In this document: in pieces, positions 1 to 64,000 of the stretch
Layout of the letters: each line of letters begins with the position of its first letter
Position numbering within the stretch: the stretch's first letter is position 1
Origin: Chloroflexota bacterium
GTDB lineage: Bacteria > Chloroflexota > Anaerolineae > Anaerolineales > Villigracilaceae
Direction: 5' to 3'
Assembly: GCA_016234495.1 (NCBI GenBank)
Contig: JACRBI010000044.1
Span: 62,001 to 126,000 of the forward strand
DNA length: 64,000 nt
Position numbers and translations under genes: made by a program
Notes under the pieces: model-generated
Told to the model about the DNA's origin: nothing
Databases searched by the model: none
The model's input: only the letters and a program-made list of their open reading frames with translations

Positions 1-1433
1 GCTGCTCGGACGGAATCAATTATTTCGTTACGGGCGAAGCGTTCTAACGGGTTGCCCAATAATAAAGATGTAAGCGAATCCACATCGTCTTGCAAAATGC
101 CAGTCGAAGAGACATCCAATAAATTTTGCAAATTATGTTTCGTGTCGTTGAGTTCATTGCGAATCAGCGCGAAGGCAAATTGCCAGCGCGGCATAAGGTT
201 GCCCTGCCAGGCCTCACTGTAGTCGGGGTAGCCATCGGGCGTGGGCCAGTTGAAATAAAGCTGCCCCATGCGGACGAGATAATCATGCAGCGCGATGCCA
301 TCGGTTTCAACGTTGAGCATACGCAGCGCAGACAAAAGAAAATTGACGGGGCGTTTGTATTTGGGTTCTGCAAACCCTAAAGGTTTTTGAAAACCTTTAG
401 GGTTTAATCCTTCAAACAGGATGACTCGCAAAACAGATTTGATATCGCCATTGGTGCTGAGAAAAGTTTGCGCGGCTTTTTCGATAAGCGCCTGCGGCGG
501 GTTATCGGCGATGAAGCGACGCGCAAGTTTTGTGCAGATAAATTTCGCGGTGGATGGATGCTTGACCAGCATCTCGATGACTTGCTCCGCCTCTTTAATA
601 CCCGACGGTTGGATCGAAAGACCCAAAACATTTTTCTCACCTGTGTCATGCAGGTCTTCCTTGAAGACGAAATCGCCAAGCCAGAAATGTTCTTTCACAT
701 TCCAACCCGTGAGACAACGCGCAAGTTCCATCACATCTTTTTGAGAGTAACCGCCATCCACGCCGAGAGTATGGAGTTCCATCAACTCACGCGCATAATT
801 TTCGTTGGGATGACTTTTCTCGTTGGCCTGATTATCGAGATAGATCATCATCGCTGGTGAATGTGCAGACGCCCATACAAGGTCACGGAAATTACCGAGC
901 GCATGTTTGCGAATCACTTCGCGGTCGTCCACGGTTTTGAGGAAGAATTCTTTTTCCTTATCCATGAAGATGTTGAAGTGGTCGCTCCAGAATTCGACCA
1001 TCACTTCATAGAGTTGACGCTTGCTATAAAGCTGTCGCAGGAGAGTGGCTTGACGCAATTCGTTCGGGACTTTCTCACGGTCGTAGCCGTCGAATAGTTG
1101 GTTGCTGATTCCTTCGAGTTCGTTGGCTTGCATGTTGAGAGTTTTGAAGGTTGAAAGTTGAAGGTCGCAGGTTAGGTCATTAATGGATTCGTAGTTGAGT
1201 TGTTCTTCGATGTAGGCTTGCAAACCGATCTCTGCGAAGCGGGCGCGTTCCTCAACCCTTGCGCCGAAGGTGATGCGGTTCAGCGCGAGGAAGTCACTTG
1301 CGGAAAGCGCAGTCCACGGGACGGTGGGAAGGTCGCCAGTCATCTTTCTATACAAAGGAGCGCAGGAAGACAATGCGGCACTGGCGGTAATAAGCGAGGC
1401 AAGTTTGAGGAAGTCGCGGCGGGAGAGAGTCAT
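1..1433 (-). CDS. DUF1800 family TAT-exported protein (3' end outside window)
   Basis: The reading frame is open from an ATG at 1433 down to base 1, so the C-terminus lies outside the window and at least 477 residues are seen. The N-terminus has a twin-arginine motif SRRDFLKLA followed by a hydrophobic stretch and a possible lipobox-like SSCA, so the product is probably exported folded and may be lipid-anchored. The body matches what I know of the DUF1800 family: an early LNRITFGA segment, DHFNIFMDKE, ENYARELMELHTLGV and a late RPVNFLLSALR block. The family has no established enzymatic role; it usually sits beside a DUF1501 gene, which would be outside the window here. A perfect 34-nt palindrome lies inside the frame at 372-405. 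The family call is sequence recognition; the export route is inferred from the signal. Confidence 0.85.
   Translation of the reverse strand, partial: MTLSRRDFLKLASLITASAALSSCAPLYRKMTGDLPTVPWTALSASDFLALNRITFGARVEERARFAEIGLQAYIEEQLNYESINDLTCDLQLSTFKTLNMQANELEGISNQLFDGYDREKVPNELRQATLLRQLYSKRQLYEVMVEFWSDHFNIFMDKEKEFFLKTVDDREVIRKHALGNFRDLVWASAHSPAMMIYLDNQANEKSHPNENYARELMELHTLGVDGGYSQKDVMELARCLTGWNVKEHFWLGDFVFKEDLHDTGEKNVLGLSIQPSGIKEAEQVIEMLVKHPSTAKFICTKLARRFIADNPPQALIEKAAQTFLSTNGDIKSVLRVILFEGLNPKGFQKPLGFAEPKYKRPVNFLLSALRMLNVETDGIALHDYLVRMGQLYFNWPTPDGYPDYSEAWQGNLMPRWQFAFALIRNELNDTKHNLQNLLDVSSTGILQDDVDSLTSLLLGNPLERFARNEIIDSVRA
372..405. repeat. Perfect 16-bp-arm palindrome inside DUF1800 gene
   Basis: Arms AAACCCTAAAGGTTTT (372-387) and AAAACCTTTAGGGTTT (390-405) are exact reverse complements around a 2-nt centre. 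On the minus strand the element is translated in frame as roughly NPKGFQKPLGF, just before the conserved RPVNFLLSALR block. It looks like an intergenic palindromic element that has landed in a gene without breaking the frame. Confidence 0.85.
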
Positions 1434-1522
1434 GGCAAATTCTTTTTTGAACCGCAAAGAGCGCAAAGGTCGCTAAGAAAATCTGTTTAAATTCTTTGGG
1501 TTCTTCGCGTGCTTGGCGGTAA

Positions 1523-2041
1523 TTAAGCTTGTGTTGGAATGGTTGCTGCCACGGGCTGTGGTTTTTCTCTGGGATTCCAGTTGAGCAACGCAAATCCAGT
1601 TGCGCCGAAAGCGATGATGAGCATGGGAATCCAGACGAAGAGCCAACCGATGAGTGGGAAGAAGGCGGCGAGTTCGAGGATGACCGAGCCGCGGACGAAT
1701 CCGCTCAATGGAGAGACAGCGGTGTGTTTGGAGAGTCTTGCTCCGAGGTGAGCAGCGATGCCCGCTGAGCCAATGGATGAAATGGCAAGTGATGCGCCAA
1801 GCAAAATCCAGCCGATGAATTTTGCGGGACCAAAGGGCAAAGCAAGCAGGATGACGATTGGAATGGTGACAGCAACGACAATGACAAGTCCCATCCAAAA
1901 GGTTTGCATGGGTGTCTTTTCAACGCGGGCATGTGCGCGTGAAATCAGCGCGGGGAATAACAGCCATAACGCAGTCAGCATGGCAGGGAACGCGATGCCG
2001 ATGATTAATAGAATGAAGAAGATAGCGGATATGTCAGCCAT
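1523..2041 (-). CDS. Small multi-pass membrane protein, possible ECF regulon member
   Basis: This 172-residue protein is almost entirely hydrophobic, with four to five likely membrane segments (about residues 5-30, 47-70, 74-95, 115-135 and 137-155) and a short polar proline-rich tail. I do not recognise a family. It resembles in length, topology and N-terminus (MADISAIFFILLII against MTDILRIFFIAILL) the product of 2283-2774, so the two are probably paralogs. The start is backed by an AAAAGGAC ribosome site. A 29-bp sequence nearly identical to the one before the ECF sigma gene lies at 2076-2104, about 35 nt upstream, which suggests that this gene is transcribed by that sigma factor. Function unknown; an envelope-stress role would be a guess from context. 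Confidence 0.75.
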   Translation of the reverse strand: MADISAIFFILLIIGIAFPAMLTALWLLFPALISRAHARVEKTPMQTFWMGLVIVVAVTIPIVILLALPFGPAKFIGWILLGASLAISSIGSAGIAAHLGARLSKHTAVSPLSGFVRGSVILELAAFFPLIGWLFVWIPMLIIAFGATGFALLNWNPREKPQPVAATIPTQA

Positions 2042-2075
2042 TGGATTTGTCCTTTTTATGTTGAGTTATAGGGTG

Positions 2076-2104
2076 TACAGGAGTGCGCGGGGAAAAGTTG
2101 CAGG
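2076..2104 (-). promoter_or_regulatory. Candidate ECF sigma promoter (copy A)
   Basis: Read on the plus strand this block begins TACAGGAGTG and ends AAAAGTTGCAGG; 26 of 29 positions match the block at 3909-3937 before the ECF sigma gene. On the minus strand it gives TGCAACTTTT, resembling the AAC-type -35 of ECF promoters, then CCTGTA toward the start codon at 2041. Exact -10 spacing is uncertain. Confidence 0.6.
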
Positions 2105-2109
2105 AATTT

Positions 2110-2150
2110 TTTAACCACAAAGAATCACGAAGGTACACAAAGGTTAAATG
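2110..2150. repeat. Degenerate dispersed repeat (CACAAAG...CGAAGG...CACAAAGG type)
   Basis: The stretch has the pattern ACCACAAAG-N-CACGAAGG-N-CACAAAGG. Related copies lie at about 1450-1480, 58501-58530 and, inverted, 58612-58644. It lies between genes and has no coding potential that I can support. Confidence 0.55.
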
Positions 2151-2151
2151 A

Positions 2152-2180
2152 AAAAGACGCGGGGTGAGCGCGCGTCTTTT
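2152..2180 (-). terminator. Hairpin terminator after 2283-2774
   Basis: AAAAGACGCG (2152-2161) pairs with CGCGTCTTTT (2171-2180) around a 9-nt loop. The arms end in A and T runs, so it could work in both directions; it would end the sigma operon. Confidence 0.65.
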
Positions 2181-2188
2181 ATAAGTAA

Positions 2189-2284
2189 AAACCTGACAGG
2201 TCTTAATGAGGTGAGAGTCAATCAAAACTTATGAGCGGACATGAATCCCATGTTGAAAATGTTTAATGGAGGCCTGTCAGGTTT
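2189..2284. repeat. Inverted 12-bp copies AAACCTGACAGG / CCTGTCAGGTTT
   Basis: AAACCTGACAGG at 2189-2200 and its reverse complement at 2273-2284 flank about 72 nt of non-coding sequence. The right copy runs into the stop codon of the gene at 2283-2774. A related GTCAGGCT/AGCCTGAC hairpin is found at 14548-14566. Confidence 0.6.
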
Positions 2285-2774
2285 ACGATGAACTCCGCTG
2301 AAAGAAGCCCAAAATGGATGCGCCGATGCCGACGAATCCTACATACGGTAAAAGCAGGAACCAGCCAACAAAGGGCAGCGCACAGGCAAAGCAAAGAATC
2401 ACTGCGCTCCAGATATTTCGCTTCGGCGAGGACATGTCAGGGAAGAGGCGTTCGCCAAGGAAGTTAACCGTGCCTGTCAATCCAAGGCTCAATAGCACAG
2501 TGAGAAAGGCGAGAATAACAAGCGCGGGGATGGTCAGCGCGCCTTTGACAAAAGAACCTGCGTTCTCTGCAAGAGACAGCATGACAAACGCGATCAAACC
2601 GAAGAAGAAGAAGTTCACCAATCCCAACCCGAAAGCGCGGCCAGAGGTTTGTTCGATGATGTTTTGCGTTTTTGTCACGCGGCTGGTGAAGAGCGCGCCG
2701 ATGACGAGAAAATATGCGGTCAGTGTGATGGTTAACAGGATGGCGATGAAAAAGATGCGAAGGATGTCGGTCAT
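2283..2774 (-). CDS. Small multi-pass membrane protein in sigma operon
   Basis: The 163-residue product has four likely membrane segments (about 5-30, 50-72, 77-105 and 117-155), with a charged SSPKRN loop between the last two. It ends in a short polar tail. Family not recognised. Length and N-terminus suggest a paralog of the product of 1523-2041. It starts 49 nt after the anti-sigma gene on the same strand with an AAAAGGAAA ribosome site, and no promoter copy of the 29-bp ECF type was found directly before it, so it is probably the third gene of the sigma/anti-sigma operon. Its stop codon overlaps a dispersed 12-bp repeat. Confidence 0.75.
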   Translation of the reverse strand: MTDILRIFFIAILLTITLTAYFLVIGALFTSRVTKTQNIIEQTSGRAFGLGLVNFFFFGLIAFVMLSLAENAGSFVKGALTIPALVILAFLTVLLSLGLTGTVNFLGERLFPDMSSPKRNIWSAVILCFACALPFVGWFLLLPYVGFVGIGASILGFFQRSSS

Positions 2775-2823
2775 TTAATTTTCCTTTTTGTCATGAATGT
2801 CGGGGCGCAGCGCCGCTGTACCC

Positions 2824-3372
2824 TTATCTTTGATTTCGTAACAACAAGCCATTGCCTAATATCCACAAGACAGACACGCCCGCGAGGGTGAACAACAGGC
2901 TGGTCATTTCAAGAGTAGGCAGGTTGAATGTTACAGGTTGAAAGTGGAAAGTGGAAAGTTGGTCGAGCAAAGCAACCCATTGCGATTGAAGGTTTATAAA
3001 CATAGTTGCGAAAGATGGCATTTCTAAAATCGGTAAAAGGCTTGCCATAAATGGCGCAGCGATGACGGCAGCAACGATTGCAAATGCGGTTTGCAGAATC
3101 GCTGTCAGTGTGAGGAATTTTGGTAGTTGGGCTGGCAGGCTCGGGCGGGGTGTGAACGGCGCGGCGTCCCACGGGGATGCTTCGCTAAGGGATTTGGTCA
3201 ACGCCAGTTCGGGGAGGGAATCCAATTCGGTGAATACATTTTGCAGCGTGGATAATCTCGCCGCGCATTCGTCGCATGAAGATAAATGCATTTCGATTTC
3301 CGCGCGCTCGGCGGTTTCGTTGTCCAGATATTCGTTGAGTTGCACGTCTGTGACGTGATCAGCCAGGTGCAT
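2824..3372 (-). CDS. Anti-sigma factor, zinc-finger type
   Basis: Residues 1-40 form an anti-sigma domain with the ZAS signature HLSSCDEC (His-X3-Cys-X2-Cys), which normally binds zinc and holds the cognate ECF sigma inactive. After a linker there are two hydrophobic stretches, about 90-117 and 155-177, so the protein is membrane-bound with an external segment between them that could sense a signal. The start overlaps the end of the sigma gene by 14 nt, implying translational coupling. The external segment is encoded partly by a low-complexity repeat (GTGGAAAGTGGAAAGTTG region at about 2940-2965) of a type that is otherwise intergenic in such genomes, so this loop may be a repeat insertion. 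Overall call strong; the sensed signal is unknown. Confidence 0.88.
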   Translation of the reverse strand: MHLADHVTDVQLNEYLDNETAERAEIEMHLSSCDECAARLSTLQNVFTELDSLPELALTKSLSEASPWDAAPFTPRPSLPAQLPKFLTLTAILQTAFAIVAAVIAAPFMASLLPILEMPSFATMFINLQSQWVALLDQLSTFHFQPVTFNLPTLEMTSLLFTLAGVSVLWILGNGLLLRNQR

Positions 3373-3895
3373 GGAGTTTCTCCGCCAAAAATTTTCGGGC
3401 GCGGAAGAGATGACTCTTCACGTCGCTCAAGGGGATTTTTAATTCTTCGGCGATTTCTTCGTAGGATAGTTCCTGATAATGCCGCAGTTCGATGACGACG
3501 CGATAATGTGCCGGCAGGGATGCGAGCGCGGCGTGGATTTGTTCGCTTCGTTCCTTTAACTCGACAACTGATTCTGGCCTTTGAGTTGGGTCTGCATCCC
3601 GTTCATCGTCCAGTTCAGTTGCACCCCTTTGCCCTTCAAGGTGATTGAGACACAGGTTGGCCGCCACCCGCCGAATCCACGGGCCGAACTCGCGCTCAAT
3701 GTCAAAGGTGTGGATGCGGTCGTAGGCGCGGATAAAAGATTCCTGTGCCAGGTCTTCGGCTTCGCCGCGCTCGTGCAACATGCGGTAACAGACGTTGAAG
3801 ACGCCCGTCTGGTAGCGTGTGACGAGTTCGCCAAACGACTCAGCGTTGCCGCGACGGGCTTGCAGAATCAGGTCGCGGTCAGTTGGCGTTGTCAT
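3359..3895 (-). CDS. ECF-family RNA polymerase sigma factor
   Basis: The 178-residue product has the two classic ECF regions. Region 2 lies at about 8-80 (YRMLHERGEAEDLAQESFIRAY), which recognises the -10 element. Region 4 lies at about 115-172 (LPAHYRVVIELRHYQELSYEEIAEELKIPLSDVKSHLFRARK), the helix-turn-helix for the -35 element. An acidic linker joins them. Length is normal for the group. The downstream gene overlaps it and encodes a zinc-finger anti-sigma factor, the usual partner. The 29-bp block at 3909-3937 lies only 14 nt before the start codon, so transcription probably begins very near the ATG. Autoregulation is inferred from the second copy of this block before 1523-2041. Confidence 0.93.
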   Translation of the reverse strand: MTTPTDRDLILQARRGNAESFGELVTRYQTGVFNVCYRMLHERGEAEDLAQESFIRAYDRIHTFDIEREFGPWIRRVAANLCLNHLEGQRGATELDDERDADPTQRPESVVELKERSEQIHAALASLPAHYRVVIELRHYQELSYEEIAEELKIPLSDVKSHLFRARKFLAEKLHAPG

Positions 3896-3908
3896 GGCTA
3901 AAGTGTAA

Positions 3909-3937
3909 TACAGGAGTGAGGGGAGAAAAGTTGCAGG
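3909..3937 (-). promoter_or_regulatory. Candidate ECF sigma promoter (copy B, autoregulatory)
   Basis: It matches the block at 2076-2104 at 26 of 29 positions, and the three differences lie only in the central spacer. Both blocks keep the same outer elements (TGCAACTTTT and CCTGTA on the minus strand). It stands directly before the sigma gene, as expected for autoregulation. Confidence 0.6.
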
Positions 3938-4030
3938 AGAATGTTTCCACTTTTGTTATTCCAAAACTTGAGATTGCCGTGTTTTTAGGCGGTTTAGTTA
4001 TGGTATGCTTGCGCTTTACACGAGGTGAGA

Positions 4031-5482
4031 ATGTTGCGCAGTATTCGATGGAAGATCGCGTTAGGGATTGCCTTGCCGGTATTAATCTCGCTGATCGGTT
4101 TTTCCATAGCGGATTATTATCGCAGAAATGACCTCCTGGCAATCATGGCAGAAAACTCGGCCGTTGAAATGGGGGAAATGACGCGCGGCAGTTTAAGACA
4201 CGCAATGCTTTGGAATGACCGTGAGATGATTCGAAATGCGCTGGTTGATATTGGGGATCAGGGGAGCGTTTTGCGCGTTGCCATTTTTGATCAGGATGCC
4301 CGCCTAAAGGTGTCGGATCATCCCGCTGACTTTGAGCCTGCTCCAACACTGCAATCGCCCGGCTGCGTGGAATGTCACACGTCAACTGGGACATTGGATA
4401 AATTTAGCATCATTCTTAAGCTGCCAAATTCAAGCGACCCGATGGTGCGCAGCAGCACCCCTGTCTACAATGAACCTGAGTGTTATAAATGCCACGACCC
4501 AAATCAAGAGACTTTGGGCGTCATCGTCACAGACTATTCCCTGACCGGCCTGACAAACCAAATCAACAAGGATATGTGGATCGATGTCGTTGCTTCAACG
4601 GTAATCGCATTGGCCTTTATCGTAACGCTTTACATTGCCGCTCATTTTTTGATCGTGAAGCGCGTGGAGAGGTTAAGGTTTCCGTTGAAGCGTTACGCGC
4701 AGGGAGACCTGTCTGCCCGCATTGCGCTGGACGCCGTCAATGATGAGATTGACGACCTGATATTTGCGTTCAATAAAATGGCGGATGCGCTTGAAGGTGA
4801 AGCGCAGTTGAAGGAACTGGCGAATAACGCACGCTATAGCGCAGTTAAGGAAGAACGTCATCGGTTGGCGCGCGAACTGCACGATAGCACTGCGCAAATC
4901 CTCGGGTATGTCAGGAACAAGGCCACGGCAGTGCGTATGTTGATAGAGCAGAATAAATTGCCTGCTGCTGCTGCCGAACTCCGTCAATTGGATGAGGCTG
5001 CCGGGAATGTTTTTGCTGACCTGCGGCAGGCTATCCTTGACCTAAAGACGGACATAGGGGAAGGCCAGAATATTGATTCGGTGTTGACCGAATATGTCCT
5101 CAGTTTCGAACGGTATAGTGATATTCCTACTGAGGTGATTAATGAAGGCGTCGGCGAAATTCAAGTGCCGCTTGGCAGTGATTTGCAGCTCTTGCGTATC
5201 GTTCAGGAGGCGTTGTCCAATGTCCGCAAACATGCCGGGGCCACGCGAGCTACGGTGACTTTGCAGGTCAATGATCAAAATATGCTCGTGTTAACCATCC
5301 GCGATAATGGGGTGGGCTTTAATCCGCAGGACGATTTTTCAGAACACAAACCGCATTTTGGATTGGAAACGATGAGCGAGCGGGCCAGTGCCATTGGGGC
5401 GTCTTTTGAGATCACATCAAAGCCCGGGCAGGGGACACAAGTTATTGTAAAATTACCTTTAATGGATAAAGGAGAAATCTGA
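4031..5482 (+). CDS. Sensor histidine kinase with periplasmic di-heme c motifs
   Basis: This membrane kinase begins with one membrane helix (about 9-28). A periplasmic domain of about 150 residues follows, with two c-type heme attachment motifs, CVECH and CYKCH. Then come a second helix (about 183-208), a HAMP linker, a HisKA_3 dimerisation domain with the phospho-acceptor histidine in RELHDSTAQ (about residue 283), and a C-terminal ATPase domain with the N box LSNVRKHA and the G box DNGVGF. It is thus a NarX-like kinase whose sensor binds heme and probably reads redox state or a small ligand. ATG 4031 is preferred over GTG 4025 because a GAGGTG ribosome site lies 5 nt before it. The stop overlaps the regulator gene by one base. 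Control of the downstream cytochrome island is inferred from position. Confidence 0.9.
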   Translation: MLRSIRWKIALGIALPVLISLIGFSIADYYRRNDLLAIMAENSAVEMGEMTRGSLRHAMLWNDREMIRNALVDIGDQGSVLRVAIFDQDARLKVSDHPADFEPAPTLQSPGCVECHTSTGTLDKFSIILKLPNSSDPMVRSSTPVYNEPECYKCHDPNQETLGVIVTDYSLTGLTNQINKDMWIDVVASTVIALAFIVTLYIAAHFLIVKRVERLRFPLKRYAQGDLSARIALDAVNDEIDDLIFAFNKMADALEGEAQLKELANNARYSAVKEERHRLARELHDSTAQILGYVRNKATAVRMLIEQNKLPAAAAELRQLDEAAGNVFADLRQAILDLKTDIGEGQNIDSVLTEYVLSFERYSDIPTEVINEGVGEIQVPLGSDLQLLRIVQEALSNVRKHAGATRATVTLQVNDQNMLVLTIRDNGVGFNPQDDFSEHKPHFGLETMSERASAIGASFEITSKPGQGTQVIVKLPLMDKGEI

Positions 5483-6126
5483 TGCCGCTGCGTTTTTTAG
5501 TGGTGGATGACCATGCGCTGTTCCGCGATGGGATGGTCAGCCTGTTGAAGGCCGCTGGCATGCAGGTTGTCGGAGAAGCCTTGAATGGAGCGGAGGCTGT
5601 AAATGAAGCCGCGCGTCTTAAGCCCGATGTGGTTCTCATGGATATTGACATGCCGATCTTGAACGGGATCGATGCTACGCGGAAGATTACGGAGACTATA
5701 CCTGAAATCCGCGTAGTGATGCTCACCGTGTCTCAAGAGGATGACAAGCTGGTTGATGCGTTACGGGCAGGCGCAAAAGGATACCTGCTCAAAAGCCTGA
5801 GTTCAGATGAATTCATTGACCTGCTGCGCAAGTTGGAAAAAGGTGAACCTCCGATTCCCAGTTCAGTGACAGTCAGGTTAATGAATTATGTCGCCCAGCA
5901 AAGCAGTTCCAGCGAGATTCTCAATGAAAAGCTGACTGAGCGCGAGATTGAACTGCTCGGCTATTTAGGGTTGGGATACCCAAATAAATTGATTTCTGAA
6001 AAATTGGGTGTTAGTGACAATACAGTTAAGTACCATATCAAAAATATTTTGCAGAAGTTGAACTTCAATAATCGAGCTGAAGCTGCGGCGTATGCAGTCC
6101 GCCACAACCTAAACCCTAAAATGTAA
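5482..6126 (+). CDS. NarL/LuxR-family response regulator
   Basis: The 214-residue product has a receiver domain (about 3-120) with the acidic pair in VVDDHALFRDG, the phospho-acceptor Asp in VVLMDIDMP and the switch lysine in GYLLKSLS. A LuxR-type helix-turn-helix follows at about 148-210 (LTEREIELLGYLGLGYPNKLISEKLGVSDNTVKYHIKNIL). It overlaps the kinase gene in a TGATG arrangement and has an AAGGAG ribosome site inside the kinase frame, so the two are coupled. A strong terminator follows at once. The likely targets are promoters in the 6200-6418 gap before the cytochrome genes; this is inference from adjacency. Confidence 0.95.
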   Translation: MPLRFLVVDDHALFRDGMVSLLKAAGMQVVGEALNGAEAVNEAARLKPDVVLMDIDMPILNGIDATRKITETIPEIRVVMLTVSQEDDKLVDALRAGAKGYLLKSLSSDEFIDLLRKLEKGEPPIPSSVTVRLMNYVAQQSSSSEILNEKLTEREIELLGYLGLGYPNKLISEKLGVSDNTVKYHIKNILQKLNFNNRAEAAAYAVRHNLNPKM

Positions 6127-6151
6127 GACAATTTGTTAAAAATTTGTCCCC

Positions 6152-6202
6152 GCCCAAACGGGTAGTTTTTCATAATATAAAAACTACCCGTTTGGGCTTT
6201 TG
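6152..6202 (+). terminator. Strong rho-independent terminator
   Basis: Arms of 19 bp (6152-6170 and 6179-6197, GCCCAAACGGG.../...CCCGTTTGGGC) pair perfectly around an 8-nt loop, followed by a T-rich tail. It ends the two-component operon. Confidence 0.92.
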
Positions 6203-6418
6203 TGTTTTACTAAATGGGTCTGATGGTAACTCTCATGTTGCGTTAATATTCGAAAGGGTTTGCGCTAAACTTCACAAACGTGTTTGGTATAAGTTGAAGG
6301 TTTTTTCATAGTGCAAATCATTTTTCGTAACCTGTAAAATATGACAATATACGTGGTAATTTGGGTCATATATAACTGCCAATAAAATAAGCGCAACGTT
6401 AAACTGGTATTAGTTATT

Positions 6419-6796
6419 ATGGAAAATGTTCAACCGCTCCTCACCGTGTTCATTTTGGCACATCGCTCACTTTTGTCAGGCGGGATTGCAAGCACCTTAA
6501 GCGAGTACGGTAGTGTATTAAATGTGAGGCTGATTGACAGCGAAACGATAAATATTCCTGAGATTGTTCAGACTGAAGCACCCTCTATTATTATTTTGGA
6601 TGCCGGCGATTCTGATATATGTAAAAAAACACCGGTAACAAAATTACTGGAGTGGGCGCCAAACGCGAAGATCATTCGCCTTGACCTTGCCAGTGACCGC
6701 ATCCGAATCTTTTCAAGCATCGAACTGCAGATTAACCATGCAGTGGATCTGGTGGGTTTGATCCAATCCCTTTCCAGGACAGAGTTGAGTTTATGA
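6419..6796 (+). CDS. Degenerate receiver-like protein without acidic pocket
   Basis: The 125-residue product looks like a NarL-type receiver domain on its own. Its beginning, VFILAHRSLLSGGI, aligns with the usual VLIVDDHPLLRRGI, and IIILDAGDSD lies where the phospho-acceptor strand should be. The two acidic residues that bind magnesium are replaced by Ala and His, so ordinary phosphorylation is unlikely. No output domain is present. It overlaps the next gene, a 10-heme cytochrome, in an ATGA arrangement and is therefore translated with it. It could be a protein-protein adaptor or a phosphorylation-independent sensor for the cytochrome island. The 218-nt gap before it is AT-rich and probably carries the island promoter, but I cannot assign operators. 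Confidence 0.7.
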   Translation: MENVQPLLTVFILAHRSLLSGGIASTLSEYGSVLNVRLIDSETINIPEIVQTEAPSIIILDAGDSDICKKTPVTKLLEWAPNAKIIRLDLASDRIRIFSSIELQINHAVDLVGLIQSLSRTELSL

Positions 6797-8064
6797 AGCA
6801 GTTTCGATTGCTTGTGTTTTTACTGGTTGGGTCTGCCATGCTGGGATGGAGTCTGTTTAATACCACGTACTCCCAGCCTGTTCTTGCACAAGAGCCCACG
6901 CCAACTGTCCCTGCGGTGGAGGCGGTCTTTAATCCCCACGTGACAAACGATTGTCTTGGATGCCATTCAAACCCTGATATGGTGGGGCAGTTTCCAGATG
7001 GCAAGACCATGTCGCTGTATTATGACGCAAGTCTGCATGAAGACTCGTCCCATCCCCAGGGATGCCGTGCCTGCCATGATGCGCAAAAGGAATACCCTCA
7101 CAACGCCGACTCAGGAACAGAGTCTTGCGAAGCGTGTCACGCTCAGGTCTTTGGCGGAGATGGCCAGAATACGACGGTGTTTGAAATCAATGCTTATATT
7201 GATCAACGCGCAGTAAGCATGGAAATTAATAAATCCTGCCAGAAGTGCCATGATGAGAATTTTACTGAAACAACAGACAGCGAACATTCGCGCATTTTGG
7301 CTCGTGGCAACCGTTATGCCCCAATATGCCTCGACTGTCATGGCAGCCATGACATTACATCTCCAAATGAGCCGCGCACAAAGATCGCGGAAATTTGCAG
7401 CAAGTGCCACACCTCGGTTTACACCACGTATGAGAGCAGTGTGCATGGAGCGGCGCTGGAATCTGAATCCAACCCGGATGTGCCGACTTGTGATAATTGT
7501 CATGGCAGCCATAAAGTAACAGGCCCGGCAGATGCGAATTTTAGAGCGGACTCGATCACTTTGTGCGGGAACTGCCATGCAGACAAGGATCTGATGAGTA
7601 AGTATGGCATTTCTACAAATGTGTTCCAGACCTATCTCGATGATTTTCATGGCCGCACAGTGGATTTTTTCCGGCAGACACGTGATACAAGGATCACAAA
7701 AGCAACCTGTTATGACTGCCACGGCATTCATAATATTCAAGCGCCGGATAATGAGCTATCTTCGGTGTATCCCGCCAACCTCCAGCAAACGTGCCAGCAG
7801 TGTCATCCGGATGCTGGCATTACCTTCCCGCAGGCATGGTTAAGCCACTACTCTCCAACCTGGGATGATACGCCCCTATTGTATGCGGTCACCACTTTCT
7901 ATAAATTTTTTGTCCCCACACTTATCGGCGGCTTCCTTGTTTATATTGCGCTTGACGCCCGCCGGCGCGTGGCCGATAAACTAAGGAAGCGCTCCCTTAA
8001 GCTCAAAGCAGTAGTGTCCGAAACAAATAATACAGGAAAGCATGATGAAAAAGCCCAAGGCTGA
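6793..8064 (+). CDS. 10-heme c-type cytochrome, membrane-anchored
   Basis: The 423-residue protein has an N-terminal signal anchor (about 4-25), then ten CXXCH motifs: CLGCH, CRACH, CEACH, CQKCH, CLDCH, CSKCH, CDNCH, CGNCH, CYDCH and CQQCH. Several are followed by Gly-Ser/Ile-His, as in the cytochrome c3/c554-like groups in which distal histidines give bis-His hemes. A C-terminal helix at about 370-392 and a basic tail anchor it, leaving the heme domain outside the membrane. The 3' end overlaps the cytochrome b gene by 23 nt. Together they look like the membrane module of a quinol-cytochrome redox complex. The exact donor and acceptor are not shown by the sequence. Confidence 0.92.
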   Translation: MKQFRLLVFLLVGSAMLGWSLFNTTYSQPVLAQEPTPTVPAVEAVFNPHVTNDCLGCHSNPDMVGQFPDGKTMSLYYDASLHEDSSHPQGCRACHDAQKEYPHNADSGTESCEACHAQVFGGDGQNTTVFEINAYIDQRAVSMEINKSCQKCHDENFTETTDSEHSRILARGNRYAPICLDCHGSHDITSPNEPRTKIAEICSKCHTSVYTTYESSVHGAALESESNPDVPTCDNCHGSHKVTGPADANFRADSITLCGNCHADKDLMSKYGISTNVFQTYLDDFHGRTVDFFRQTRDTRITKATCYDCHGIHNIQAPDNELSSVYPANLQQTCQQCHPDAGITFPQAWLSHYSPTWDDTPLLYAVTTFYKFFVPTLIGGFLVYIALDARRRVADKLRKRSLKLKAVVSETNNTGKHDEKAQG

Positions 8065-8947
8065 GAAGGCTGCTCCTAAAGCGCCTGCCACAATTAAACG
8101 CTACATCTATTACCGCGATGCCGTGGATGCGGTGAAGCGGTTGCGCATTGCGGCTGACGGAACTCGATATGTTGTGCGCTTTTCACGTGGACAGCGCGTT
8201 GAGCATCTTGTCTTGATCTTTTCCTTTACAATTTTGGCGATCACCGGATTGTCACAATCCTTCTACACCAATCCGTTCGGAAATTTGGTTTTGACTCTTC
8301 TGGGCGGGATCGAATCCACGCGCCAGGTGCATCATGTCGCCGCCTTCGTCTTTGGTATTCAGTCGCTTTATCATGTTGCCGTGTTCATTGACGAGGCTTT
8401 CGTTCATCGGCGCATCAGCCAAATGTTCCCTGCCTGGAGCGATGTTACAGATGCAATTCAAATGATCAAGTTCAACCTTGGGCTGGCATTGCATCATCCG
8501 CGCTTTGATCGTTATAACTTTGAAGAAAAAGCCGAGTATTGGGCGTTGGTGTGGGGGACGATCGCAATGGGCGCCACTGGATTAATCCAATGGTTCCCGG
8601 CCCAGTTGACAGAGATACTGCCTGCAGGTTGGATCATCCCCGTCGGCCGCGCGCTTCATCGCTGGGAGGCGATCCTCGCAGTGCTGGCTATCTTGACCTG
8701 GCATTTTTATCACTCACTTATCAAGACTTTAAACTTAAGTATTTTTAATGGCAATATGAGCATGGAGCAGATGGAAGAGGAGCACCCGCTCGAATTGGCT
8801 TATCTTCAGGCTGCCGCCGCTGCCATCAATAATAAACTTTGGCCGGTGGAAATCGAGATTCCGCTTGGCCATTTCCTGGAAGAAGAAACAACCATGGCCG
8901 CAGAAGAGGCCCCCATGGAAAAAAACGCCGAAGGAAGCGCCCAATAA
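8042..8947 (+). CDS. Membrane di-heme cytochrome b (formate dehydrogenase gamma-like)
   Basis: After a basic cytoplasmic N-terminus the 301-residue product has four to five membrane segments with histidines where heme b ligands are expected: VEHLVL in the first helix, RQVHHVAAF and LYHVAVF in the second, and ALHRW with LTWHFYHSL in the last. This pattern fits the cytochrome b561/formate dehydrogenase gamma group that exchanges electrons with the quinone pool. About 60 acidic, Ala-rich residues follow the last helix and are unusual for the family. It overlaps the 10-heme gene before it, and the next gene starts directly at its stop, so all three are one operon. The likely role is quinol oxidation or reduction coupled to the periplasmic hemes. 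Confidence 0.88.
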   Translation: MMKKPKAEKAAPKAPATIKRYIYYRDAVDAVKRLRIAADGTRYVVRFSRGQRVEHLVLIFSFTILAITGLSQSFYTNPFGNLVLTLLGGIESTRQVHHVAAFVFGIQSLYHVAVFIDEAFVHRRISQMFPAWSDVTDAIQMIKFNLGLALHHPRFDRYNFEEKAEYWALVWGTIAMGATGLIQWFPAQLTEILPAGWIIPVGRALHRWEAILAVLAILTWHFYHSLIKTLNLSIFNGNMSMEQMEEEHPLELAYLQAAAAAINNKLWPVEIEIPLGHFLEEETTMAAEEAPMEKNAEGSAQ

Positions 8948-10453
8948 ATGTCCATGATTAAATCCATCCGCGAAAGATTTAAAAAAGGCTGGCCGACGAT
9001 CACCATCGACCTGAGTCAGCGGTCCCACAGAGCAAAGCTGACTTTCGGTATTTTGGGAGTGATCGTTGTCGCTTTAGGGCTGCTGGTCGGAGGTGTACAG
9101 GCTTTCATTTACAGTGAAAGTTCCGAGTTTTGCGGAACAGTTTGTCATTCCATGGATCCGCAATGGGTGCGCTATCAGGCGTCACCGCACGCGAAGGTCG
9201 AATGTGCTCAATGCCATGTCGGTCCTGGAGCGGCCGCTTTCATCCAATCCAAGATCGATGGTACGCGCCAGTTGATCGGAGAAATAACCGGCAATTTTTC
9301 ACGTCCCATCAAGAGCCCGGTACATAACTTGCGCCCGGCGCGTGAAACCTGTGAAGGCTGTCATTCACCGACCACCTTCAAAGACAATATGGTCAAGACC
9401 ATCCGTCATTATGATAATGACAAGGCGAACACCCCGATTCAGACCACTCTGATTTTGAAGATGGGTGGAACGCAGGCTAGTACTGGCGTCATCGGTGATG
9501 GCATTCACTGGCATGTCAGCAGTGAGGTCTATTACATCCCGCTTGATGAGCAACGACAGGTGATTGCCTGGGTTGGTATTAAACAAGCGGATGGTTCCAT
9601 GAAGGAATATTTCGCGCGTGACCTGGTCGGTATGGGACAGACTGCTTTCGTTGAGAAGGCGGAAGCTGAAGGCACGATCCGCAAACTGGACTGCATTGAC
9701 TGCCATAACCGTACCGCGCACTACATCCCTTACCCTGAACAGGCCGTTGACAAAGCCATTAGTAGCGGCTTGATCTCGCCCGATTTGCCTTTTATTCGCT
9801 CGAAGGCTGTTGAAATCCTGAGCGCCGGTTTTGCGAATGAAGGTGAGGCTTTTGCCGCCATAGATGCATTGAATGAATATTACACCGCCCAGCCGATGGC
9901 TTCGGTTTCATCAAGCGATAAGGCAAAAATGGTCTCTGACATGAATTCAACGCTTAAGGAGTTGTACTCCAACTCCAATTTTCCGGAGATGAATTTGACA
10001 TGGGAAACCAACCCCAACAACGAGCGTCATAACCCTTCGCTGGGTTGTTTCCGCTGTCATGATGACAAGCATGTGGTTATCGACGGAACGGGCGGCGGAG
10101 ACACCATCAGCGGAGAATGTAATCTTTGCCACACCGTACCAATTGTCGGCAGAGGCAATGACCTGCTGGTTGAGGCGCCGGTAATTGTCGGCGGCGTGCC
10201 TGAATCTCATGCAAGTTTCCGCTGGACGGTGGACCATCGCTCTGTGACTGAGGCTGAAAAGTTGGAATGCTATAACTGCCACGGCCAGTCCTTCTGCAAC
10301 AACGGCGCCTGCCACAATCTTTCGCACCCCGAAGATATGCTGTATACCCACGCCGATGAATATCGTGATAAAGGTGACCAGGTCTGCTATACCTGCCACC
10401 AAAATATATTTTGCACGCGCTGCCACCCGGCTGGCGTGCTCAAAAACCCATAA
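8948..10453 (+). CDS. NapC/NirT-like multiheme cytochrome c with nonstandard heme motifs
   Basis: A single N-terminal helix (about 28-52) is followed by FCGTVCHSMDP, the position of the first heme in NapC/NirT quinol dehydrogenases, but with three residues between the cysteines. Eight standard motifs follow (CAQCH, CEGCH, CIDCH, CFRCH, CNLCH, CYNCH, CYTCH, CTRCH) and one CX4CH (CNNGACH), making up to ten hemes. A spacer of about 150 residues between the fourth and fifth heme sites contains no heme motif. It begins directly after the cytochrome b stop. The likely role is passing electrons from the membrane module to extracellular cytochromes. Whether CX3CH and CX4CH bind heme here is not certain, although both spacings are known from other bacterial cytochromes. 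Confidence 0.88.
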   Translation: MSMIKSIRERFKKGWPTITIDLSQRSHRAKLTFGILGVIVVALGLLVGGVQAFIYSESSEFCGTVCHSMDPQWVRYQASPHAKVECAQCHVGPGAAAFIQSKIDGTRQLIGEITGNFSRPIKSPVHNLRPARETCEGCHSPTTFKDNMVKTIRHYDNDKANTPIQTTLILKMGGTQASTGVIGDGIHWHVSSEVYYIPLDEQRQVIAWVGIKQADGSMKEYFARDLVGMGQTAFVEKAEAEGTIRKLDCIDCHNRTAHYIPYPEQAVDKAISSGLISPDLPFIRSKAVEILSAGFANEGEAFAAIDALNEYYTAQPMASVSSSDKAKMVSDMNSTLKELYSNSNFPEMNLTWETNPNNERHNPSLGCFRCHDDKHVVIDGTGGGDTISGECNLCHTVPIVGRGNDLLVEAPVIVGGVPESHASFRWTVDHRSVTEAEKLECYNCHGQSFCNNGACHNLSHPEDMLYTHADEYRDKGDQVCYTCHQNIFCTRCHPAGVLKNP

Positions 10454-10472
10454 ATAATTACAGGTAAGGAAA

Positions 10473-11426
10473 ATGAAAAGTTTATTTAAAACGTTGAACG
10501 ACCGCCTTTTTTCAAGTGCCTATCAGGTGCGGCGTATTATTATTCTGGTTGCGATCTTGATCGTAGCCGGGACGGTCAGTTTTGGCACTTATTATTACTT
10601 TGACCGTTTCGCCAAGACTCAGCCGCTTGTATCAGAGAAGTCAATTGCTGACGCAGAACAGGCCGTGCGCGATAACCCGGGCGACCCGAATGTCCGTTTG
10701 GGCCTGGCTGAAACCTACCTGCTTTACAGCCGCTTTGACGATGCCATTAGTCAGGCCTTGCAGGTGGAAAAGGAATACCCTGATGATGTCCGTGTGGACT
10801 TTATTTTGGGCATCTCCTACGCCAATAATGGCAGCCCCGAAAAGGCGCTCGAACCGCTGCAAAAATTTATTGACAGCCGCAAGGACGAGGAGAATCCCGG
10901 GTTGGACAAGCAATTGCAAGCCGCTTCATATTATTTGGGCGAGAGTTACATGCAGCTCGACCAACCGGAAAAAGCCATCCTGCCTTATGAAAATGCGGTC
11001 AATTGGAGCCAGACCGATGCCGACGCCATGTATAAGCTCGGCAGGGCTTACGCAGGCGTGGATGATTACAACAAAGCGGTCAATATGTATATTGCGGCGA
11101 CAACGTTTGTGCCGAATTATTATGAAGCGTACGAAGATATGGCTGCCGCATACGATATATTAAAGGAACCTGATCTTGCCACTTATGCGCGCGGCATGAT
11201 GGCTTACTCCAAAGAGGATTATCGGAGCGCGCTTGACCTGCTGCTTAAATCTGCCGAAGCCAAGCCTGATTTCCCGCTGACATTTGCCGGCATCGGACGC
11301 ACCTATGAAGCTCTCAAGGATTTGCCCAATGCAAAGATCGCTTATGAGACCGCGCTAAAACTTGACCCGAATAACTTTACTGCTTCCACTGGTATTTTGC
11401 GCGTTGAAGCCGGCATGAAAAAATAA
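10473..11426 (+). CDS. TPR-repeat protein, membrane-anchored
   Basis: The 317-residue product has one N-terminal helix (about 21-43) and then tetratricopeptide repeats from about 60 to 315 (for example NPGDPNVRLGLAETYLLY, AMYKLGRAYAGVDDYNKAV, PLTFAGIGRTYEALKDL). TPR proteins act as scaffolds, and in cytochrome clusters they often help maturation or assembly; that role is inferred here. It has a GGTAAGG ribosome site 20 nt after the NapC-like gene and lies 11 nt before the NHL gene. The orientation of the helix suggests that the repeats are outside the membrane. Confidence 0.88.
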   Translation: MKSLFKTLNDRLFSSAYQVRRIIILVAILIVAGTVSFGTYYYFDRFAKTQPLVSEKSIADAEQAVRDNPGDPNVRLGLAETYLLYSRFDDAISQALQVEKEYPDDVRVDFILGISYANNGSPEKALEPLQKFIDSRKDEENPGLDKQLQAASYYLGESYMQLDQPEKAILPYENAVNWSQTDADAMYKLGRAYAGVDDYNKAVNMYIAATTFVPNYYEAYEDMAAAYDILKEPDLATYARGMMAYSKEDYRSALDLLLKSAEAKPDFPLTFAGIGRTYEALKDLPNAKIAYETALKLDPNNFTASTGILRVEAGMKK

Positions 11427-11437
11427 GGTACCCGAAG

Positions 11438-12655
11438 ATGACAACCCCTGATACCGAACTTGAATCAAAAGACGCTCCCGAACCTGTTGCTTCGCCCGAA
11501 GAAATTCAGGAAGAGAAAAAGCGCCGCAAGCTGTTGTTTTTACTTGTACTTCTCCTCCTGCTTTTGTGCTGCGTGGGCTATTTCTTTGTTAGTTATCTGC
11601 TCAAGCCCAGGCCGATTCCCGATATGCTGCCAGAACCTGTTGCGCAAGCCGTCAGTTTTCCGCCGGTGTACAAACTATCCTTCCCTGCGGATGGTCCTGT
11701 GGGCGTGGCTGTTTCTCCGGATGAGCAGCGTATCTATGTGGTCGAATCGGCTGGCGAGCGTCTTGTCAAGATCTTCGACCGCAACGGTAATTTCGTCAAG
11801 AGCTTTGCGCCTCCCGGCACCACGAAATCAAATCGCAAACCGACCTATATTGCAGTTGACTCAAGTGGGCGTGTCTTTTTGAATGACACCTATAACAATG
11901 TAATCGCTGTTTTCGATGCGGATGGAGTTTTTCTTGACGGTATTATTGCAAAAGATGTCACCCTGAGCGAATTCGTCGCCGGAAAGAATAGCGGCCAGGT
12001 CCCCTCTGGCACACTCTATTACTACAACAACATCACCAAAACAGTGGACTACAAATTACCGAATCAAAGCGCGAAAAGCGTGCCTGGTCCCGATCAATCG
12101 GCATGGTCTCCGCTTGGGCTGCGCTTTGACCAGCAGGGAAATCTGATGATCACAAATATTGTCGGTGGCAAACATGAAGTAATGATATTTCCCGAAGCAA
12201 GCCTCAGCGGCGACTGGCTGAATTTCAACCCGCAAATAAAAGAGTTTGGCGTTGAAGGCAGGGAGGCCGGCCAGTTTTCATTCCCCAATAGCGTGGTCAC
12301 TGACACCCTTGGCAATTTCTATGTCTCTGACGGCAATAATGGACGCATCTCTGCATGGTCTGTTGACATGCAATACAAGACCTTTTTTGGCCTTGGAGCC
12401 ACTGAAGATGGGCTTAACCTGCCGCGCGGTATGTGGATGGACGATAAGAATCACCTGCATGTGGCGGATGCCGTCGGACAGCTTATCCGTGTGTACGATG
12501 TTTCAGGAGAAGAACCTGCCTTCCTCTATAACTTTGGCGATTTCGGCACACTGGAAGGCCAGTTCAACTTTCCGATCGATGTTTGCATGGATTCAACAGG
12601 ACGGGTGTATGTCGCAGACCGCGAAAACAACCGTGTTCAAATATGGTCTTACTAG
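11438..12655 (+). CDS. NHL-repeat beta-propeller protein, membrane-anchored
   Basis: An acidic cytoplasmic segment is followed by a helix rich in leucine (about 31-53). About 330 external residues then form NHL-type blades: GPVGVAVSPDEQRIYVVE, PTYIAVDSSGRVFLNDT, FSFPNSVVTDTLGNFYVSD, LPRGMWMDDKNHLHVAD and FNFPIDVCMDSTGRVYVAD. About six blades are expected. Beta-propellers of this kind are common next to multiheme cytochrome genes and may serve as docking proteins; the sequence gives no catalytic motif. It closes the tight 6419-12655 operon; the next gene lies 144 nt on. Confidence 0.9.
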   Translation: MTTPDTELESKDAPEPVASPEEIQEEKKRRKLLFLLVLLLLLLCCVGYFFVSYLLKPRPIPDMLPEPVAQAVSFPPVYKLSFPADGPVGVAVSPDEQRIYVVESAGERLVKIFDRNGNFVKSFAPPGTTKSNRKPTYIAVDSSGRVFLNDTYNNVIAVFDADGVFLDGIIAKDVTLSEFVAGKNSGQVPSGTLYYYNNITKTVDYKLPNQSAKSVPGPDQSAWSPLGLRFDQQGNLMITNIVGGKHEVMIFPEASLSGDWLNFNPQIKEFGVEGREAGQFSFPNSVVTDTLGNFYVSDGNNGRISAWSVDMQYKTFFGLGATEDGLNLPRGMWMDDKNHLHVADAVGQLIRVYDVSGEEPAFLYNFGDFGTLEGQFNFPIDVCMDSTGRVYVADRENNRVQIWSY

Positions 12656-12799
12656 CGTCGGGCGAAAACAGGCCGGACGCTGTGAAAGATGGGACAACAT
12701 CGTCCCTATTCAACTTTTGGAGGTGAGTTCCGCAAGAAAAGCAATATTACGGACCCTGATTGATCAAGCACTACACTATGTTTAAGGAGAATGTTCGAT

Positions 12800-14290
12800 A
12801 TGAAAAAACTTTTGTTCGCTTTGGTATTGGGCTTATTGCTGGTCTTAGCCCTAGCCACAGTCGCCACGGCTGACAACGGCCCTCACGGCGGCTTTTCTGC
12901 CACTACGGACGCATGCGCAAGCTGCCATCGCGCCCACTCGGCTCAGTTCGGCAGCAATGCGCTGCTCATCATGGACCCGGAAGCCCTCTGCATGTCATGC
13001 CATAACGGCGACGGCGCAGGCACAAACGTCCAGGATGGTGTCTTTACCCAGGCTGGTTCCAATGTCGCCACAGGTGGCGGGGCCAATGCCAAAGTTGAAG
13101 GCGTTGACGGTGCCTCCCTGTTCGGCGGCGGTTTCAGCAATGCGCTCATGGCAACTGCCTGGAGCGGCGCAGCCACAGCCAACCCCGCTTTTAACGCTGT
13201 TTCCAGAACCACCACTTCGACTCACGAAATGGCTGTTGCTGGCACAGTTTGGGGTTCTGGTGCTGTGAATACACCTAACGGTTCGCTGATTCTCGAGTGC
13301 GTCTCCTGCCATACCCCGCACGGCAAAGCTGGTTTCACCAATGCCACCACCCAGACCACAGTTTGTGACCCGCTGCTCGCAGCGGCTTCACCGGCCACCG
13401 AGTCTTGTACGGTTGCGATCGCGTCCTACCGTTTACTGCGCTGGCAGCCTCAGGGTTCTGGCGGCTTCACAGCCCCTGCCACTGCGGTTAACTGGAGCGG
13501 CGGCGTATTCCCAGGAACAGGCGCCAACACTGGTTGGACGGTTCCGGATAACTATGCCACCAACGGCGGCGAATGGTACACAATCGGTACTCAGACCACG
13601 CTTGCCAATTGTGGGCAAACTGGAACATCCGCCTGCGGCGGTCCTTTTGCTGTCGGCGACTATGCTGCCGGCAATATCGAGGTTGTTTACCAGCCCTTGA
13701 GCAGCGTCACCTCTGCTACACAGACCTACCGCCCGGCGGCTATCAACACCGCTTTCTTCTGCGCCCAGTGCCATGACCGCTATTTCAACAACTCCAGCCT
13801 GCGCAATGCGACAGAGACCAGCGTCTACTGCGGTCATCCATTGAATGGAACGACTCCGGCCTTTACACAAACTGCAACCAGCGGTACTCCGGCCTTGCTT
13901 CCGTTCCTGCCTGACGCCGATAATGCTGCCCCGTATATTCACCCGGTTGACCCCACACGCTGTCAGGCGGTGGTCAGCACAACCACTGGGCTCATTACTG
14001 GCTGGGGTGACAATGGCAATAGCGGCGACACCACCTATATGTTCCGCCATGCTTCCGGTGATATCCGGCTCTCAATGGATGCCTCCAAGTCCTCTGGCTT
14101 GGGCTCACAAACACGCGTCAGCCGCAGCTGCGTGGCCTGTCACGTCTCTCACGGCACAACCGCCGCGATGACAACACCGCTTGCCACCAATGCCTCTTTG
14201 GCGGCGGACAGCGCTCTGCTGCGCCTCGACAATCGCTCGATGTGTCTACGCTGTCATGCCGGTGCCGTTGGCTTTACGGTTGCCCCGTAG
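12800..14290 (+). CDS. Secreted 6-heme cytochrome c (doubled CXXCH type)
   Basis: A clear signal peptide (MKKLLFALVLGLLLVLALAT, cut near ATADN) is followed directly by PHGGFSATTDACASCHRAH, and then five more motifs: CMSCH, CVSCH, CAQCH, CVACH and CLRCH. Long Gly/Ala/Thr-rich stretches with few charges separate the pairs, as in exported surface proteins. No second membrane helix is seen, so it is probably released or wall-associated. ATG 12800 is preferred over ATG 12791 because the AAGGAG ribosome site lies 10 nt before it but only 1 nt before the other. The first module is shared almost word for word with the heme region of the giant fusion at 14882-21424. A strong terminator follows. Confidence 0.9.
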   Translation: MKKLLFALVLGLLLVLALATVATADNGPHGGFSATTDACASCHRAHSAQFGSNALLIMDPEALCMSCHNGDGAGTNVQDGVFTQAGSNVATGGGANAKVEGVDGASLFGGGFSNALMATAWSGAATANPAFNAVSRTTTSTHEMAVAGTVWGSGAVNTPNGSLILECVSCHTPHGKAGFTNATTQTTVCDPLLAAASPATESCTVAIASYRLLRWQPQGSGGFTAPATAVNWSGGVFPGTGANTGWTVPDNYATNGGEWYTIGTQTTLANCGQTGTSACGGPFAVGDYAAGNIEVVYQPLSSVTSATQTYRPAAINTAFFCAQCHDRYFNNSSLRNATETSVYCGHPLNGTTPAFTQTATSGTPALLPFLPDADNAAPYIHPVDPTRCQAVVSTTTGLITGWGDNGNSGDTTYMFRHASGDIRLSMDASKSSGLGSQTRVSRSCVACHVSHGTTAAMTTPLATNASLAADSALLRLDNRSMCLRCHAGAVGFTVAP

Positions 14291-14307
14291 GTTATTCCAA
14301 ATTTCGG

Positions 14308-14337
14308 GGGAGGGTGTTGCCCACGCCCTCCCTTTTT
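14308..14337 (+). terminator. Rho-independent terminator after 6-heme cytochrome
   Basis: GGGAGGGTGT (14308-14317) pairs with ACGCCCTCCC (14323-14332) with one G-T pair, followed by TTTTT. Confidence 0.9.
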
Positions 14338-14881
14338 AAGCACGCAGGTTACGTCGTGAAAAGCGCTCACCTCTGTTTTTGAAAGAATTTGTGTGTCTTC
14401 TGTTCCCAGGGTCCGTAACAGGATGACATGCAGCTTTTGCGGCGAAACCTTTACATATAGGATATGGAGCGAGGCATTACAGCCTGCGTCCCAGCGCTCC
14501 CTCCTCCATATCCTAGTTTGAAATTATTGATATACCCTTTTTGCAGGTCAGGCTAAGAGCCTGACAGTATTTTGAAAGTAAGTCTTTCACTAGCCGCCCG
14601 ACAGTTTTAAAATAGGACGCAGATGAACGCTGAAAACGCTGATAAAAAACCTCTTTTGCTCATATTTTTTTAAAAAGTCTGCGTAAATCTGCGTTTACAC
14701 CTGCCCCACCTGCACTGCACGCTGCGCGGCAGCGCGGTGCAAGTGTGGCGGGCGGTGCCAGGGTCAGCGTCCAAAAAACAAAGTATCAGGTAGTTAGGTC
14801 TTTCACTTAAAAAATCAATTTACCGGACAGACAGCCATTATAATTATTTTGACCATTCATGTCATAAAAGTGAAATAAATC
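14338..14881. other. Non-coding gap with inverted repeats
   Basis: No convincing gene is seen in these 544 bases. An inverted repeat TAGGATATGGAG (14458-14469) / CTCCATATCCTA (14504-14515) could fold into a stem enclosing GC-rich sequence. GTCAGGCT/AGCCTGAC forms a small hairpin at 14548-14566. A degenerate repeat of the CGCAGATGAACGC...TCTGCGTAAATCTGCG type spans 14613-14694. A GC-rich inverted repeat lies at 14707-14746. The promoter of the giant fusion must be in the last part, but I see no certain -35/-10 pair. Confidence 0.6.
14707..14746. repeat. GC-rich inverted repeat shared with the epimerase gene
   Basis: CACCTGCACTGCAC (14707-14720) and GCGGTGCAAGTGT (14734-14746) are partial reverse complements. 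Both blocks recur, in the same order and orientation, at 58058-58094 inside the hydroxyproline epimerase gene. This identifies a mobile or dispersed palindromic element family. Confidence 0.7.
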
Positions 14882-17800
14882 ATGCCATATACCCGCACTT
14901 CGCTTAAAGAACGCAAGCCTCCATTAATGAAACACCTTGGAAGTTTTTTGACGACTTTTGTGTCAAAAATAAAAACCTTGCCCCAGGTTGTTTTGTTGGT
15001 CATACTTGGTGTCAGCTTGCTCTTTGGCAGTTCGGTGGTAAACGCCGCGGCAGATTCTGACGTTTCGTGGAATTTGATCCGCAAAAGCGATGGGCAGACT
15101 GTTTGTACAATTCAAGTGGCACACACTGGCGAGCCCACGCTCGATGAGATCACACAAACATGCGGAAGCGATCTTGCCACGGGCTGGCAAAATGGCGAAT
15201 ACTCCTTAACACAGGCAGCGCCTACTCCCGCCCCGACCACAATCCCATCTGTACGATCCTTCCTCGAGACTCCCTCCACAGCCGCAGGCTTGCAGACCAA
15301 TCGCCCGTTAGGTTATCTGGCGGGGAAGCTGATCGCCGCCGGGTACGTGGATGTCAGTTCCTGTAATGGAAGCGCCCTGCTTGCGAATGGTTACGCCAAT
15401 CCCTGCGGTTTAACGGCTGCCCAGCCGTACCTCTTCGTTTGGCAGAACCGCTTCGACACTTTAATTTTGAAATCGGCTGTCGAAGAACAGATTCCCGCCA
15501 TCATGTTTAAAAACCTGCTTATTCAGGAAAGCCAGATGTGGCCGCAGGCATCCAGGCACGTGCCGCCGGAGTATGGTCTTGGTCAGCTAACCGAAAACGG
15601 CACCGACACCCTCCTGATGTGGAACAACAACTTTTTCAAGAAGATTTGCAACCAGTCGCTTGAAAAGGAAAAATGTAAAAAAGATTATCTCAGCATTTCC
15701 GCTTCAGAGCGCGCGATCTTGCGCGGCGCCACATTGATCGAAGTGCGCGCTGATTGCAGTAACTGTGCAGGCAAGATTGACATCAAGATTGCTGAAAAAA
15801 GCGTCGCTGTCTTTGGCGCGGCGCTCAAGGCGAACTTCCGCCAGGTTGATCAGATTGCCAAAAATCTGACAGGGCGGGCAGCCGTCAGTCAAATGGAGGC
15901 GGTCGAAGTCTGGAAACTGGCCGCCGCCAACTATCACGCGGGGCCGGGTTGTACCAGCAGCGCCATGCGCGCCACCTTGAAAGACAAAAAGCCCCTGCGC
16001 TGGAAAAACATTTCAAAGAATTTTCAAGCAGGCTGCGAGAGCGCTGTTGATTATGTCGAGCGCATGACCATCACAGACGGCGATGTCTCACTTCCGACTG
16101 CCAGCCAGATCGAATCAGCCGCCCGAGTCATCTTTGGCCTGCCTGACCTGACGCTGACACCCGTTCCCGCATCAGTCACCCCGACAGTTGATCCTGTTTC
16201 GACAGGAACCGCCACCCCGGATGTCTCCGTTTCTGAACAGTTGGAATCTCCCCATGTCCAGGATCAGATTGTGGTTAAGATTGATCCGAAGAAACGTTCA
16301 GAAGTAGAGCAAGTTATCAATGACCTTGGCATCAATTTAACTGATGACAGCACTTCAATCGAACCCCTCGACAGCCTTGTCGTAGATGTGGATGCGTCTC
16401 AACTGACTGCTGTCTTGACAGCCTTGCAAAGTAGTGACGGCGTTGAATTTGCCGAACCTAATTATCTGGTCACGCTAGCTGGCACGCCGAATGATCCCGA
16501 ATTCCCCAATCAACCCAACCTGAACGTGATACAAGTCCCTCAAAGTTGGGATGCTCTGCCGGGTACAGAGGAAGTTCTTGTGGCGGTGATCGATACCGGT
16601 GTGGACATCACCCACCTTGATCTGGTCAATTCTGTTTGGCAGAATCCCGGCGAGACCGGTCTTGATGCCTCTGGCGCGGATAAAAAATCCAACGGCATTG
16701 ACGATGACGGCAATGGCTATGTCGATGACTGGCAAGGCTGGAACATGGTGGCTGGCAGTAATTCTGTCAGCGACGATCAGGGACATGGTACGCACCTGGC
16801 CGGTATCATCGGCGCTCAAACGAATAACGCCATTGGCATTGCCGGGATCGCCCCCAACGCGCGCCTCCTGCCGGTCAAGGTTCTCGATAATAATGGCGTG
16901 GGTTCGCATGCGCAGGCGGCTGAGGGTATTGTTTACGCAACCGATATGGGCGCGCGAATCATCAACCTCGGCTTTGGCGGCATTGGCTCCAGTGACTTGC
17001 TGCAAAATGCGGTTGATTACGCACTTTCTCAAAATGTTCTTGTTGTGGCTGCCGCCGGTAACGGAGGCAATGCAACAACCTTTTATCCGGCGGGATATCC
17101 CGGCGTGATCGCTGTCAGCGCGGTGGATAACGATTTTAATATGGCTCCATTCTCATCTTATGGAAGTCATATCGGCGTTTCTGCGCCGGGCGCTGCAATT
17201 CAATCCACTTTCCCCGGCGGTGGGTACTCGCTTGCTTCTGGCACATCCATGTCGTCGGCGCATGTCTCTGGCGTGGCGGCATTACTTGCGAGTAAACCTG
17301 AGTTTGCCGATGGCAATGCTCTGAGGTCTGCTTTACTCAACAGCGCGCTTGACCTCGGAGTGTCAGGCGTTGATGAACAGTTTGGTTATGGCGTAGTGCA
17401 GGCTTTCAATGCGCTTGGCTATAGCGGCCCGCTTCTTCCACCTCCCACTCCGGTGGTTATCCCTGTTGACCCTGGGGCAGGTACGGTCAACATGCTCGGC
17501 GATGCGCCTAATGCAAACATCGGCGGCTATCTATTAAGTTGCCCGGCAGTTTCATCCTTTACACAGCAAACAGGCGCAGGAGTTATACCGGTTACCGCGA
17601 TCAATGTAGATAACGCGGTCTCCGGCCCCATCCCGCTTGGCTTTGATTTTTGGTATATGGGCACACGCTACACTCAGGTCTGGGTCAGTTCAAACGGCTG
17701 GATTTCATTTAATGATCCTGCCGGCAACACCTGCACTACAGATGCAGATTCATGCCCGTCCAATGACCTTGATAATAACAGCAACACCACCGCAGCCGGA

Positions 17801-20800
17801 CGCCCCTATCTGGCTCCGCTTTGGGATAATCTAAGCGGCGTGGATGGAACTGCATCCTACACAGTCTTGAGCACTGCTCCCAGCCGGATATTCCGGTTCG
17901 AGTGGTGGGGCTGGCGTTGGACTTCCACCAACCCGGATGCGATGCGCTTCCGCCTTGAATTATATGAAAGCACAGGCGTAATCCGTTTTTGGTATGACCA
18001 GGGAGCCGGCGCTTTGAACGCCGCATCTGCTTCCATTGGTTTTACGGGTACCCCCAACAATGTTTTCCGCTCTGCTCAAACGATTTCAGCCTGCCCGTTA
18101 TTCAATCAGGCTGAAGTGGCAACCCTGGCGACAAAACCAACCGACGGCAGGATCTGGACATTCAGTCCGCCTCAGAATCCAACCGCTCCGACCAACTTAA
18201 GTTTCTCCAACGTGACAAGCACTGCAATGACCCTAAACTGGACGGATAATTCCATTAATGAAAAAGGCTTTGCTGTTTTCAGGTCGACTGATAACGTGAA
18301 CTTTAATTTCGCGGGTCAATCATTGGCGGATGTTAACAGTTACTCTGCCACGGGGTTGACCGCTGGCACCCCGTATTATTGGCGGGTTTATGCCGTTACC
18401 GAAGGAGCGTTAAGTGCGGTGTTGGCTGGTCAGCAATCAACCAATACGCTGCCGACGATCAATGTTGCCGCACCGGCTAATAACTCCACATTTTTACAGG
18501 GAGCGCCGATTACTTTCACTGCCACCGCCACCGACCCGGAAGATGGAAATATTTCTGCCAGCCTGCTGTGGAATTCAAGCATTGACGGCTTGATCGGGAC
18601 CGGCGGAACATTTATAAAGAACAACCTGAGCATGGGCGTTCATACTATTACTGTCACAGCTACAGACGCCAATAATGCCGTCATTACCTCTGTGTTTACC
18701 ATTACCATAACCGATGCCAGCGGGAACACGCCGCCTGTGCTTACCATAGGCAGCCCAGCAAATGACACATTTTTTGTGCAGGGAACTCTGATTAGTTTTG
18801 GCGGTTCGGCGATCGATGCGCAGGATGGCGACCTGAGCGCGAACATTCAATGGAGTTCAAATGTAGCTGGAGCGCTTGGCACCGGCTCAAGTGTTTCGAC
18901 CAGCGCACTTGCCATTGGCACTCATCGAATTACCGCCAGCGTCACCGATGCGGGCGGTTTGGTCGGCTCGACCACCATCCGAGTTACGATCACTGATGCG
19001 GCTGGCAACGCACCGCCTGCCGTCGCGATTTCATCGCCCAGTAATGGAGACTCATTCCCCCAGGGTTCTGACATACCCTTTATTGGTCAGGCATTTGTCC
19101 CGCTCAATGCCGATGTTAGTTCGGTCATCCAGTGGACTTCAAGCCGGGATGGAGCAATTGGTTCTGGAGCCAGTTTTGGAATCACGAGCTTAAGTATCGG
19201 CACACATACGATCACCGCCAGCGCAACAGACTCCGCCGGACGAGTAGGCACCGATACCATCACGATCACGATTGTTTCCACTGGCGCAAACCCGCACGGT
19301 GGTTTCTCTGCCATCACTGATAAATGCGCCATTTGCCATCGTGACCATAGTGCGCAAAGCAATCCATATCTGGTTGGCTCCAATTTAAATGGCAACGCAT
19401 ATTGCCTGAGTTGCCACAATAATGGAACCACGATTGTTTCGACGCACTCGAACAAGGATTGGACAGGTCCGCGCGTAGAAGCGCCCTTTGAATTGGGGTG
19501 TACACAGTGCCATGACCCGCACGGCAGTGTCAATTTATCTTCCATACGTTCTGAATTACGCGTTGTCAGCGATGGTTCTGTGACGACCGGCCCTGTTCTT
19601 TTTACCTCAAGAACAGGCACGAATTCATTTGATGATGGCGTGAGCGCAACAGCCAACCGCTTGTGTGTGGCCTGTCATTTAAATCCCAGCAACCCCGGTC
19701 TGCCGATGACGAGTCATCCCGGCGGGGAAAACCATAATGACGGATCGAATTACAGCGGCATGGATTGCGTCGCCTGCCATAAACACAGCGCAGATTCTTC
19801 TTCTGCAACAAGCGATGGTTTTATGGCAGCCGGATGCCGCGCCTGCCACTCGACCGTTCAGGACCTCGGGCGTGGAACTCCCCGTCGACAGATCGTTGGC
19901 GCTGGCAGTGATTTCGCGCGCACCTCGCATCATGTCAGCGGAAATGATGCAATTACTGATGCCGATTGCCAGGTCTGCCACGAGATGACCCAGCATAAGC
20001 AGGGCAGCGTGCGCCTCTTCAACGTTGACTCTCCCTCAACCACAGTCTACGTTCTTGATTATGTGCTTAACGCAACTGATGATAAAGCGGATTATGAAAA
20101 CTTCTGTAAAGCCTGTCACGACGGGAATGGTCAGGCAGGAAACCAGATTCCTTTCAGCGATAAGAAATTGATACCTGCGCTCGATTCAACCTTGTGGACT
20201 GCGGCAATGCACAACTCAGTGGTCAGCACGTTCAGCGGCTCCTGCCTGGATTGCCACGACAGCGGCCATGGGTCGAACAAGACAAAACTTCTTTCCCCCT
20301 GGAACTTTGTCAGTGATGGCAACCCTGTTGACCCCATGCGGCAGGAAGAGCGTTTCTGCTATTACTGCCACACCACCAGCGGCGTGGGCACGAATGTACA
20401 GTCAGCCTTTAGCAGCTACACCAATACAGCCACAAGGTTCTTCAAACATAACCTAGACCAGACCAGCGGTCCGCATACTGCGGATGAAGTATTCGGTACA
20501 CGATTCGGCGGTACAAACCGGCACGTAGAATGTGGTGACTGCCACGGACCGCATGAAGATAATTCCGGTACAGCGCTGGCTCCTGTAACAAAACCCCAGA
20601 ACATCGGTGCGACCGGGGTTGACCCGGTTTTCAATGGAGCAGGCGCGCCCGCTCGATTTAATTTCATAAGCCAGCCTGCCAATGAATATCAGGTATGTTT
20701 TAAGTGCCATTCCAGTTATACGACACTGCCCACCTATGTTCCGGATGGCTATGGGTGTGCAACACCTGCCTGTACGGGCGGGCGGACATTTGTCCCCGAT

Positions 20801-21424
20801 GGTTTACGCAAGCTTACCAGCACAAACGCTGACCAAATAAAAGATACCCGCGACCTCGCCTCAGCCTTTAATCCTGCAAATGCAAGTTTCCATCCCCTGC
20901 TGGCGGCAGGTAAGAATACCAACATCCCTGCTGGAAGTTTTATAGCTGGCTGGGATTCCTCCAGTCGTGTTTATTGCTCCGATTGTCACACCAATGCCTC
21001 TCCGGTTACAGGCGCAAACGGCACGCATGCTTCACCGCTTTTACATATTCTGGATGGCTCTGCTTCAGGCAGCAGCAATTACTCGACCTATAGTTTTGGA
21101 AATGAGCCTGTAGTTCCACCCACAGAAATATGTTTCAAGTGCCATGATTACAATACATATGTGGACGGGACCGCTTCAAATACGCTCTTCGATAATGGAA
21201 ATAATCTGCATGCCGAACACATGTCAGGCGGGTTCACCATAACCACCTGCTACACCTGTCATAATTCGCACGGCAGCGCACAGGTTCATTTGATCAATTT
21301 CGACACCAATATCGTGTCTTTCCCGGGCGGCCAAAACAGCCTGACCGGTTTCATCCCGTCTGCAAATGGCGGAACTTGTGCCCTCGCCTGTCATGGCACA
21401 GATCATAATGAGACATATCCTTAA
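14882..21424 (+). CDS. Giant fusion: lytic transglycosylase-like + subtilisin + Ig-like + 16-heme cytochrome
   Basis: The 2180-residue protein has a signal anchor (about 36-58). A lysozyme/SLT-like region follows at about 165-400, with the putative catalytic Glu in LLIQESQMWP, then YGLGQLT and AANYHAGPGC. A fervidolysin-like propeptide is at 455-535 and a subtilisin domain at 550-850 with all three catalytic residues: Asp in VAVIDTGVD, His in GHGTHLAG and Ser in GTSMSSAHVSG. A beta-rich region (870-1095), a fibronectin III domain (1100-1186) and three Ig-like repeats (1189-1469) come next. The C-terminus (1470-2180) carries 15 CXXCH motifs and one CX3CH (CALACH). The first heme module, PHGGFSAITDKCAICHRDH, matches the secreted cytochrome upstream. 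ATG 14927 is an alternative start; neither start has a good ribosome site. The reading frame is unbroken throughout. I infer a wall-spanning electron conduit; I know of no described protein with this architecture. Confidence 0.88.
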   Translation: MPYTRTSLKERKPPLMKHLGSFLTTFVSKIKTLPQVVLLVILGVSLLFGSSVVNAAADSDVSWNLIRKSDGQTVCTIQVAHTGEPTLDEITQTCGSDLATGWQNGEYSLTQAAPTPAPTTIPSVRSFLETPSTAAGLQTNRPLGYLAGKLIAAGYVDVSSCNGSALLANGYANPCGLTAAQPYLFVWQNRFDTLILKSAVEEQIPAIMFKNLLIQESQMWPQASRHVPPEYGLGQLTENGTDTLLMWNNNFFKKICNQSLEKEKCKKDYLSISASERAILRGATLIEVRADCSNCAGKIDIKIAEKSVAVFGAALKANFRQVDQIAKNLTGRAAVSQMEAVEVWKLAAANYHAGPGCTSSAMRATLKDKKPLRWKNISKNFQAGCESAVDYVERMTITDGDVSLPTASQIESAARVIFGLPDLTLTPVPASVTPTVDPVSTGTATPDVSVSEQLESPHVQDQIVVKIDPKKRSEVEQVINDLGINLTDDSTSIEPLDSLVVDVDASQLTAVLTALQSSDGVEFAEPNYLVTLAGTPNDPEFPNQPNLNVIQVPQSWDALPGTEEVLVAVIDTGVDITHLDLVNSVWQNPGETGLDASGADKKSNGIDDDGNGYVDDWQGWNMVAGSNSVSDDQGHGTHLAGIIGAQTNNAIGIAGIAPNARLLPVKVLDNNGVGSHAQAAEGIVYATDMGARIINLGFGGIGSSDLLQNAVDYALSQNVLVVAAAGNGGNATTFYPAGYPGVIAVSAVDNDFNMAPFSSYGSHIGVSAPGAAIQSTFPGGGYSLASGTSMSSAHVSGVAALLASKPEFADGNALRSALLNSALDLGVSGVDEQFGYGVVQAFNALGYSGPLLPPPTPVVIPVDPGAGTVNMLGDAPNANIGGYLLSCPAVSSFTQQTGAGVIPVTAINVDNAVSGPIPLGFDFWYMGTRYTQVWVSSNGWISFNDPAGNTCTTDADSCPSNDLDNNSNTTAAGRPYLAPLWDNLSGVDGTASYTVLSTAPSRIFRFEWWGWRWTSTNPDAMRFRLELYESTGVIRFWYDQGAGALNAASASIGFTGTPNNVFRSAQTISACPLFNQAEVATLATKPTDGRIWTFSPPQNPTAPTNLSFSNVTSTAMTLNWTDNSINEKGFAVFRSTDNVNFNFAGQSLADVNSYSATGLTAGTPYYWRVYAVTEGALSAVLAGQQSTNTLPTINVAAPANNSTFLQGAPITFTATATDPEDGNISASLLWNSSIDGLIGTGGTFIKNNLSMGVHTITVTATDANNAVITSVFTITITDASGNTPPVLTIGSPANDTFFVQGTLISFGGSAIDAQDGDLSANIQWSSNVAGALGTGSSVSTSALAIGTHRITASVTDAGGLVGSTTIRVTITDAAGNAPPAVAISSPSNGDSFPQGSDIPFIGQAFVPLNADVSSVIQWTSSRDGAIGSGASFGITSLSIGTHTITASATDSAGRVGTDTITITIVSTGANPHGGFSAITDKCAICHRDHSAQSNPYLVGSNLNGNAYCLSCHNNGTTIVSTHSNKDWTGPRVEAPFELGCTQCHDPHGSVNLSSIRSELRVVSDGSVTTGPVLFTSRTGTNSFDDGVSATANRLCVACHLNPSNPGLPMTSHPGGENHNDGSNYSGMDCVACHKHSADSSSATSDGFMAAGCRACHSTVQDLGRGTPRRQIVGAGSDFARTSHHVSGNDAITDADCQVCHEMTQHKQGSVRLFNVDSPSTTVYVLDYVLNATDDKADYENFCKACHDGNGQAGNQIPFSDKKLIPALDSTLWTAAMHNSVVSTFSGSCLDCHDSGHGSNKTKLLSPWNFVSDGNPVDPMRQEERFCYYCHTTSGVGTNVQSAFSSYTNTATRFFKHNLDQTSGPHTADEVFGTRFGGTNRHVECGDCHGPHEDNSGTALAPVTKPQNIGATGVDPVFNGAGAPARFNFISQPANEYQVCFKCHSSYTTLPTYVPDGYGCATPACTGGRTFVPDGLRKLTSTNADQIKDTRDLASAFNPANASFHPLLAAGKNTNIPAGSFIAGWDSSSRVYCSDCHTNASPVTGANGTHASPLLHILDGSASGSSNYSTYSFGNEPVVPPTEICFKCHDYNTYVDGTASNTLFDNGNNLHAEHMSGGFTITTCYTCHNSHGSAQVHLINFDTNIVSFPGGQNSLTGFIPSANGGTCALACHGTDHNETYP

Positions 21425-21470
21425 TTTATAAGCCGAACGATCCAGTAATGCGCGCCATAAAGCCACCAAA

Positions 21471-21507
21471 CGCCAGTATTTCGGCCTGCATTTCCGGAAT
21501 ACTGGCG
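21471..21507. terminator. Hairpin after the giant fusion gene
   Basis: CGCCAGTATTTCGG (21471-21484) pairs with CCGGAATACTGGCG (21494-21507) with one G-T pair. No T-run follows, so it may be an mRNA-stabilising hairpin or a factor-dependent end rather than a classic terminator. Confidence 0.5.
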
Positions 21508-21561
21508 TTCAATCTTGAGCCAGACTGTCGGAGAAGCCAGATATAATTAATCGAAACGACC

Positions 21562-21843
21562 ATGAATAAACCCCGCCCCAGGTTCTTTTCGCTTCTTTTT
21601 GACTTGTTGATCGACTTCGCCATCATCAGCGTGGGGATTGCGCTTTATTATCACTTTGAAGTATTTCCGCTGGCGCCGTTCTCGCTGAATCCGATGATTG
21701 TACATTTATTTGGAAATGAACAGATAGCTGTTCTGTTTATTTCCCTTGTGCCCTTTGGGATCGGATTAATAAGCCTGATTCGGACGATTTATCGGGCAAT
21801 CACTGGCCTGACGCTTGTTCTTAAAGATAAACAGGGTAAATAG
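21562..21843 (+). CDS. Small membrane protein, two helices
   Basis: The 93-residue product has a basic N-terminus (MNKPRPRFF), two predicted helices (about 10-30 and 50-75) and a basic C-terminus (LKDKQGK). By the positive-inside rule both ends are cytoplasmic. Family not recognised. It lies between the giant cytochrome fusion and the nuclease-like gene on the same strand, so it may take part in export or anchoring of those proteins; nothing in the sequence proves this. No typical ribosome site is obvious before the ATG. Confidence 0.65.
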   Translation: MNKPRPRFFSLLFDLLIDFAIISVGIALYYHFEVFPLAPFSLNPMIVHLFGNEQIAVLFISLVPFGIGLISLIRTIYRAITGLTLVLKDKQGK

Positions 21844-21902
21844 GAAAAACTGAAAGAGTTTCTGCGCGGCACGGCAGGTAATATTTATAACCCAAGGCAG
21901 AT

Positions 21903-22724
21903 ATGAAAAAATTGATCGATTTCTGGAATAAAGATATTATCAACAAACTCATTATCATCATTTCAATGATGTTGGTAATGGGTGTATTTGCATTCATCTT
22001 TATGATCTTCAATATGCCTGAAGGGAAATCGCTGCGTGAAGCAATTTCTGAATTCATGCCATCCCCCTCTACGTCGGCTCCTGCTGACCTTGCTGCTGCT
22101 CCGTCCGTCACCCCAACCGACCTGCCGTTCAACCTGACCGTACCGCCCACAGAAGGCGCATTCAACGCCAACCCGTCCACGCCTGACCCGGCTTTGGCGG
22201 CTGCCTCTCCAACCTCCACCCCGGAATTGCTGGTGATTCCCACGCTTGGAGTAGATCAATTTACATTGACTCCGCTTCCAAGTGCTGCCCCTATTGCCTC
22301 CCTCAATACCGATTGCATTCCCAAGGCCACTTCGCAGGCTGGCAAGGCTGTCTCCATTCTGGAGGGAAATACCATCAAAGTGTTGATCGATGGCCTCGTG
22401 TACGTTGTCCGCTATATTGGCGTAGACGTCCCCACAGATGCAAAGCTTGCAGAAAAAGCCAGGCTGCAAAATGCTGAGCTTATTTTCGGCAAGGAGATCA
22501 CGCTCATTGCAGACCAATCAGACAAGGATGCAAACGGACGATTGTTGCGCTATGTAATGGTGGGGGATATATTTGTCAACCTTGACCTCATCTCGCAGGG
22601 CTTTGGCTCAGCAGCCGATACTCCGCCTGATTACGCCTGCGCTCAAACCTTCCAATTGGCAGAGAAGTCCGCCGGTGGTGCTGTGACTCCAGCTGTGGAT
22701 GGTACAGTTACCGTAACACCCTGA
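21903..22724 (+). CDS. Membrane-anchored thermonuclease (SNase)-like protein
   Basis: An N-terminal helix (about 14-38) is followed by a Pro/Ala/Thr/Ser-rich linker of about 90 residues and then an SNase-like domain (about 138-255). Features recognised: VSILEGNTIKVLIDG (usually DGDTI), VRYIGVDVP with the conserved Arg, Glu in the following helix (LAEKARLQNAEL), and DANGRLLRYVMV with the second conserved Arg. The usual Asp of DGDT is replaced by Glu-Gly-Asn, and TPE by VPT, so calcium binding and catalysis may be changed. The linker looks like a wall-spanning stalk, placing the domain outside the cell. Extracellular DNA cleavage for nutrients or biofilm turnover is a family-based guess. Confidence 0.75.
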   Translation: MKKLIDFWNKDIINKLIIIISMMLVMGVFAFIFMIFNMPEGKSLREAISEFMPSPSTSAPADLAAAPSVTPTDLPFNLTVPPTEGAFNANPSTPDPALAAASPTSTPELLVIPTLGVDQFTLTPLPSAAPIASLNTDCIPKATSQAGKAVSILEGNTIKVLIDGLVYVVRYIGVDVPTDAKLAEKARLQNAELIFGKEITLIADQSDKDANGRLLRYVMVGDIFVNLDLISQGFGSAADTPPDYACAQTFQLAEKSAGGAVTPAVDGTVTVTP

Positions 22725-23136
22725 CGTAAAAAATTCGGCTCATGTGTAAAGAACGTGCGTATGGTTTACAGAAACCAAAATTCTTAACGCGAATACCGCA
22801 AATGCTGCGAATTACGCGAAAAATTTCTGGCATTCGCCCTGTTCGCATAATTTCCGTTAAAAGGTTAGAACGACTGCGCGAAGCCTACACATAAGCCAAA
22901 ATTTCAATTACTCCAAAAAGACAAATGCCCGCTTTAGAAATAAAGCGGGCATTTGTCTTTAATTCCGAATGAGGTGGGAATGGGGCAAACCCCCCATGAA
23001 AAGAATAAAAATCCGGGAGCAAATGGGGTGACGGTGGCGAATTGATTTGAAAAGATTGGGCGCTTACCGAATTTACATCGGTTCGGTAAGCATATAAACT
23101 GTAAGCAGAGATCTAAAATTTGGAAAGGAGCAGCCC
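22725..23136. other. Non-coding gap: degenerate repeat, terminator, possible structured leader
   Basis: 22782-22860 holds a degenerate GCGAA/TTCGC-rich repeat. A strong bidirectional terminator lies at 22920-22957. From 22965 to 23120 the sequence is G-rich, with possible pairings CCCCAT/ATGGGG and a clear hairpin GCTTACCGAA (23062-23071) / TTCGGTAAGC (23082-23091) just before the ribosome site of the small gene at 23137. It may be a structured 5' leader; I could not match it to a known riboswitch class. No larger gene is supported. Confidence 0.55.
22920..22962. terminator. Bidirectional rho-independent terminator
   Basis: A perfect 17-bp stem (22920-22936 with 22941-22957; ATGCCCGCTTTA / TAAAGCGGGCAT core) closes a GAAA tetraloop and is followed by TTT. 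It separates the nuclease-like gene from the last cytochrome operon. Confidence 0.9.
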
Positions 23137-23274
23137 ATGACCACTTCAATTGCACTACTCGCCCTGTTCGTGATCCGCCTGACAGTTCCCATCGCGGCTC
23201 TGTTCATTGCCGGGGAGTGGCTGTCGCGGGTTTCGTCTGATTCGCCTTTCCCGAGGAAAAACCAACGCTCCTGA
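23137..23274 (+). CDS. 45-residue single-helix membrane peptide
   Basis: A small gene starts at ATG 23137 with an excellent GGAAAGGAG ribosome site 6 nt upstream and ends at TGA 23274. The product has one hydrophobic helix (MTTSIALLALFVIRLTVPIA onward, to about residue 30) and a polar basic tail (about 31-45). It lies 33 nt before the 9-heme cytochrome gene and would be translated from the same message. The ribosome site, the hydrophobic composition and the position make it a likely real gene, although too short for family recognition. It could be a small subunit of the cytochrome complex. Confidence 0.65.
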   Translation: MTTSIALLALFVIRLTVPIAALFIAGEWLSRVSSDSPFPRKNQRS

Positions 23275-23307
23275 TGACCTGTCAGCCGTTTTGGAGGAAG
23301 TTATTCT

Positions 23308-24396
23308 ATGAAAATAAACCTCTTTCGCAAAATCGCTCTAAATAAAAAAGAGCAGACAAAAATGCTTTCCCGTTACGTACGGATTGTGACCGGGCTCATC
23401 ATCATTCTGGCTGTTTTGGGCGTGGTACTGATCGTAGGCAGAACGCAGACGGCGACTCTGGCGCAGGTACCCACACCCACAGTGCCGCCTGAAAAAGCCA
23501 CAGCAGATAATTGCGATGCCTGCCATGCCGATGTACATGAGCTATGGCACAAAGGCGGACACGGAGATGCCCGCGCAGAAGCTGCGCTGAGGCAACAGGA
23601 TAACTGTGTGGCCTGCCACAAGGAAATTCCAGATAGCAGTATGCCAGACCCAACCAAAATAAATACCGATTTCACAGGATTCTGGGCAGACCAAGGCAGA
23701 CCCAGCAATTGTTTACAGTGCCATGTGACAGGCTACGATCCTGCCAGCGGAACCTGGAAAACAGATGGCATCACTTGCGAAGCGTGTCACAGCCCCATCC
23801 CACCCAACCATCCGGACGATGGTATGCCGGTGGAAAAATCCACAGACCTATGCCGTACCTGTCATACAGATGCCCGTTTTGGATGGGATGCCTGGGATCA
23901 AAGCGCGCACTCTCAAAATGACATCACCTGTTCGAACTGCCATAACCCGCATTCGACCTCTCTTAAGCCGACAGATGATTCGGCGACAGATTCTTCATCC
24001 CTGTGCGAGAATTGCCATAAGGACATGGGCGAGCATAAAGCGCACATTCAGCATGTTGAGACCGGCGCAACCTGTGTCATGTGCCATATTGGACCACCAA
24101 AAGGCGATGATGATTTCCACCAGGTTCCAGACCACGACTTTAAAGCAAAGCTGGATGCCTGCAATAGCTGTCACGCCGATCAAATGCACGGTGACGGCAA
24201 ACCGGTTTCCATTCCGATTGAGCAGGATATTACAGCACCGATAGCGGATGCGCCAGCCGCGGTTGTATCTTCTGTGCCCAAACAGGCGAGTCCGTATGGA
24301 TATGTTGGCCTTGCCACAGTCTTCGGAGTGGGCGGTGGTTTCCTCTGGCGTAAATTAGCGAAACGCCGCTCACAAAGCAAGGCGGATGCAAAATAA
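23308..24396 (+). CDS. 9-heme c-type cytochrome, anchored at both ends
   Basis: The 362-residue protein has an N-terminal helix (about 24-46) and nine CXXCH motifs: CDACH, CVACH, CLQCH, CEACH, CRTCH, CSNCH, CENCH, CVMCH and CNSCH. A Pro/Ala-rich linker and a C-terminal helix (about 331-350, YGYVGLATVFGVGGGFLW) with a basic tail follow. The spacing is like the c554/OTR-type cytochromes, with extra histidines to serve as distal ligands. An internal HNPHST/HKDMGEHKAHIQHVE segment is rich in histidine. A TTTGGAGGA ribosome site precedes the ATG. It closes the cytochrome island and is followed by a terminator. The electron partner is unknown; a periplasmic or cell-surface relay is likely. Confidence 0.92.
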   Translation: MKINLFRKIALNKKEQTKMLSRYVRIVTGLIIILAVLGVVLIVGRTQTATLAQVPTPTVPPEKATADNCDACHADVHELWHKGGHGDARAEAALRQQDNCVACHKEIPDSSMPDPTKINTDFTGFWADQGRPSNCLQCHVTGYDPASGTWKTDGITCEACHSPIPPNHPDDGMPVEKSTDLCRTCHTDARFGWDAWDQSAHSQNDITCSNCHNPHSTSLKPTDDSATDSSSLCENCHKDMGEHKAHIQHVETGATCVMCHIGPPKGDDDFHQVPDHDFKAKLDACNSCHADQMHGDGKPVSIPIEQDITAPIADAPAAVVSSVPKQASPYGYVGLATVFGVGGGFLWRKLAKRRSQSKADAK

Positions 24397-24422
24397 GATT
24401 TGCACATGCAATAATTAACAAC

Positions 24423-24463
24423 AAAGGAAAAGCAGGCCGTCAGCGGCCTGCTTTTCCTTTTCT
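24423..24463 (+). terminator. Rho-independent terminator after 9-heme cytochrome
   Basis: A perfect 17-bp stem (24423-24439 with 24444-24460; AGCAGGCCG / CGGCCTGCT core) closes a TCAG loop; the T-rich 3' arm continues in TTTTC. Confidence 0.92.
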
Positions 24464-24527
24464 TGAGGTGGGCAGTACAATAAGGCGCAATTGACGGGTG
24501 AGCGTCACATTCTGTTACGGAGAATTT

Positions 24528-25229
24528 ATGAGTGAATCGAGAAGTGCATTTTGGAATGGCGTGCGCGCCGAATTCCCATTGTTAATCGGCGTATTCCCCT
24601 TTGGTATGATCTACGGCGCGCTGGCGCTCAACGCGGGGCTGTCCACGCTCGCGTCCCAGTTGATGTCATCCATCGTGTTCGCGGGATCATCGCAATTCGT
24701 CACGGCACAGCTTGTGCATGACGCCGCGCCGGGCTTCGTGATCGTGTTGACCATCGCAGTAGTGAACTTGCGCCATATGTTATACAGCGCATCTCTTGCG
24801 CCATATTTAAAAAATCTTTCACTGAAATGGAAAACTTTGCTTTCCTACCTGCTGACAGATGAAGCATATGCGCCGAGCATACTCAAATATGAAGACGAGG
24901 GCATCACACCTTTTAGCCACTGGTTTTTGCTGGGGGCAGGCTTTTCCTTGTGGCTTACCTGGCAGATCAGCACTGCCCTTGGCATCTTCCTCGGTGCAAC
25001 GATCCCCGAGGAATGGCCGCTGGATTTTGCCCTGCCTTTAACTTTTATTGCGATGGTTGTGCCTGCGTTGAAAAACCGCCCGATGATCGCCGCGGCATTA
25101 AGCGCGGGGTTGGTAGCCCTTCTGGCATACGGCCTCCCATTCAAGTTGGGATTGATCCTCGCCGCGCTGGCTGGCATTACTGTCGGAACGATTTTGGAGG
25201 GCCGAAAATCCCCAAAGGAGATGCTATGA
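24528..25229 (+). CDS. azlC: AzlC-type branched-chain amino acid exporter, large subunit
   Basis: This 233-residue integral membrane protein has the AzlC family landmarks PLLIGVFPFGMIYGALAL near the start, the SSIVFAGSSQFVTAQL block and VVNLRHMLYSASL, with about six to seven helices. With AzlD it forms an exporter for branched-chain amino acids and analogues. ATG 24528 is preferred to GTG 24498 because GGAG lies 5 nt before it and the family usually begins with a short polar segment. Its stop overlaps the azlD start by 4 nt (ATGA). No regulator is found next to it; the terminator before it shows that it is separate from the cytochrome operon. Confidence 0.93.
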   Translation: MSESRSAFWNGVRAEFPLLIGVFPFGMIYGALALNAGLSTLASQLMSSIVFAGSSQFVTAQLVHDAAPGFVIVLTIAVVNLRHMLYSASLAPYLKNLSLKWKTLLSYLLTDEAYAPSILKYEDEGITPFSHWFLLGAGFSLWLTWQISTALGIFLGATIPEEWPLDFALPLTFIAMVVPALKNRPMIAAALSAGLVALLAYGLPFKLGLILAALAGITVGTILEGRKSPKEML

Positions 25230-25537
25230 ATATCTGGCTGGTCATGCTGGTTGGCGGGCTGCTCACCTTCGGGATGAGATTCTCCCTCATTTTTTTGTTC
25301 GGCAGGTTCGAGGTCCCGGAAACGATGCGCAAGGCTTTGCATTATGTCCCGCCCGCAGTCCTATCCGCCATTATTTTTCCAGAATTACTGTACCCTTCTG
25401 GAAATTTAAATCTTTCATTTGGAAATACGCGTTTACTGGCAGGCATCATTGCGATGCTGGTTGCAGGGTATACCAAAAATACATTGCTGACCATCCTTGC
25501 AGGGATGGCCGCGCTGCTCATCCTGCAATTGATCTAA
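25226..25537 (+). CDS. azlD: AzlD-type branched-chain amino acid exporter, small subunit
   Basis: The true start is the ATG at 25226, which has an AAAGGAG ribosome site and overlaps azlC by 4 nt; the open frame runs further upstream but is not coding there. The 103-residue product has three to four helices and the family pattern LTFGMRFSLIFL, LHYVPPAVLSAIIFPELL and LLAGIIAMLVAGYTKNTLLTI. It works with AzlC in the membrane. Its stop overlaps the stop of the convergent GGDEF gene by 4 nt. Confidence 0.93.
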   Translation: MNIWLVMLVGGLLTFGMRFSLIFLFGRFEVPETMRKALHYVPPAVLSAIIFPELLYPSGNLNLSFGNTRLLAGIIAMLVAGYTKNTLLTILAGMAALLILQLI

Positions 25538-26439
25538 ACATAGATCAAAAAAACCTGATTTCCCCCCGACTCTTTTGCGCGGGCCATTGCCTGCCGTGCC
25601 TGCTGGATCAGCGGTTCAACTTCTGTGGATGCGCTGATGTGGGCTGCGGATGCGATACCCGCGCTGATCTTTACCATGACAGGCGGTTCATTCTGGATCT
25701 CGACATGGGTGCCGCGTACTCCGGCAATGACCCGCTCTGCGATTTTTTCCGCGTCCGCGCCGATGACGCCGGCCAGCATAATGATGAACTCGTCTCCCAT
25801 CCAGCGGCCGATGCAATCGTACGGGCGGCTTTTTTCGCGGACGACTTGTGCCGCCATGCGCAGGACGTCATCGCCGATCTTTGCCCCGAACTTACCGTTG
25901 ATGAGCTTGAAGTTATCAATATCCAATGCGATCAAACTTAATGGCAGCGATGCCCGCCTGGCGCGTTCCAGTTCGCCATTTGACTGCCTGAAGAACCCTG
26001 AGCGGTTCATGAACCCTGTCAGCGGGTCGTAGACAGCCTGGCTTTCCAATTGATCGTTGGCCGAGATGAGATTGTTTGACAGCGAAATGATCCGCGCGGC
26101 CATGGCGACGCGGTTCTTCAGATCCCGGGCACTGAACGGTTTTTGGATTACATCATCTGCGCCGGTGGGGGCAAGCTCATCATCCGAGTTCATCTCGGTG
26201 ATTAATAAAATAATAAATGGGTCGGCAATTTTCATGGCGCGAACACGCGGGATGAATTGCATGTGGCGCAGGTCGCTGGTATCCCAATTCGCGATGAGGA
26301 AATGAGATTCGCCGGAACGAATATATGGCCAGATCTCTTCGCTGGAAGCAAGCGGGATGACTACGTCCCTATTGTTGTGCAGGGCTTGTTGAATTAGCGC
26401 AAATTCTCCGGGGTTGTTTTCGAGTACCAATATTTTCAT
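25534..26439 (-). CDS. Response regulator with (M)GDEF diguanylate cyclase domain
   Basis: The 301-residue product has a receiver-like domain (about 1-118) and a GGDEF domain (about 135-300) with DPLTGFMNRSGFF at its beginning and a possible inhibitory site RPYD. The signature is MGDEF (in GRWMGDEF): the first glycine, which contacts the GTP, is replaced by methionine, so activity may be reduced or lost. In the receiver domain the usual acidic pair is replaced in ILVLENNPGEF (one Glu remains), while an Asp (ANWDTSD) and a Lys (VIQKPFS) stand in the expected places. The gene is convergent with azlD. It may be a weak cyclase or a GTP or c-di-GMP binding receptor. Confidence 0.88.
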   Translation of the reverse strand: MKILVLENNPGEFALIQQALHNNRDVVIPLASSEEIWPYIRSGESHFLIANWDTSDLRHMQFIPRVRAMKIADPFIILLITEMNSDDELAPTGADDVIQKPFSARDLKNRVAMAARIISLSNNLISANDQLESQAVYDPLTGFMNRSGFFRQSNGELERARRASLPLSLIALDIDNFKLINGKFGAKIGDDVLRMAAQVVREKSRPYDCIGRWMGDEFIIMLAGVIGADAEKIAERVIAGVRGTHVEIQNEPPVMVKISAGIASAAHISASTEVEPLIQQARQAMARAKESGGNQVFLIYV

Positions 26440-26582
26440 GAGGCACCTTTTATCAATTATAGCAGGGTGTTTATCGGGTTAACCCATGAATTTGGATTCC
26501 GAACATGATTCCGCATGAAATTTTGGTTTACGTTGACAAATGCCCCCTCCCATAGTAATATTTGCGGCGCTCTGACCAAATT

Positions 26583-26654
26583 GCCGAGGTAGCTCAGTGG
26601 TAGAGCAGGGGACTCATAAGCCCTTGGTCGGGAGTCCAAATCTCCCCCTCGGCA
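26583..26654 (+). tRNA. tRNA-Met (anticodon CAT)
   Basis: The cloverleaf has an acceptor stem GCCGAGG/CCTCGGC, a D arm GCTC...GAGC, an anticodon loop CTCATAA with CAT and a T stem GGGAG/CTCCC; 72 nt without encoded CCA. The CAT anticodon could also belong to an Ile2 tRNA read after lysidine modification. The first acceptor pair is G-C, so it is not an initiator. The T loop reads TCCAAAT instead of TTCAAAT. Confidence 0.88.
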
Positions 26655-26660
26655 CTCAAG

Positions 26661-26683
26661 AACCCGCGTGAGCGGGTTTTTTC
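26661..26683 (+). terminator. tRNA terminator
   Basis: AACCCGC (26661-26667) and GCGGGTT (26672-26678) form a hairpin with a GTGA loop followed by TTTTT. The GTG in the loop (26668) is in frame with the next gene but is unlikely to be its start. Confidence 0.9.
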
Positions 26684-26688
26684 TTCCC

Positions 26689-27357
26689 ATGCAAATTGAA
26701 ATAAACAAACTCATCCGCAGTAAACGCAGGACAATTGCCCTGATCATCGAACGTGACGGCTCGCTCACTGTCCGCGCGCCGATGCGGGCATCGAATGTTT
26801 TGATCGAACAATTCGTTCAACAAAAAATGGATTGGATTACAAGGACGCGCAAAAAGATTGATTCCATTGCGCATTCCCCTCCAAGACAATACTCAGACGG
26901 CGAATCCTTTTTATTCCTCGGCTCTTTATTTGACCTGAAACTGGTCGGCCTGCAAAAGCCTTTCCTCCAATTTGACGGTGGTTTTACCCTCAGCCATGCC
27001 GCGCAAAAGAACGGAGAGCATATCTTTGTCCGCTGGTACAAAGAACGCGCATACGATGTAATTTCAAAACGTGTGAGCGAGTACGCCCGTCAACATGGAT
27101 TTGCGCCCAAAGAGGTAAAGATCACATCTGCAAAAACACGCTGGGGATCATGCAGCCCAGACGGCACGCTAAACTTTACATGGCGTTTGGTCATGGCTCC
27201 ATTGGAAGTAATTGATTATGTGGTAATCCACGAACTTGCGCACCTGCGGGTCAAAAACCACTCCAGTAAATTCTGGGATGAAGTTCGACGGATTGACCCA
27301 GGATATAAAGAACAGAGGAAATGGCTGAAGTTGAACGGAGGGAAATTAAATTTGTAA
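26689..27357 (+). CDS. YgjP/DUF45-family zinc metallopeptidase-like protein
   Basis: The 222-residue product carries the DUF45 (M48-like, WLM clan) pattern: ITSAKTRWGSCSPDGTLNFTW, then the zinc site VVIHELAHLRVKNHSSKFW with HELAH as HExxH and a further His. An N-terminal SKRRTIALIIERDGSLTVRAP is also typical. Family members are soluble, and their substrates are poorly known. ATG 26689 is preferred to GTG 26668 because the latter lies in the loop of the tRNA terminator. No good ribosome site is present, so expression might be low or partly read through from the tRNA. A bidirectional terminator follows. Confidence 0.9.
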   Translation: MQIEINKLIRSKRRTIALIIERDGSLTVRAPMRASNVLIEQFVQQKMDWITRTRKKIDSIAHSPPRQYSDGESFLFLGSLFDLKLVGLQKPFLQFDGGFTLSHAAQKNGEHIFVRWYKERAYDVISKRVSEYARQHGFAPKEVKITSAKTRWGSCSPDGTLNFTWRLVMAPLEVIDYVVIHELAHLRVKNHSSKFWDEVRRIDPGYKEQRKWLKLNGGKLNL

Positions 27358-27369
27358 CCTAAAAAAGAA

Positions 27370-27407
27370 AAACACAGGCTCAGGGTTTACTCCCTGAGCC
27401 TGTGTTT
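27370..27407. terminator. Bidirectional terminator between convergent genes
   Basis: A perfect 16-bp stem (27370-27385 with 27392-27407; CAGGCTCAGGG / CCCTGAGCCTG) has A-rich and T-rich flanks on both sides. It serves both the YgjP-like gene and the convergent regulator. Confidence 0.92.
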
Positions 27408-27408
27408 G

Positions 27409-28299
27409 TTACTGCTTTCGTTTGTCAGGAAATGGGGCAAACAATTCATATCCTTCCCCCACCTTTTTTGATATGCTTTTCATTCTATCCGCTGTTTTTT
27501 GATTCAATGGCAAAAGTTGATGTAAATATAATTCGCCATACGGGGTTAAGGCAAACAGCGTTTCGGTGGATATGAACGAATGGTCATAATCTGGTTCCCC
27601 TCTTCGGATTGGCAGCGCATAATCGTCGAAGTCTTCAAACAATATTTTTCGCCAGCATCTTTCAAAAGACGGGTATTTTTTATTGTCAAGAAACTCATTC
27701 AGGAGCCTGGCAAAATAAGGCTTGGATCGAACGCGCAGGGTACGCCTTCGAAAATAGCGGGCATTGATCAAGGCCAGTCTTTCCAGACTGTCATCGCCGA
27801 TGATGTCGGGGAAATTGGAGTCTGCGGCGAATACGTAGCGCATCTCGTTATATCCTCCGATTATGGTTTCTGCGCCTTCAAGCAATTCAGGAGGCGTGCC
27901 ATAAAAATCTATTGCGCAATTGTTCGCTAATAAAATATCGCAAAATGCGTCCGTAATAAAAACAGGCAGGGTGATGCAGGCGATATGTTCGCCTGTTTCT
28001 TTAAGAAAAGATGTGGGATTAAATTGGCGCTTTGTATGAACTTCTTCCTTTCGAACCTTCTCAGCTTCTGTAACGCCACTGGCAGCGAAGAGAAATTCCA
28101 TTCTTTCCATCGAGGTTAAATGAAACCCATCCGCCAGCTTTAGCAGAATATTATCCTTTAACAGCGTTTTTCTCTCCCCGCGCTCAATGTTGCTGATCGC
28201 AGATATATCAATGCCTGATCTCTCAGCCAGTTCCATCTGGGTCCAACCCATGTCCTGGCGTAGTGACGCTACAAGAGTGCCAAATTCAAAACGGTTCAT
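27409..28299 (-). CDS. XRE-family regulator with MmyB-like ligand domain
   Basis: The first 70 residues are a helix-turn-helix of the XRE type (LRQDMGWTQMELAERSGIDISAISNIERGER). The remaining 220 residues resemble the MmyB-like ligand-binding domain, a PAS-like fold found in regulators of this kind (LPVFITDAFCDILLANNCAIDFYG...). It probably represses or activates nearby genes in response to a small, perhaps lipid-like, ligand. The 494-nt gap upstream separates it from the divergent GGDEF gene at 28794, which might be a target; this is only positional. Confidence 0.82.
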   Translation of the reverse strand: MNRFEFGTLVASLRQDMGWTQMELAERSGIDISAISNIERGERKTLLKDNILLKLADGFHLTSMERMEFLFAASGVTEAEKVRKEEVHTKRQFNPTSFLKETGEHIACITLPVFITDAFCDILLANNCAIDFYGTPPELLEGAETIIGGYNEMRYVFAADSNFPDIIGDDSLERLALINARYFRRRTLRVRSKPYFARLLNEFLDNKKYPSFERCWRKILFEDFDDYALPIRRGEPDYDHSFISTETLFALTPYGELYLHQLLPLNQKTADRMKSISKKVGEGYELFAPFPDKRKQ

Positions 28300-28793
28300 T
28301 CTGCTCCTGAATATAAATGGGCTCGAAAAAATCTTTGAGTCTGCTCATATTTTTTTGTTTTGACATTTATGCATTATGAATAATAATTGTAACATCGCTT
28401 GCGACGGTGTTGAGACTTGTAGTAATGAGTAATGGCTGGGGCGGCATGGAGCCCTAATTGCCCGGGTTTTTAGAAACCTTTTTTCATGGCTTTGGATTGC
28501 AGCCGAGAGCGATTATAAAGTTCGACAGGGGAATCCGCCTCGGGATTTATATATGGGGCAGTCTGCCAAGACTGCCCCTGGGGTTGCCTTACCGCCGTAA
28601 CAGGTGGTAATTTTTTATTCCATCATCAGATAAGGTTGACTCCGAGCTTGGAAAAGCATACTATTAGTTTGATCGTCATGGTCGCGAGGGGAAGGAGTGT
28701 GTTGTGGCAAATGTAAGGCCGGCGGGAAGTATATAATTGTGTAAAATTACGTGGAAAGTATTGAATAATCGACTGTTCGAAAAGGGAAGCGTA
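28300..28793. other. Divergent intergenic region with hairpins
   Basis: No gene is supported. A short weak hairpin GGTTT-TTAG-AAACC with six T follows at 28465-28484. A perfect 10-bp stem GGGGCAGTCT (28555-28564) / AGACTGCCCC (28569-28578) lies in the middle. Promoters for both flanking genes must lie here. I looked for a c-di-GMP riboswitch before the GGDEF gene and did not find the conserved core. Confidence 0.5.
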
Positions 28794-30260
28794 ATGAAGA
28801 AAACAAAATTACCAGGTGATATGGAGCCTCGCCGACAGGGTGAAGAGAAACTGATCAAGGGAAAGAAAAAGGAATCGAATTCCAGCCCGGCCAAAGTTGA
28901 ATCCCTGCACATTATTGACGAGTTAAAGGAGCGTCAGTCTCAGCTGGAGAAACAGAATGAGGTGTTGGTTCAGTCTCGGGCGGAGGTGCAGGCGGTTCTT
29001 GGTCAATATAGCGATCTGTATGATTTTGCTCCTGTAGGCTATTTCACCCTCAACCGCGATGGCATGATCCGCCAGACGAATCAGGTCGGGGCGGATTTGC
29101 TTGGCGTGGAATATGGCGAACTGATCAAGCGGGGTTTTGGGGTATTTGTCTCTGAAAAATCCATGCCTGTTTTTAATTCGTTTTTTGAAAGATTATTGTC
29201 AGGCGAGGGGAAGGAAGACTGTGAACTTGAATTCATGAGAAATGGACATGAAATAATTTGGGCGCGCATGGAGGCAACCTGTTTTGAAGGTGGCGACGAA
29301 ACCCGCGCCATGTTGACAGATGTCACTGAGCGGAAACAAGCTGAGGAAGCGCTCAAGAAGAGCGAGGAGCAATATCGGACACTGGTCGAGCTGGCGTCAG
29401 ATGGAATTTTCCTTACCGGGAGCGATGGGCTGTTTGTGGAGGCAAACTCGGCAGGGTGTCAATTGTTGGGCTATACCCGCGTGGAAATCCTTCAATTGAC
29501 GATGTGCGAAATCATGACGCCCTTTCCGAACAGGGATAATGTTTTGAAAGAATTGAAAGGGGGGAACACTTTGCTGGTTGAATGTGATCTGATCTGCAAG
29601 GATGGTCATTTGGTGTCGGTGGAGATAAGTTCACGCCAATTGCCGAATGGGCGCTTTATGGGAATTGTCCGCGATATTTCCGGGCGTAAACACGCCGAGG
29701 AAATTTTGCGCCATGCGAATAAAGCGCTTGAAGTGGCGCACCTTAAACTCCAGAACTCTCTTGAGTACGAACATCATTTGGCCCGCACAGATAGTTTAAC
29801 TGGCATTTCCAATCGTCATCACTTTTTTGAGCTGGCTTCGCGCGCTTTCAGTTCAGCGGCACGCTATCAACGCCCGCTTGCAATCATTATGTTTGATGCG
29901 GATCACCTAAAAGAGGTAAATGATACTTTTGGACATGCCGCAGGTGACAAAATGCTGGTTCAGATTGCGAAGGCAGCCGAGGCGGAAATGCGGAATGTTG
30001 ATGTGCTTGCGCGATACGGCGGCGACGAATTCATCATCCTGCTGCCGGAGACCAGCGCAAAGCAGGCACATTTCATCGCAGAACGCATCCGCGAGAGTGT
30101 GAGTCCGCTTGCGATCACGCTCAGCATGGGCATTGCGGAAATCCTGCATAAACCTGTGGACGAAAACGTCGAGCGCATTATTCGCCGTGCCGACAAAGCG
30201 CTATATGCGGCCAAGGCAAAGGGACGGAACTGCATTGTGACCTATTCTCCTGATTTCTAG
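28794..30260 (+). CDS. PAS-PAS-GGDEF diguanylate cyclase
   Basis: After a basic N-terminus and a coiled coil (about 30-75, ELKERQSQLEKQNEVL) come two PAS domains (about 80-185 and 195-310), each ending in the usual DVTERK/DISGRK linker. A short coiled coil and a GGDEF domain (about 325-488) follow, with TDSLTGISNRHHFFELASR, an intact RYGGDEF signature and an inhibitory RxxD site (RNVD) five residues before it. No membrane helix is seen, so it is cytoplasmic and senses an internal signal. ATG 28794 fits the start after AAGGGAAG; an upstream GTG at 28737 is less likely. Its GGDEF domain is very close to those of the next two genes, which suggests tandem duplication. Confidence 0.92.
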   Translation: MKKTKLPGDMEPRRQGEEKLIKGKKKESNSSPAKVESLHIIDELKERQSQLEKQNEVLVQSRAEVQAVLGQYSDLYDFAPVGYFTLNRDGMIRQTNQVGADLLGVEYGELIKRGFGVFVSEKSMPVFNSFFERLLSGEGKEDCELEFMRNGHEIIWARMEATCFEGGDETRAMLTDVTERKQAEEALKKSEEQYRTLVELASDGIFLTGSDGLFVEANSAGCQLLGYTRVEILQLTMCEIMTPFPNRDNVLKELKGGNTLLVECDLICKDGHLVSVEISSRQLPNGRFMGIVRDISGRKHAEEILRHANKALEVAHLKLQNSLEYEHHLARTDSLTGISNRHHFFELASRAFSSAARYQRPLAIIMFDADHLKEVNDTFGHAAGDKMLVQIAKAAEAEMRNVDVLARYGGDEFIILLPETSAKQAHFIAERIRESVSPLAITLSMGIAEILHKPVDENVERIIRRADKALYAAKAKGRNCIVTYSPDF

Positions 30261-30505
30261 GGCATAAAATGGGTCGGTAAAAACACGCTTTTTGAACGAT
30301 TTTCCAGAAAAACCCGATTATCTGGAGTTTAATGCCCAACTCTGTAGAGGCTGGGGTTTGTTTGATTTCCGGTTACGGTTTTTGATAGTATTTTTACCTC
30401 TAATTTATGGCAACATCCTTTTGCTCCTGAATGGGTTGATATAAAATAGGAAGAACTTTCTGCAAAACCTGCTCACAGGGTTTGCGGACGGAGCAGGAGC
30501 AAGTG

Positions 30506-33358
30506 ATGATTCCAAAAAAGGATTCCCAGGCAAAAGGAGGGACTGAGGAGAGCAGGAGCATAAAATTTACCGACGACGAGCAGGCTTTTCGCCTGTTATT
30601 CGAGAAGCACCCGATTCCCATGTTTATTTATGAGATGGAATCGCTTGCGTTCCTGGACATCAATAAAGCGATGCTCGATATGCTTGGCTATTCGCGTGAC
30701 GAGCTTGGGGGAATGACCCTGAAAGATTTAATGCCGGTGTATGAAAAAAATCACCCCTCTGAAGATTTGAAAAAAGAGCTGCATCAATTACAGCATCCCG
30801 GCACGTGGAATGTCCAACTTAAGGGCGGAAGTTTAAGTAGCGTGGAGGTCACTTCGCACACCTTGATGCATAATGGGCGCAAAGGCATATTGGCATTGGC
30901 GCAAGACGCCGTAAAAGATAAGGGTCAATTAGCGGCTACTGAAGCAGAGTTACGAGCCTTGTTCGCTTCGATGCGCGATGTGGTATTGGTGATTGACCGT
31001 GATGGGGTGTATCGTAAGATCGCTCCCACAAATCCCGATTTGCTGTTTTTGCCCCCGCAGGAATTGTTGGGCAAGAACCTGAAGGATATTTTTTCCATCG
31101 AACAGGCTGAAATATTTCTGGCTGCGATCGGACAGGTGCTTGAAACGCAGCAATCCCTGCGCATCGAATATTCTCTGATGATCAAGGACCGCTCGCTGGA
31201 GTTTTCAGCCTCCATCACTCCGATGGATGTTGATAGCACCCTGTGGGTGGCGAGGGATGTGACCGAGCGCAAGAAAGCAGATGCAGCGCTGAGAGAATCT
31301 GAAGAACGATACCATACGCTGTTCGACCGCATGATGGATGGTATTTATCGCAGCACCCATGAAGGCAGGTTTGTGGATGTCAACCCGGCCATGGTGAGGA
31401 TGTTTGGATATTCCAGCAAAGAGGAAATGCTGGCGGTTGATATCAAGAAGGATTTATATTTTGCGCCAGAAGAACGGGGCAGTCATATTCTGGATACAGG
31501 GCAGGAGGAAGTTGAAGAATATCGCATGCGGCGGAAGGATGGGTCTGAAATATGGGTCGAAGACCATGGCTATTATGTCCACGATGAACAGGGCAGGCCA
31601 AAATATCACGAAGGTATGCTGCGAGACATCACCACGCGCAAACAGGTTGAAGAGATATTACTCAAACTCAGGAAGGCTGTTGATACATCAACCGAAGCGG
31701 TCTTTATGACCGATACCCGCGGCGTCTTTACATACGTCAACCCCAGGTTTACCGCGCTTTATGGCTTTACAGCTGATGAGGTCGTTGGTAAAACCACTCC
31801 GCGAATTCTCAAAAGCGGCCTCGTAAGCGAGCAGGAGTATGTTGAGTTTTGGAAAAAGATAACCAGCAAGCAGGAAGTAAAAGGGGAGACGCACAATAAA
31901 GCCAAAGATGGAAGGCTCATTTACATCGACAGGTCAGCCACCCCGATCCTGGACGATGCAGATCACATCATTGGCTACCTCAGCATCCAGCGTGATGTGA
32001 CCGAACGTAAAATGGCAGAGGATGCGCTGCGAAGCGCTGAGGCAAATTTCCGTTCCATTTTTGAGAATGCAACTGTAGGTATTTATCAATCCACACTGGA
32101 CGGTCGATTTTTAAATGTCAATAAGATTATGGCGCAAATTTTTGGGTATGCATCGCCGCAGGAAATGCTCGATGGCGTTACCAGCATAGAAAAACAATAT
32201 TATGTGGACCCTGCCTCCCGTCAGAAATTTACGCGCTTAATGATCGAGCAGGGATATGTGCATGAATTCAACAGCGTGAATTATCGCAAAGACGGCAGCC
32301 GCTTCCACATCCAGGAAAGTGCCCGCGCTGTAAAGGATGAACGCGGTAATATTTTGTACTATGAAGGATTTGTCTCTGATATCACCGAGCGAAAAATATC
32401 TGAAGAATCGTTGCGCGAGAGTGAAGCTCGTTTTCGCCACATGGCTGATACGACACCGGTAATGGTCTGGATGTCTGATAAGGATGGCTCATCCAATTAC
32501 TTTAATAAAACATGGCTGGATTTTACCGGGCGGACAATGGAGCAGGAATTGGGCACTGGCTGGAAACAGGGCATTCACCCTGACGACCAGGATCGTTGTA
32601 TTGAAGTTTTTAACAACGCGTTTAATGAGCGGCACGAATTCAAAATGGAATACCGCCTGCGCAACGCAAACGGCGAATATCACTGGCTGTTCGATCACGG
32701 CGTACCGCGCTTTTCTGTGGAAGGGGAGTTCTTTGGCTTTATCGGTTCGTGCATGGATATTTCTGATTTCAAGCAGGCTGAAGCGGAATTAAATCGCCTC
32801 AATGCTTCGCTGATAATTGCTCATCGCGAACTTGAGCAGTCTCTGCAACATGAGCAGGTCCTGTCGCGTACTGACGGTTTGACCGGTTTGTATAACTATC
32901 GTCACTTTTTTGAACTTGCCTCGCGTGAGTTTGGCGCTTCCATGCGCTACCAGCGCCCGCTTTCCATTATCATATTTGACACGGATCACTTGAAAGAAGT
33001 CAACGATACGCTGGGACATATGGCCGGCGACAAGATGTTAATCACTGTGGCAAAGACTGCAAGCGAGCAGGTCCGCAGTGTGGATTCTCTGGCGCGTTAC
33101 GGCGGCGACGAATTTGTGATCCTGTTGCCGCAGACCAACGCGCAAATGGCATATGCCATTGCCGAACGGATCCGCGTGAGCGTGGAAGCCCTGTGCATCC
33201 CAACTGAAAAAGGTCCGCTGTCTGTCACGCTTAGTATCGGCATCGCGGAAATGCAGGCTGACCCGGCGGATGAAAGCGTTGAGCAGGTGGTTCAACGGGC
33301 TGACAAAGCCTTATACGCCGCCAAACAGGGCGGGCGAAACCGCTCTCATATCAACTAG
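30506..33358 (+). CDS. Six-PAS GGDEF diguanylate cyclase
   Basis: The 950-residue soluble protein has six successive PAS domains (starting near residues 30, 150, 275, 390, 520 and 650), most ending in DVTERK-type linkers. A coiled coil and a GGDEF domain (about 785-950) follow, with intact RYGGDEF and an upstream RSVD inhibitory site. The repeated ratchet of PAS domains suggests several inputs or a long signalling lever. The GGDEF start TDGLTGLYNYRHFFELASRE is nearly identical to that of the following gene. ATG 30506 with GGAG about 9 nt upstream is preferred over TTG 30482. The 245-nt gap before it has no recognised element. Confidence 0.92.
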   Translation: MIPKKDSQAKGGTEESRSIKFTDDEQAFRLLFEKHPIPMFIYEMESLAFLDINKAMLDMLGYSRDELGGMTLKDLMPVYEKNHPSEDLKKELHQLQHPGTWNVQLKGGSLSSVEVTSHTLMHNGRKGILALAQDAVKDKGQLAATEAELRALFASMRDVVLVIDRDGVYRKIAPTNPDLLFLPPQELLGKNLKDIFSIEQAEIFLAAIGQVLETQQSLRIEYSLMIKDRSLEFSASITPMDVDSTLWVARDVTERKKADAALRESEERYHTLFDRMMDGIYRSTHEGRFVDVNPAMVRMFGYSSKEEMLAVDIKKDLYFAPEERGSHILDTGQEEVEEYRMRRKDGSEIWVEDHGYYVHDEQGRPKYHEGMLRDITTRKQVEEILLKLRKAVDTSTEAVFMTDTRGVFTYVNPRFTALYGFTADEVVGKTTPRILKSGLVSEQEYVEFWKKITSKQEVKGETHNKAKDGRLIYIDRSATPILDDADHIIGYLSIQRDVTERKMAEDALRSAEANFRSIFENATVGIYQSTLDGRFLNVNKIMAQIFGYASPQEMLDGVTSIEKQYYVDPASRQKFTRLMIEQGYVHEFNSVNYRKDGSRFHIQESARAVKDERGNILYYEGFVSDITERKISEESLRESEARFRHMADTTPVMVWMSDKDGSSNYFNKTWLDFTGRTMEQELGTGWKQGIHPDDQDRCIEVFNNAFNERHEFKMEYRLRNANGEYHWLFDHGVPRFSVEGEFFGFIGSCMDISDFKQAEAELNRLNASLIIAHRELEQSLQHEQVLSRTDGLTGLYNYRHFFELASREFGASMRYQRPLSIIIFDTDHLKEVNDTLGHMAGDKMLITVAKTASEQVRSVDSLARYGGDEFVILLPQTNAQMAYAIAERIRVSVEALCIPTEKGPLSVTLSIGIAEMQADPADESVEQVVQRADKALYAAKQGGRNRSHIN

Positions 33359-33542
33359 GGAAAATGAGGGAAGTAAAACGCCAAAATATGACCCTGAACC
33401 GGCGCCGACTTCAATATTAACTGCATTTTAAGGGGGAGTAAAAAATGGGTAAAAAAACAAAATTGTTGGTTCTAGGGAGGATTAGATAATGGTATCATCG
33501 TTGCAAATGCCAGAAACCAGAATTTAATTATCGGAAAAAACA

Positions 33543-34367
33543 ATGGAAGATACCCGCTCCCCTAAAAACCTAGCTTTACGCTCGTTCTTATTAATCATTC
33601 TAATAATATTTATTGTTGAAATATTGGTTATGGGAATATTTCGCCAGTTTCTGAAATATGACGAAGTGTGGTTGGAAGTGATTATGGACGCCGTTATTTT
33701 GACCTTTGTCCAGTTCCCAACTTTATATTTTCTTATGCTGCGCCCCATGGAACGGGAGATTGCCGAACGCAGGCGGTCGGAAAATGAATTGCGGCGCGCC
33801 AAGGAGTTGCTCGAATTTGCGAACCGCGAGGTGAACTATTCCCTTGAGCGCGAACAGATACTGGCGCGCACTGACGGCTTGACCGGTTTATACAACTACC
33901 GTCATTTTTTCGAGCTTGCCTCACGCGAATTCGAAGCCTCTGTGCGCTATCAGCGCCCGCTTGCCATCATCATATTTGACATCGATTATTTAAAAAAGAT
34001 CAATGATACGCTCGGGCATTCGGCCGGCGATAAGATGTTGATCACCGCCACCCAGGCCGTAGCCAACCAGATGCGCGGCGTTGACGTGCTGGCAAGGTAT
34101 GGCGGCGATGAATTCGTTATCATGCTGCCGGAAACCAGCGCGCAGGAGGCATTTAATATTGCCGAACGTATCCGGGTGAGTGTGGCGGCCGGACTCTTAT
34201 TAACCGACTTTAATAAATTTGCCATCACGCTTAGCATGGGTGTTTCAGAATTGTTGAGCGACCCTGCCGATGAGAATATCGAGCAGGTCGTTCAGCGCGC
34301 AGACAAGGCGTTGTACATCGCCAAGGAAACAGGACGCAACCGCGCAGTGATCCTTCCTGCAAAATAA
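33543..34367 (+). CDS. Membrane-bound GGDEF diguanylate cyclase
   Basis: Two N-terminal helices (about 12-35 and 42-65) are followed by a coiled coil (about 70-100, ERRRSENELRRAKELLEFAN) and a GGDEF domain (about 105-272) with intact RYGGDEF and an RGVD inhibitory site. The short external loop gives little room for a ligand, so membrane state or a partner protein could be the input. The cyclase domain is very close in sequence to those at 30506-33358 and 28794-30260. The ribosome site is weak. The gene follows a 184-nt gap and may have its own promoter. Confidence 0.9.
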   Translation: MEDTRSPKNLALRSFLLIILIIFIVEILVMGIFRQFLKYDEVWLEVIMDAVILTFVQFPTLYFLMLRPMEREIAERRRSENELRRAKELLEFANREVNYSLEREQILARTDGLTGLYNYRHFFELASREFEASVRYQRPLAIIIFDIDYLKKINDTLGHSAGDKMLITATQAVANQMRGVDVLARYGGDEFVIMLPETSAQEAFNIAERIRVSVAAGLLLTDFNKFAITLSMGVSELLSDPADENIEQVVQRADKALYIAKETGRNRAVILPAK

Positions 34368-34472
34368 CATGCGGGGAAAGTTGTTCCAATCCTTTTTGTT
34401 TCTTACTGGCGAAGTAAATATAAATAAAAATTTGTAAGGTCAGTCAGGCTTGTAGACAGAACGGAGAATAAT

Positions 34473-36203
34473 ATTCCGCACATTCTGATTGTAGACGACG
34501 ACCCGCACCAGCTCATTACTCTGGGCGAAATCCTCAAAGTCAAAGGCTTTGAGGCTCTCCTCGTGCAGACCGGGAGCGCGGCGCTGACTTATATCGAACA
34601 GCAACCGATCGACGTGGTCATCATTGACCTCAAGTTGGGGGATATGTCCGGCCTGGATGTTTTGCGGGGGATCAAAGCTTATTCTCCTGAAAGCGAATGC
34701 ATCATGTTGACCGGCAACGCCACGCAGGCTTCAGCCATTGAGTCGATCCAGATGGGCGCATTTGGTTACTTCCAAAAACCATTTGATATTGACCAGGTTG
34801 TCCTTTCGATCCAAAGAGCGGTGGACAAATATCAGTCCACGCTGGCTTTGCGTGCAAGCGAAGAGAAATACCGCATGGTGGCAGATTTTACATATGACTG
34901 GGAAGGGTGGCGCGCGCCGGACGGAACCTACGTGTACGTATCTCCATCCTGTGAACGGATCACTGGTCATACAGCCGATGAGTTCCTGTCTGACCCGGGC
35001 CTGTTTCTCGCGATCACTCACCCGGATGACCGCGCGATCGTAGTTGAGCACCACGATCTGGTTGCCGGCATCCCGCAAGAACAGGACCTGCAAATTTCCT
35101 TTCGAATGATTACTGCCAGCGGAGAAACGCGCTGGATCGAACACTCCTGCACATCGGTGTACGGGTATGGCGGTCAATGGCTTGGGAGGCGTGAAAGCAA
35201 TCGGGACGTGACCACGCGCAGGCTTGCGGAAGACACGTTGAAGGAAAGCGAGGAACGCTTCCGCCTGGCGTTTGAGAATACCCATATCGGCATGTGTCTC
35301 ATGGATCTCAAGGGGCGATTCCTGAAAGTAAACCCGCAATTGTGTGAGATGTTCGGATATTCCCGCGAGGAACTCGAAGGTAAATTTGTTGATGAGATCA
35401 CGCACACCGACCATCAGGAAGTAAACCCTTCGTTCCTGCAACAAGTTATTTCCGGCGACATGGATCATTCCGAATTTGAGACTTTGTACATTCACAGGAA
35501 TGGAGACCTCGTTTGGGGACAGGTGTCCAGTTCGCTGGTGCAGGATGCGGCCGGCGCGCCGTTGTACTTCATTAATCACATTCAGGATATCACCGCCCGC
35601 AAACAAGCCGAAAGGGAATTGCTTGCCACAAAGGAATCGCTTGAAATTGCGAACCGTGAATTGCATACCGCCCTGGCGCGCGAACAAAAGTTATCCCACA
35701 CCGATTCGTTGACAGGGATTAACAACCGCCGCTACCTGTTTGAACTTGCCGAGAACAAGATCGCCATCGCCTCGCGCTATCAACAGCCGCTGGCAGTGAT
35801 GATGTTCGACATCGATCACTTTAAGAGTGTCAATGATAACTTTGGGCACGATGTCGGCGACCAGGTATTGAGACAGGTTGCCCAGATCGCCAATGCCGAG
35901 TTGCGCAGCGCGGACGTGATTGGGCGCTATGGCGGCGAGGAGTTTGTCGTCCTGATGCCGATGACCGGCGCGCAGCAAGCCTGCCTGCTGGCGGAACGTA
36001 TCCGCGCGGGCGTGGCGGCGCTGCGAGTGCTTTCGGAAAAAGGGGAAACATCCTCCACCCTCAGCATCGGCATTGTGGAAATAAGCCACGCATCGCGCGC
36101 GCATCCCGAATCAGTGGAAAGCGTTTTTCGCCGCGCTGATCAGGCAATGTACAACGCCAAGCAGGCCGGGCGCAACCGGGTGGTGGCTTTTACTTCAGAA
36201 TAA
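34473..36203 (+). CDS. Response regulator REC-PAS-PAS-GGEEF, probable ATT start
   Basis: The coding frame clearly extends upstream of the first usual start codon (GTG 34563): the bases before it encode IPHILIVDDDPHQLITLGEI, the beginning of a receiver domain with its acidic pair. No ATG, GTG or TTG lies between the in-frame stop (34425) and 34563, and ATT at 34473 sits 6 nt after GGAG, so I take ATT as the start. The 576-residue product then has a receiver (about 3-120, phospho-acceptor in VIIDLKLGDM, Lys in FQKPFD), two PAS domains (about 130-375) and a GGEEF domain (about 405-570) with an RSAD inhibitory site. It makes c-di-GMP upon phosphorylation, probably by the kinases downstream. Confidence 0.88.
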   Translation: MPHILIVDDDPHQLITLGEILKVKGFEALLVQTGSAALTYIEQQPIDVVIIDLKLGDMSGLDVLRGIKAYSPESECIMLTGNATQASAIESIQMGAFGYFQKPFDIDQVVLSIQRAVDKYQSTLALRASEEKYRMVADFTYDWEGWRAPDGTYVYVSPSCERITGHTADEFLSDPGLFLAITHPDDRAIVVEHHDLVAGIPQEQDLQISFRMITASGETRWIEHSCTSVYGYGGQWLGRRESNRDVTTRRLAEDTLKESEERFRLAFENTHIGMCLMDLKGRFLKVNPQLCEMFGYSREELEGKFVDEITHTDHQEVNPSFLQQVISGDMDHSEFETLYIHRNGDLVWGQVSSSLVQDAAGAPLYFINHIQDITARKQAERELLATKESLEIANRELHTALAREQKLSHTDSLTGINNRRYLFELAENKIAIASRYQQPLAVMMFDIDHFKSVNDNFGHDVGDQVLRQVAQIANAELRSADVIGRYGGEEFVVLMPMTGAQQACLLAERIRAGVAALRVLSEKGETSSTLSIGIVEISHASRAHPESVESVFRRADQAMYNAKQAGRNRVVAFTSE

Positions 36204-36222
36204 ATCCGAAGGAAAATTTTCC

Positions 36223-39066
36223 ATGAGCCATTATGATGAAAAGGAAAGACGCGCGCTGTTTGTGTTTATTCTTGTTTTCATTTTAATGGCGGGCCTGCCC
36301 TCCCTGGTCGGGGCGCAAACTCCCATCGAACAAACTGAGTATGTTGTAGCCATTGATGTGGAATATGCCCCTTATGAATTTGTAGATGCCAGTGGAAAGG
36401 CGGCTGGTTTTACGGTTGAGTTGCTGACTGAAATTGGAAATCAAGCCGGGCTAACCTTTCGTTTCGTGCCGATGAACTGGCCGGATGCAGTGGCGGGGTT
36501 AGATGACGGCACGGTTGATCTGGTCAACATGATTCAAACGCCGGAGCGCGCCCAGCGTTATGAATTTTCCGAACCGCACAGCCAGATTGTGCAGGCCATC
36601 TTCAGCACACCCAGCGCGGACATCACAGACCTGGCTTCGTTGAGGGGTTACAGGGTGGCGCTGCAGCAAAACGACATTGCGCTGGAAAAACTCGCAGATC
36701 GAACTGATTTCGAAAAGGTCATTGTTCATAGCAAGGAAGAAGGCTTTTTAATGCTAGATGCAGGTGATGTGGATGCATTCCTGGCGGCGGAACAGCCGGG
36801 GCTTGCATTGCTTCAGCATTACCAGCTGCAGCAAGTTAACATCACTGCCGCCGGATTGTTTCCACAGCCCTTCGGTTTTGCCGCGCGCAAAGGCAATACT
36901 GCGTTGATCACCCTGCTTAACGAACACCTGCAATCGCTTAAAAATTCCGGCGCCTATGATGCGCTGACAGATCAATGGTTGACCCGCCCGGCCGCCCAAA
37001 GCCATTGGTTGGTGCGATATCAATCACAGGTGCTGGCTGTGAGCCTGTCTCTGGCTGTCCTTGCAATTGCCCTGGCAGCATGGACGTTATTACTGCGGCA
37101 GGTGGTGAGGAAGCGAACCCAGGCTTTACGGGAAAGCGAAAAACAACTTCAGGAAGCGCAGACCATTGCCAGAATGGGAAGTTATCTGTTTGATTTTTCC
37201 GCAGAAACCTGGAAAAGTTCAGCCGTGCTTGACAGGATTTTTGGCATCGATGAAAACTTTGAACGTTCCACCGCAGGCTGGGCTGCGCTGATTCATCCGG
37301 ACGACCGCCAGTATATGGTCGATTACCTCACACGCGAAGTCATCGGCAACCGCGCGCGCTTCGACAAGGAATACCGCATCATCAGAAATAACGACCATGT
37401 TGAACGCTGGGTGCATGGCCTCGGTGAATTGGAGTTCGATGCCGGCGGAAACCTCGTTTCCATGCTGGGAACCATTCAGGATATTACCGAGAGCAAACGG
37501 GCAGAGGAGGTAATCCGCCGCAGCGATGAGAAGTACCGCCGGGTTGTCGAAACAGCCAACGAAGGTATTTTCTTCCTGGATGCCGACACCCGCATCACAT
37601 TTACAAACCAGCGCATGGCGCTCATGCTTGGATATACCACCGAAGAAATGCTGGGCCAAAAACTGGAATCGTTCCTTGCTGAAGGCCCATTGAGCGAATC
37701 AAGTTCACAAATGAAAGACCGCGCTCAAGGCATGGATGAGGTTTATGAGCAGTGTTTCAAAACAAAGGACGGCGGAAAGCATTGGACGCTCATGTCACCA
37801 AGAGCGATCTTCGACTCGGACGGCAATCTCGAAGGTTTTTTTGGAATGCTCACCGATATTCACGAGCGCAGGCAGGTGGAAGAAAAAATGCGCCAACTCT
37901 CGCGGGCAGTGGAGCAAAGCCCGGTCTCCATCGTCATCACTGACATCCACGGCGTGATCCAATACGTCAATCCGCGCTTCACACACATCACAGGCTACAC
38001 ACTCGAAGAATCCCTTAGCCAGAATCCACGCATGCTTAAATCAGGCGAAACCACGCAGGAGGGTTACAAACAACTGTGGGACACCGTTCTCGCCGGCGGT
38101 GAGTGGCGCGGCGAATTCCATAATAGGAAGAAGAACGGCGAACTGTACTGGGAATCTGCCTCCATCTCCCCGGTCAAAGACAACAGCGGGCGCATTACAC
38201 ACTTCCTCGCGGTCAAGGAAGACATCACTGAACGCAAGCGGACCGAAGAGCAGCTTGCCGCCTATGCCGAACACCTCGGAGAATTGGTGGACGAACGCAC
38301 TCGTGAACTGCGCAATGCCCAGGAACAACTTGTGCGGCAGGAACGGCTGGCTTTGCTGGGTCAGGTTGCTGGCAGCATCGGTCATGAACTCCGCAACCCG
38401 CTGGGCGTCATTTCAAATGCCATTTATTTCTTGAAGCTCGCCCAGCCCAATGCCAACGACAAGGTGAAGGAATATTTGACGATCATCGAAAACGAAGCGC
38501 GCGCTTCAGATAAGATCATCACAGACCTGCTGGACTTTACGCGCCTCAGATCTGTCGACCGAGAGGCTGTTCCTGTTTCTGACGTGATCCATGAGACCTT
38601 TGAGCGTTTCCCCGTGCCCCTTGATATTACCGTGGCGCTTGATATCCCCGCAGACCTGCCGAAAATATTTGTAGACCCGCATAACCTGGTTCAGGTCCTC
38701 GGTAACCTGACGTTGAATGCCTGTCAGGCCATGACATCCCCTGCATCAACCAGCTCAAATGCAGACCAGCCTCGCAAGGGCGAGTTGACCATCTCTGCGG
38801 CTTTGCAAGACAACCTGGTTCGGATGAATGTTCAGGATACCGGAATTGGAATCCCGGCCGAAAATATGGCCAAACTTTTCGAGCCGCTTTTCACGACAAA
38901 AATAAAGGGCATCGGGTTGGGGTTGGCTGTCAGCAAGAAATTGGTCGAGGCAAACGGAGGCAGGATCGAGGTCAAGAGCGAAGCGGGGTTGGGTTCCACC
39001 TTCACTCTCTGGCTGCCTGTCGCCGAGTCGTCCTCACGGAGAGTAAATGAACGAGATCCACACTAG
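36223..39066 (+). CDS. Histidine kinase with periplasmic solute-binding (SBP_bac_3) sensor
   Basis: A signal peptide (about 10-31) leads into a periplasmic amino-acid-binding-type domain (about 38-258; VAIDVEYAPYEFVDASGKAAGF, DGTVDLVNMIQTPERAQRYEFS), then a membrane helix (about 268-290) and three PAS domains (about 300-425, 430-555, 560-680). A coiled coil and a HisKA domain follow with the phospho-acceptor His in SIGHELRNPLGV, and finally an ATPase domain with DTGIGIP and GLGLAVSKK. It probably senses an amino acid or other polar solute outside the cell and passes the phosphate to the neighbouring receivers. It starts 19 nt after the GGEEF gene and overlaps the next gene by 20 nt. Confidence 0.92.
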   Translation: MSHYDEKERRALFVFILVFILMAGLPSLVGAQTPIEQTEYVVAIDVEYAPYEFVDASGKAAGFTVELLTEIGNQAGLTFRFVPMNWPDAVAGLDDGTVDLVNMIQTPERAQRYEFSEPHSQIVQAIFSTPSADITDLASLRGYRVALQQNDIALEKLADRTDFEKVIVHSKEEGFLMLDAGDVDAFLAAEQPGLALLQHYQLQQVNITAAGLFPQPFGFAARKGNTALITLLNEHLQSLKNSGAYDALTDQWLTRPAAQSHWLVRYQSQVLAVSLSLAVLAIALAAWTLLLRQVVRKRTQALRESEKQLQEAQTIARMGSYLFDFSAETWKSSAVLDRIFGIDENFERSTAGWAALIHPDDRQYMVDYLTREVIGNRARFDKEYRIIRNNDHVERWVHGLGELEFDAGGNLVSMLGTIQDITESKRAEEVIRRSDEKYRRVVETANEGIFFLDADTRITFTNQRMALMLGYTTEEMLGQKLESFLAEGPLSESSSQMKDRAQGMDEVYEQCFKTKDGGKHWTLMSPRAIFDSDGNLEGFFGMLTDIHERRQVEEKMRQLSRAVEQSPVSIVITDIHGVIQYVNPRFTHITGYTLEESLSQNPRMLKSGETTQEGYKQLWDTVLAGGEWRGEFHNRKKNGELYWESASISPVKDNSGRITHFLAVKEDITERKRTEEQLAAYAEHLGELVDERTRELRNAQEQLVRQERLALLGQVAGSIGHELRNPLGVISNAIYFLKLAQPNANDKVKEYLTIIENEARASDKIITDLLDFTRLRSVDREAVPVSDVIHETFERFPVPLDITVALDIPADLPKIFVDPHNLVQVLGNLTLNACQAMTSPASTSSNADQPRKGELTISAALQDNLVRMNVQDTGIGIPAENMAKLFEPLFTTKIKGIGLGLAVSKKLVEANGGRIEVKSEAGLGSTFTLWLPVAESSSRRVNERDPH

Positions 39067-41743
39067 GCCGTTGAATGCTGGGCTTTGGGGACGATTGGCA
39101 ATCATTGCCATTGTTTACTGGGCGGCGGTGCGCCTCGGGCTTATGTTCGTGGCGCAGCCCGAAGGGATTGCTGCGGTTTGGCCTGCGAGCGGATTGGCTC
39201 TGGCGGTTTTATTGCTTTACCCTAAAAACCAATGGGCAGGGCTGCTTGCGGCCATTTTTGTTGTCAATGCTGCGGGGAATTGGAGCGGTGGAAATACAAT
39301 TACGGTAAGTTTGGGGTTCGCGCTGGCCAACACGGTGGAGCCGTTTCTTGGCGCATGGGTTTTAACTTCTTTGTGCGGACCAAAAGTAAGTTTTGGAAGC
39401 ATTAGGGAAGTATTGGTCTTGTTTGGGACGGCGATCGTTGTGAATGGTTTCACCGCGCTGATCGGAGCGGCGATTCCCGCCCTGGCTTTCGATGCGCCAT
39501 TTATGAATACCTGGATGTTATGGTGGACATTGGACGGGCTGGGGATAATCCTGGTGACGCCTTTCATTGTCACCCTGTTTGACCTCCGAACGACGGCTCG
39601 AATCCTAACGGTCAGCAGACTGCTTGAGGCAGTTTTTGTTGTTGTGACCATCTCCGTTTTTGCGTGGTTGTTATTCGGATCTTTTACAGATGCGGCAAAA
39701 CCGCTGCTGCGGAATTATATGGTTTTCCCGCTCTTGATCTGGCTGGGATTCAGATTCAGAATTCATGGCATGACGGGCGCCATATTGCTGTTCGCGGCCA
39801 TAGCCATTTGGCATACGGTGCAAGGTCACGGCATTTTCGCAATTGAAGGACAGGCTGTCTCCCAGCATCTCATTTCGCTGCAGGTCTTTCTCAGCGTGGT
39901 CACTTTTTCAGGTTTATTGTTGAGCGCCTTAATCGCCGAGCGCAAGAAGATTGAGGAGGCTTTAAAAGCTTCAAGCGACTTTGTCAATAATTTGATCGGC
40001 TCCATGCAGGATGGCATTTCAGTGTTGGATAATAACGGTGTTCATATGGATGTCAATCAGGCGTTTTGCCGCATGACCGGCTTTTCACGCGAAGAGCTGA
40101 TTGGCACGGGAACACCACACCTGTACTGGCCGGAAGAGGAAAAAGAAAAAATTCAAATTGCATTTCAAAGGACATTGGCAAACGAAGCCGGCGATTTTGA
40201 ATTGACTTTTAAACGCAAAAACGGTGAACGCTTTCCTGTGATCGTAAGCCCGTTTGTCATTCAAGATGGTTTGGGCAGGGTGGTTAGTTATTCCGCGACA
40301 GTGAAGGACATTACCAACCGCAAACAGGCTGAGTCCATCCTGCGCATGCGTCTTGAACTCAGCCAGTTTGCAGATTCGCATTCGTTGGATGAGTTGCTGC
40401 AAAAGACTCTCGATGACGCCGAGTCATTGACGGGGAGTCAGATCGGCTTTGCCCACTTTCTCGAAGCGGATCAAAAAACATTACAACTGCAAATGTGGTC
40501 CACCAATACGCTTAAGAATATGTGTACCGCTGAAGGCAAGGGGGAGCATTACTCGGTGGATCAAGCCGGTGTGTGGACAGACTGCGTCGCGACGCGCACG
40601 CCGGTGATTCACAACGACTATCCGAGTCTCGCTCATCGCAAAGGACTCCCGGAAGGCCATGCGCCCATTTTGCGCGAGCTTGTGGTGCCCGTTCTGCGGA
40701 ATAACCGGATCATGATGCTCATGGGGGTTGGCAATAAACCCATTTTTTACACTGATTATGATGTTGAAGTCACCTCCCAATTGGCAAGCCTGGCATGGGA
40801 CATCATCCAGCGCAAGCGCGCAGAAGATGCGCTGCGTGAAAGCACGGAAATGTTTTCATTGTTCATGCATTACTCCCCCATTTATACTTTTATAAAATCG
40901 GTCAAGCCGGGCGAGAGTCGTGTATTGCAGGCCAGTGAAAATTATCAACAGATGATCGGCGTATCCGGCCTGGACATGGTGGATAAAACAATGGAGGAAT
41001 TGTTCCCGCCTGAATTCGCCGCAAAGATCACCGCCGACGACTGGTCTGTTGTTGCCAATGGAGAGGTGTTGAAGCTGGATGAAGATCTGAATGGCCGCCA
41101 CTACACCACCATAAAATTCCCTATTAAGTATGGAGAAAAAAACCTGCTGGCAGGATACACCATAGATATCACCAACCGGGTGTATGCCGAAAAAGCCCTC
41201 GAAGCGGCGAACCTTGCCTTGCAGAACACGCTCGCCCGTGAAAAGGAACTGGCGCGCACCGATCCGCTGACCGGCATTAACAACCGCCGCTGCCTGATAG
41301 AACGCGCCGAACACGAGTTGGACGTTGCCATGCGCTATCAGCAGCCGCTCTCGGTGATTCTGTTCGACATAGACCATTTCAAAAATATCAACGACACTTT
41401 CGGTCATTTGGCTGGCGACCAAATCCTTCAACAGGTCACACAATCTGCCTGCGCTCAATTACGTTCGGCAGACGTGATCGGGCGTTATGGCGGCGAGGAA
41501 TTTGTCATCCTGCTGCCGATGACGAACGCGGAGCAGGCCCTCTCGCTGGCGGAACGCATCCGCGAGGACGTGGTGGCTTCTTCCCTGCCAACGCCAAAGG
41601 GGCAAGCTTGTGTCACGCTCAGCGTCGGCATTGTTGAATTGTCTTTGTTCGAATCACTGGAAGATGTGCTCCGCCGCGCAGACGAAGCCATGTATGCCGC
41701 CAAACAAGCCGGACGGAATTGCGCAAGGATCGGCCGTAAATGA
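39047..41743 (+). CDS. MASE1-PAS-GAF-PAS-GGEEF diguanylate cyclase
   Basis: The N-terminal 300 residues form a MASE1-type membrane sensor with about eight helices (VYWAAVRLGLMFVAQPEGIAAVWPASGLALAVLL is typical). A PAS domain (about 310-430), a GAF_2-like domain (about 445-590, including DCVATRTPVIHNDYPSL), a second PAS-like domain (about 600-710) and a GGEEF domain (about 735-898) follow, with an RSADVIGRYGGEEF signature that also holds the RxxD site. It is an active-looking cyclase that reads membrane or soluble signals. Overlaps of 20 nt with the upstream kinase and 4 nt with the next kinase show that they are translated together. Confidence 0.92.
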   Translation: MNEIHTRPLNAGLWGRLAIIAIVYWAAVRLGLMFVAQPEGIAAVWPASGLALAVLLLYPKNQWAGLLAAIFVVNAAGNWSGGNTITVSLGFALANTVEPFLGAWVLTSLCGPKVSFGSIREVLVLFGTAIVVNGFTALIGAAIPALAFDAPFMNTWMLWWTLDGLGIILVTPFIVTLFDLRTTARILTVSRLLEAVFVVVTISVFAWLLFGSFTDAAKPLLRNYMVFPLLIWLGFRFRIHGMTGAILLFAAIAIWHTVQGHGIFAIEGQAVSQHLISLQVFLSVVTFSGLLLSALIAERKKIEEALKASSDFVNNLIGSMQDGISVLDNNGVHMDVNQAFCRMTGFSREELIGTGTPHLYWPEEEKEKIQIAFQRTLANEAGDFELTFKRKNGERFPVIVSPFVIQDGLGRVVSYSATVKDITNRKQAESILRMRLELSQFADSHSLDELLQKTLDDAESLTGSQIGFAHFLEADQKTLQLQMWSTNTLKNMCTAEGKGEHYSVDQAGVWTDCVATRTPVIHNDYPSLAHRKGLPEGHAPILRELVVPVLRNNRIMMLMGVGNKPIFYTDYDVEVTSQLASLAWDIIQRKRAEDALRESTEMFSLFMHYSPIYTFIKSVKPGESRVLQASENYQQMIGVSGLDMVDKTMEELFPPEFAAKITADDWSVVANGEVLKLDEDLNGRHYTTIKFPIKYGEKNLLAGYTIDITNRVYAEKALEAANLALQNTLAREKELARTDPLTGINNRRCLIERAEHELDVAMRYQQPLSVILFDIDHFKNINDTFGHLAGDQILQQVTQSACAQLRSADVIGRYGGEEFVILLPMTNAEQALSLAERIREDVVASSLPTPKGQACVTLSVGIVELSLFESLEDVLRRADEAMYAAKQAGRNCARIGRK

Positions 41744-44352
41744 AAGATGAGAAAAGCAATAGCCCCATCGCCGGCTCTCAGGATGCCGCTGAACACAGGC
41801 AGACCGAAGAGACTCTTCGTAAGAGCGAGGAACACTTTCGCCTGCTGATCGAGCGGGCTCCGATCGGGCTGGCAATTATCCGCGGGGTTGATGGTGCGGT
41901 AGAGTTCTCGAATGACCGCTTTACACAGCTTTTCGGGTACACGTCAATCGATATTCCAAATATTCGCGATTGGTGGCTGTTTGCTTACCCTGAGGAAAAT
42001 TACCGTCAATGGGTCATGGATGCCTGGAATGCGGCGGTGTCAAGAGCCGCACAAAACGGCACAGATATTGAAGGACAGCAAGTAAATATTACCTGTAAGA
42101 ATGGCGCGGTGCGGGTTGTGGAGATTTCGGGTATTTCCATAGGAGAAAATTTCCTTGTCACTTTTACCGACATTACCGAGCGCAAACGGGTGGAGCAGGA
42201 ATTGCATGAAAAACAAGCATTGTTGCTGGAAGCACAGCATATCGCGCATGTCAGCAATTGGTGGCATGACCTGATCAGCGGGGAAGTTTACTGGTCGGAT
42301 GAATTTTTTGGAATTCTTGGAATTGATCCGCAAAAACCAACAACGGAGTTGGCCTTGCCATTGATCCACCCCGATGACCTGCCGGTACTTCTAAAAGCAA
42401 TGGCAGAATCAACCGACGGGAAGGTGGAACATGAACATGAGTTCCGAATTTTCCGCCCAGATGGTGAGATCCGCTGGATACATAACCGCTGGATGGCGCT
42501 TTATGATAAAGACGGCAAAGAGATAAAACGTGTTGGAACACATCAGGATGTTACCGAGCGCAAACAGGCCGAGGAAATATCCCGCCGCATGATGGAACGC
42601 TGGTCAACTATCTACCGCGCCGGCGAAGAGATCAGCGCCAGTTTGGATATTGAGCAGGTCTTCCAGGCAGTTTATCGCGCAGTCGGGCAGGTGATGCCCT
42701 GTGAGGATTTTCTAATCAGCATGTACGATGAAGACCGCAACTTAATGTGGGGAGATTACATCATTGAGAACGGCGTAAGAGTTGCATCGAATCCGTATCA
42801 GGTTGATGTTGGCAATAAGATTGCGCCGAATCCGTATCCGGCAACCCTAGGGTTGGGAGGCTTCATCGTTAAAACAGGTCAGTCCGTGCTCTTGAACAGC
42901 CCGCAGCAGATCGCGACGAGCGGCATTAATTTCGTGTCATACGGCAGCGGGCCGGTCACTTCGTCGGTGTTGGCCGTGCCACTGCACCTCAAAGACAGGA
43001 TCATCGGCATAGTATCCGCTCAAAGCTACAGTCAGGATGCGTACACATCTGATGACCGTGAAATGCTTGCAATGCTCGCCAGCCACGCCGCCATCGCCAT
43101 TGATAATGCGATGCTGTTCGAGAAGGCACAGAGCGAGATCAAAGAGCGAATGCAGGCCGAGGAGAAAATTCGCGTGTCGCAGGAACAACTTCATGCGGTG
43201 ATCGAAGGCAGCCGCCTTGGTTTTTCAGACTGGAATATAAAAACAGGTGTAATTCAGCGAAACGAACGCTGGGCCGAGATGCTCGGATTCAACCTGCAAG
43301 AAGTTGAATCCAGTTTTATGCAATGGGGTGATTTAATTCACCCTGATGATCGGGTATCAGCCATGCGCGCTCTTCAAGATCACCTGGATGGAAAGACGCC
43401 GATTCATCGTGATGAATACCGCCTGCGGGCAAAAGATGGAAGCTATCGCTGGATTTTGGATCAGGGCACGATTATCGAATATGACGCGCAAGGGCAGCCC
43501 TCGCGAATGACAGCCACGCACACTGATATTACCGAGCGCAAGCAGGCTGAAGAGAAAGTCCGCCAGTTGAATACAGAACTCGAAAACCGTGTCGAAGAAC
43601 GCACACGCGAACTGCGCGAAGCGCAGGCGCAATTGGTGCGCCACGAAAAGCTCGCGGTGCTTGGGCAGATGGCCAGCAGCATCGGGCACGAATTACGCAA
43701 CCCGCTGGGCGTGATCAACAGCGCGGTTTATTATTTAAAACTTGTCCAACCGAATGCGGATGAAAAGATCAGGCAATATCTGGGCATCATTGAACAGGAA
43801 GTGCATACTTCTGAAAAGATCATCACCGACCTGCTGGACTTTGCGCGCATCAAATCTGTCGACCGAGTGGCTGTTTCTGTTTCAGAGTTGATCCATCAAA
43901 CCCTGGCGCGTTTTCCCGCTCCCGCGTCGGTGGAGGTGACTGTTGAAATTCCAAATGATTTGCCGCAGGTGTATGTTGACCCGCGCCAGATCATTCAGGT
44001 GCTGGGAAATATAACTCTCAATGCATGTCAGGCAATGACTTCCCCGGATGGGGGAGCGCTGCCAGACTCAAATGCAGGCGGACAAAAATGTGGATTTTTG
44101 TCACTTCACACCTGCGCGCAGGATGATATGATAAATATTGTCATAACAGATAGTGGAGTGGGTATTCCAGCGGAGAATTTAAACAAGATCTTTGAGCCTC
44201 TATTTACCACCAAGACCAGGGGTGTTGGGTTGGGGCTTCCCGTCAGCCAGAAACTGATTCAGGTAAACGGCGGCCGCATCGAGGTCCAGAGTGAAGCGGG
44301 CAAAGGCAGTTCATTCAGCGTGTTTTTACCAATAGAGAAGGAGTCAAAATGA
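41740..44352 (+). CDS. Soluble PAS-PAS-GAF-PAS histidine kinase
   Basis: The 870-residue product lacks a membrane helix. It has two PAS domains (about 30-150 and 165-285), a GAF domain (about 300-470), a third PAS domain (about 480-605), a coiled coil, HisKA with the phospho-acceptor His in SSIGHELRNPLGV (about 645) and an ATPase domain with DSGVGIP and GVGLGLPVSQK. The kinase core is closely similar to that of 36223-39066, pointing to duplication with change of sensor modules. It overlaps the genes on both sides by 4 nt (ATGA). The tandem receiver gene that follows is its likely phosphate acceptor. Confidence 0.92.
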   Translation: MKDEKSNSPIAGSQDAAEHRQTEETLRKSEEHFRLLIERAPIGLAIIRGVDGAVEFSNDRFTQLFGYTSIDIPNIRDWWLFAYPEENYRQWVMDAWNAAVSRAAQNGTDIEGQQVNITCKNGAVRVVEISGISIGENFLVTFTDITERKRVEQELHEKQALLLEAQHIAHVSNWWHDLISGEVYWSDEFFGILGIDPQKPTTELALPLIHPDDLPVLLKAMAESTDGKVEHEHEFRIFRPDGEIRWIHNRWMALYDKDGKEIKRVGTHQDVTERKQAEEISRRMMERWSTIYRAGEEISASLDIEQVFQAVYRAVGQVMPCEDFLISMYDEDRNLMWGDYIIENGVRVASNPYQVDVGNKIAPNPYPATLGLGGFIVKTGQSVLLNSPQQIATSGINFVSYGSGPVTSSVLAVPLHLKDRIIGIVSAQSYSQDAYTSDDREMLAMLASHAAIAIDNAMLFEKAQSEIKERMQAEEKIRVSQEQLHAVIEGSRLGFSDWNIKTGVIQRNERWAEMLGFNLQEVESSFMQWGDLIHPDDRVSAMRALQDHLDGKTPIHRDEYRLRAKDGSYRWILDQGTIIEYDAQGQPSRMTATHTDITERKQAEEKVRQLNTELENRVEERTRELREAQAQLVRHEKLAVLGQMASSIGHELRNPLGVINSAVYYLKLVQPNADEKIRQYLGIIEQEVHTSEKIITDLLDFARIKSVDRVAVSVSELIHQTLARFPAPASVEVTVEIPNDLPQVYVDPRQIIQVLGNITLNACQAMTSPDGGALPDSNAGGQKCGFLSLHTCAQDDMINIVITDSGVGIPAENLNKIFEPLFTTKTRGVGLGLPVSQKLIQVNGGRIEVQSEAGKGSSFSVFLPIEKESK

Positions 44353-45101
44353 ATAAAAAATTACGCATTCTGATCGTGGATGATGACCGGCGCATGACGC
44401 GCACGCTGTCAGATATCCTATCGTTGTCCGGGCACGAGGTCGTGGAAGCAGAGTCGGGTTCGGATGCGCTCGAAAAAATCAGCACGATGGTATTTGACTG
44501 TGTGTTGAGCGATATCAAAATGCCCGAGATGAACGGCGTGGAATTGCACCGCCGTTTGCGCGAACTTCAGCCGGGCCTGCCGGTGGTGCTGATGACCGCC
44601 TATGCCGCCGATGAACTGATCCGCCGCGGATTGGAGGAGGGTGTGGCAGGCGTGTTTGATAAGCCGTTGGACATTAATTACCTGTTGGGTTTCTTCACCT
44701 CGCTGGCAAAAAATCGCACGATCGTGATCGTGGATGACGACGAGTCTTTCTGCAGGACGCTGGATGATATTTTGCAGCATCGCGGCTTCAAGGTGTCGCT
44801 GGTTACCGACCCGCATGTTGATGTGAATTCGATTACCTCAGAAGCGCAGGTGATCCTGCTGGACTTGAAATTCAACGGCATCAGCGGGTTGGATGTGCTC
44901 AAGGATATCCGTAAAAATAACCCGTCGCTGCCGGTGTTGATGGTGACCGGGCACCGCCAGGAGATGACGCCTGCCATTGAGGCTGCGCTGCAGATCAACG
45001 CTCATGCCTGTCTGTATAAACCTTTGGAAATTCCAAAACTGCTTGATATGCTGGCGAGTCTTCAACTGGAACGCTTGCGGGGTTTGATTAAGGATAAATA
45101 A
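44349..45101 (+). CDS. Tandem two-receiver response regulator without output domain
   Basis: The 250-residue product consists of two receiver domains. The first (about 5-120) has RILIVDDDRRM, the phospho-acceptor Asp in CVLSDIKMPEM and Lys in VFDKPLD. The second (about 122-245) has TIVIVDDDESF, Asp in VILLDLKFNG and Lys in CLYKPLE. All catalytic residues are present in both, so both can be phosphorylated. No DNA-binding or enzymatic output is present; it probably works as a phosphate relay or sink between the kinases. It is translationally coupled to the kinase gene before it. Confidence 0.93.
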   Translation: MNKKLRILIVDDDRRMTRTLSDILSLSGHEVVEAESGSDALEKISTMVFDCVLSDIKMPEMNGVELHRRLRELQPGLPVVLMTAYAADELIRRGLEEGVAGVFDKPLDINYLLGFFTSLAKNRTIVIVDDDESFCRTLDDILQHRGFKVSLVTDPHVDVNSITSEAQVILLDLKFNGISGLDVLKDIRKNNPSLPVLMVTGHRQEMTPAIEAALQINAHACLYKPLEIPKLLDMLASLQLERLRGLIKDK

Positions 45102-45146
45102 TTGGCAGGTTATTTTACGGCCACAGAATTCCCGGGAACACCCTGA

Positions 45147-48100
45147 ATGGATAAATACTCTCCACGCATTCTGATCGTAGATGATGACCCGAACATGATC
45201 GGGACCATCAGCGATATTCTTAAGGCAAAAAGCTTTGAGCCGATACGTGCAATGTCGGGTGGGGAGGCGCTGGCCAAAGTTGAGGGGCAGCATGTCGAGG
45301 TGGCGCTGATCGACCTGCGGCTGGGCGACATGCCCGGCATGGATGTGCTGCGGGGCATAAAAGCGCGCTCGCCCAGAACAGAATGCATCCTCCTGACCGG
45401 ATATGCCTCTCAAAATTCAGCCATCGAGGCCATTCAAGCCGGGGCTTTTGGATATTTTCAGAAACCGTTTGACATTGAACAGGTACTGCTGTTCATCCAA
45501 CGCGCCGTTGAGAAATATTCTGCCGAGGAGATTTTATATAAGAGTGAACAGCGCTATCGCGGATTGTTTGAAGATTCTCCCATCGCAATTTGGGAGGAGG
45601 ATTTTTCCGAGGTCAAGCGCCATTTGGATTCCTTGAAACAGCAGGGCGTGACTGATTTCCAAAAATATTTTGCATCACATCCTGATGTGGTATTTGAAAT
45701 TTCATCCAAAATCAGCGTTTTGGATATAAACAACGCGGCCGTGCAAATGTTTAAGGCAGAAAGCAAGGAAGCCTTGATCGAGCATACCAACTCAGGCTCG
45801 AGCAAGGGTGAAGCGGAACATAACCATGAGGATTTCATGGCGATTCTGGAAGGAAGAACCGGTAATAGCTGGGAAGGCTCTGATGAAACGCTGGATGGCG
45901 AGCAAATTGAAATAAGCCTGAGCTGGTCAGTTGTTCCCGGATACGAGAATGATTATTCCAAAGTCATTGTCACTACCATTGACATTACCGAGCGCAAACG
46001 AGCGGAAGAGGCCTTGCGCAAGAATGAGGCGCTTCTTTCCGAAGCCCAGCGCATTGGGAAGATCGGTCATTGGGAATGGTCTGCCCCGGAAATGGAATTG
46101 ATCTGTTCAGATGAACTTTTCAATCTGCTTGAAATTCCGCGGGATGGCAGAAAAATTTCTCAAAATACGATTGGCAGCTTGATGCACCCGGAAGACCTTG
46201 CGCGTGTCAGAATGCTTGACCGTGAAATCTTTTCCAAACAGTTAGATATAGATTACGAATACCGCGTCATCCTGCCCGGAGATAAGCTGCGCTGGATACA
46301 CCAGCAGGCGCAGGTGTCTTATAACGCAGACGGTCAGCCTGCGCGCATGATGGGCGTCCTGCAAGACATCACCGAACGCAAGGCTGTGGATGAAGCCTGG
46401 CACAAGAGCGATGCGCAGTACAGGCTGCTTGCCAATAATATTTCCGATGTGATCTGGATCCTCGATTTGGAAACGATGCGCTTTACTTATGTCAGCCCGT
46501 CTGTGGAGCAATTGCGAGGGTTCACGGTTTCAGAAGCTCTTGCCCAGGACCTGGCTGCCTCTTTCGTTCCCGATTCAATGAAACTCATTCAAAAGGTAAT
46601 TCCTGAGCGGCTCACTGAAGCGCAGCAAGGGAGGCAGGTTTCATATACCGATGAAGTGGAACAGCCCCGAAAAGACGGAACGACAGTATGGACGGAAGTA
46701 AACACCCATTATCACTTTAACTCTGCAAGCGGTCATTGGGAAGTGTATGGCGTATCGCGCAATATCTCCGAGCGTAAATTTGCCGAAAAGGCTCTGCGGA
46801 AGAATGAAGAACGTTACCGCCTGCTGTTTGAAAGCGCGCCGGTGGGTATCTTTTCTGCGACTCTGCAAGGGGAGATCATTGAAATTAACCCGACCGCTTT
46901 ACAGATTCTGGGGTCGCCCTCTGCTGAGGCTACCAAGGCCATCAACCTCCTCACCTTCCCATTACTGGTGAAGACAGGTTTTTCCGCCAACTTTAAACAT
47001 TGCATTGATGGCGGCCAGCCTGTATTCGCTGAACAGTCCTACACCAGCCAATGGGGAAAAACAGTCTATGCCCAATACCGCATGACGCCCATCAGGGATG
47101 CGGACAGGCAGGTCAATCTGATTCAGGTCATCATCGAAGACATCACTGAGCGCAAGCTGGCCGAGGATGCATTGCGCGAAAGTGAGAAGCGTTATTATGA
47201 CCTGTTTGAGGATTCGCCGATCGCCCTGCGCGAAGAGGATTTTTCAGAGGTTAAAAAATATCTCGACCAGTTGAAAGAGCAGGGTGTGACGGATTTCAAA
47301 AAATACTTTGATACATATCCCGAGGCTGTATTTGAATGCGCCTCGAAGATCAGAATCGTGGATGTGAACAAGGCGGCGCTAAAAATGTTTCAGGCGGAAA
47401 ATAAATATGCCATGCCCAATAACCTGGCCGAGGTGTTGAGCACCCAATCTGCGGAGCATTTTAAATCTCAGCTGGCAGGTATCGCGGCAGGCGAGGTCAA
47501 TTTTAATTGGGAGGGCATCGACCACACGATCGATGGGCGGCAAATAAATGTGGAGGCGAACTGGTCAGTTGCCGCCGGACATGAAAAAGACCTTTCCAAA
47601 GTGATCGTCTCGCTGCAGGATATTACCGAGCGCAAACATTCTGAGAAATTAGTGCGGCGGCAGAGCGAACAGATTAAACTGCTTTACGAGACCAGCCGCC
47701 AGTTAAACCGCACGTTGGAATTAAAGGACATTTATCAGGCAGTCTGCGATTTCATGGGGACCATTGCCGACAATGACGGCCTGTTCATCTCCGCCTATGA
47801 CCCTGAAACCCAGTTGATCGCCTGCCGTGCTTTCTGGATGGATAATAAGTGGATGGATGTCAGCGCCTTCCCCCCGATCCCGCTTGAAGCGGAGGGAAAG
47901 GGCACACAAAGCTTGGTCATCCGCACCGGGCTGCCCATGTTGATCGATGACTATCAGGCAGCTTTGAAGAATGTTCAGACCAACTACTATGTTGACAGTG
48001 AAACGACAGAACTAATTAAGGAGATTCCGCCAGAGGAGGATCATATCATGCGCTCGGCGCTGATTGCTCCTCTTAGGGTGGGCGGCGTTGTCAGCGGGGT

Positions 48101-51100
48101 GATCCAGGTAATGAGTTACCGCTTGAAGGCCTATACCGAGGACCAGTTGAAACTGCTGGAGGCGCTGGCATTGCAAATTTCGTCCGCCGAGCAAAATGCC
48201 CTGCTCTATTCCCAGGTGCAGACGGAATTGAATGAGCGCAAACAGGCTGAGGCAAACTTGCGGCGGTTGAACCGCCTGTATGCCACGTTCAGTGAAATCA
48301 ACCAGACTATTGTGCATGTGCATGACCGGCAAACCCTGTTCGAGCAGGTATGCCGCGTGGCAGTTGAATATGGACAGTTCCGCATGGCGTGGATTGGCCT
48401 GACGCAGGCGGGCGGCCAGCCTATTCTTCCGGTCGCATTTGCCGGGGATGAGCAGGGATACCTGAAGAACGTGCGGATCACCTACAACGAGGAGAATTTT
48501 GGCCGCGGGCCGACCGGCACAGCCATCCGCGAGGGGCGCTGCGTGATTTGCCAGGATATTGCCACAAACCCGCTGATGAATCCCTGGCAGGATCAAGCCT
48601 TATCGCGCGGCTATCGTTCATCGGCATCGCTTCCCATTTTTCAGGATGGCCGCGCCATTGGCGCGATGAGCGTTTATTCAGGCGAACCCGATGGCTTTGA
48701 TGCTGAAGACGAGAAATTGCTGGACGAGATCGGTAAAAATATTTCCTTTGCGTTAAACACGATGCAGATTGAAGCCCGCCGCGCGCAAGCTGAGGAGGAA
48801 CTGCGGGTCAGCGAACAAAGATACCGCGAGCTGTTCAACAGTATGATCGATGGCTTTGCCTTGCACGAGATCATCTGCGATGAAAATGGAAAACCCGGCG
48901 ACTATCGCTTCGTTGAAGTCAACCCCGCCTTTGAACGTTTGACCGGTCTCCGCTCTGAAAACTTGATCGGCAAAACCGTGCTGGAAGTGCTTCCCAAGAC
49001 CGAGGCGTATTGGATCGAAATTTATGGAAATGTAGCCTTGACGGGCAGGTCTACATTTTTTGAGAACTATTCCAGGGAGCTCGATCGTTATTTTGAAATT
49101 TCAGCCTATTGCCCGAAACCAAATCAATTTGCCGTCATCATGGTGGATATCACCGAGCGCAAGCGGGCAGAGGAGGCCACTCATCAGCGAGTGGTGGAAT
49201 TGGAATTGCTTTATGAAGGCGGCCTGGCGTTCAGTCAATTACTGAACCCGAGAGAAATTGCGAAGAAGATCATTTATCTGCTTGAGCAAAAAATGAACTG
49301 GCATCATACAGCCATCCGCCTGTACAACAGCGAAACAAAATCACTTCAACTGCTGGCTTATAACCAGCCCAATTTAAGCGGAATTGAAGAGGCCGCCGTC
49401 GTGGAGGAACAGCTCAAAATCAGTGTGACCCGGCTCGATCAAGGCGTGAGCGGTTGGGTTGTTCAACATGGGCAGACTGTGCGTTCCAATGACCTGACGA
49501 ATGAGGCGCATTATGTCGAGTCTCTGCCCGGTATGCATTCCGGGCTGTATGTGCCGATCAAGCTGGGCGATCAGGCGATTGGGGTAATCAGTATTGAAAG
49601 TGAACAGTCAAATGCCTTTAGCGAGGCTGATGAACGGCTGACCAATACATTGGCGAGTCAGGCTGCCAGCGCCATGGAGAATGCGCGTCTGTTCGAACAA
49701 ACCCGCCTGCATGTTTCAGAATTGACTGCGCTTCACCATACCGGGCAGACGTTACTGGCTGCGCGGCTCAACGCCGAACAGATCTTTGCGGCGGTGCATC
49801 AGGCGGTAGGGCGCACAATGCCTTGTGACGCATTTGTGATCGTGCTGGATGATGAAGAGCGGGGCGAATACCACGCTGTCTATTCCTTTGATAAAGGGGA
49901 GCGTTATCCTGTCCGTTGGCTGCCGCGCGGCAGGGGCTTGAGTGGGCGGGTCATTTCTTCCGGTGAGGCGCTCGTCATTCAAGATGCGACTGAAGCGTCC
50001 ATGAAGGCCACTCACTTTGGCACATCAGACAGTTCCCGCTCGGTTCTTGCGGTTCCACTTCGCAGGGGAGATGCTGTCATCGGAATGCTTTCCGCGCAGT
50101 CCTACCAGCCAAATGTCTATGGAGAGCCTCAACGGGTGATGCTGGAAACCATTGGAACACAGCTTTCCTCCGCCCTCGATAATACAGACCTGTATCAGCA
50201 GACTCGCGCGCGCATCAGGGAGTTGGAAATTCTGCACGTTATTTCAACTTCCCTGCGCAGCGCTCAAACGGTGGACGAAGCGCTCTCAACCTTGCTTGAT
50301 AATACACTCGCCGCTTTTGAGACAGACGCCGGGACGATCATGCTGTATCACCCTTCCAGCAATGAACTGCGCGATACTGTTGCCAGAGGCTGGTTCGCCA
50401 ACCTGGCTTCAACGCCTATTAAGTATGGCGAAGGTGTTGCAGGGACTGTCTGCGCAACCGGGACGCCGTATTTTGCAGCAGAATTTGTGCAAGATTCCCT
50501 GCCTCACATTTCCACCCGCGCGAACATTCCAACGGGCTGGGGCGGGGGATGCCTGCCGATTCGCACATCTACCGAAATCATTGGCGTGATGTTTGTCTCG
50601 GTACATCTGCCGCGCCAGATCAACTCAGAGCAGATTAAATTCCTCGAGTCGCTGGCTGAAATGGCTGGTGCTGCTGTGCATCGTATGCGCCTCTTCGACG
50701 AGACAGCCCGTCGTGCTGAAGAATTTGCATCCCTTTACGAGATGAACAGGGTGCTGTCTGCTGAGTATGACCTGGATACCCTGCTCGAGGTTATTGCAGA
50801 AAGCGCAAAGGCGATGTTAAATTCTGCCGCCAGCGGTATGTACCTCTATGATGCCGAGAGACAAGAGCTGGTGTTGAAGATGGATACAGCTTCTACCATT
50901 CCGATTGGAACACGGCTGAGCTTTGGCGAAGGCGCTGCAGGCAAGGTGGCTCAGACCCGCCAGCCATTAAGAATTGATGATTATTCAAACTGGGAAGGCC
51001 GCGCAACGCAATATGACGGCTTATCCATGCGCGCTGTGGTCGAAGTTCCCATGCTGTATGCGGGCGAGTTGATCGGCGTATTGACCGCCGAGGAAATTCT

Positions 51101-52829
51101 TGACTCTGGCAGGAAATTCACCGAAGCGGATGAACGCCTGCTTTCGCTTTTTGCAACACAGGCGGCTGGCGCGATCAACGCGGCGCGCCATCGCGAGCAT
51201 ACCATTCGCCATGCAGAGGAATTGGAAGAACGTGTCATCGAACGTACCGCCGAGATCGAAGCCACGCGCAAACGGCTGGACCTGGCTGCCCGGGCAGGCG
51301 GGATCGGCGTTTGGGAAATTGACACTAAGGAAAATAAGGTCTTCTTTGATAAAAGGATGCACTTTATTCACGGAACTGAATCACACGAATTCGATAATAC
51401 GCTTGAGGCATGGTGGGCAAAGATTTACCCCGATGACCTGGCTCAATCCCAAACGCGCTTTGTTGAAGCCCTGCAAAAAACGGGGATATTCTCCGATGAA
51501 CATCGGATCATTCGCCCGGATGGATCATTGCGATTTATTTCCGTCAATGGCATTGTCCTGTCGGACGCGGAATACAATCCCGAGCGCATGATTGGCGTGG
51601 CTGTGGATATCACCGACCGCAAGCAGGTTGAAGAAACATTACACCGCGCTAATATTGAAATGGAACGCGCCCTGCGCACCAAGGATGAGTTCCTTGCGAA
51701 CATGAGTCATGAATTGCGCACTCCGCTCAATGCCATTCTCGGAATTTCCGAAAGCCTCGAGGAACAATTCGTTGGCCCGCTCAACGAAAAACAACTCAAA
51801 TACACCGGCATCATCCGTGAAAGCGGGCGTCATTTATTGGAACTGATTAACGATATCCTCGATATTTCCAAGATCGAGGCCGGCCGCTTTGAACTTGAGT
51901 TCCATGACCTGTCAGTTGAAAAGATATGCCAGTCCAGCCTGCGCATGATCAAGGAACTTGCGAAGAAAAAAGAACTGGGCGTTTCGTTCGAAATCAAAGG
52001 CGGCGTGACCGCCCTTCTAGGCGATGAACGACGGTTAAAGCAATCGCTCGTAAACCTGCTTGGGAACGCAGTAAAATTCACCCCGCATGGCGGAGCGATT
52101 GGGCTGGAAGTGAATGGCTTTGCAGATATCAATGAAGTTACCTTTACAGTCTGGGACACCGGCGTAGGCATTGCCAGCGAGGACATAAAATACCTCTTCA
52201 AACCATTTGTGCAATTGGATGGCGGTCTTGCCCGTGAATATCAAGGCACCGGCCTGGGGCTTGCGCTTGTTGCCCAGATGATACGCCTGCATGGCGGGCG
52301 CGTACATGTGGAGAGCGCCCTCGGCAAGGGCAGCCGTTTTATTGTCACCCTGCCCTGGTTGAGGGAACAGCAGACTTCCCCGGGCTATGGAGTCACCAGA
52401 GAGCTTCCACGGCTGGACCAGAAGCCTGTCAGGCAGCGCAGCGGGAGAATCCTGCTAGTGGAGGATACGAATGTTGTCATCACCTTGATGAGCGAATATT
52501 TAATTTACAAAGGCTACGACATACTGGTCGCGCGGAATGGTCTTGAAGGCGTGCAGATCGCAAAGGATGAACACCCGGATCTCATTTTGATGGATGTGAT
52601 GATGCCGGTTCTGGACGGATTGGAAGCCACCAAGCGCATCCGCGCAGACCGCACGCTGCAAAAGGTTCCCATCATCGCGCTGACCGCCCTCGCCATGCCT
52701 GGCGATCGAGAATTTTGCCTGGCAGCCGGCATGAATGACTACATGAGCAAACCGATTAAGATGCAGGAACTGTCGGACATGGTCGAAAAACACCTCGGCA
52801 CAGTTGGACAGGATTCAGATGCCACTTAA
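45147..52829 (+). CDS. 2560-residue hybrid histidine kinase (REC, 7 PAS, 6 GAF, HisKA, ATPase, REC)
   Basis: Order of domains: receiver (6-125), five PAS domains (about 130-290, 300-418, 420-552, 553-680, 682-835), two GAF domains (about 845-1030 and 1042-1225), a PAS domain (1226-1348), four GAF domains (about 1350-2020), a PAS domain (2040-2165), HisKA with the phospho-acceptor His in NMSHELRTPLNA, an ATPase domain (about 2270-2400; DTGVGIAS, GTGLGLAL) and a C-terminal receiver (about 2430-2550; VLLVEDTN-like ILLVEDTN, Asp in LILMDVMMP). The first and fifth PAS domains share an unusual insert EEDFSEVK..L, evidence of internal duplication. It has no membrane helix, so all inputs are cytoplasmic. 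Its N-terminal receiver resembles that of 34473-36203. The frame is unbroken over 7.7 kb. Confidence 0.92.
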   Translation: MDKYSPRILIVDDDPNMIGTISDILKAKSFEPIRAMSGGEALAKVEGQHVEVALIDLRLGDMPGMDVLRGIKARSPRTECILLTGYASQNSAIEAIQAGAFGYFQKPFDIEQVLLFIQRAVEKYSAEEILYKSEQRYRGLFEDSPIAIWEEDFSEVKRHLDSLKQQGVTDFQKYFASHPDVVFEISSKISVLDINNAAVQMFKAESKEALIEHTNSGSSKGEAEHNHEDFMAILEGRTGNSWEGSDETLDGEQIEISLSWSVVPGYENDYSKVIVTTIDITERKRAEEALRKNEALLSEAQRIGKIGHWEWSAPEMELICSDELFNLLEIPRDGRKISQNTIGSLMHPEDLARVRMLDREIFSKQLDIDYEYRVILPGDKLRWIHQQAQVSYNADGQPARMMGVLQDITERKAVDEAWHKSDAQYRLLANNISDVIWILDLETMRFTYVSPSVEQLRGFTVSEALAQDLAASFVPDSMKLIQKVIPERLTEAQQGRQVSYTDEVEQPRKDGTTVWTEVNTHYHFNSASGHWEVYGVSRNISERKFAEKALRKNEERYRLLFESAPVGIFSATLQGEIIEINPTALQILGSPSAEATKAINLLTFPLLVKTGFSANFKHCIDGGQPVFAEQSYTSQWGKTVYAQYRMTPIRDADRQVNLIQVIIEDITERKLAEDALRESEKRYYDLFEDSPIALREEDFSEVKKYLDQLKEQGVTDFKKYFDTYPEAVFECASKIRIVDVNKAALKMFQAENKYAMPNNLAEVLSTQSAEHFKSQLAGIAAGEVNFNWEGIDHTIDGRQINVEANWSVAAGHEKDLSKVIVSLQDITERKHSEKLVRRQSEQIKLLYETSRQLNRTLELKDIYQAVCDFMGTIADNDGLFISAYDPETQLIACRAFWMDNKWMDVSAFPPIPLEAEGKGTQSLVIRTGLPMLIDDYQAALKNVQTNYYVDSETTELIKEIPPEEDHIMRSALIAPLRVGGVVSGVIQVMSYRLKAYTEDQLKLLEALALQISSAEQNALLYSQVQTELNERKQAEANLRRLNRLYATFSEINQTIVHVHDRQTLFEQVCRVAVEYGQFRMAWIGLTQAGGQPILPVAFAGDEQGYLKNVRITYNEENFGRGPTGTAIREGRCVICQDIATNPLMNPWQDQALSRGYRSSASLPIFQDGRAIGAMSVYSGEPDGFDAEDEKLLDEIGKNISFALNTMQIEARRAQAEEELRVSEQRYRELFNSMIDGFALHEIICDENGKPGDYRFVEVNPAFERLTGLRSENLIGKTVLEVLPKTEAYWIEIYGNVALTGRSTFFENYSRELDRYFEISAYCPKPNQFAVIMVDITERKRAEEATHQRVVELELLYEGGLAFSQLLNPREIAKKIIYLLEQKMNWHHTAIRLYNSETKSLQLLAYNQPNLSGIEEAAVVEEQLKISVTRLDQGVSGWVVQHGQTVRSNDLTNEAHYVESLPGMHSGLYVPIKLGDQAIGVISIESEQSNAFSEADERLTNTLASQAASAMENARLFEQTRLHVSELTALHHTGQTLLAARLNAEQIFAAVHQAVGRTMPCDAFVIVLDDEERGEYHAVYSFDKGERYPVRWLPRGRGLSGRVISSGEALVIQDATEASMKATHFGTSDSSRSVLAVPLRRGDAVIGMLSAQSYQPNVYGEPQRVMLETIGTQLSSALDNTDLYQQTRARIRELEILHVISTSLRSAQTVDEALSTLLDNTLAAFETDAGTIMLYHPSSNELRDTVARGWFANLASTPIKYGEGVAGTVCATGTPYFAAEFVQDSLPHISTRANIPTGWGGGCLPIRTSTEIIGVMFVSVHLPRQINSEQIKFLESLAEMAGAAVHRMRLFDETARRAEEFASLYEMNRVLSAEYDLDTLLEVIAESAKAMLNSAASGMYLYDAERQELVLKMDTASTIPIGTRLSFGEGAAGKVAQTRQPLRIDDYSNWEGRATQYDGLSMRAVVEVPMLYAGELIGVLTAEEILDSGRKFTEADERLLSLFATQAAGAINAARHREHTIRHAEELEERVIERTAEIEATRKRLDLAARAGGIGVWEIDTKENKVFFDKRMHFIHGTESHEFDNTLEAWWAKIYPDDLAQSQTRFVEALQKTGIFSDEHRIIRPDGSLRFISVNGIVLSDAEYNPERMIGVAVDITDRKQVEETLHRANIEMERALRTKDEFLANMSHELRTPLNAILGISESLEEQFVGPLNEKQLKYTGIIRESGRHLLELINDILDISKIEAGRFELEFHDLSVEKICQSSLRMIKELAKKKELGVSFEIKGGVTALLGDERRLKQSLVNLLGNAVKFTPHGGAIGLEVNGFADINEVTFTVWDTGVGIASEDIKYLFKPFVQLDGGLAREYQGTGLGLALVAQMIRLHGGRVHVESALGKGSRFIVTLPWLREQQTSPGYGVTRELPRLDQKPVRQRSGRILLVEDTNVVITLMSEYLIYKGYDILVARNGLEGVQIAKDEHPDLILMDVMMPVLDGLEATKRIRADRTLQKVPIIALTALAMPGDREFCLAAGMNDYMSKPIKMQELSDMVEKHLGTVGQDSDAT

Positions 52830-52882
52830 GCGCTGAAATTTTTTAAACCTTGAAGCGACCACTGAATAATTAAGGAGCAATG

Positions 52883-53911
52883 ATGCCAAGTACAATCCTG
52901 ATCGTAGACGATGAAGCCGGTGGAAGATATACCCTCGAGTCCATTCTGGAGGAACAGGGCTACCGCATTGAAATGGCAGAGAACGGCATGGAAGCCCTTG
53001 AAAAGGCGCATCAACTTTTGCCGGATGTGATTCTGCTGGATGTAATGATGCCGGACATGGATGGGTTTGAGGTTTGCCAGCGCATTCGAAAAGATACTCT
53101 CCTCGCCGAGATCCCCATCATCATGCTGACAGCCCTGGATGACAGGAAATCCTTTCTCACCGGGCTCGAATCAGGCGCGGACGATTACATCACCAAGCCC
53201 TATGACCGCCATGAACTGCGCGCGCGCCTGCATGGCATCACACGCCTCAACCGTTATAAAAAATTACTGGATGAACGCGCCAACATCGAGAAGATACATG
53301 AACAGCTTCTGGCCGCTTATGAAGCCACCATTATCGGCTGGTCAAATGCCCTGGATCTGCGCGACAAGGAGACCGAGGGACATTCCCAGCGGGTGGCTGA
53401 CCTTTCAGGCAGGCTGGCAGAGATGATGGGCATCACCGGGATGGATATGGTTTACATGCGGCGCGGCTCGCTTCTGCACGACATTGGGAAGCTTGGCGTG
53501 CCTGATTCCATTTTGCTCAAGCCGGATAAATTGACCGAGGAGGAATGGGCTGTCATGCACAAGCACCCGCAATATGCCTACGACATGATCTACCCGATCG
53601 AATACCTGCGCCCCTCGCTGGACATTCCCTACTCTCATCACGAAAAATGGGATGGCACAGGGTATCCGCGCGGCTTGAAAGGCCAGGAAATTCCTTTAAC
53701 GGCGCGCATCTTTGCGGTGGTGGATGTTTGGGATGCCCTGACTTCCGACCGTCCTTACCGCCCCGCATGGGATGAAGCCAAAGCGCTTGAATATATCCGC
53801 GAGGAATCCGGCAAACACTTTGACCCGCAGGTGGCTGAACTTTTTATCAAGATGATGGATGAGTTGAAAACCGTCTCGAAAAACGAAACTCTCTGGTCAA
53901 AATTAAATTGA
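52883..53911 (+). CDS. Response regulator with HD-GYP c-di-GMP phosphodiesterase domain
   Basis: The receiver domain (about 4-120) has ILIVDDEAGG, the phospho-acceptor Asp in VILLDVMMPDM and Lys in ITKPYD. After a coiled coil comes an HD-GYP domain (about 150-330) with all signature elements: the HD pair in LLHDIGKLGVPD and HHEKWDGTGYPRGLKG. It should degrade c-di-GMP to GMP or pGpG when phosphorylated, counteracting the cyclases upstream. ATG 52883 lies 7 nt after GGAG and is preferred over ATG 52880. It lies 53 nt after the giant kinase, its likely phosphate donor, and 9 nt before the cupin gene. Confidence 0.95.
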   Translation: MPSTILIVDDEAGGRYTLESILEEQGYRIEMAENGMEALEKAHQLLPDVILLDVMMPDMDGFEVCQRIRKDTLLAEIPIIMLTALDDRKSFLTGLESGADDYITKPYDRHELRARLHGITRLNRYKKLLDERANIEKIHEQLLAAYEATIIGWSNALDLRDKETEGHSQRVADLSGRLAEMMGITGMDMVYMRRGSLLHDIGKLGVPDSILLKPDKLTEEEWAVMHKHPQYAYDMIYPIEYLRPSLDIPYSHHEKWDGTGYPRGLKGQEIPLTARIFAVVDVWDALTSDRPYRPAWDEAKALEYIREESGKHFDPQVAELFIKMMDELKTVSKNETLWSKLN

Positions 53912-53920
53912 AGGAACAAC

Positions 53921-54349
53921 ATGGCGATATTACCTGAAGCGCTGATCGAAATCAGCGAGCATCATGAGGCAGATTACAAGCCGCTCGTTGATTCCCAGTC
54001 CTGGCGCGTGGCGCTGATGAATTACACGGTTGATCTACTGCCCGAGAAAATCAAGCGGATGCAGAAACACACGGAGACCGACGAAGTCTTTGTGCTGCTT
54101 GCCGGACGATGTATTTTATTTGCCGGGGAAGGGGAGGAGAGCGTGACCAAAGTCCATGCGCTGGATATGGAACTGTATAAACTCTATAACGTGAAGAAAG
54201 GCGTCTGGCATTCGCATACGTTCAGCGAGGATGCGCGGGTGCTGATCGTCGAAAACCGCGATACGGTTGATGAAAATTCCCCGTTCGTTGGATTGAGCAA
54301 AAGTCAATGCGATGAGGTTGTAAGTTTGACAAAGAATCTTTGGAAATAA
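53921..54349 (+). CDS. Small cupin-like protein
   Basis: The 142-residue product has a single-domain cupin-type pattern: MQKHTETDEVFVLLAGRC for the first motif and VKKGVWHSHTFSEDARVLIVEN for the second, with three possible metal-ligand histidines. Family members range from isomerases to binding proteins, so the substrate is unknown. It starts 9 nt after the HD-GYP gene with a GAAGGAAC ribosome site and is probably co-transcribed with it. A hairpin follows directly. Confidence 0.8.
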   Translation: MAILPEALIEISEHHEADYKPLVDSQSWRVALMNYTVDLLPEKIKRMQKHTETDEVFVLLAGRCILFAGEGEESVTKVHALDMELYKLYNVKKGVWHSHTFSEDARVLIVENRDTVDENSPFVGLSKSQCDEVVSLTKNLWK

Positions 54350-54351
54350 AA

Positions 54352-54379
54352 GTAAGGGCGACGCCTGCGTCGCCCTTAC
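54352..54379. terminator. Bidirectional hairpin between convergent genes
   Basis: GTAAGGGCGACGC (54352-54364) and GCGTCGCCCTTAC (54367-54379) are perfect reverse complements. The right arm covers the stop codon of the lactonase-like gene on the minus strand. No long T-run follows. Confidence 0.7.
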
Positions 54380-55227
54380 GGATTAAATTCAAACGTCGGC
54401 ATTCCCTCAACATTCGTAATCACTTTAAACAACCCGCCTGAGAGTGGGTATTTTTTCAGGTTGACTTCGCTCATGCCGACCCGCGCCGAGGTGACGTACA
54501 ACTCGTTCATGCCCCTGCCGCCGAAGACGCATGACGATGTGTGCAGGGCGGGAACGGGAACCTGCTCCAGCAGTTTGCCTGTATTTGGATTCCACTTTGT
54601 CACCTGCGCGCCGCCCCACATGGCGATCCACAAATTGCCTTTGGTGTCAGAGGTCATGCCGTCGGGCCAGCCAAGCGACTCTGGCACACGAATCGCAACA
54701 CGCGGATTCGCAATCTGTCCATTGGCGATGTCGTAATCAAATGCTTTTACTTCGCGTGTGGGCGTATCAATGTAAAAAAAAGTTTTGTGGTCAACGCTCC
54801 AGGCGAGGCCGTTCGAGATGCGAATGCAATCAAGCAGGCGGGTTACTTGACCGCCATCGAAGGAATACAATGCGCCGCTCGCGTCCTTTTCGGTCATGTC
54901 CATTGTGCCGGCCAGGAAGCGCCCGGCCGGGTCACACTTGCCGTCGTTGAATCGGTTTTGGGGCGGTTCGCTCACAGACGCGAGAACTGTCACTTGACCG
55001 GAATCAGGCTCAAGGTCGGCGAAGCTGAAGCGTTTGCCTAGGAGTAGATTCCCATTTTTGCGCGGGGCAATGCACCCGATGAAGTCATCCAATTCGGCAA
55101 GGAATTCCGTGTTGGCGTAAATTCTTTTTTCTAGAATATCGAGCCAGTAAAGGGTTTGCGTTTTCGCATCCCATGCGGGGCCTTCGCCGAGAGTTGCTTT
55201 TGCATCGAGAATTAATTCGGATTTCAT
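54376..55227 (-). CDS. SMP-30/gluconolactonase-like protein
   Basis: The 283-residue product begins MKSELILDAKATLGEGPAW, typical of the SMP-30/gluconolactonase/LRE family, whose Glu in GEGPAW binds the metal. Further matches are NRFNDGKCDPAGRFLAGTM (metal-binding Asn and substrate loop), RISNGLAWS and GWPDGMTSDTKGNLWIAMWGG (Asn/Asp site). It is a six-bladed propeller that opens a sugar lactone or similar. ATG 55227 is preferred over the ATG at 55308 because family proteins begin at this segment and the extra residues look non-native. It may take part in sugar-acid catabolism; no partner genes are seen nearby. Confidence 0.9.
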   Translation of the reverse strand: MKSELILDAKATLGEGPAWDAKTQTLYWLDILEKRIYANTEFLAELDDFIGCIAPRKNGNLLLGKRFSFADLEPDSGQVTVLASVSEPPQNRFNDGKCDPAGRFLAGTMDMTEKDASGALYSFDGGQVTRLLDCIRISNGLAWSVDHKTFFYIDTPTREVKAFDYDIANGQIANPRVAIRVPESLGWPDGMTSDTKGNLWIAMWGGAQVTKWNPNTGKLLEQVPVPALHTSSCVFGGRGMNELYVTSARVGMSEVNLKKYPLSGGLFKVITNVEGMPTFEFNP

Positions 55228-55279
55228 AATCGTCAGTATAAACGCTGGAAGATTTACTCGGAAGGGTATAATTTTTGAC

Positions 55280-56128
55280 ATGCCCATCACCCGCGATGCG
55301 ATCCGCAAATATTATGATGAGAATACAAATCTATTTCTCAAGTTCAGGGGGCGAGGTACGGGCAAGCCTGAGAATATTCACCGGTCGTTGTGGGTGGAGG
55401 ATGTGCGGATCCTCGAAGATGCCCTCAATGTTTCAAATGCGCTTATTCTCAGGGAAATAGAATCTATTGTTCAAACAAATGCGCGCATTGCCGATCTTGG
55501 CTGCGGCGTAGGCGCAGGCTTGTTTTATATTTATCCGCGTTTGCATGAACCCGACCTCGCATTCGGCTTAACGCTCAGCCCGTTGCAGGCAAAACTGGCG
55601 CGAGAGTCTGCGGAACATTTGGGGTTACAGGATCGAATCCTTTTTGCCGAAGGTGATTTCACCAGCGTGCCGCTTGCGAATGATCTCGATGCGGTTTATT
55701 CAGTTGAAGCGATCGTCCATGCCATCGAGCCTGAAAAATATTTTCTCGAAGCCGGTCGATTGCTGCGAAAGGGAGGCAGATTAATCCTCGTGGATGATTT
55801 CATCGCGGCGCGTCCGTTTTTACGGAGCGAGTCAAAATGGCTGAATGCCTTCATCAAAGGCTGGCATGTGCCCGGCCTGCGGACTGCGGCGCAGTCCACT
55901 TCGTTTGCAGAAAAAAATAATTTGCGTTTGCTAAAAAATGAAAATCTCACCCCGCACCTGCGCCTGCGCAATTTGCCAAACAGCATGGCGGGCGCGATTC
56001 TTTTTATCGGAAATCATTTGCCAATTCGCCACGCGATATTACCGTCCATGCTCGGCAGTATGGCTTTGCAGCAATGCCTGAAAATGGGAATCGTTGAATA
56101 TCGATTTCTTGTCTTTGAGAAGATTTAA
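55280..56128 (+). CDS. Class I SAM-dependent methyltransferase
   Basis: The 282-residue product has the SAM-binding motif I IADLGCGVGAG (about 70-80), acidic motif FAEGDFTSVPL and post-motif LRKGGRLILVDDF. The N-terminal YYDENTNLFLKFRGRG resembles sarcosine/dimethylglycine and tocopherol-type methyltransferases. The substrate is probably a small amine, lipid or quinone-like compound, but this cannot be settled from sequence. Its 3' end overlaps the convergent oxidoreductase gene by 4 nt, so the two stops interlock. Confidence 0.88.
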   Translation: MPITRDAIRKYYDENTNLFLKFRGRGTGKPENIHRSLWVEDVRILEDALNVSNALILREIESIVQTNARIADLGCGVGAGLFYIYPRLHEPDLAFGLTLSPLQAKLARESAEHLGLQDRILFAEGDFTSVPLANDLDAVYSVEAIVHAIEPEKYFLEAGRLLRKGGRLILVDDFIAARPFLRSESKWLNAFIKGWHVPGLRTAAQSTSFAEKNNLRLLKNENLTPHLRLRNLPNSMAGAILFIGNHLPIRHAILPSMLGSMALQQCLKMGIVEYRFLVFEKI

Positions 56129-57375
56129 AACCGATCCAGCCGCATCGGACTTAAGCTGACAGCTGGTTCCTGTCCATTGAGCAACTCCGCCACCACCTGA
56201 CCTGTGCCGGGTCCGAGAGAAAGTCCCAGCATGGCGTGGCCTGTGGCAAAAATCAAATTGCTGTGCTGTGGAGATTTTCCAATGATGGGCATTCCATCCG
56301 GCGTGGTGGGGCGCAGTCCCGCCCAGGTTTCTTTCACATCCAATTTTTCATCAAGCCGCAAATATTCCCGCGCCGAATTTTCGATGCGTTGAATCCAAAC
56401 GGGATTCGGCTCCATGCTGTAATTGCCGACTTCCAAGCGGCCTGTGAAACGAAGGACTTCGCCCATTGGCGAGACCGCGACTCTCCGCTCGCCGAGAATC
56501 AACGCATGGCTTGGCATCGTCTTCGTGGCAGACATGGTCGTGCTGTATCCGCGTGCAGGCTGGATGGGGATGTTTAATTTCAGATCTTCAGCAATGGATG
56601 GAGTCAATGCGCCTGCGGCAAGCACAATTTGCTCGGCTTCAAAATCTCCTGCTGTAGTTTTAATTTTTGTAACTTTGCCATTGGCTGAGTTGAATCCAAT
56701 GACTTGCGTGCCATTCATTAACTCCGCGCCCATGGACTTGACACGTTCTTTCAGTAAACTCAGAAAGACCGCAGGGTTGAGATGCGCATCTCCCGTGAAA
56801 TGCACGCCGCCAATGACATCGTCCAGCGCGGCAGGTTCGACTGCGTGAATTTTTGCCTTGTCATATACGCTGACGGGAATTCCATGCTTCTGAATGAACT
56901 CGCCTTCGTGCTGTCCATCGTGGAAGGCTTTCTCCGTCTTGTATAAAAAGAGCAGCCCTTTTTCCTGATAGGCGCAATCGAATTTATCTTCGGCAACGAT
57001 CTGTGCAAAATTCTTCGCGCTCAATTGACCAAGGTCATTCAATGGCTTGATACTTCGCAGAACATTGGCTTCACTGCACGCCAGTACAAATTTCAAAAGC
57101 CATGAAAGATAATTCGGGTCGAGGCTGACCTTCATGCCAAAGGGACTATGCGCGGGGTCGAGCATCCACTTAAGGGCAGAGGTCACCACCCCCGGCGCCG
57201 CCAGTGGAATAATATGACTCGGCACAATATGTCCCGCATTGCCCGATCCGCTGCCCCTGCCGATCTCATTTGCGTCAAGCAGGGTGACTCGCCTTCCAGA
57301 TTTCAAAAGGTAGTACGCACAGCTTAAACCTACTGGTCCGCCGCCGATGATTAATACATCATGTTTTGATTTCAT
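56125..57375 (-). CDS. FAD-dependent D-amino acid (hydroxyproline) dehydrogenase-like
   Basis: The 416-residue product begins with a dinucleotide fold VLIIGGGPVGLSCAYYLLKSG and ends with GLRPTTPDGMPIIGKS and ATGHAMLGLSLGPGTGQVVAELL, as in the DadA/glycine-oxidase (DAO) family. It should oxidise a D-amino acid with FAD. Next to a proline-racemase-type epimerase and a DapA-type lyase on the same strand, the natural reading is D-hydroxyproline dehydrogenase, giving pyrroline-4-hydroxy-2-carboxylate. It is the last of the three genes, with a 73-nt gap to the epimerase gene filled by a low-complexity repeat. Substrate assignment is by context. Confidence 0.85.
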   Translation of the reverse strand: MKSKHDVLIIGGGPVGLSCAYYLLKSGRRVTLLDANEIGRGSGSGNAGHIVPSHIIPLAAPGVVTSALKWMLDPAHSPFGMKVSLDPNYLSWLLKFVLACSEANVLRSIKPLNDLGQLSAKNFAQIVAEDKFDCAYQEKGLLFLYKTEKAFHDGQHEGEFIQKHGIPVSVYDKAKIHAVEPAALDDVIGGVHFTGDAHLNPAVFLSLLKERVKSMGAELMNGTQVIGFNSANGKVTKIKTTAGDFEAEQIVLAAGALTPSIAEDLKLNIPIQPARGYSTTMSATKTMPSHALILGERRVAVSPMGEVLRFTGRLEVGNYSMEPNPVWIQRIENSAREYLRLDEKLDVKETWAGLRPTTPDGMPIIGKSPQHSNLIFATGHAMLGLSLGPGTGQVVAELLNGQEPAVSLSPMRLDRF

Positions 57376-57380
57376 TCAGT

Positions 57381-57451
57381 CTCCGATAAGACGATGGACA
57401 ATAGACCACAGACCGTAGTTTTATCGTCCATCGTCAAAGGTCTATCGTCTA
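57381..57451. repeat. Low-complexity dispersed repeat (GACGATGGACAATAGACC type)
   Basis: Variants of GATGGACAATAGACC and ATCGTCCATCGTC...GTCTATCGTC alternate here on both strands and run into the stop of the epimerase gene. It looks like a dispersed intergenic repeat and is not coding. Confidence 0.55.
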
Positions 57452-58495
57452 AATGCCTTTTCCAAACGGATCACGCTCATCCACCAAAACCGTCCCTTCG
57501 GACATGACCCACGCTTCGCCCGTAATCGTCGGGATGATTCGGTTATCCTGAATCTGGATACTCCCCTCGAAGATGCTTCCGACGACGCTTTGTTGTTTCC
57601 AGACTTGACCCACTTGCAGTTTACCATCACCGTAGAGACATGCGAGTTTAGCGCTGGTACCCGTTCCGCATGGCGAGCGGTCATATGCCTTGCCCGGGCA
57701 GAGGACAAAACTTTTGCTGTCCGCTTCGGGCGTGGATGCGAATAACTCGACGTGGTCGATCTCTGCGCCGTTCGCGCCAGTGATGCCATTCGCCGTCAAC
57801 TGCTCGCGGACTCGCCATGAGAAATCGGTCAGCGCTTCGAGGTTTTGCATGTTCACGTCCATGCCGTGGTCGTGGACGAGGAAGAACCAGTTGCCGCCCC
57901 ACGCCACGTCGCCGTGGACGGTTTTGCCATCAACAGTGACAGGGATGTGAGTCAGGTGGCGGTAGGAAGGGATGTTTTGGACGGAGACTTTATTGGGATA
58001 CATGTCATTGCGAGGGTCATGACCCGAAGCAATCTTCTCATTAGGTTGGGGATTGCTCACCTGCACTGCACCAAACGCAGTGCGGTGCAAGTGTCGCCCC
58101 TGCGGGGCTCGCAACGACATATTATGCAGAGTTGCTTCCACCACTCCAACAGGAGTTTCAACGCGAATCACTCCAGGTTGTACTTTGCCAAGATATGCCA
58201 GCGAAGCAATCAAACCAATCGTGCCGTGTCCACACATGCCGAGGTAACCGACGTTGTTGAAGTAGATGACTCCGAATTGACAGGTGGGGTCGGCGGGCGG
58301 GACGAGGTAGGCGCCGACGAGCACGTCTGAGCCGCGGGGTTCGAGCAGGACGGTGCGGCGCAGGTCGTCGTGATTCTTTTTCAGCGTGGATAATTTTTCA
58401 GCAACGGAACCAGTTCCAAGGTCGAAGGGAAGCGAGGTGATTAATCGTGTAGGTTCGCCGCCAGTGTGGGAGTCCAAGTATGGGATACGAATCAT
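57449..58495 (-). CDS. 4-hydroxyproline epimerase (proline racemase family) with in-frame repeat insert
   Basis: The 348-residue product has the two catalytic cysteines of proline racemase/4-hydroxyproline 2-epimerase, in GMCGHGTIG and SPCGTGTSAKLA, so it is not a Thr-type dehydratase. It begins MIRIPYLDSHTGGEPTR, typical for the family; an ATG at 58525 would add residues derived from a repeat and is rejected. It should interconvert trans-4-hydroxy-L-proline and cis-4-hydroxy-D-proline, feeding the FAD enzyme downstream. About 40 residues between VEATLHN and VSVQNIPSY (58003-58125) are encoded by palindromic repeat sequence and have no counterpart that I know of in the family. No ribosome site is evident. 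Confidence 0.88.
   Translation of the reverse strand: MIRIPYLDSHTGGEPTRLITSLPFDLGTGSVAEKLSTLKKNHDDLRRTVLLEPRGSDVLVGAYLVPPADPTCQFGVIYFNNVGYLGMCGHGTIGLIASLAYLGKVQPGVIRVETPVGVVEATLHNMSLRAPQGRHLHRTAFGAVQVSNPQPNEKIASGHDPRNDMYPNKVSVQNIPSYRHLTHIPVTVDGKTVHGDVAWGGNWFFLVHDHGMDVNMQNLEALTDFSWRVREQLTANGITGANGAEIDHVELFASTPEADSKSFVLCPGKAYDRSPCGTGTSAKLACLYGDGKLQVGQVWKQQSVVGSIFEGSIQIQDNRIIPTITGEAWVMSEGTVLVDERDPFGKGI
58003..58125. repeat. Composite palindromic repeat inside epimerase gene
   Basis: ATTGC (58007-58011) ... GCAAT (58029-58033) enclose the palindrome GGGTCATGACCC, of the ATTGCGAGG...CGAAGCAAT type that I recognise as an intergenic repeat. Then CACCTGCACTGCAC (58058-58071) and GCGGTGCAAGTGT (58082-58094) repeat the element at 14707-14746. 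The whole is read through in frame. Confidence 0.7.
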
Positions 58496-58500
58496 ATTTT

Positions 58501-58644
58501 TTAACACAAAGGGCACGAAGTACACTAAGGTGGGTTAAGGGATGATTTTGGTTGTGAGTTTTAGACTATCACGACTGATGGTCGAAAAGAAGTCATCGCG
58601 TTGCGCCACATAAACCTTCGTGACCTTTGCGTCCTTCGTGGTTA
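58501..58644. repeat. Inverted pair of degenerate repeats flanking the intergenic gap
   Basis: CACAAAGGGCACGAAG at about 58505-58520 and an inverted relative, CCTTCGTGACCTTTGCG, at about 58615-58631 bound the gap between the epimerase and lyase genes. The right copy runs into the stop codon of the lyase gene. Relatives lie at 1450-1480 and 2110-2150. Confidence 0.6.
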
Positions 58645-59511
58645 GATGCTCTTGAAAATCTTCTCGAATTCCGCGCGGTCTTCAGCGGTGAGGGTGAGCA
58701 ATGGCAGGCGCGGACCGCCGACGGGGATGCCGAGCAGTTCGCAGCCGATCTTCACTTTTTGCAAATAGCTGCCGCTTTCGACGCTGCGAAGGAGGGGCAT
58801 GAGTTTGTCCATGCGGGCGCGGGCAGTGACGAAGTCTTTGGCGAGTGCGGCTTCGAGCACGTTGTGATGTTGCAGTGGAGCACAGGAGGCGGCGCCGCCG
58901 ATCCATGCGGTGGTGCCCCACAGGAAGTAGTCGAGGGCTTGGTCGTCGGAGCCGCAGATGATCTGGTAGCGGTCGCCGTAACGTTCGAGCATGCCATAGA
59001 CGCGGGACATGTCGCTGGAGGCTTCTTTGATGCCGATGACGTGGTCGTATTTGGTGAGACCGTCCATCACGTCAAAGCCGACTTCGGTGCCTGCGCGCCA
59101 GGGGAAGTTATACAGCACGATGGGAATTTTGACGGCTTTGGCGACGGCTTCGTAATGCGCGAGCAGTTCGCGCTGGTTGGGACGCGAATACGGCGGGACG
59201 GCGACCATCAGCGCGTCGTAACCCATCTCTTCGGCGATCTGCGAGTAGCGGACGACGTCACGCGTGGCGCCAGAGTTGGTGCCTGCAATCAGCGTGACCC
59301 GCCCGTCCACTTTTTCTTTGACGAATTTGAAAATGTCCAGCCGTTCGGCTTCGGTGAAGGCATAGACTTCGCCCGTGGTGCCGCCGGGGACAAGTCCCGC
59401 GATCTTGTTGGCGATCAGGTATTCGATCAGTTGTTCAAGGACGGGGTAGTTGATGCTTTCGTCCGCGTTGAAGGGGGTGACGATGGGGGCGTAAATTCCT
59501 TTGAGGTGCAT
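58642..59511 (-). CDS. DapA-family lyase, probable hydroxyproline-pathway deaminase
   Basis: The 289-residue product is a complete DapA/NAL-type class I aldolase: GGTTGEVYAFTEAER near the start, catalytic Tyr in VLYNFPWRAG and Schiff-base Lys in VIGIKEASSD. Family members include dihydrodipicolinate synthase, N-acetylneuraminate lyase and pyrroline-4-hydroxy-2-carboxylate deaminase. The third is preferred because the same-strand neighbours are a hydroxyproline epimerase and an FAD D-amino acid dehydrogenase; it would give 2-oxoglutarate semialdehyde. The semialdehyde dehydrogenase that finishes the pathway is not in the window. It is the first gene of the unit. Confidence 0.85.
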   Translation of the reverse strand: MHLKGIYAPIVTPFNADESINYPVLEQLIEYLIANKIAGLVPGGTTGEVYAFTEAERLDIFKFVKEKVDGRVTLIAGTNSGATRDVVRYSQIAEEMGYDALMVAVPPYSRPNQRELLAHYEAVAKAVKIPIVLYNFPWRAGTEVGFDVMDGLTKYDHVIGIKEASSDMSRVYGMLERYGDRYQIICGSDDQALDYFLWGTTAWIGGAASCAPLQHHNVLEAALAKDFVTARARMDKLMPLLRSVESGSYLQKVKIGCELLGIPVGGPRLPLLTLTAEDRAEFEKIFKSI

Positions 59512-59519
59512 GGGGACTC

Positions 59520-59566
59520 CAGTGATCAGTTTTCAGTGAGCAGTAATCAGTGATTGGTAATTGGTG
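59520..59566. repeat. Low-complexity CAGTGA/CAGTAATCAGTGA repeat
   Basis: Short variants of CAGTGATCAGT follow one another before the lyase gene start (on its upstream side). It is a dispersed repeat without coding function; the lyase promoter may lie within or beyond it. Confidence 0.6.
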
Positions 59567-59610
59567 AGTGGTGGTGAAAGTTTACTTCCCCCAGCGGAAG
59601 TGAGCAAGCG

Positions 59611-59946
59611 TTATTTCCGATTTACCCTCACCAAAATTCCTTTCAGGTTCCCTGCCTCGGTAACGGCCTTATCAATTTGTTCGGCTTGTTGGAGCAAATC
59701 GGGGTTCTGTGTGCAGACCATAATTCCCGCATGTTGGTTTGACTTTGTATGCAGGACAATAAAATCCCAGCGATTGAGGGTCAATAAAATACGCCCCGAT
59801 TCTGTGGCAAACGCCAGCACTTCTTCATCGGGAATACGTTGATTGGCTTTTCCTGCTTCGTGAGACGTAAGCACATCATGTCCCATCTGGCGCAAATATT
59901 GAGCAACCTTGATCGGGAAGTTTTCGTTGGTGTAGAAAGATGCCAT
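59611..59946 (-). CDS. DUF5615 PIN-like protein, putative toxin
   Basis: The 111-residue product begins FYTNENFPIKVAQYLRQMGHDV, matching the DUF5615 group of small PIN-like (Mut7-C-type) proteins. These keep acidic residues at the nuclease site (here TNENF in place of the common DENL, and Asp in LNRWDF). It overlaps by 1 nt the DUF433 gene before it, the usual partner. Together they look like a type II toxin-antitoxin unit; RNase activity is inferred from the fold and is not shown. Confidence 0.82.
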   Translation of the reverse strand: MASFYTNENFPIKVAQYLRQMGHDVLTSHEAGKANQRIPDEEVLAFATESGRILLTLNRWDFIVLHTKSNQHAGIMVCTQNPDLLQQAEQIDKAVTEAGNLKGILVRVNRK

Positions 59947-60272
59947 TACCCCTCTTGATTTGCGAGAATAGCCTTATCCATTTCTTCTGAATGTGCATCT
60001 GCATACGCCCAGGCATTGACCAAATCCACGGCGCGCAGGGATGGGAAGTTTTCGAGAATTGCCGATTCCATCCAGCCGAGGCGGCGGTAATTTTCCAACG
60101 TCCACACAGGGATGCGGGTGCGGACAATGCAAGCCTCGCCGCCAGAAATGCCCGCCGTGTTTTCGATTCCCGCCCAGGCGTTGCCAACCTCGCGTGCCAG
60201 GCGCTGCAAAAGTTCCGCTTTTTCGGCGCGGCTCAAACGGGAAATTTGGGGTTCGATACTTTGGATGCTCAT
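59946..60272 (-). CDS. DUF433 protein, putative antitoxin
   Basis: The 108-residue product has a short N-terminal helix pair and then the DUF433 pattern GGEACIVRTRIPVWTLENYRRLGWMESAILENFPSL, a small winged-helix-like domain. It lies upstream of and overlaps the DUF5615 gene, so it would be made first, as antitoxins are. Autorepression by DNA binding is likely for the group. It has its own short upstream gap (84 nt) after the kinase-FGE gene. Confidence 0.85.
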   Translation of the reverse strand: MSIQSIEPQISRLSRAEKAELLQRLAREVGNAWAGIENTAGISGGEACIVRTRIPVWTLENYRRLGWMESAILENFPSLRAVDLVNAWAYADAHSEEMDKAILANQEG

Positions 60273-60356
60273 TTTTGCCTCAATTTATCTATGGCGATTA
60301 TACCTTCTCTGTAAAATTACACCTCGATCCGAAGACGAAAAGTTCGCCCCTCGCCG

Positions 60357-61970
60357 TTACGGCAATTTTGCAGCCACCGCCACCCGAAACCCGAGCCCGT
60401 TGCCGGCGAACTCCAACCCAAATCCGCTGCGGAAAGCGCAGCGCGAGCCCTGCCCCGAGCCGATGTATGACCCGCCGCGGAAGACCCGGCGCCCAGGCGC
60501 CTCTTCATCTTCGCGGCCATCGCCGGCGTCGTACGGATAATCCTTTTTCAGGGAATGAGTCCACTCGCGCACGTTGCCGATCATGTCCGCGCAGCCGTAG
60601 GGCGAGTCGCCGTCAGGGGAGAATTTTCCCACCGGCGTGGTATTGCCTTTCCCTGCTTCGCTCGCATTGCATTTATTTTCGTCAAATTCATTGCCCCAGG
60701 GATACTCGCGCCCGTCCGTGCCGCGCGCGGCTTTTTCCCATTCCGCTTCGGTTGGCAGGCGGATTTCCAAATTCAGATTTTTAATTTCTGAATTCAAAAT
60801 TTGATTCAGCCATTTGCAATAAGCCATCGCATCCTGCCACTTGACATAAACCACGGGGTGATCTTTCTTCTCCTCCCACTTTTCCACGGGATGCTTCAAT
60901 CCATTCGCCCTGACATAACTTTCGTACATCTCGTTCGTGACAAGCTGCCGACCCATCCAGTAATCATATTGAATATCCACTTTATGCTGCGGGCGTTCAT
61001 TATCCTGCGCCAGATCGTTGACCTTTGTGCTGCCCATCAGGAATTTGCCTGCAGGCACGCGCACAAATTCCATGCCGTTGGATAGGATCAATCTTTCTTC
61101 CGAGATGACAGGCTGCCGCGTCACTGCCGACGGGTGAACTGGTTCTGCCTGCGGGACGGTTTTTTCTTCCGCTGTCAGCGCGGACTTAAACTCCGCCAGC
61201 GTCTTTTGACGTCCTGAGCGGCGCAACTGCATCGCTCGGTGCAATGCGCTGTTCACTGAATCGGGGATGCTCGGGTTAATGGTCTTTGCGGGCGGAGATG
61301 CCTTGGCATTCCCCGCCAAAATATCCACGCTGATCGGCGGGACGCGGTAGGTCAACATGCAGAACAAGGTCACGCCCAGCGAGTAGATGTCGCTGCGTGA
61401 GTCAGGGTCGCTCGTGCCGTACAACTCGGGGGCGGCGAAATGCTGCGTCACCCGCCGCATCCCCGCAATATTTTTTGTGTCGTCGTTGAAAAATCTTTTC
61501 AGACCAAAATCCACCAGCACCGCGTTACCTTGCGGGGTGATGCGGATATTGGACGGCTTGATGTCGCCGTGGATCAGCGGCGGATTCTGACTGTGCATGT
61601 AGATCAACGCATCGCACACCTGCCTGATCCAGGTCACGGATTGCTCGACGGGCAGAGGCCCCCTGCTTTTGGTCAAGACCGCGCCGAGGTCAATGCCATC
61701 CACAAAATCCATCACCAGATATTGTCCCTGATTCGGGATCGTGAAATAATCGGTGACATGCCCCAGATGCGGATGATCGAGGTTGATGAGCGTGCCTGTT
61801 TCGGGGATGAAATCCTTTGGCGCTTCGCCGCTTTTTTGTAATTTCTCCCTGATGGCGCAATCCCTTTGCGACCTTTCATCCCGAGCCTTGTACAGCGTGC
61901 CGATTGATCCCTGCCCCAACACTGCCTGAATTCGATAGCGTTCGTTTAAGACTTGGTCTTTGGTCAGCAT
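60357..61970 (-). CDS. Ser/Thr kinase - formylglycine-generating-enzyme-like fusion
   Basis: Residues about 10-270 form a Hanks-type kinase fold: glycine loop LGQGSIGTLYKA, catalytic loop HGDIKPSN (HRD changed to HGD, the Asp and Asn kept) and VDFG. The strand-3 lysine is replaced by Arg in CAIREK, so catalytic strength is doubtful. Residues about 295-537 are an FGE/SUMF1-type domain: NGMEFVRVPAGKFLMGS, LPTEAEWEKAARG, GNVREWTH and a C-terminal RGGSYIGSGQGSRCAFRSG ending GFRVAVA. No membrane helix is visible. FGE-like domains of such fusions serve as C-type-lectin-fold binding domains; sulfatase activation is unlikely as no sulfatase is nearby. It has a 36-residue NPSIPDSVNSALHRAMQLRR linker typical of bacterial kinases. 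Confidence 0.9.
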   Translation of the reverse strand: MLTKDQVLNERYRIQAVLGQGSIGTLYKARDERSQRDCAIREKLQKSGEAPKDFIPETGTLINLDHPHLGHVTDYFTIPNQGQYLVMDFVDGIDLGAVLTKSRGPLPVEQSVTWIRQVCDALIYMHSQNPPLIHGDIKPSNIRITPQGNAVLVDFGLKRFFNDDTKNIAGMRRVTQHFAAPELYGTSDPDSRSDIYSLGVTLFCMLTYRVPPISVDILAGNAKASPPAKTINPSIPDSVNSALHRAMQLRRSGRQKTLAEFKSALTAEEKTVPQAEPVHPSAVTRQPVISEERLILSNGMEFVRVPAGKFLMGSTKVNDLAQDNERPQHKVDIQYDYWMGRQLVTNEMYESYVRANGLKHPVEKWEEKKDHPVVYVKWQDAMAYCKWLNQILNSEIKNLNLEIRLPTEAEWEKAARGTDGREYPWGNEFDENKCNASEAGKGNTTPVGKFSPDGDSPYGCADMIGNVREWTHSLKKDYPYDAGDGREDEEAPGRRVFRGGSYIGSGQGSRCAFRSGFGLEFAGNGLGFRVAVAAKLP

Positions 61971-62067
61971 ACGTTTCCCTTTTGTTCCGGGGTTCGCTTG
62001 GATGAATTATTTATCGTCTGAGGATTTGCGAATTATAACTGTAAAGCCTCCCGGTTTTGTGAAGTAC

Positions 62068-62110
62068 GAAAAAGAAAAATGCGCCGTGTATGAAAACACA
62101 CGACGCATTC
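62068..62110 (-). terminator. Terminator of the GT39 gene
   Basis: On the minus strand AATGCGTCGTGTGT and ACACGGCGCATT pair around a TTTCAT loop (with one or two mismatches), and TTTTTCTTTTTC follows. Confidence 0.75.
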
Positions 62111-62115
62111 CATGC

Positions 62116-64000
62116 TTATTTACACAGATATAAAGTCGTCGCCTGATTGCCCGGTCCCTGATTGTTCGCGGCTGTGTTGCTGAACTCACTCACCACCGAG
62201 CAGGACGCGCCCAACCAATTGGCAATATCCGCTTTGTTGCCGCGGTCGCCGCCGTACATCACGAAACGCAATTCGCCGTTCGCCACCATTTGCGCGAGAT
62301 CATCAGCACTGACCACTTCATCCTGCCCGCCGAAGCCGCCCATGTACAGCACGGGGCGTCCCGTGGCAAGCACGAATGATGCCCCGCTTTGCGATGACGG
62401 CACTGCCGCAAGATATTTCACATCCTGTGTGTTTGCTTCAAGATAGGTGAGCAACTCCTGATTTACATTGGATGCAGGACCGCCAGCTTGAATGCGCGCG
62501 CGGTTTGCACCATCCAATCCGTTTTGCTGGCCTGAATATGCCGTCGGCAGATTTATGTTTGGATTGGATGCCACGGTCATGAACGTCCAATACATTGGGA
62601 TGACCAGCATCGAGGAGAGAATCACGGCGTAGGCAAATCGCTTCGATATAACCATCGAACTGATTCCCACCATCAAGAGAATTCCCGCTGGGAGCATCCA
62701 CCACAGACTCTCGCCGTATTGAGTCATCGCAAAAGATTGAAAGCCAAGCGTAACCACAGATGCGGCGATGAACAGAACGCCAGCCCAATTCCTGTCACTG
62801 CCCCATGACCACAATTGGACAAACCCTACTCCAACCATCGCGCCGAGAGCGGGAGCCAGCATGATGGCGTAATACGAATGGAAGATGCCAGAGATCGCGC
62901 TGAAGAACACCACGCAGGTCAACAACCATCCGCCCCAAAGGATGAGCGCCTTGTGAACTCCAGATTCAATTGGAAGTTTTATACGAGATCCAAAGAACGC
63001 GAGCAAAACACTGACCAGCGCAAACGGCAGCAGCCACGACATTTGCTTGGATAGTGGTTGCGTGAAAAAGCGGAAGATGCCGGGTTCGCCCGTCTCCTGG
63101 CTGAACTGCGTGCCGCCGCCCTGACCATTCGGCGCGTCAACAGGAGCCTGCCCATTTTGCGGAATCATTCCCTGCGGCGCGCACGCCAATAGATTCATGT
63201 TGGGCGGCGTAATGCATGAGCCATTGATCGTGTTTCCGTTTGGCTGGGTGAATGAACAGGCGTCACCTTGCGTAGAACTGGCGCAGGCGTCCAATGCTTG
63301 TTGCGGCGGACCTTGACGAGTACCCTGCTGAGGCTGAAGCCCTTGATTGGGATTCGTACCAGCCATCGGCGCGGAGAGAGGCGCTTGGTTTCCTCCGCTT
63401 GTGCTTTCGAGTCGCGAGACTCCGTTATGGCCGAAGATCAATCCCATGACGGTGTTGTCGCCGCTTGAGCCAATATACGGGCGCGAGTCGGCGGGAGTTA
63501 AATCTACAACCACTGCCCATGATAGCGAGACTACGACGAGTAAAACGGTTGCGATGCCGAGGGTAAATATTTTGCGCAGCCAGCCTTCTTTTGAACCGAA
63601 AAAATATAGCGCATAAAAAGCGGGAAGCGGCAAAAAGGCCTGCATCATTTTGATGTTGAAGCCGAGGCCGACGATGAACGCGCCGAGTAACAGCCATGTG
63701 AGTTTTCCTGACTCGGTGGCTTTGATAAATGTCCACGCGGCGAGGAGTAAAAAGAAGACGAGCAAGCCGTCCATGGTGTTGTTGCGATTCGTGGCGACGA
63801 AGACCGGCGTGACCGCCATGACGAATGCCGCGATCAGCCCCGCAAGTTCGTCCATGTATTTTTTAACCATTGCATACAAAAGCGGAATCCCAAGCACGCC
63901 AGCCAGGATGTTCGGCAGCGAGACGCTGAATCCGCTCACGCCGAGGAAGTAGGCGAAGACCGCTTCGATCCACAGCCCAAGCGGAGGCTTGTCCACGGTG
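62116..64000 (-). CDS. GT39-family (PMT/ArnT-like) membrane glycosyltransferase, 5' end outside window
   Basis: The open frame continues past base 64000, so the N-terminus is missing; at least 628 residues are seen. The first visible part, TVDKPPLGLWI, contains the substrate-lipid motif of the family, followed by about ten helices, with NRNNTMDGLLVFFLL typical of bacterial ArnT/PMT relatives. An unusual external loop of about 130 residues, rich in Gln, Asn, Gly and Pro with several cysteines (about 63060-63450), splits the helices. The C-terminal soluble domain (VASNPNINLPTAY..., GGDRGNKADIANWLG) is like that of related Chloroflexota proteins. It should transfer a sugar from a lipid carrier to an envelope acceptor. 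Confidence 0.85.
   Translation of the reverse strand, partial: TVDKPPLGLWIEAVFAYFLGVSGFSVSLPNILAGVLGIPLLYAMVKKYMDELAGLIAAFVMAVTPVFVATNRNNTMDGLLVFFLLLAAWTFIKATESGKLTWLLLGAFIVGLGFNIKMMQAFLPLPAFYALYFFGSKEGWLRKIFTLGIATVLLVVVSLSWAVVVDLTPADSRPYIGSSGDNTVMGLIFGHNGVSRLESTSGGNQAPLSAPMAGTNPNQGLQPQQGTRQGPPQQALDACASSTQGDACSFTQPNGNTINGSCITPPNMNLLACAPQGMIPQNGQAPVDAPNGQGGGTQFSQETGEPGIFRFFTQPLSKQMSWLLPFALVSVLLAFFGSRIKLPIESGVHKALILWGGWLLTCVVFFSAISGIFHSYYAIMLAPALGAMVGVGFVQLWSWGSDRNWAGVLFIAASVVTLGFQSFAMTQYGESLWWMLPAGILLMVGISSMVISKRFAYAVILSSMLVIPMYWTFMTVASNPNINLPTAYSGQQNGLDGANRARIQAGGPASNVNQELLTYLEANTQDVKYLAAVPSSQSGASFVLATGRPVLYMGGFGGQDEVVSADDLAQMVANGELRFVMYGGDRGNKADIANWLGASCSVVSEFSNTAANNQGPGNQATTLYLCK

Follow-up and report, generated by a model that had tools for sequence, protein, structure and literature searches.

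A recurrent multiheme cytochrome fused to a lytic transglycosylase-like domain and a subtilisin: a candidate for electron export in Anaerolineales

The Locus and Its Genes

The stretch of DNA analyzed here, hereafter the window, covers 64,000 nucleotides of a Chloroflexota contig (order Anaerolineales), and its forward strand carries a series of genes encoding multiheme cytochromes, recognized by counting heme motifs, and accompanying proteins. These include a cytochrome with 10 CXXCH motifs (6793–8064), a cytochrome b561/Ni_hydr_CYTB membrane protein, likely the quinol side of the system (8042–8947; PF01292, 3.7e-14), a NapC/NrfH-like cytochrome with 8 CXXCH motifs (8948–10453; PF03264, 3.5e-13), a TPR protein found in the scan of the neighbors (10473–11426), an NHL protein (11438–12655; PF01436, 3.1e-25), and a free cytochrome with 6 CXXCH motifs (12791–14290), in which a signal-like segment is followed by DNGPHGGFSATTDACASCH. 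This hexaheme protein gives 23 weak PDB matches at E ≤ 1, none of them labeled OmcS. Then comes the subject of this report, a frame of 2180 aa without an internal stop (14882–21424). Downstream are an SNase-like protein with a hydrophobic N-terminus (21903–22724; PF00565, 2.3e-6), whose gene is kept beside the fusion in relatives, and a cytochrome with 9 CXXCH motifs and a hydrophobic C-terminal stretch (23308–24396).

The large frame fills the terminal slot of a TPR–NHL–hexaheme operon, and the 591-base gap directly upstream of it is a point against assured co-transcription. Promoter-like sites number 15, compared with 9.2 (sd 2.7) in shuffled sequences, and terminator-like sites 12, compared with 10.0 (sd 3.1).

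Domain Architecture of the Fusion

The polypeptide is composed, in this order, of a lytic transglycosylase (LT) domain, an S8 protease with its propeptide, a domain without a Pfam match, a fibronectin type III domain, Ig-like repeats, and the hemes. It opens with a signal-peptide-like region (residues 1–56; 14882–15049), a hydrophobic segment ending in VNAAADSD that was read by eye; relatives likewise open with a hydrophobic segment, and an internal Met at residue 16 is an alternative possible start. The LT (SLT/GH23-like) domain (residues 121–400; 15242–16081), assigned through SLT matches in homologues and an AlphaFold2 model, precedes a Fervidolysin N-pro-like S8 propeptide (residues 450–527; 16229–16462; PF22148, 2.1e-7) and the subtilisin catalytic domain with D571, H635, and S789 (residues 564–837; 16571–17392; PF00082, 1.7e-57). 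Residues 870–1096 (17489–18169) gave no result in the Pfam scan; BLAST finds them in five related loci (L038, L039, L041, L208, and L209), and no BLAST match was obtained in L094 and L095. The fibronectin type III domain (residues 1102–1180; 18185–18421; PF00041, 1.9e-9) leads into a stalk of Ig-like/PKD repeats (residues 1185–1468; 18434–19285), three by eye, where Big_7 and PKD each have two passing stretches from residue ∼1191 in the Pfam scan and whose number varies among relatives. Finally, heme octad A (residues 1470–1780; 19289–20221), which starts with NPHGGFSAITDKCAICH and has 8 CXXCH motifs, is followed by octad B (residues 1781–2180; 20222–21421), with 7 CXXCH and 1 CXXXCH.

The sequence-only reading from which this work started had described an unbroken 2180-residue multidomain frame, and ORF translation together with the Pfam scan bears this out. 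The parts it named are all present; the domain at residues 870–1096, missing from its list, has to be added to them.

The Two Enzyme Domains

The protease assignment stands on a Peptidase_S8 match of 195.4 bits, compared with a cutoff of 21.8, and on the Asp-His-Ser triad, which is intact in all 15 aligned heme-fused S8 copies (L096, whose S8 domain is cut, was left out). Thermitase is the best solved-structure match of the S8 profile (2.1e-84), and the triad is likewise shared with thermitase-type subtilisins. A profile search across the phylum found subtilisins to be common; the heme-fused group lies apart from the free domains chosen for comparison, being split from them by one branch in both row sets (15 versus 10 rows, 100/98; 11 versus 14 rows, 97/97).

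For the N-terminal domain, the evidence comes mainly from homologues and from a model. The SLT model scores 14.6 bits (E 0.024) on the window's own domain, below the Pfam cutoff of 21.3, and matches 18 of 19 homologous domains at E ≤ 1, with a best value of 6.2e-7. The AlphaFold2 model has a pLDDT of 93, and lytic transglycosylases top its structure comparison, namely MltF (Z 14.6; rmsd 2.3 over 157 of 280 residues), MltC (13.7), MltE (13.4), and Slt (12.4), values to be read knowing that Z below ∼13 is common for helical models such as this. In Foldseek, the first 41 rows are also lytic transglycosylases, with weak E-values (best 3.3e-3). The motifs E216-S, GLGQL (232–236), and YHAG (351–354, in YHAGPG) correspond to the ES, G-x-G, and Y-x-A-G motifs of MltF, MltC, MltE, and Slt (PF01464), from which the domain differs in its fusion to a protease and a cytochrome and in having 8–19% identity over the aligned cores. 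The Glu of the ES motif, which we take to be the catalytic residue by motif, is kept in 23 of 23 aligned LT domains, and the Ser is a Thr in two copies (L041 and L211). The domain is thus predicted to have a lytic transglycosylase fold resembling that of MltF/MltE/Slt, and with these data both enzyme assignments of the initial reading are supported.

In 11 of the 14 loci chosen, the last gene of the cytochrome c maturation (Ccm) cluster encodes a free paralogue of this domain, and in L215 the LT is a separate gene beside multiheme genes. A single origin of the fused LT domains has branch values of 98/97 with 7 versus 12 rows and of 61/52 with 10 versus 13 rows, and is thus supported in the smaller set and weakly in the larger.

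The Heme Part

Between residues 1482 and 2171 there are 15 CXXCH motifs and one CXXXCH. The 16-heme array proposed at the outset is therefore correct as a motif count, and has to be redrawn as two octads (8 + 8) instead of one uniform array, with octad B also occurring without octad A in other proteins. The N-terminal parts of the S8-free octad-B proteins (L134, L135, L144, L150, and L141) have no Pfam match. Of the His residues in the six complete 16-heme copies, the 16 in heme motifs never vary and 22 of the 24 others are likewise invariant, a number sufficient for bis-His ligation; L096, in which the second octad diverges, was dropped from this count, and the truncated L145 from the octad-B count. 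The Paired_CXXCH and MtrC-MtrF II/IV models match within residues 1479–2174, the latter with 62.6 bits compared with a cutoff of 30, and three other scanned multiheme proteins also score with it, above or below the cutoff.

Of 136 proteins with at least five CXXCH motifs, 79 have a PHxx[FYW] motif no more than 16 residues ahead of the first heme, a count that includes some genes twice (L040 and L191 overlap; L208 and L209 are near-identical). By eye, PHxx(F/Y) comes after the signal-like segment where the cytochrome is free and after the stalk or linker where it is fused, and for this reason the heme part of the fusion has the appearance of a complete free cytochrome in its mature form. AlphaFold2 applied to heme profile A2 (7 rows) gave a mean pLDDT of 27, unusable for heme stacking. 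The same profile weakly matches 7tfs_A ("Cytochrome c"; 7e-6, two short stretches), presumably the OmcE filament, and the octad B profile matches photosynthetic reaction-center cytochromes at E 0.02 and worse; both are taken as shared heme-motif patterns.

Recurrence and Distribution

Absence of the fusion from all related genomes had been set beforehand as the observation that would speak against it; the search found the fusion in several of them. Counting the window's own, there are nine complete LT–S8–heme fusions, six with 16 hemes (the window, L038, L039, L041, L094, and L095) and three with 8 (L210, L211, and L212), and further ones are cut by contig ends (L040/L191, L096, L208, and L209). 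The other copies are 36–81% identical to that of the window and keep the LT, the S8, the hemes, and the catalytic residues. The distribution is patchy: the fusion or its heme part occurs in at least 8 of 57 genomes of the same genus, and S8–heme fusions in 9 of 301 genomes of the order (E ≤ 1e-70, two candidates scored per genome). Three other families have S8–8-heme fusions without a detected LT (L132, L133, and L145). In L137, L139, and L140 the slot after TPR–NHL–hexaheme is held by heme-only 16-heme proteins, and many of the terminal cytochromes in this slot lack both LT and S8; neither enzyme is therefore needed for such an operon.

Cell Envelope and Comparison with Known Systems

The sequence-only reading had assumed a monoderm cell, and the genome agrees with it: Omp85 has no match there (7 of 14 control genomes do match), whereas peptidoglycan transpeptidases have six. 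No porin was found among the scanned neighbors of the fusion, which together with the lack of an Omp85 match in the genome sets the system apart from the outer-surface cytochromes MtrC/MtrF/OmcA with their porin–cytochrome partners in an outer membrane. A Ccm cluster is present in the genome.

The closest parallel is OmcZ/OzpA of Geobacter sulfurreducens, described as an octaheme filament cytochrome and a subtilisin-like protease (PMC9473688, PMC11208441). As described there, the multiheme cytochrome and the protease belong together with Ig-like domains, and one heme motif of the 8-heme module is non-canonical; the fusion resembles the pair in these respects. In the fusion, by contrast, a single chain holds the protease, the Ig-like part, and the hemes behind an N-terminal LT, and the Ig-like part stands before the hemes. 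Moreover, its non-canonical motif is CXXXCH, and residues 1462–2180 have no CX14CH, unlike Geobacter OmcZ, whose homologues may use other spacings. The PDB searches gave no OmcZ sequence match, and 7lq5, named as OmcZ in PMC11208441, is absent among the heme-profile matches at E ≤ 10, which is informative if the library includes it.

The joining of a multiheme cytochrome to a domain of a cell envelope barrier is described for the MHC/S-layer fusions of ANME-2 and Methanoperedenaceae (PMC7327174); here it is enzyme domains that are fused, the barrier concerned is peptidoglycan, and no S-layer model is among the Pfam matches of the fusion up to E 0.1. Within the same order, large multiheme proteins are reported from Anaerolineales bioanode genomes, in which no porin–cytochrome complex was identified (PMC7399161); the words peptidase, subtil-, and NHL are absent from the main text of that paper. 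The "new type of conduit" initially proposed has to be narrowed accordingly, as protease-matured cytochromes and envelope-domain fusions are already published; an LT, a protease, and multiple hemes in one chain were not found in any publication among the titles and abstract starts of the open-license PMC literature searched.

Proposed Function and Alternatives

The recurring combination suggests a self-contained route by which an electron carrier could cross the wall. The fusion is most likely an electron-exporting cytochrome equipped with enzymes for opening the wall and for processing, as if OzpA and OmcZ were one chain. We give an even chance to the reading that the operon serves electron export and that the fusion is its terminal, extracellular member, a cytochrome with its own delivery tools in a bacterium with no outer membrane detected.

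In such a scheme, the chain would be exported and loaded with heme outside the membrane, as the signal-like region, the heme motifs, and the Ccm cluster in the genome lead us to infer. Where it crosses the wall, the N-terminal LT, a relative of the transglycosylase whose gene accompanies the Ccm genes, would cut or hold glycan strands, an activity suggested by the fold resemblance and the catalytic residues. The S8 domain, once freed of its propeptide, may then cleave its own chain within the stalk or linker, releasing a heme part whose start would be the mature start of the free cytochromes. Electrons would flow, if gene order is a guide, from the quinol pool through the b561/NapC-like, 10-heme, and 6-heme proteins to the 16-heme part, and on to minerals, partners, or electrodes. 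The full version, a self-installing conduit for one-membrane bacteria whose chain cuts its own peptidoglycan passage, cleaves itself, and leaves outside a heme array that is free or forms filaments, the LT having come from a family of transglycosylases specialized in cytochrome c assembly, is put forward tentatively, as less likely than not.

Among the alternatives, an assembly join or frame artefact has a negligible probability: the titled sources with the fusion are metagenome-assembled genomes, but the same domain order is present in contigs from several projects under different names, as well as in further genomes, at the divergence given above. Because the same architecture recurs in this way, the fusion is, as far as sequence comparison goes, neither an artefact nor a product of chance. 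More weight, though still that of an unlikely explanation, goes to an S8 acting in trans, trimming the neighboring 6-heme cytochromes for assembly outside, with its own heme part serving as an anchor or electrical contact. Related 6-heme cytochromes do adjoin the fusions and other terminal cytochromes, and OzpA is described as acting on a separate OmcZ chain (PMC9473688). However, the 6-heme proteins have no pro-region by eye, with PHxx(F/Y) directly after the signal-like segment, and they are present without S8 in the examined stretches of L137, L139, L140, and L144.

It is rather improbable that LT and S8 persist as modules for glycan binding or as structural parts of a stalk and not as enzymes: the Asn after the AAxG motif, at the oxyanion position, is replaced in two of the 15 S8 copies (L132 and L145), but the triad and the LT Glu are invariant, and the S8 propeptide is matched in all three S8–8-heme copies. 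Even less probable is a surface-bound scavenger that digests cell debris, both wall and protein, and uses its hemes for attachment or nonrespiratory redox chemistry. These lineages commonly have free subtilisins and free relatives of the LT; against this role are the gene order with quinol-side, 10-heme, NHL, TPR, and 6-heme proteins, the 16 conserved hemes, and the heme-only cytochromes that occupy the same slot.

Significance

To our knowledge, how electrons pass through peptidoglycan in walled bacteria without an outer membrane is poorly understood. A cytochrome supplied with enzymes of its own for cutting the wall and for processing would, if real, be a testable answer to this question. 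In addition, the Ccm-linked transglycosylase suggests a more general coupling between wall remodeling and cytochrome assembly in this genus.

Architecture of the Fusion Protein

The forward-strand frame at 14882-21424 of the window encodes 2180 residues without a stop, as the sequence-only reading had it, and joins a lytic transglycosylase (LT)-like domain, a subtilisin (S8), a stalk, and hemes. A signal-like region at the N-terminus is followed by the LT domain (residues 121-400), a Pro/Thr-rich linker, the S8 propeptide (450-527) and catalytic domain (564-837), a domain with no Pfam match (870-1096), an FN3 domain (1102-1180), three Ig-like repeats recognized by eye (1185-1468), and the heme motifs (1482-2171). 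The claimed count of sixteen hemes stands, with 15 CXXCH and one CXXXCH, although the array divides into two octads: A, with eight CXXCH, and B, with seven CXXCH and the CXXXCH, the latter being found in other proteins without octad A. Residues of about 887-1195 (window 17489-18469), running from the unmatched domain into FN3, have relatives in proteins of Bacteroidota, Ignavibacteria, and Acidobacteria. Elsewhere in the window, another open frame, of 2560 residues, lies at 45147-52829.

The window's own LT domain scores under the cut-off of the Pfam model SLT. Among 19 homologues of this domain, 18 match the model at E up to 1, the strongest at 6.2e-7. With the AlphaFold2 model of the domain (pLDDT 93), the first 41 rows returned by Foldseek are lytic transglycosylases, at modest E-values (best 3.3e-3), and a second aligner places MltF (Z 14.6), MltC (13.7), MltE (13.4), and Slt (12.4) on top, Z under about 13 being, by its own warning, common for helical folds. 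All 23 LT domains aligned, ten of them fused, retain the ES-motif Glu. The Asp-His-Ser triad proposed for the protease is indeed complete, and intact in 15/15 heme-fused copies aligned, with the oxyanion Asn in 13.

As judged by eye, the free cytochromes of these operons carry a stretch like GPHGGYTATTDACAGCHRAHTA immediately after the signal-like segment, and in the fusions the same motif comes immediately behind either a Pro/Thr linker or the final Ig-like repeat; for this reason the heme part looks like an entire mature cytochrome, in front of which enzymes and stalk would have been placed. Of 136 proteins that have at least five CXXCH, 79 carry PHxx[FYW] at most 16 residues before the first heme. 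The arrangement is as expected of a cleavable delivery module, in which, we infer, cleavage would occur.

Occurrence and History

Complete LT-S8-16-heme copies, which rule out absence of the architecture from all relatives, were found in five stretches from other genomes (L-numbers): L038 (2267 aa), L039 (2050 aa), L041 (2133 aa), L094 (1736 aa), and L095 (2157 aa). LT-S8-8-heme copies occur in L210 (1517 aa), L211 (1600 aa), and L212 (1699 aa), all lengths being stop to stop. Further fusion copies end at contig ends (L040/L191, L096, L208, L209), and S8-8-heme proteins with no LT detected are found in L132, L133, and L145, the last cut within the hemes. The distribution is patchy: the fusion or its heme part occurs in at least 8 of 57 same-genus genomes (best three candidates scored per genome), S8-heme fusions in 9 of 301 genomes of the order (E up to 1e-70, two candidates scored per genome), matches to the heme part in 43 of 396 genomes of the class, and matches to the octad-B profile, several only partial, in 18 of 400 genomes of the phylum. 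A separate 2484-residue frame (L131:7875-15326) holds 47 CXXCH and two CXXXCH, with octad-A-like stretches repeated.

Heme-fused S8 domains lie on one side of a branch versus chosen free S8 domains (15 versus 10 rows, 100/98). An earlier tree placed the LT-S8-16-heme forms together (99/96) with the S8-8-heme forms outside; in a larger tree the latter and L210 are unresolved at the base, and the 8-heme L211 and L212 fall into the same group as the window protein (93/93). These placements suggest repeated gain, loss, or exchange of octad A.

Gene Neighborhood

The gene order in the window is sensor kinase, LuxR-type regulator, 10-heme cytochrome, b561-like membrane protein, NapC/NrfH-like 8-heme cytochrome, TPR, NHL, 6-heme cytochrome, the fusion, directly preceded by a 591-base gap, SNase-like protein, and 9-heme cytochrome. 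The block of TPR, NHL, and 6-heme genes is found repeatedly in the class together with a large terminal cytochrome, whose slot is taken by heme-only 16-heme proteins (L137, L139, L140), S8-8-heme proteins (L132, L133), octad B with an N-terminal part unmatched in the Pfam scan (L135, L144, L150) or outside that scan (L213), or LT-S8 fusions (L038, L039, L191, L094, L095, L210-L212). Many homologous operons have neither enzyme, and L215 has a stand-alone LT gene inside a multiheme cluster. The SNase-like gene (window 21903-22724) directly follows the fusion here and in L038, L039, L094, L095, L096, L208, and L209; in L097 and L098 it is located close to the heme end. The sensor kinase (4025-5482), like its homologues in L038, L094, and L095, has two CXXCH and is possibly a heme-based redox sensor.

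The same genome encodes a free LT paralogue of 574 aa, 38% identical to the LT domain over 272 residues, within the stretch C37:58727-69400 (L194), where it lies downstream, on the same strand, of a cytochrome c maturation (Ccm) cluster: CcmE, CcmF, CcmH, thioredoxin-like, zinc-ribbon, cytochrome c, ABC ATPase, CcmB, and CcmC-like genes. We chose 14 long-contig loci with an LT match. In 11 of them (L194-L197, L201-L207), all of one genus, the genes run in the same order from CcmF or CcmH homologues through the CcmC-like gene to LT; in L198, L199, and L200, from other families, the LT gene is not beside Ccm genes. At the ten loci other than L194, CcmE falls beyond the stretches taken, and the genes beyond LT in the window's own genome were not found. 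Since LT adjoins the Ccm cluster in 11 of 14 loci, the LT family is tied to cytochrome assembly, independently of the fusion, though only within this one genus.

Comparison with Known Systems and Possible Role

According to published reports, a protease and a multiheme cytochrome are paired in OmcZ/OzpA of Geobacter sulfurreducens (PMC9473688, PMC11208441), ANME archaea have cytochromes fused to S-layer domains (PMC7327174), and sulfate reducers have conduits that rely on porins, OetABI and OmcKL, along with putative filament cytochromes (PMC10553843); PMC7399161 describes large multiheme proteins in Anaerolineales, with porin-cytochrome complexes not identified. By analogy, the window protein would work like OmcZ/OzpA in one chain. 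However, OmcZ is not a sequence match among the PDB matches of the window heme profiles at E up to 10, and CX14CH, a motif of Geobacter OmcZ, is absent from the heme part. No description of an LT-protease-multiheme architecture was found in the titles and opening lines of abstracts of open-licence PMC literature.

The window's genome, 98% complete, has no Omp85 match, whereas 7 of 14 control genomes do; it has six transpeptidase matches and two cytochrome c assembly matches. These results agree with the earlier proposal of a cell without an outer membrane and, because transpeptidases are present and Omp85 matches are not, the barrier for the cytochrome to pass is, on this evidence, the peptidoglycan wall. 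Given the patchy fusion and the many homologous operons with neither enzyme, we hold at even odds the overall mechanism, in which an exported cytochrome would bring its own putative wall-opening and processing enzymes.
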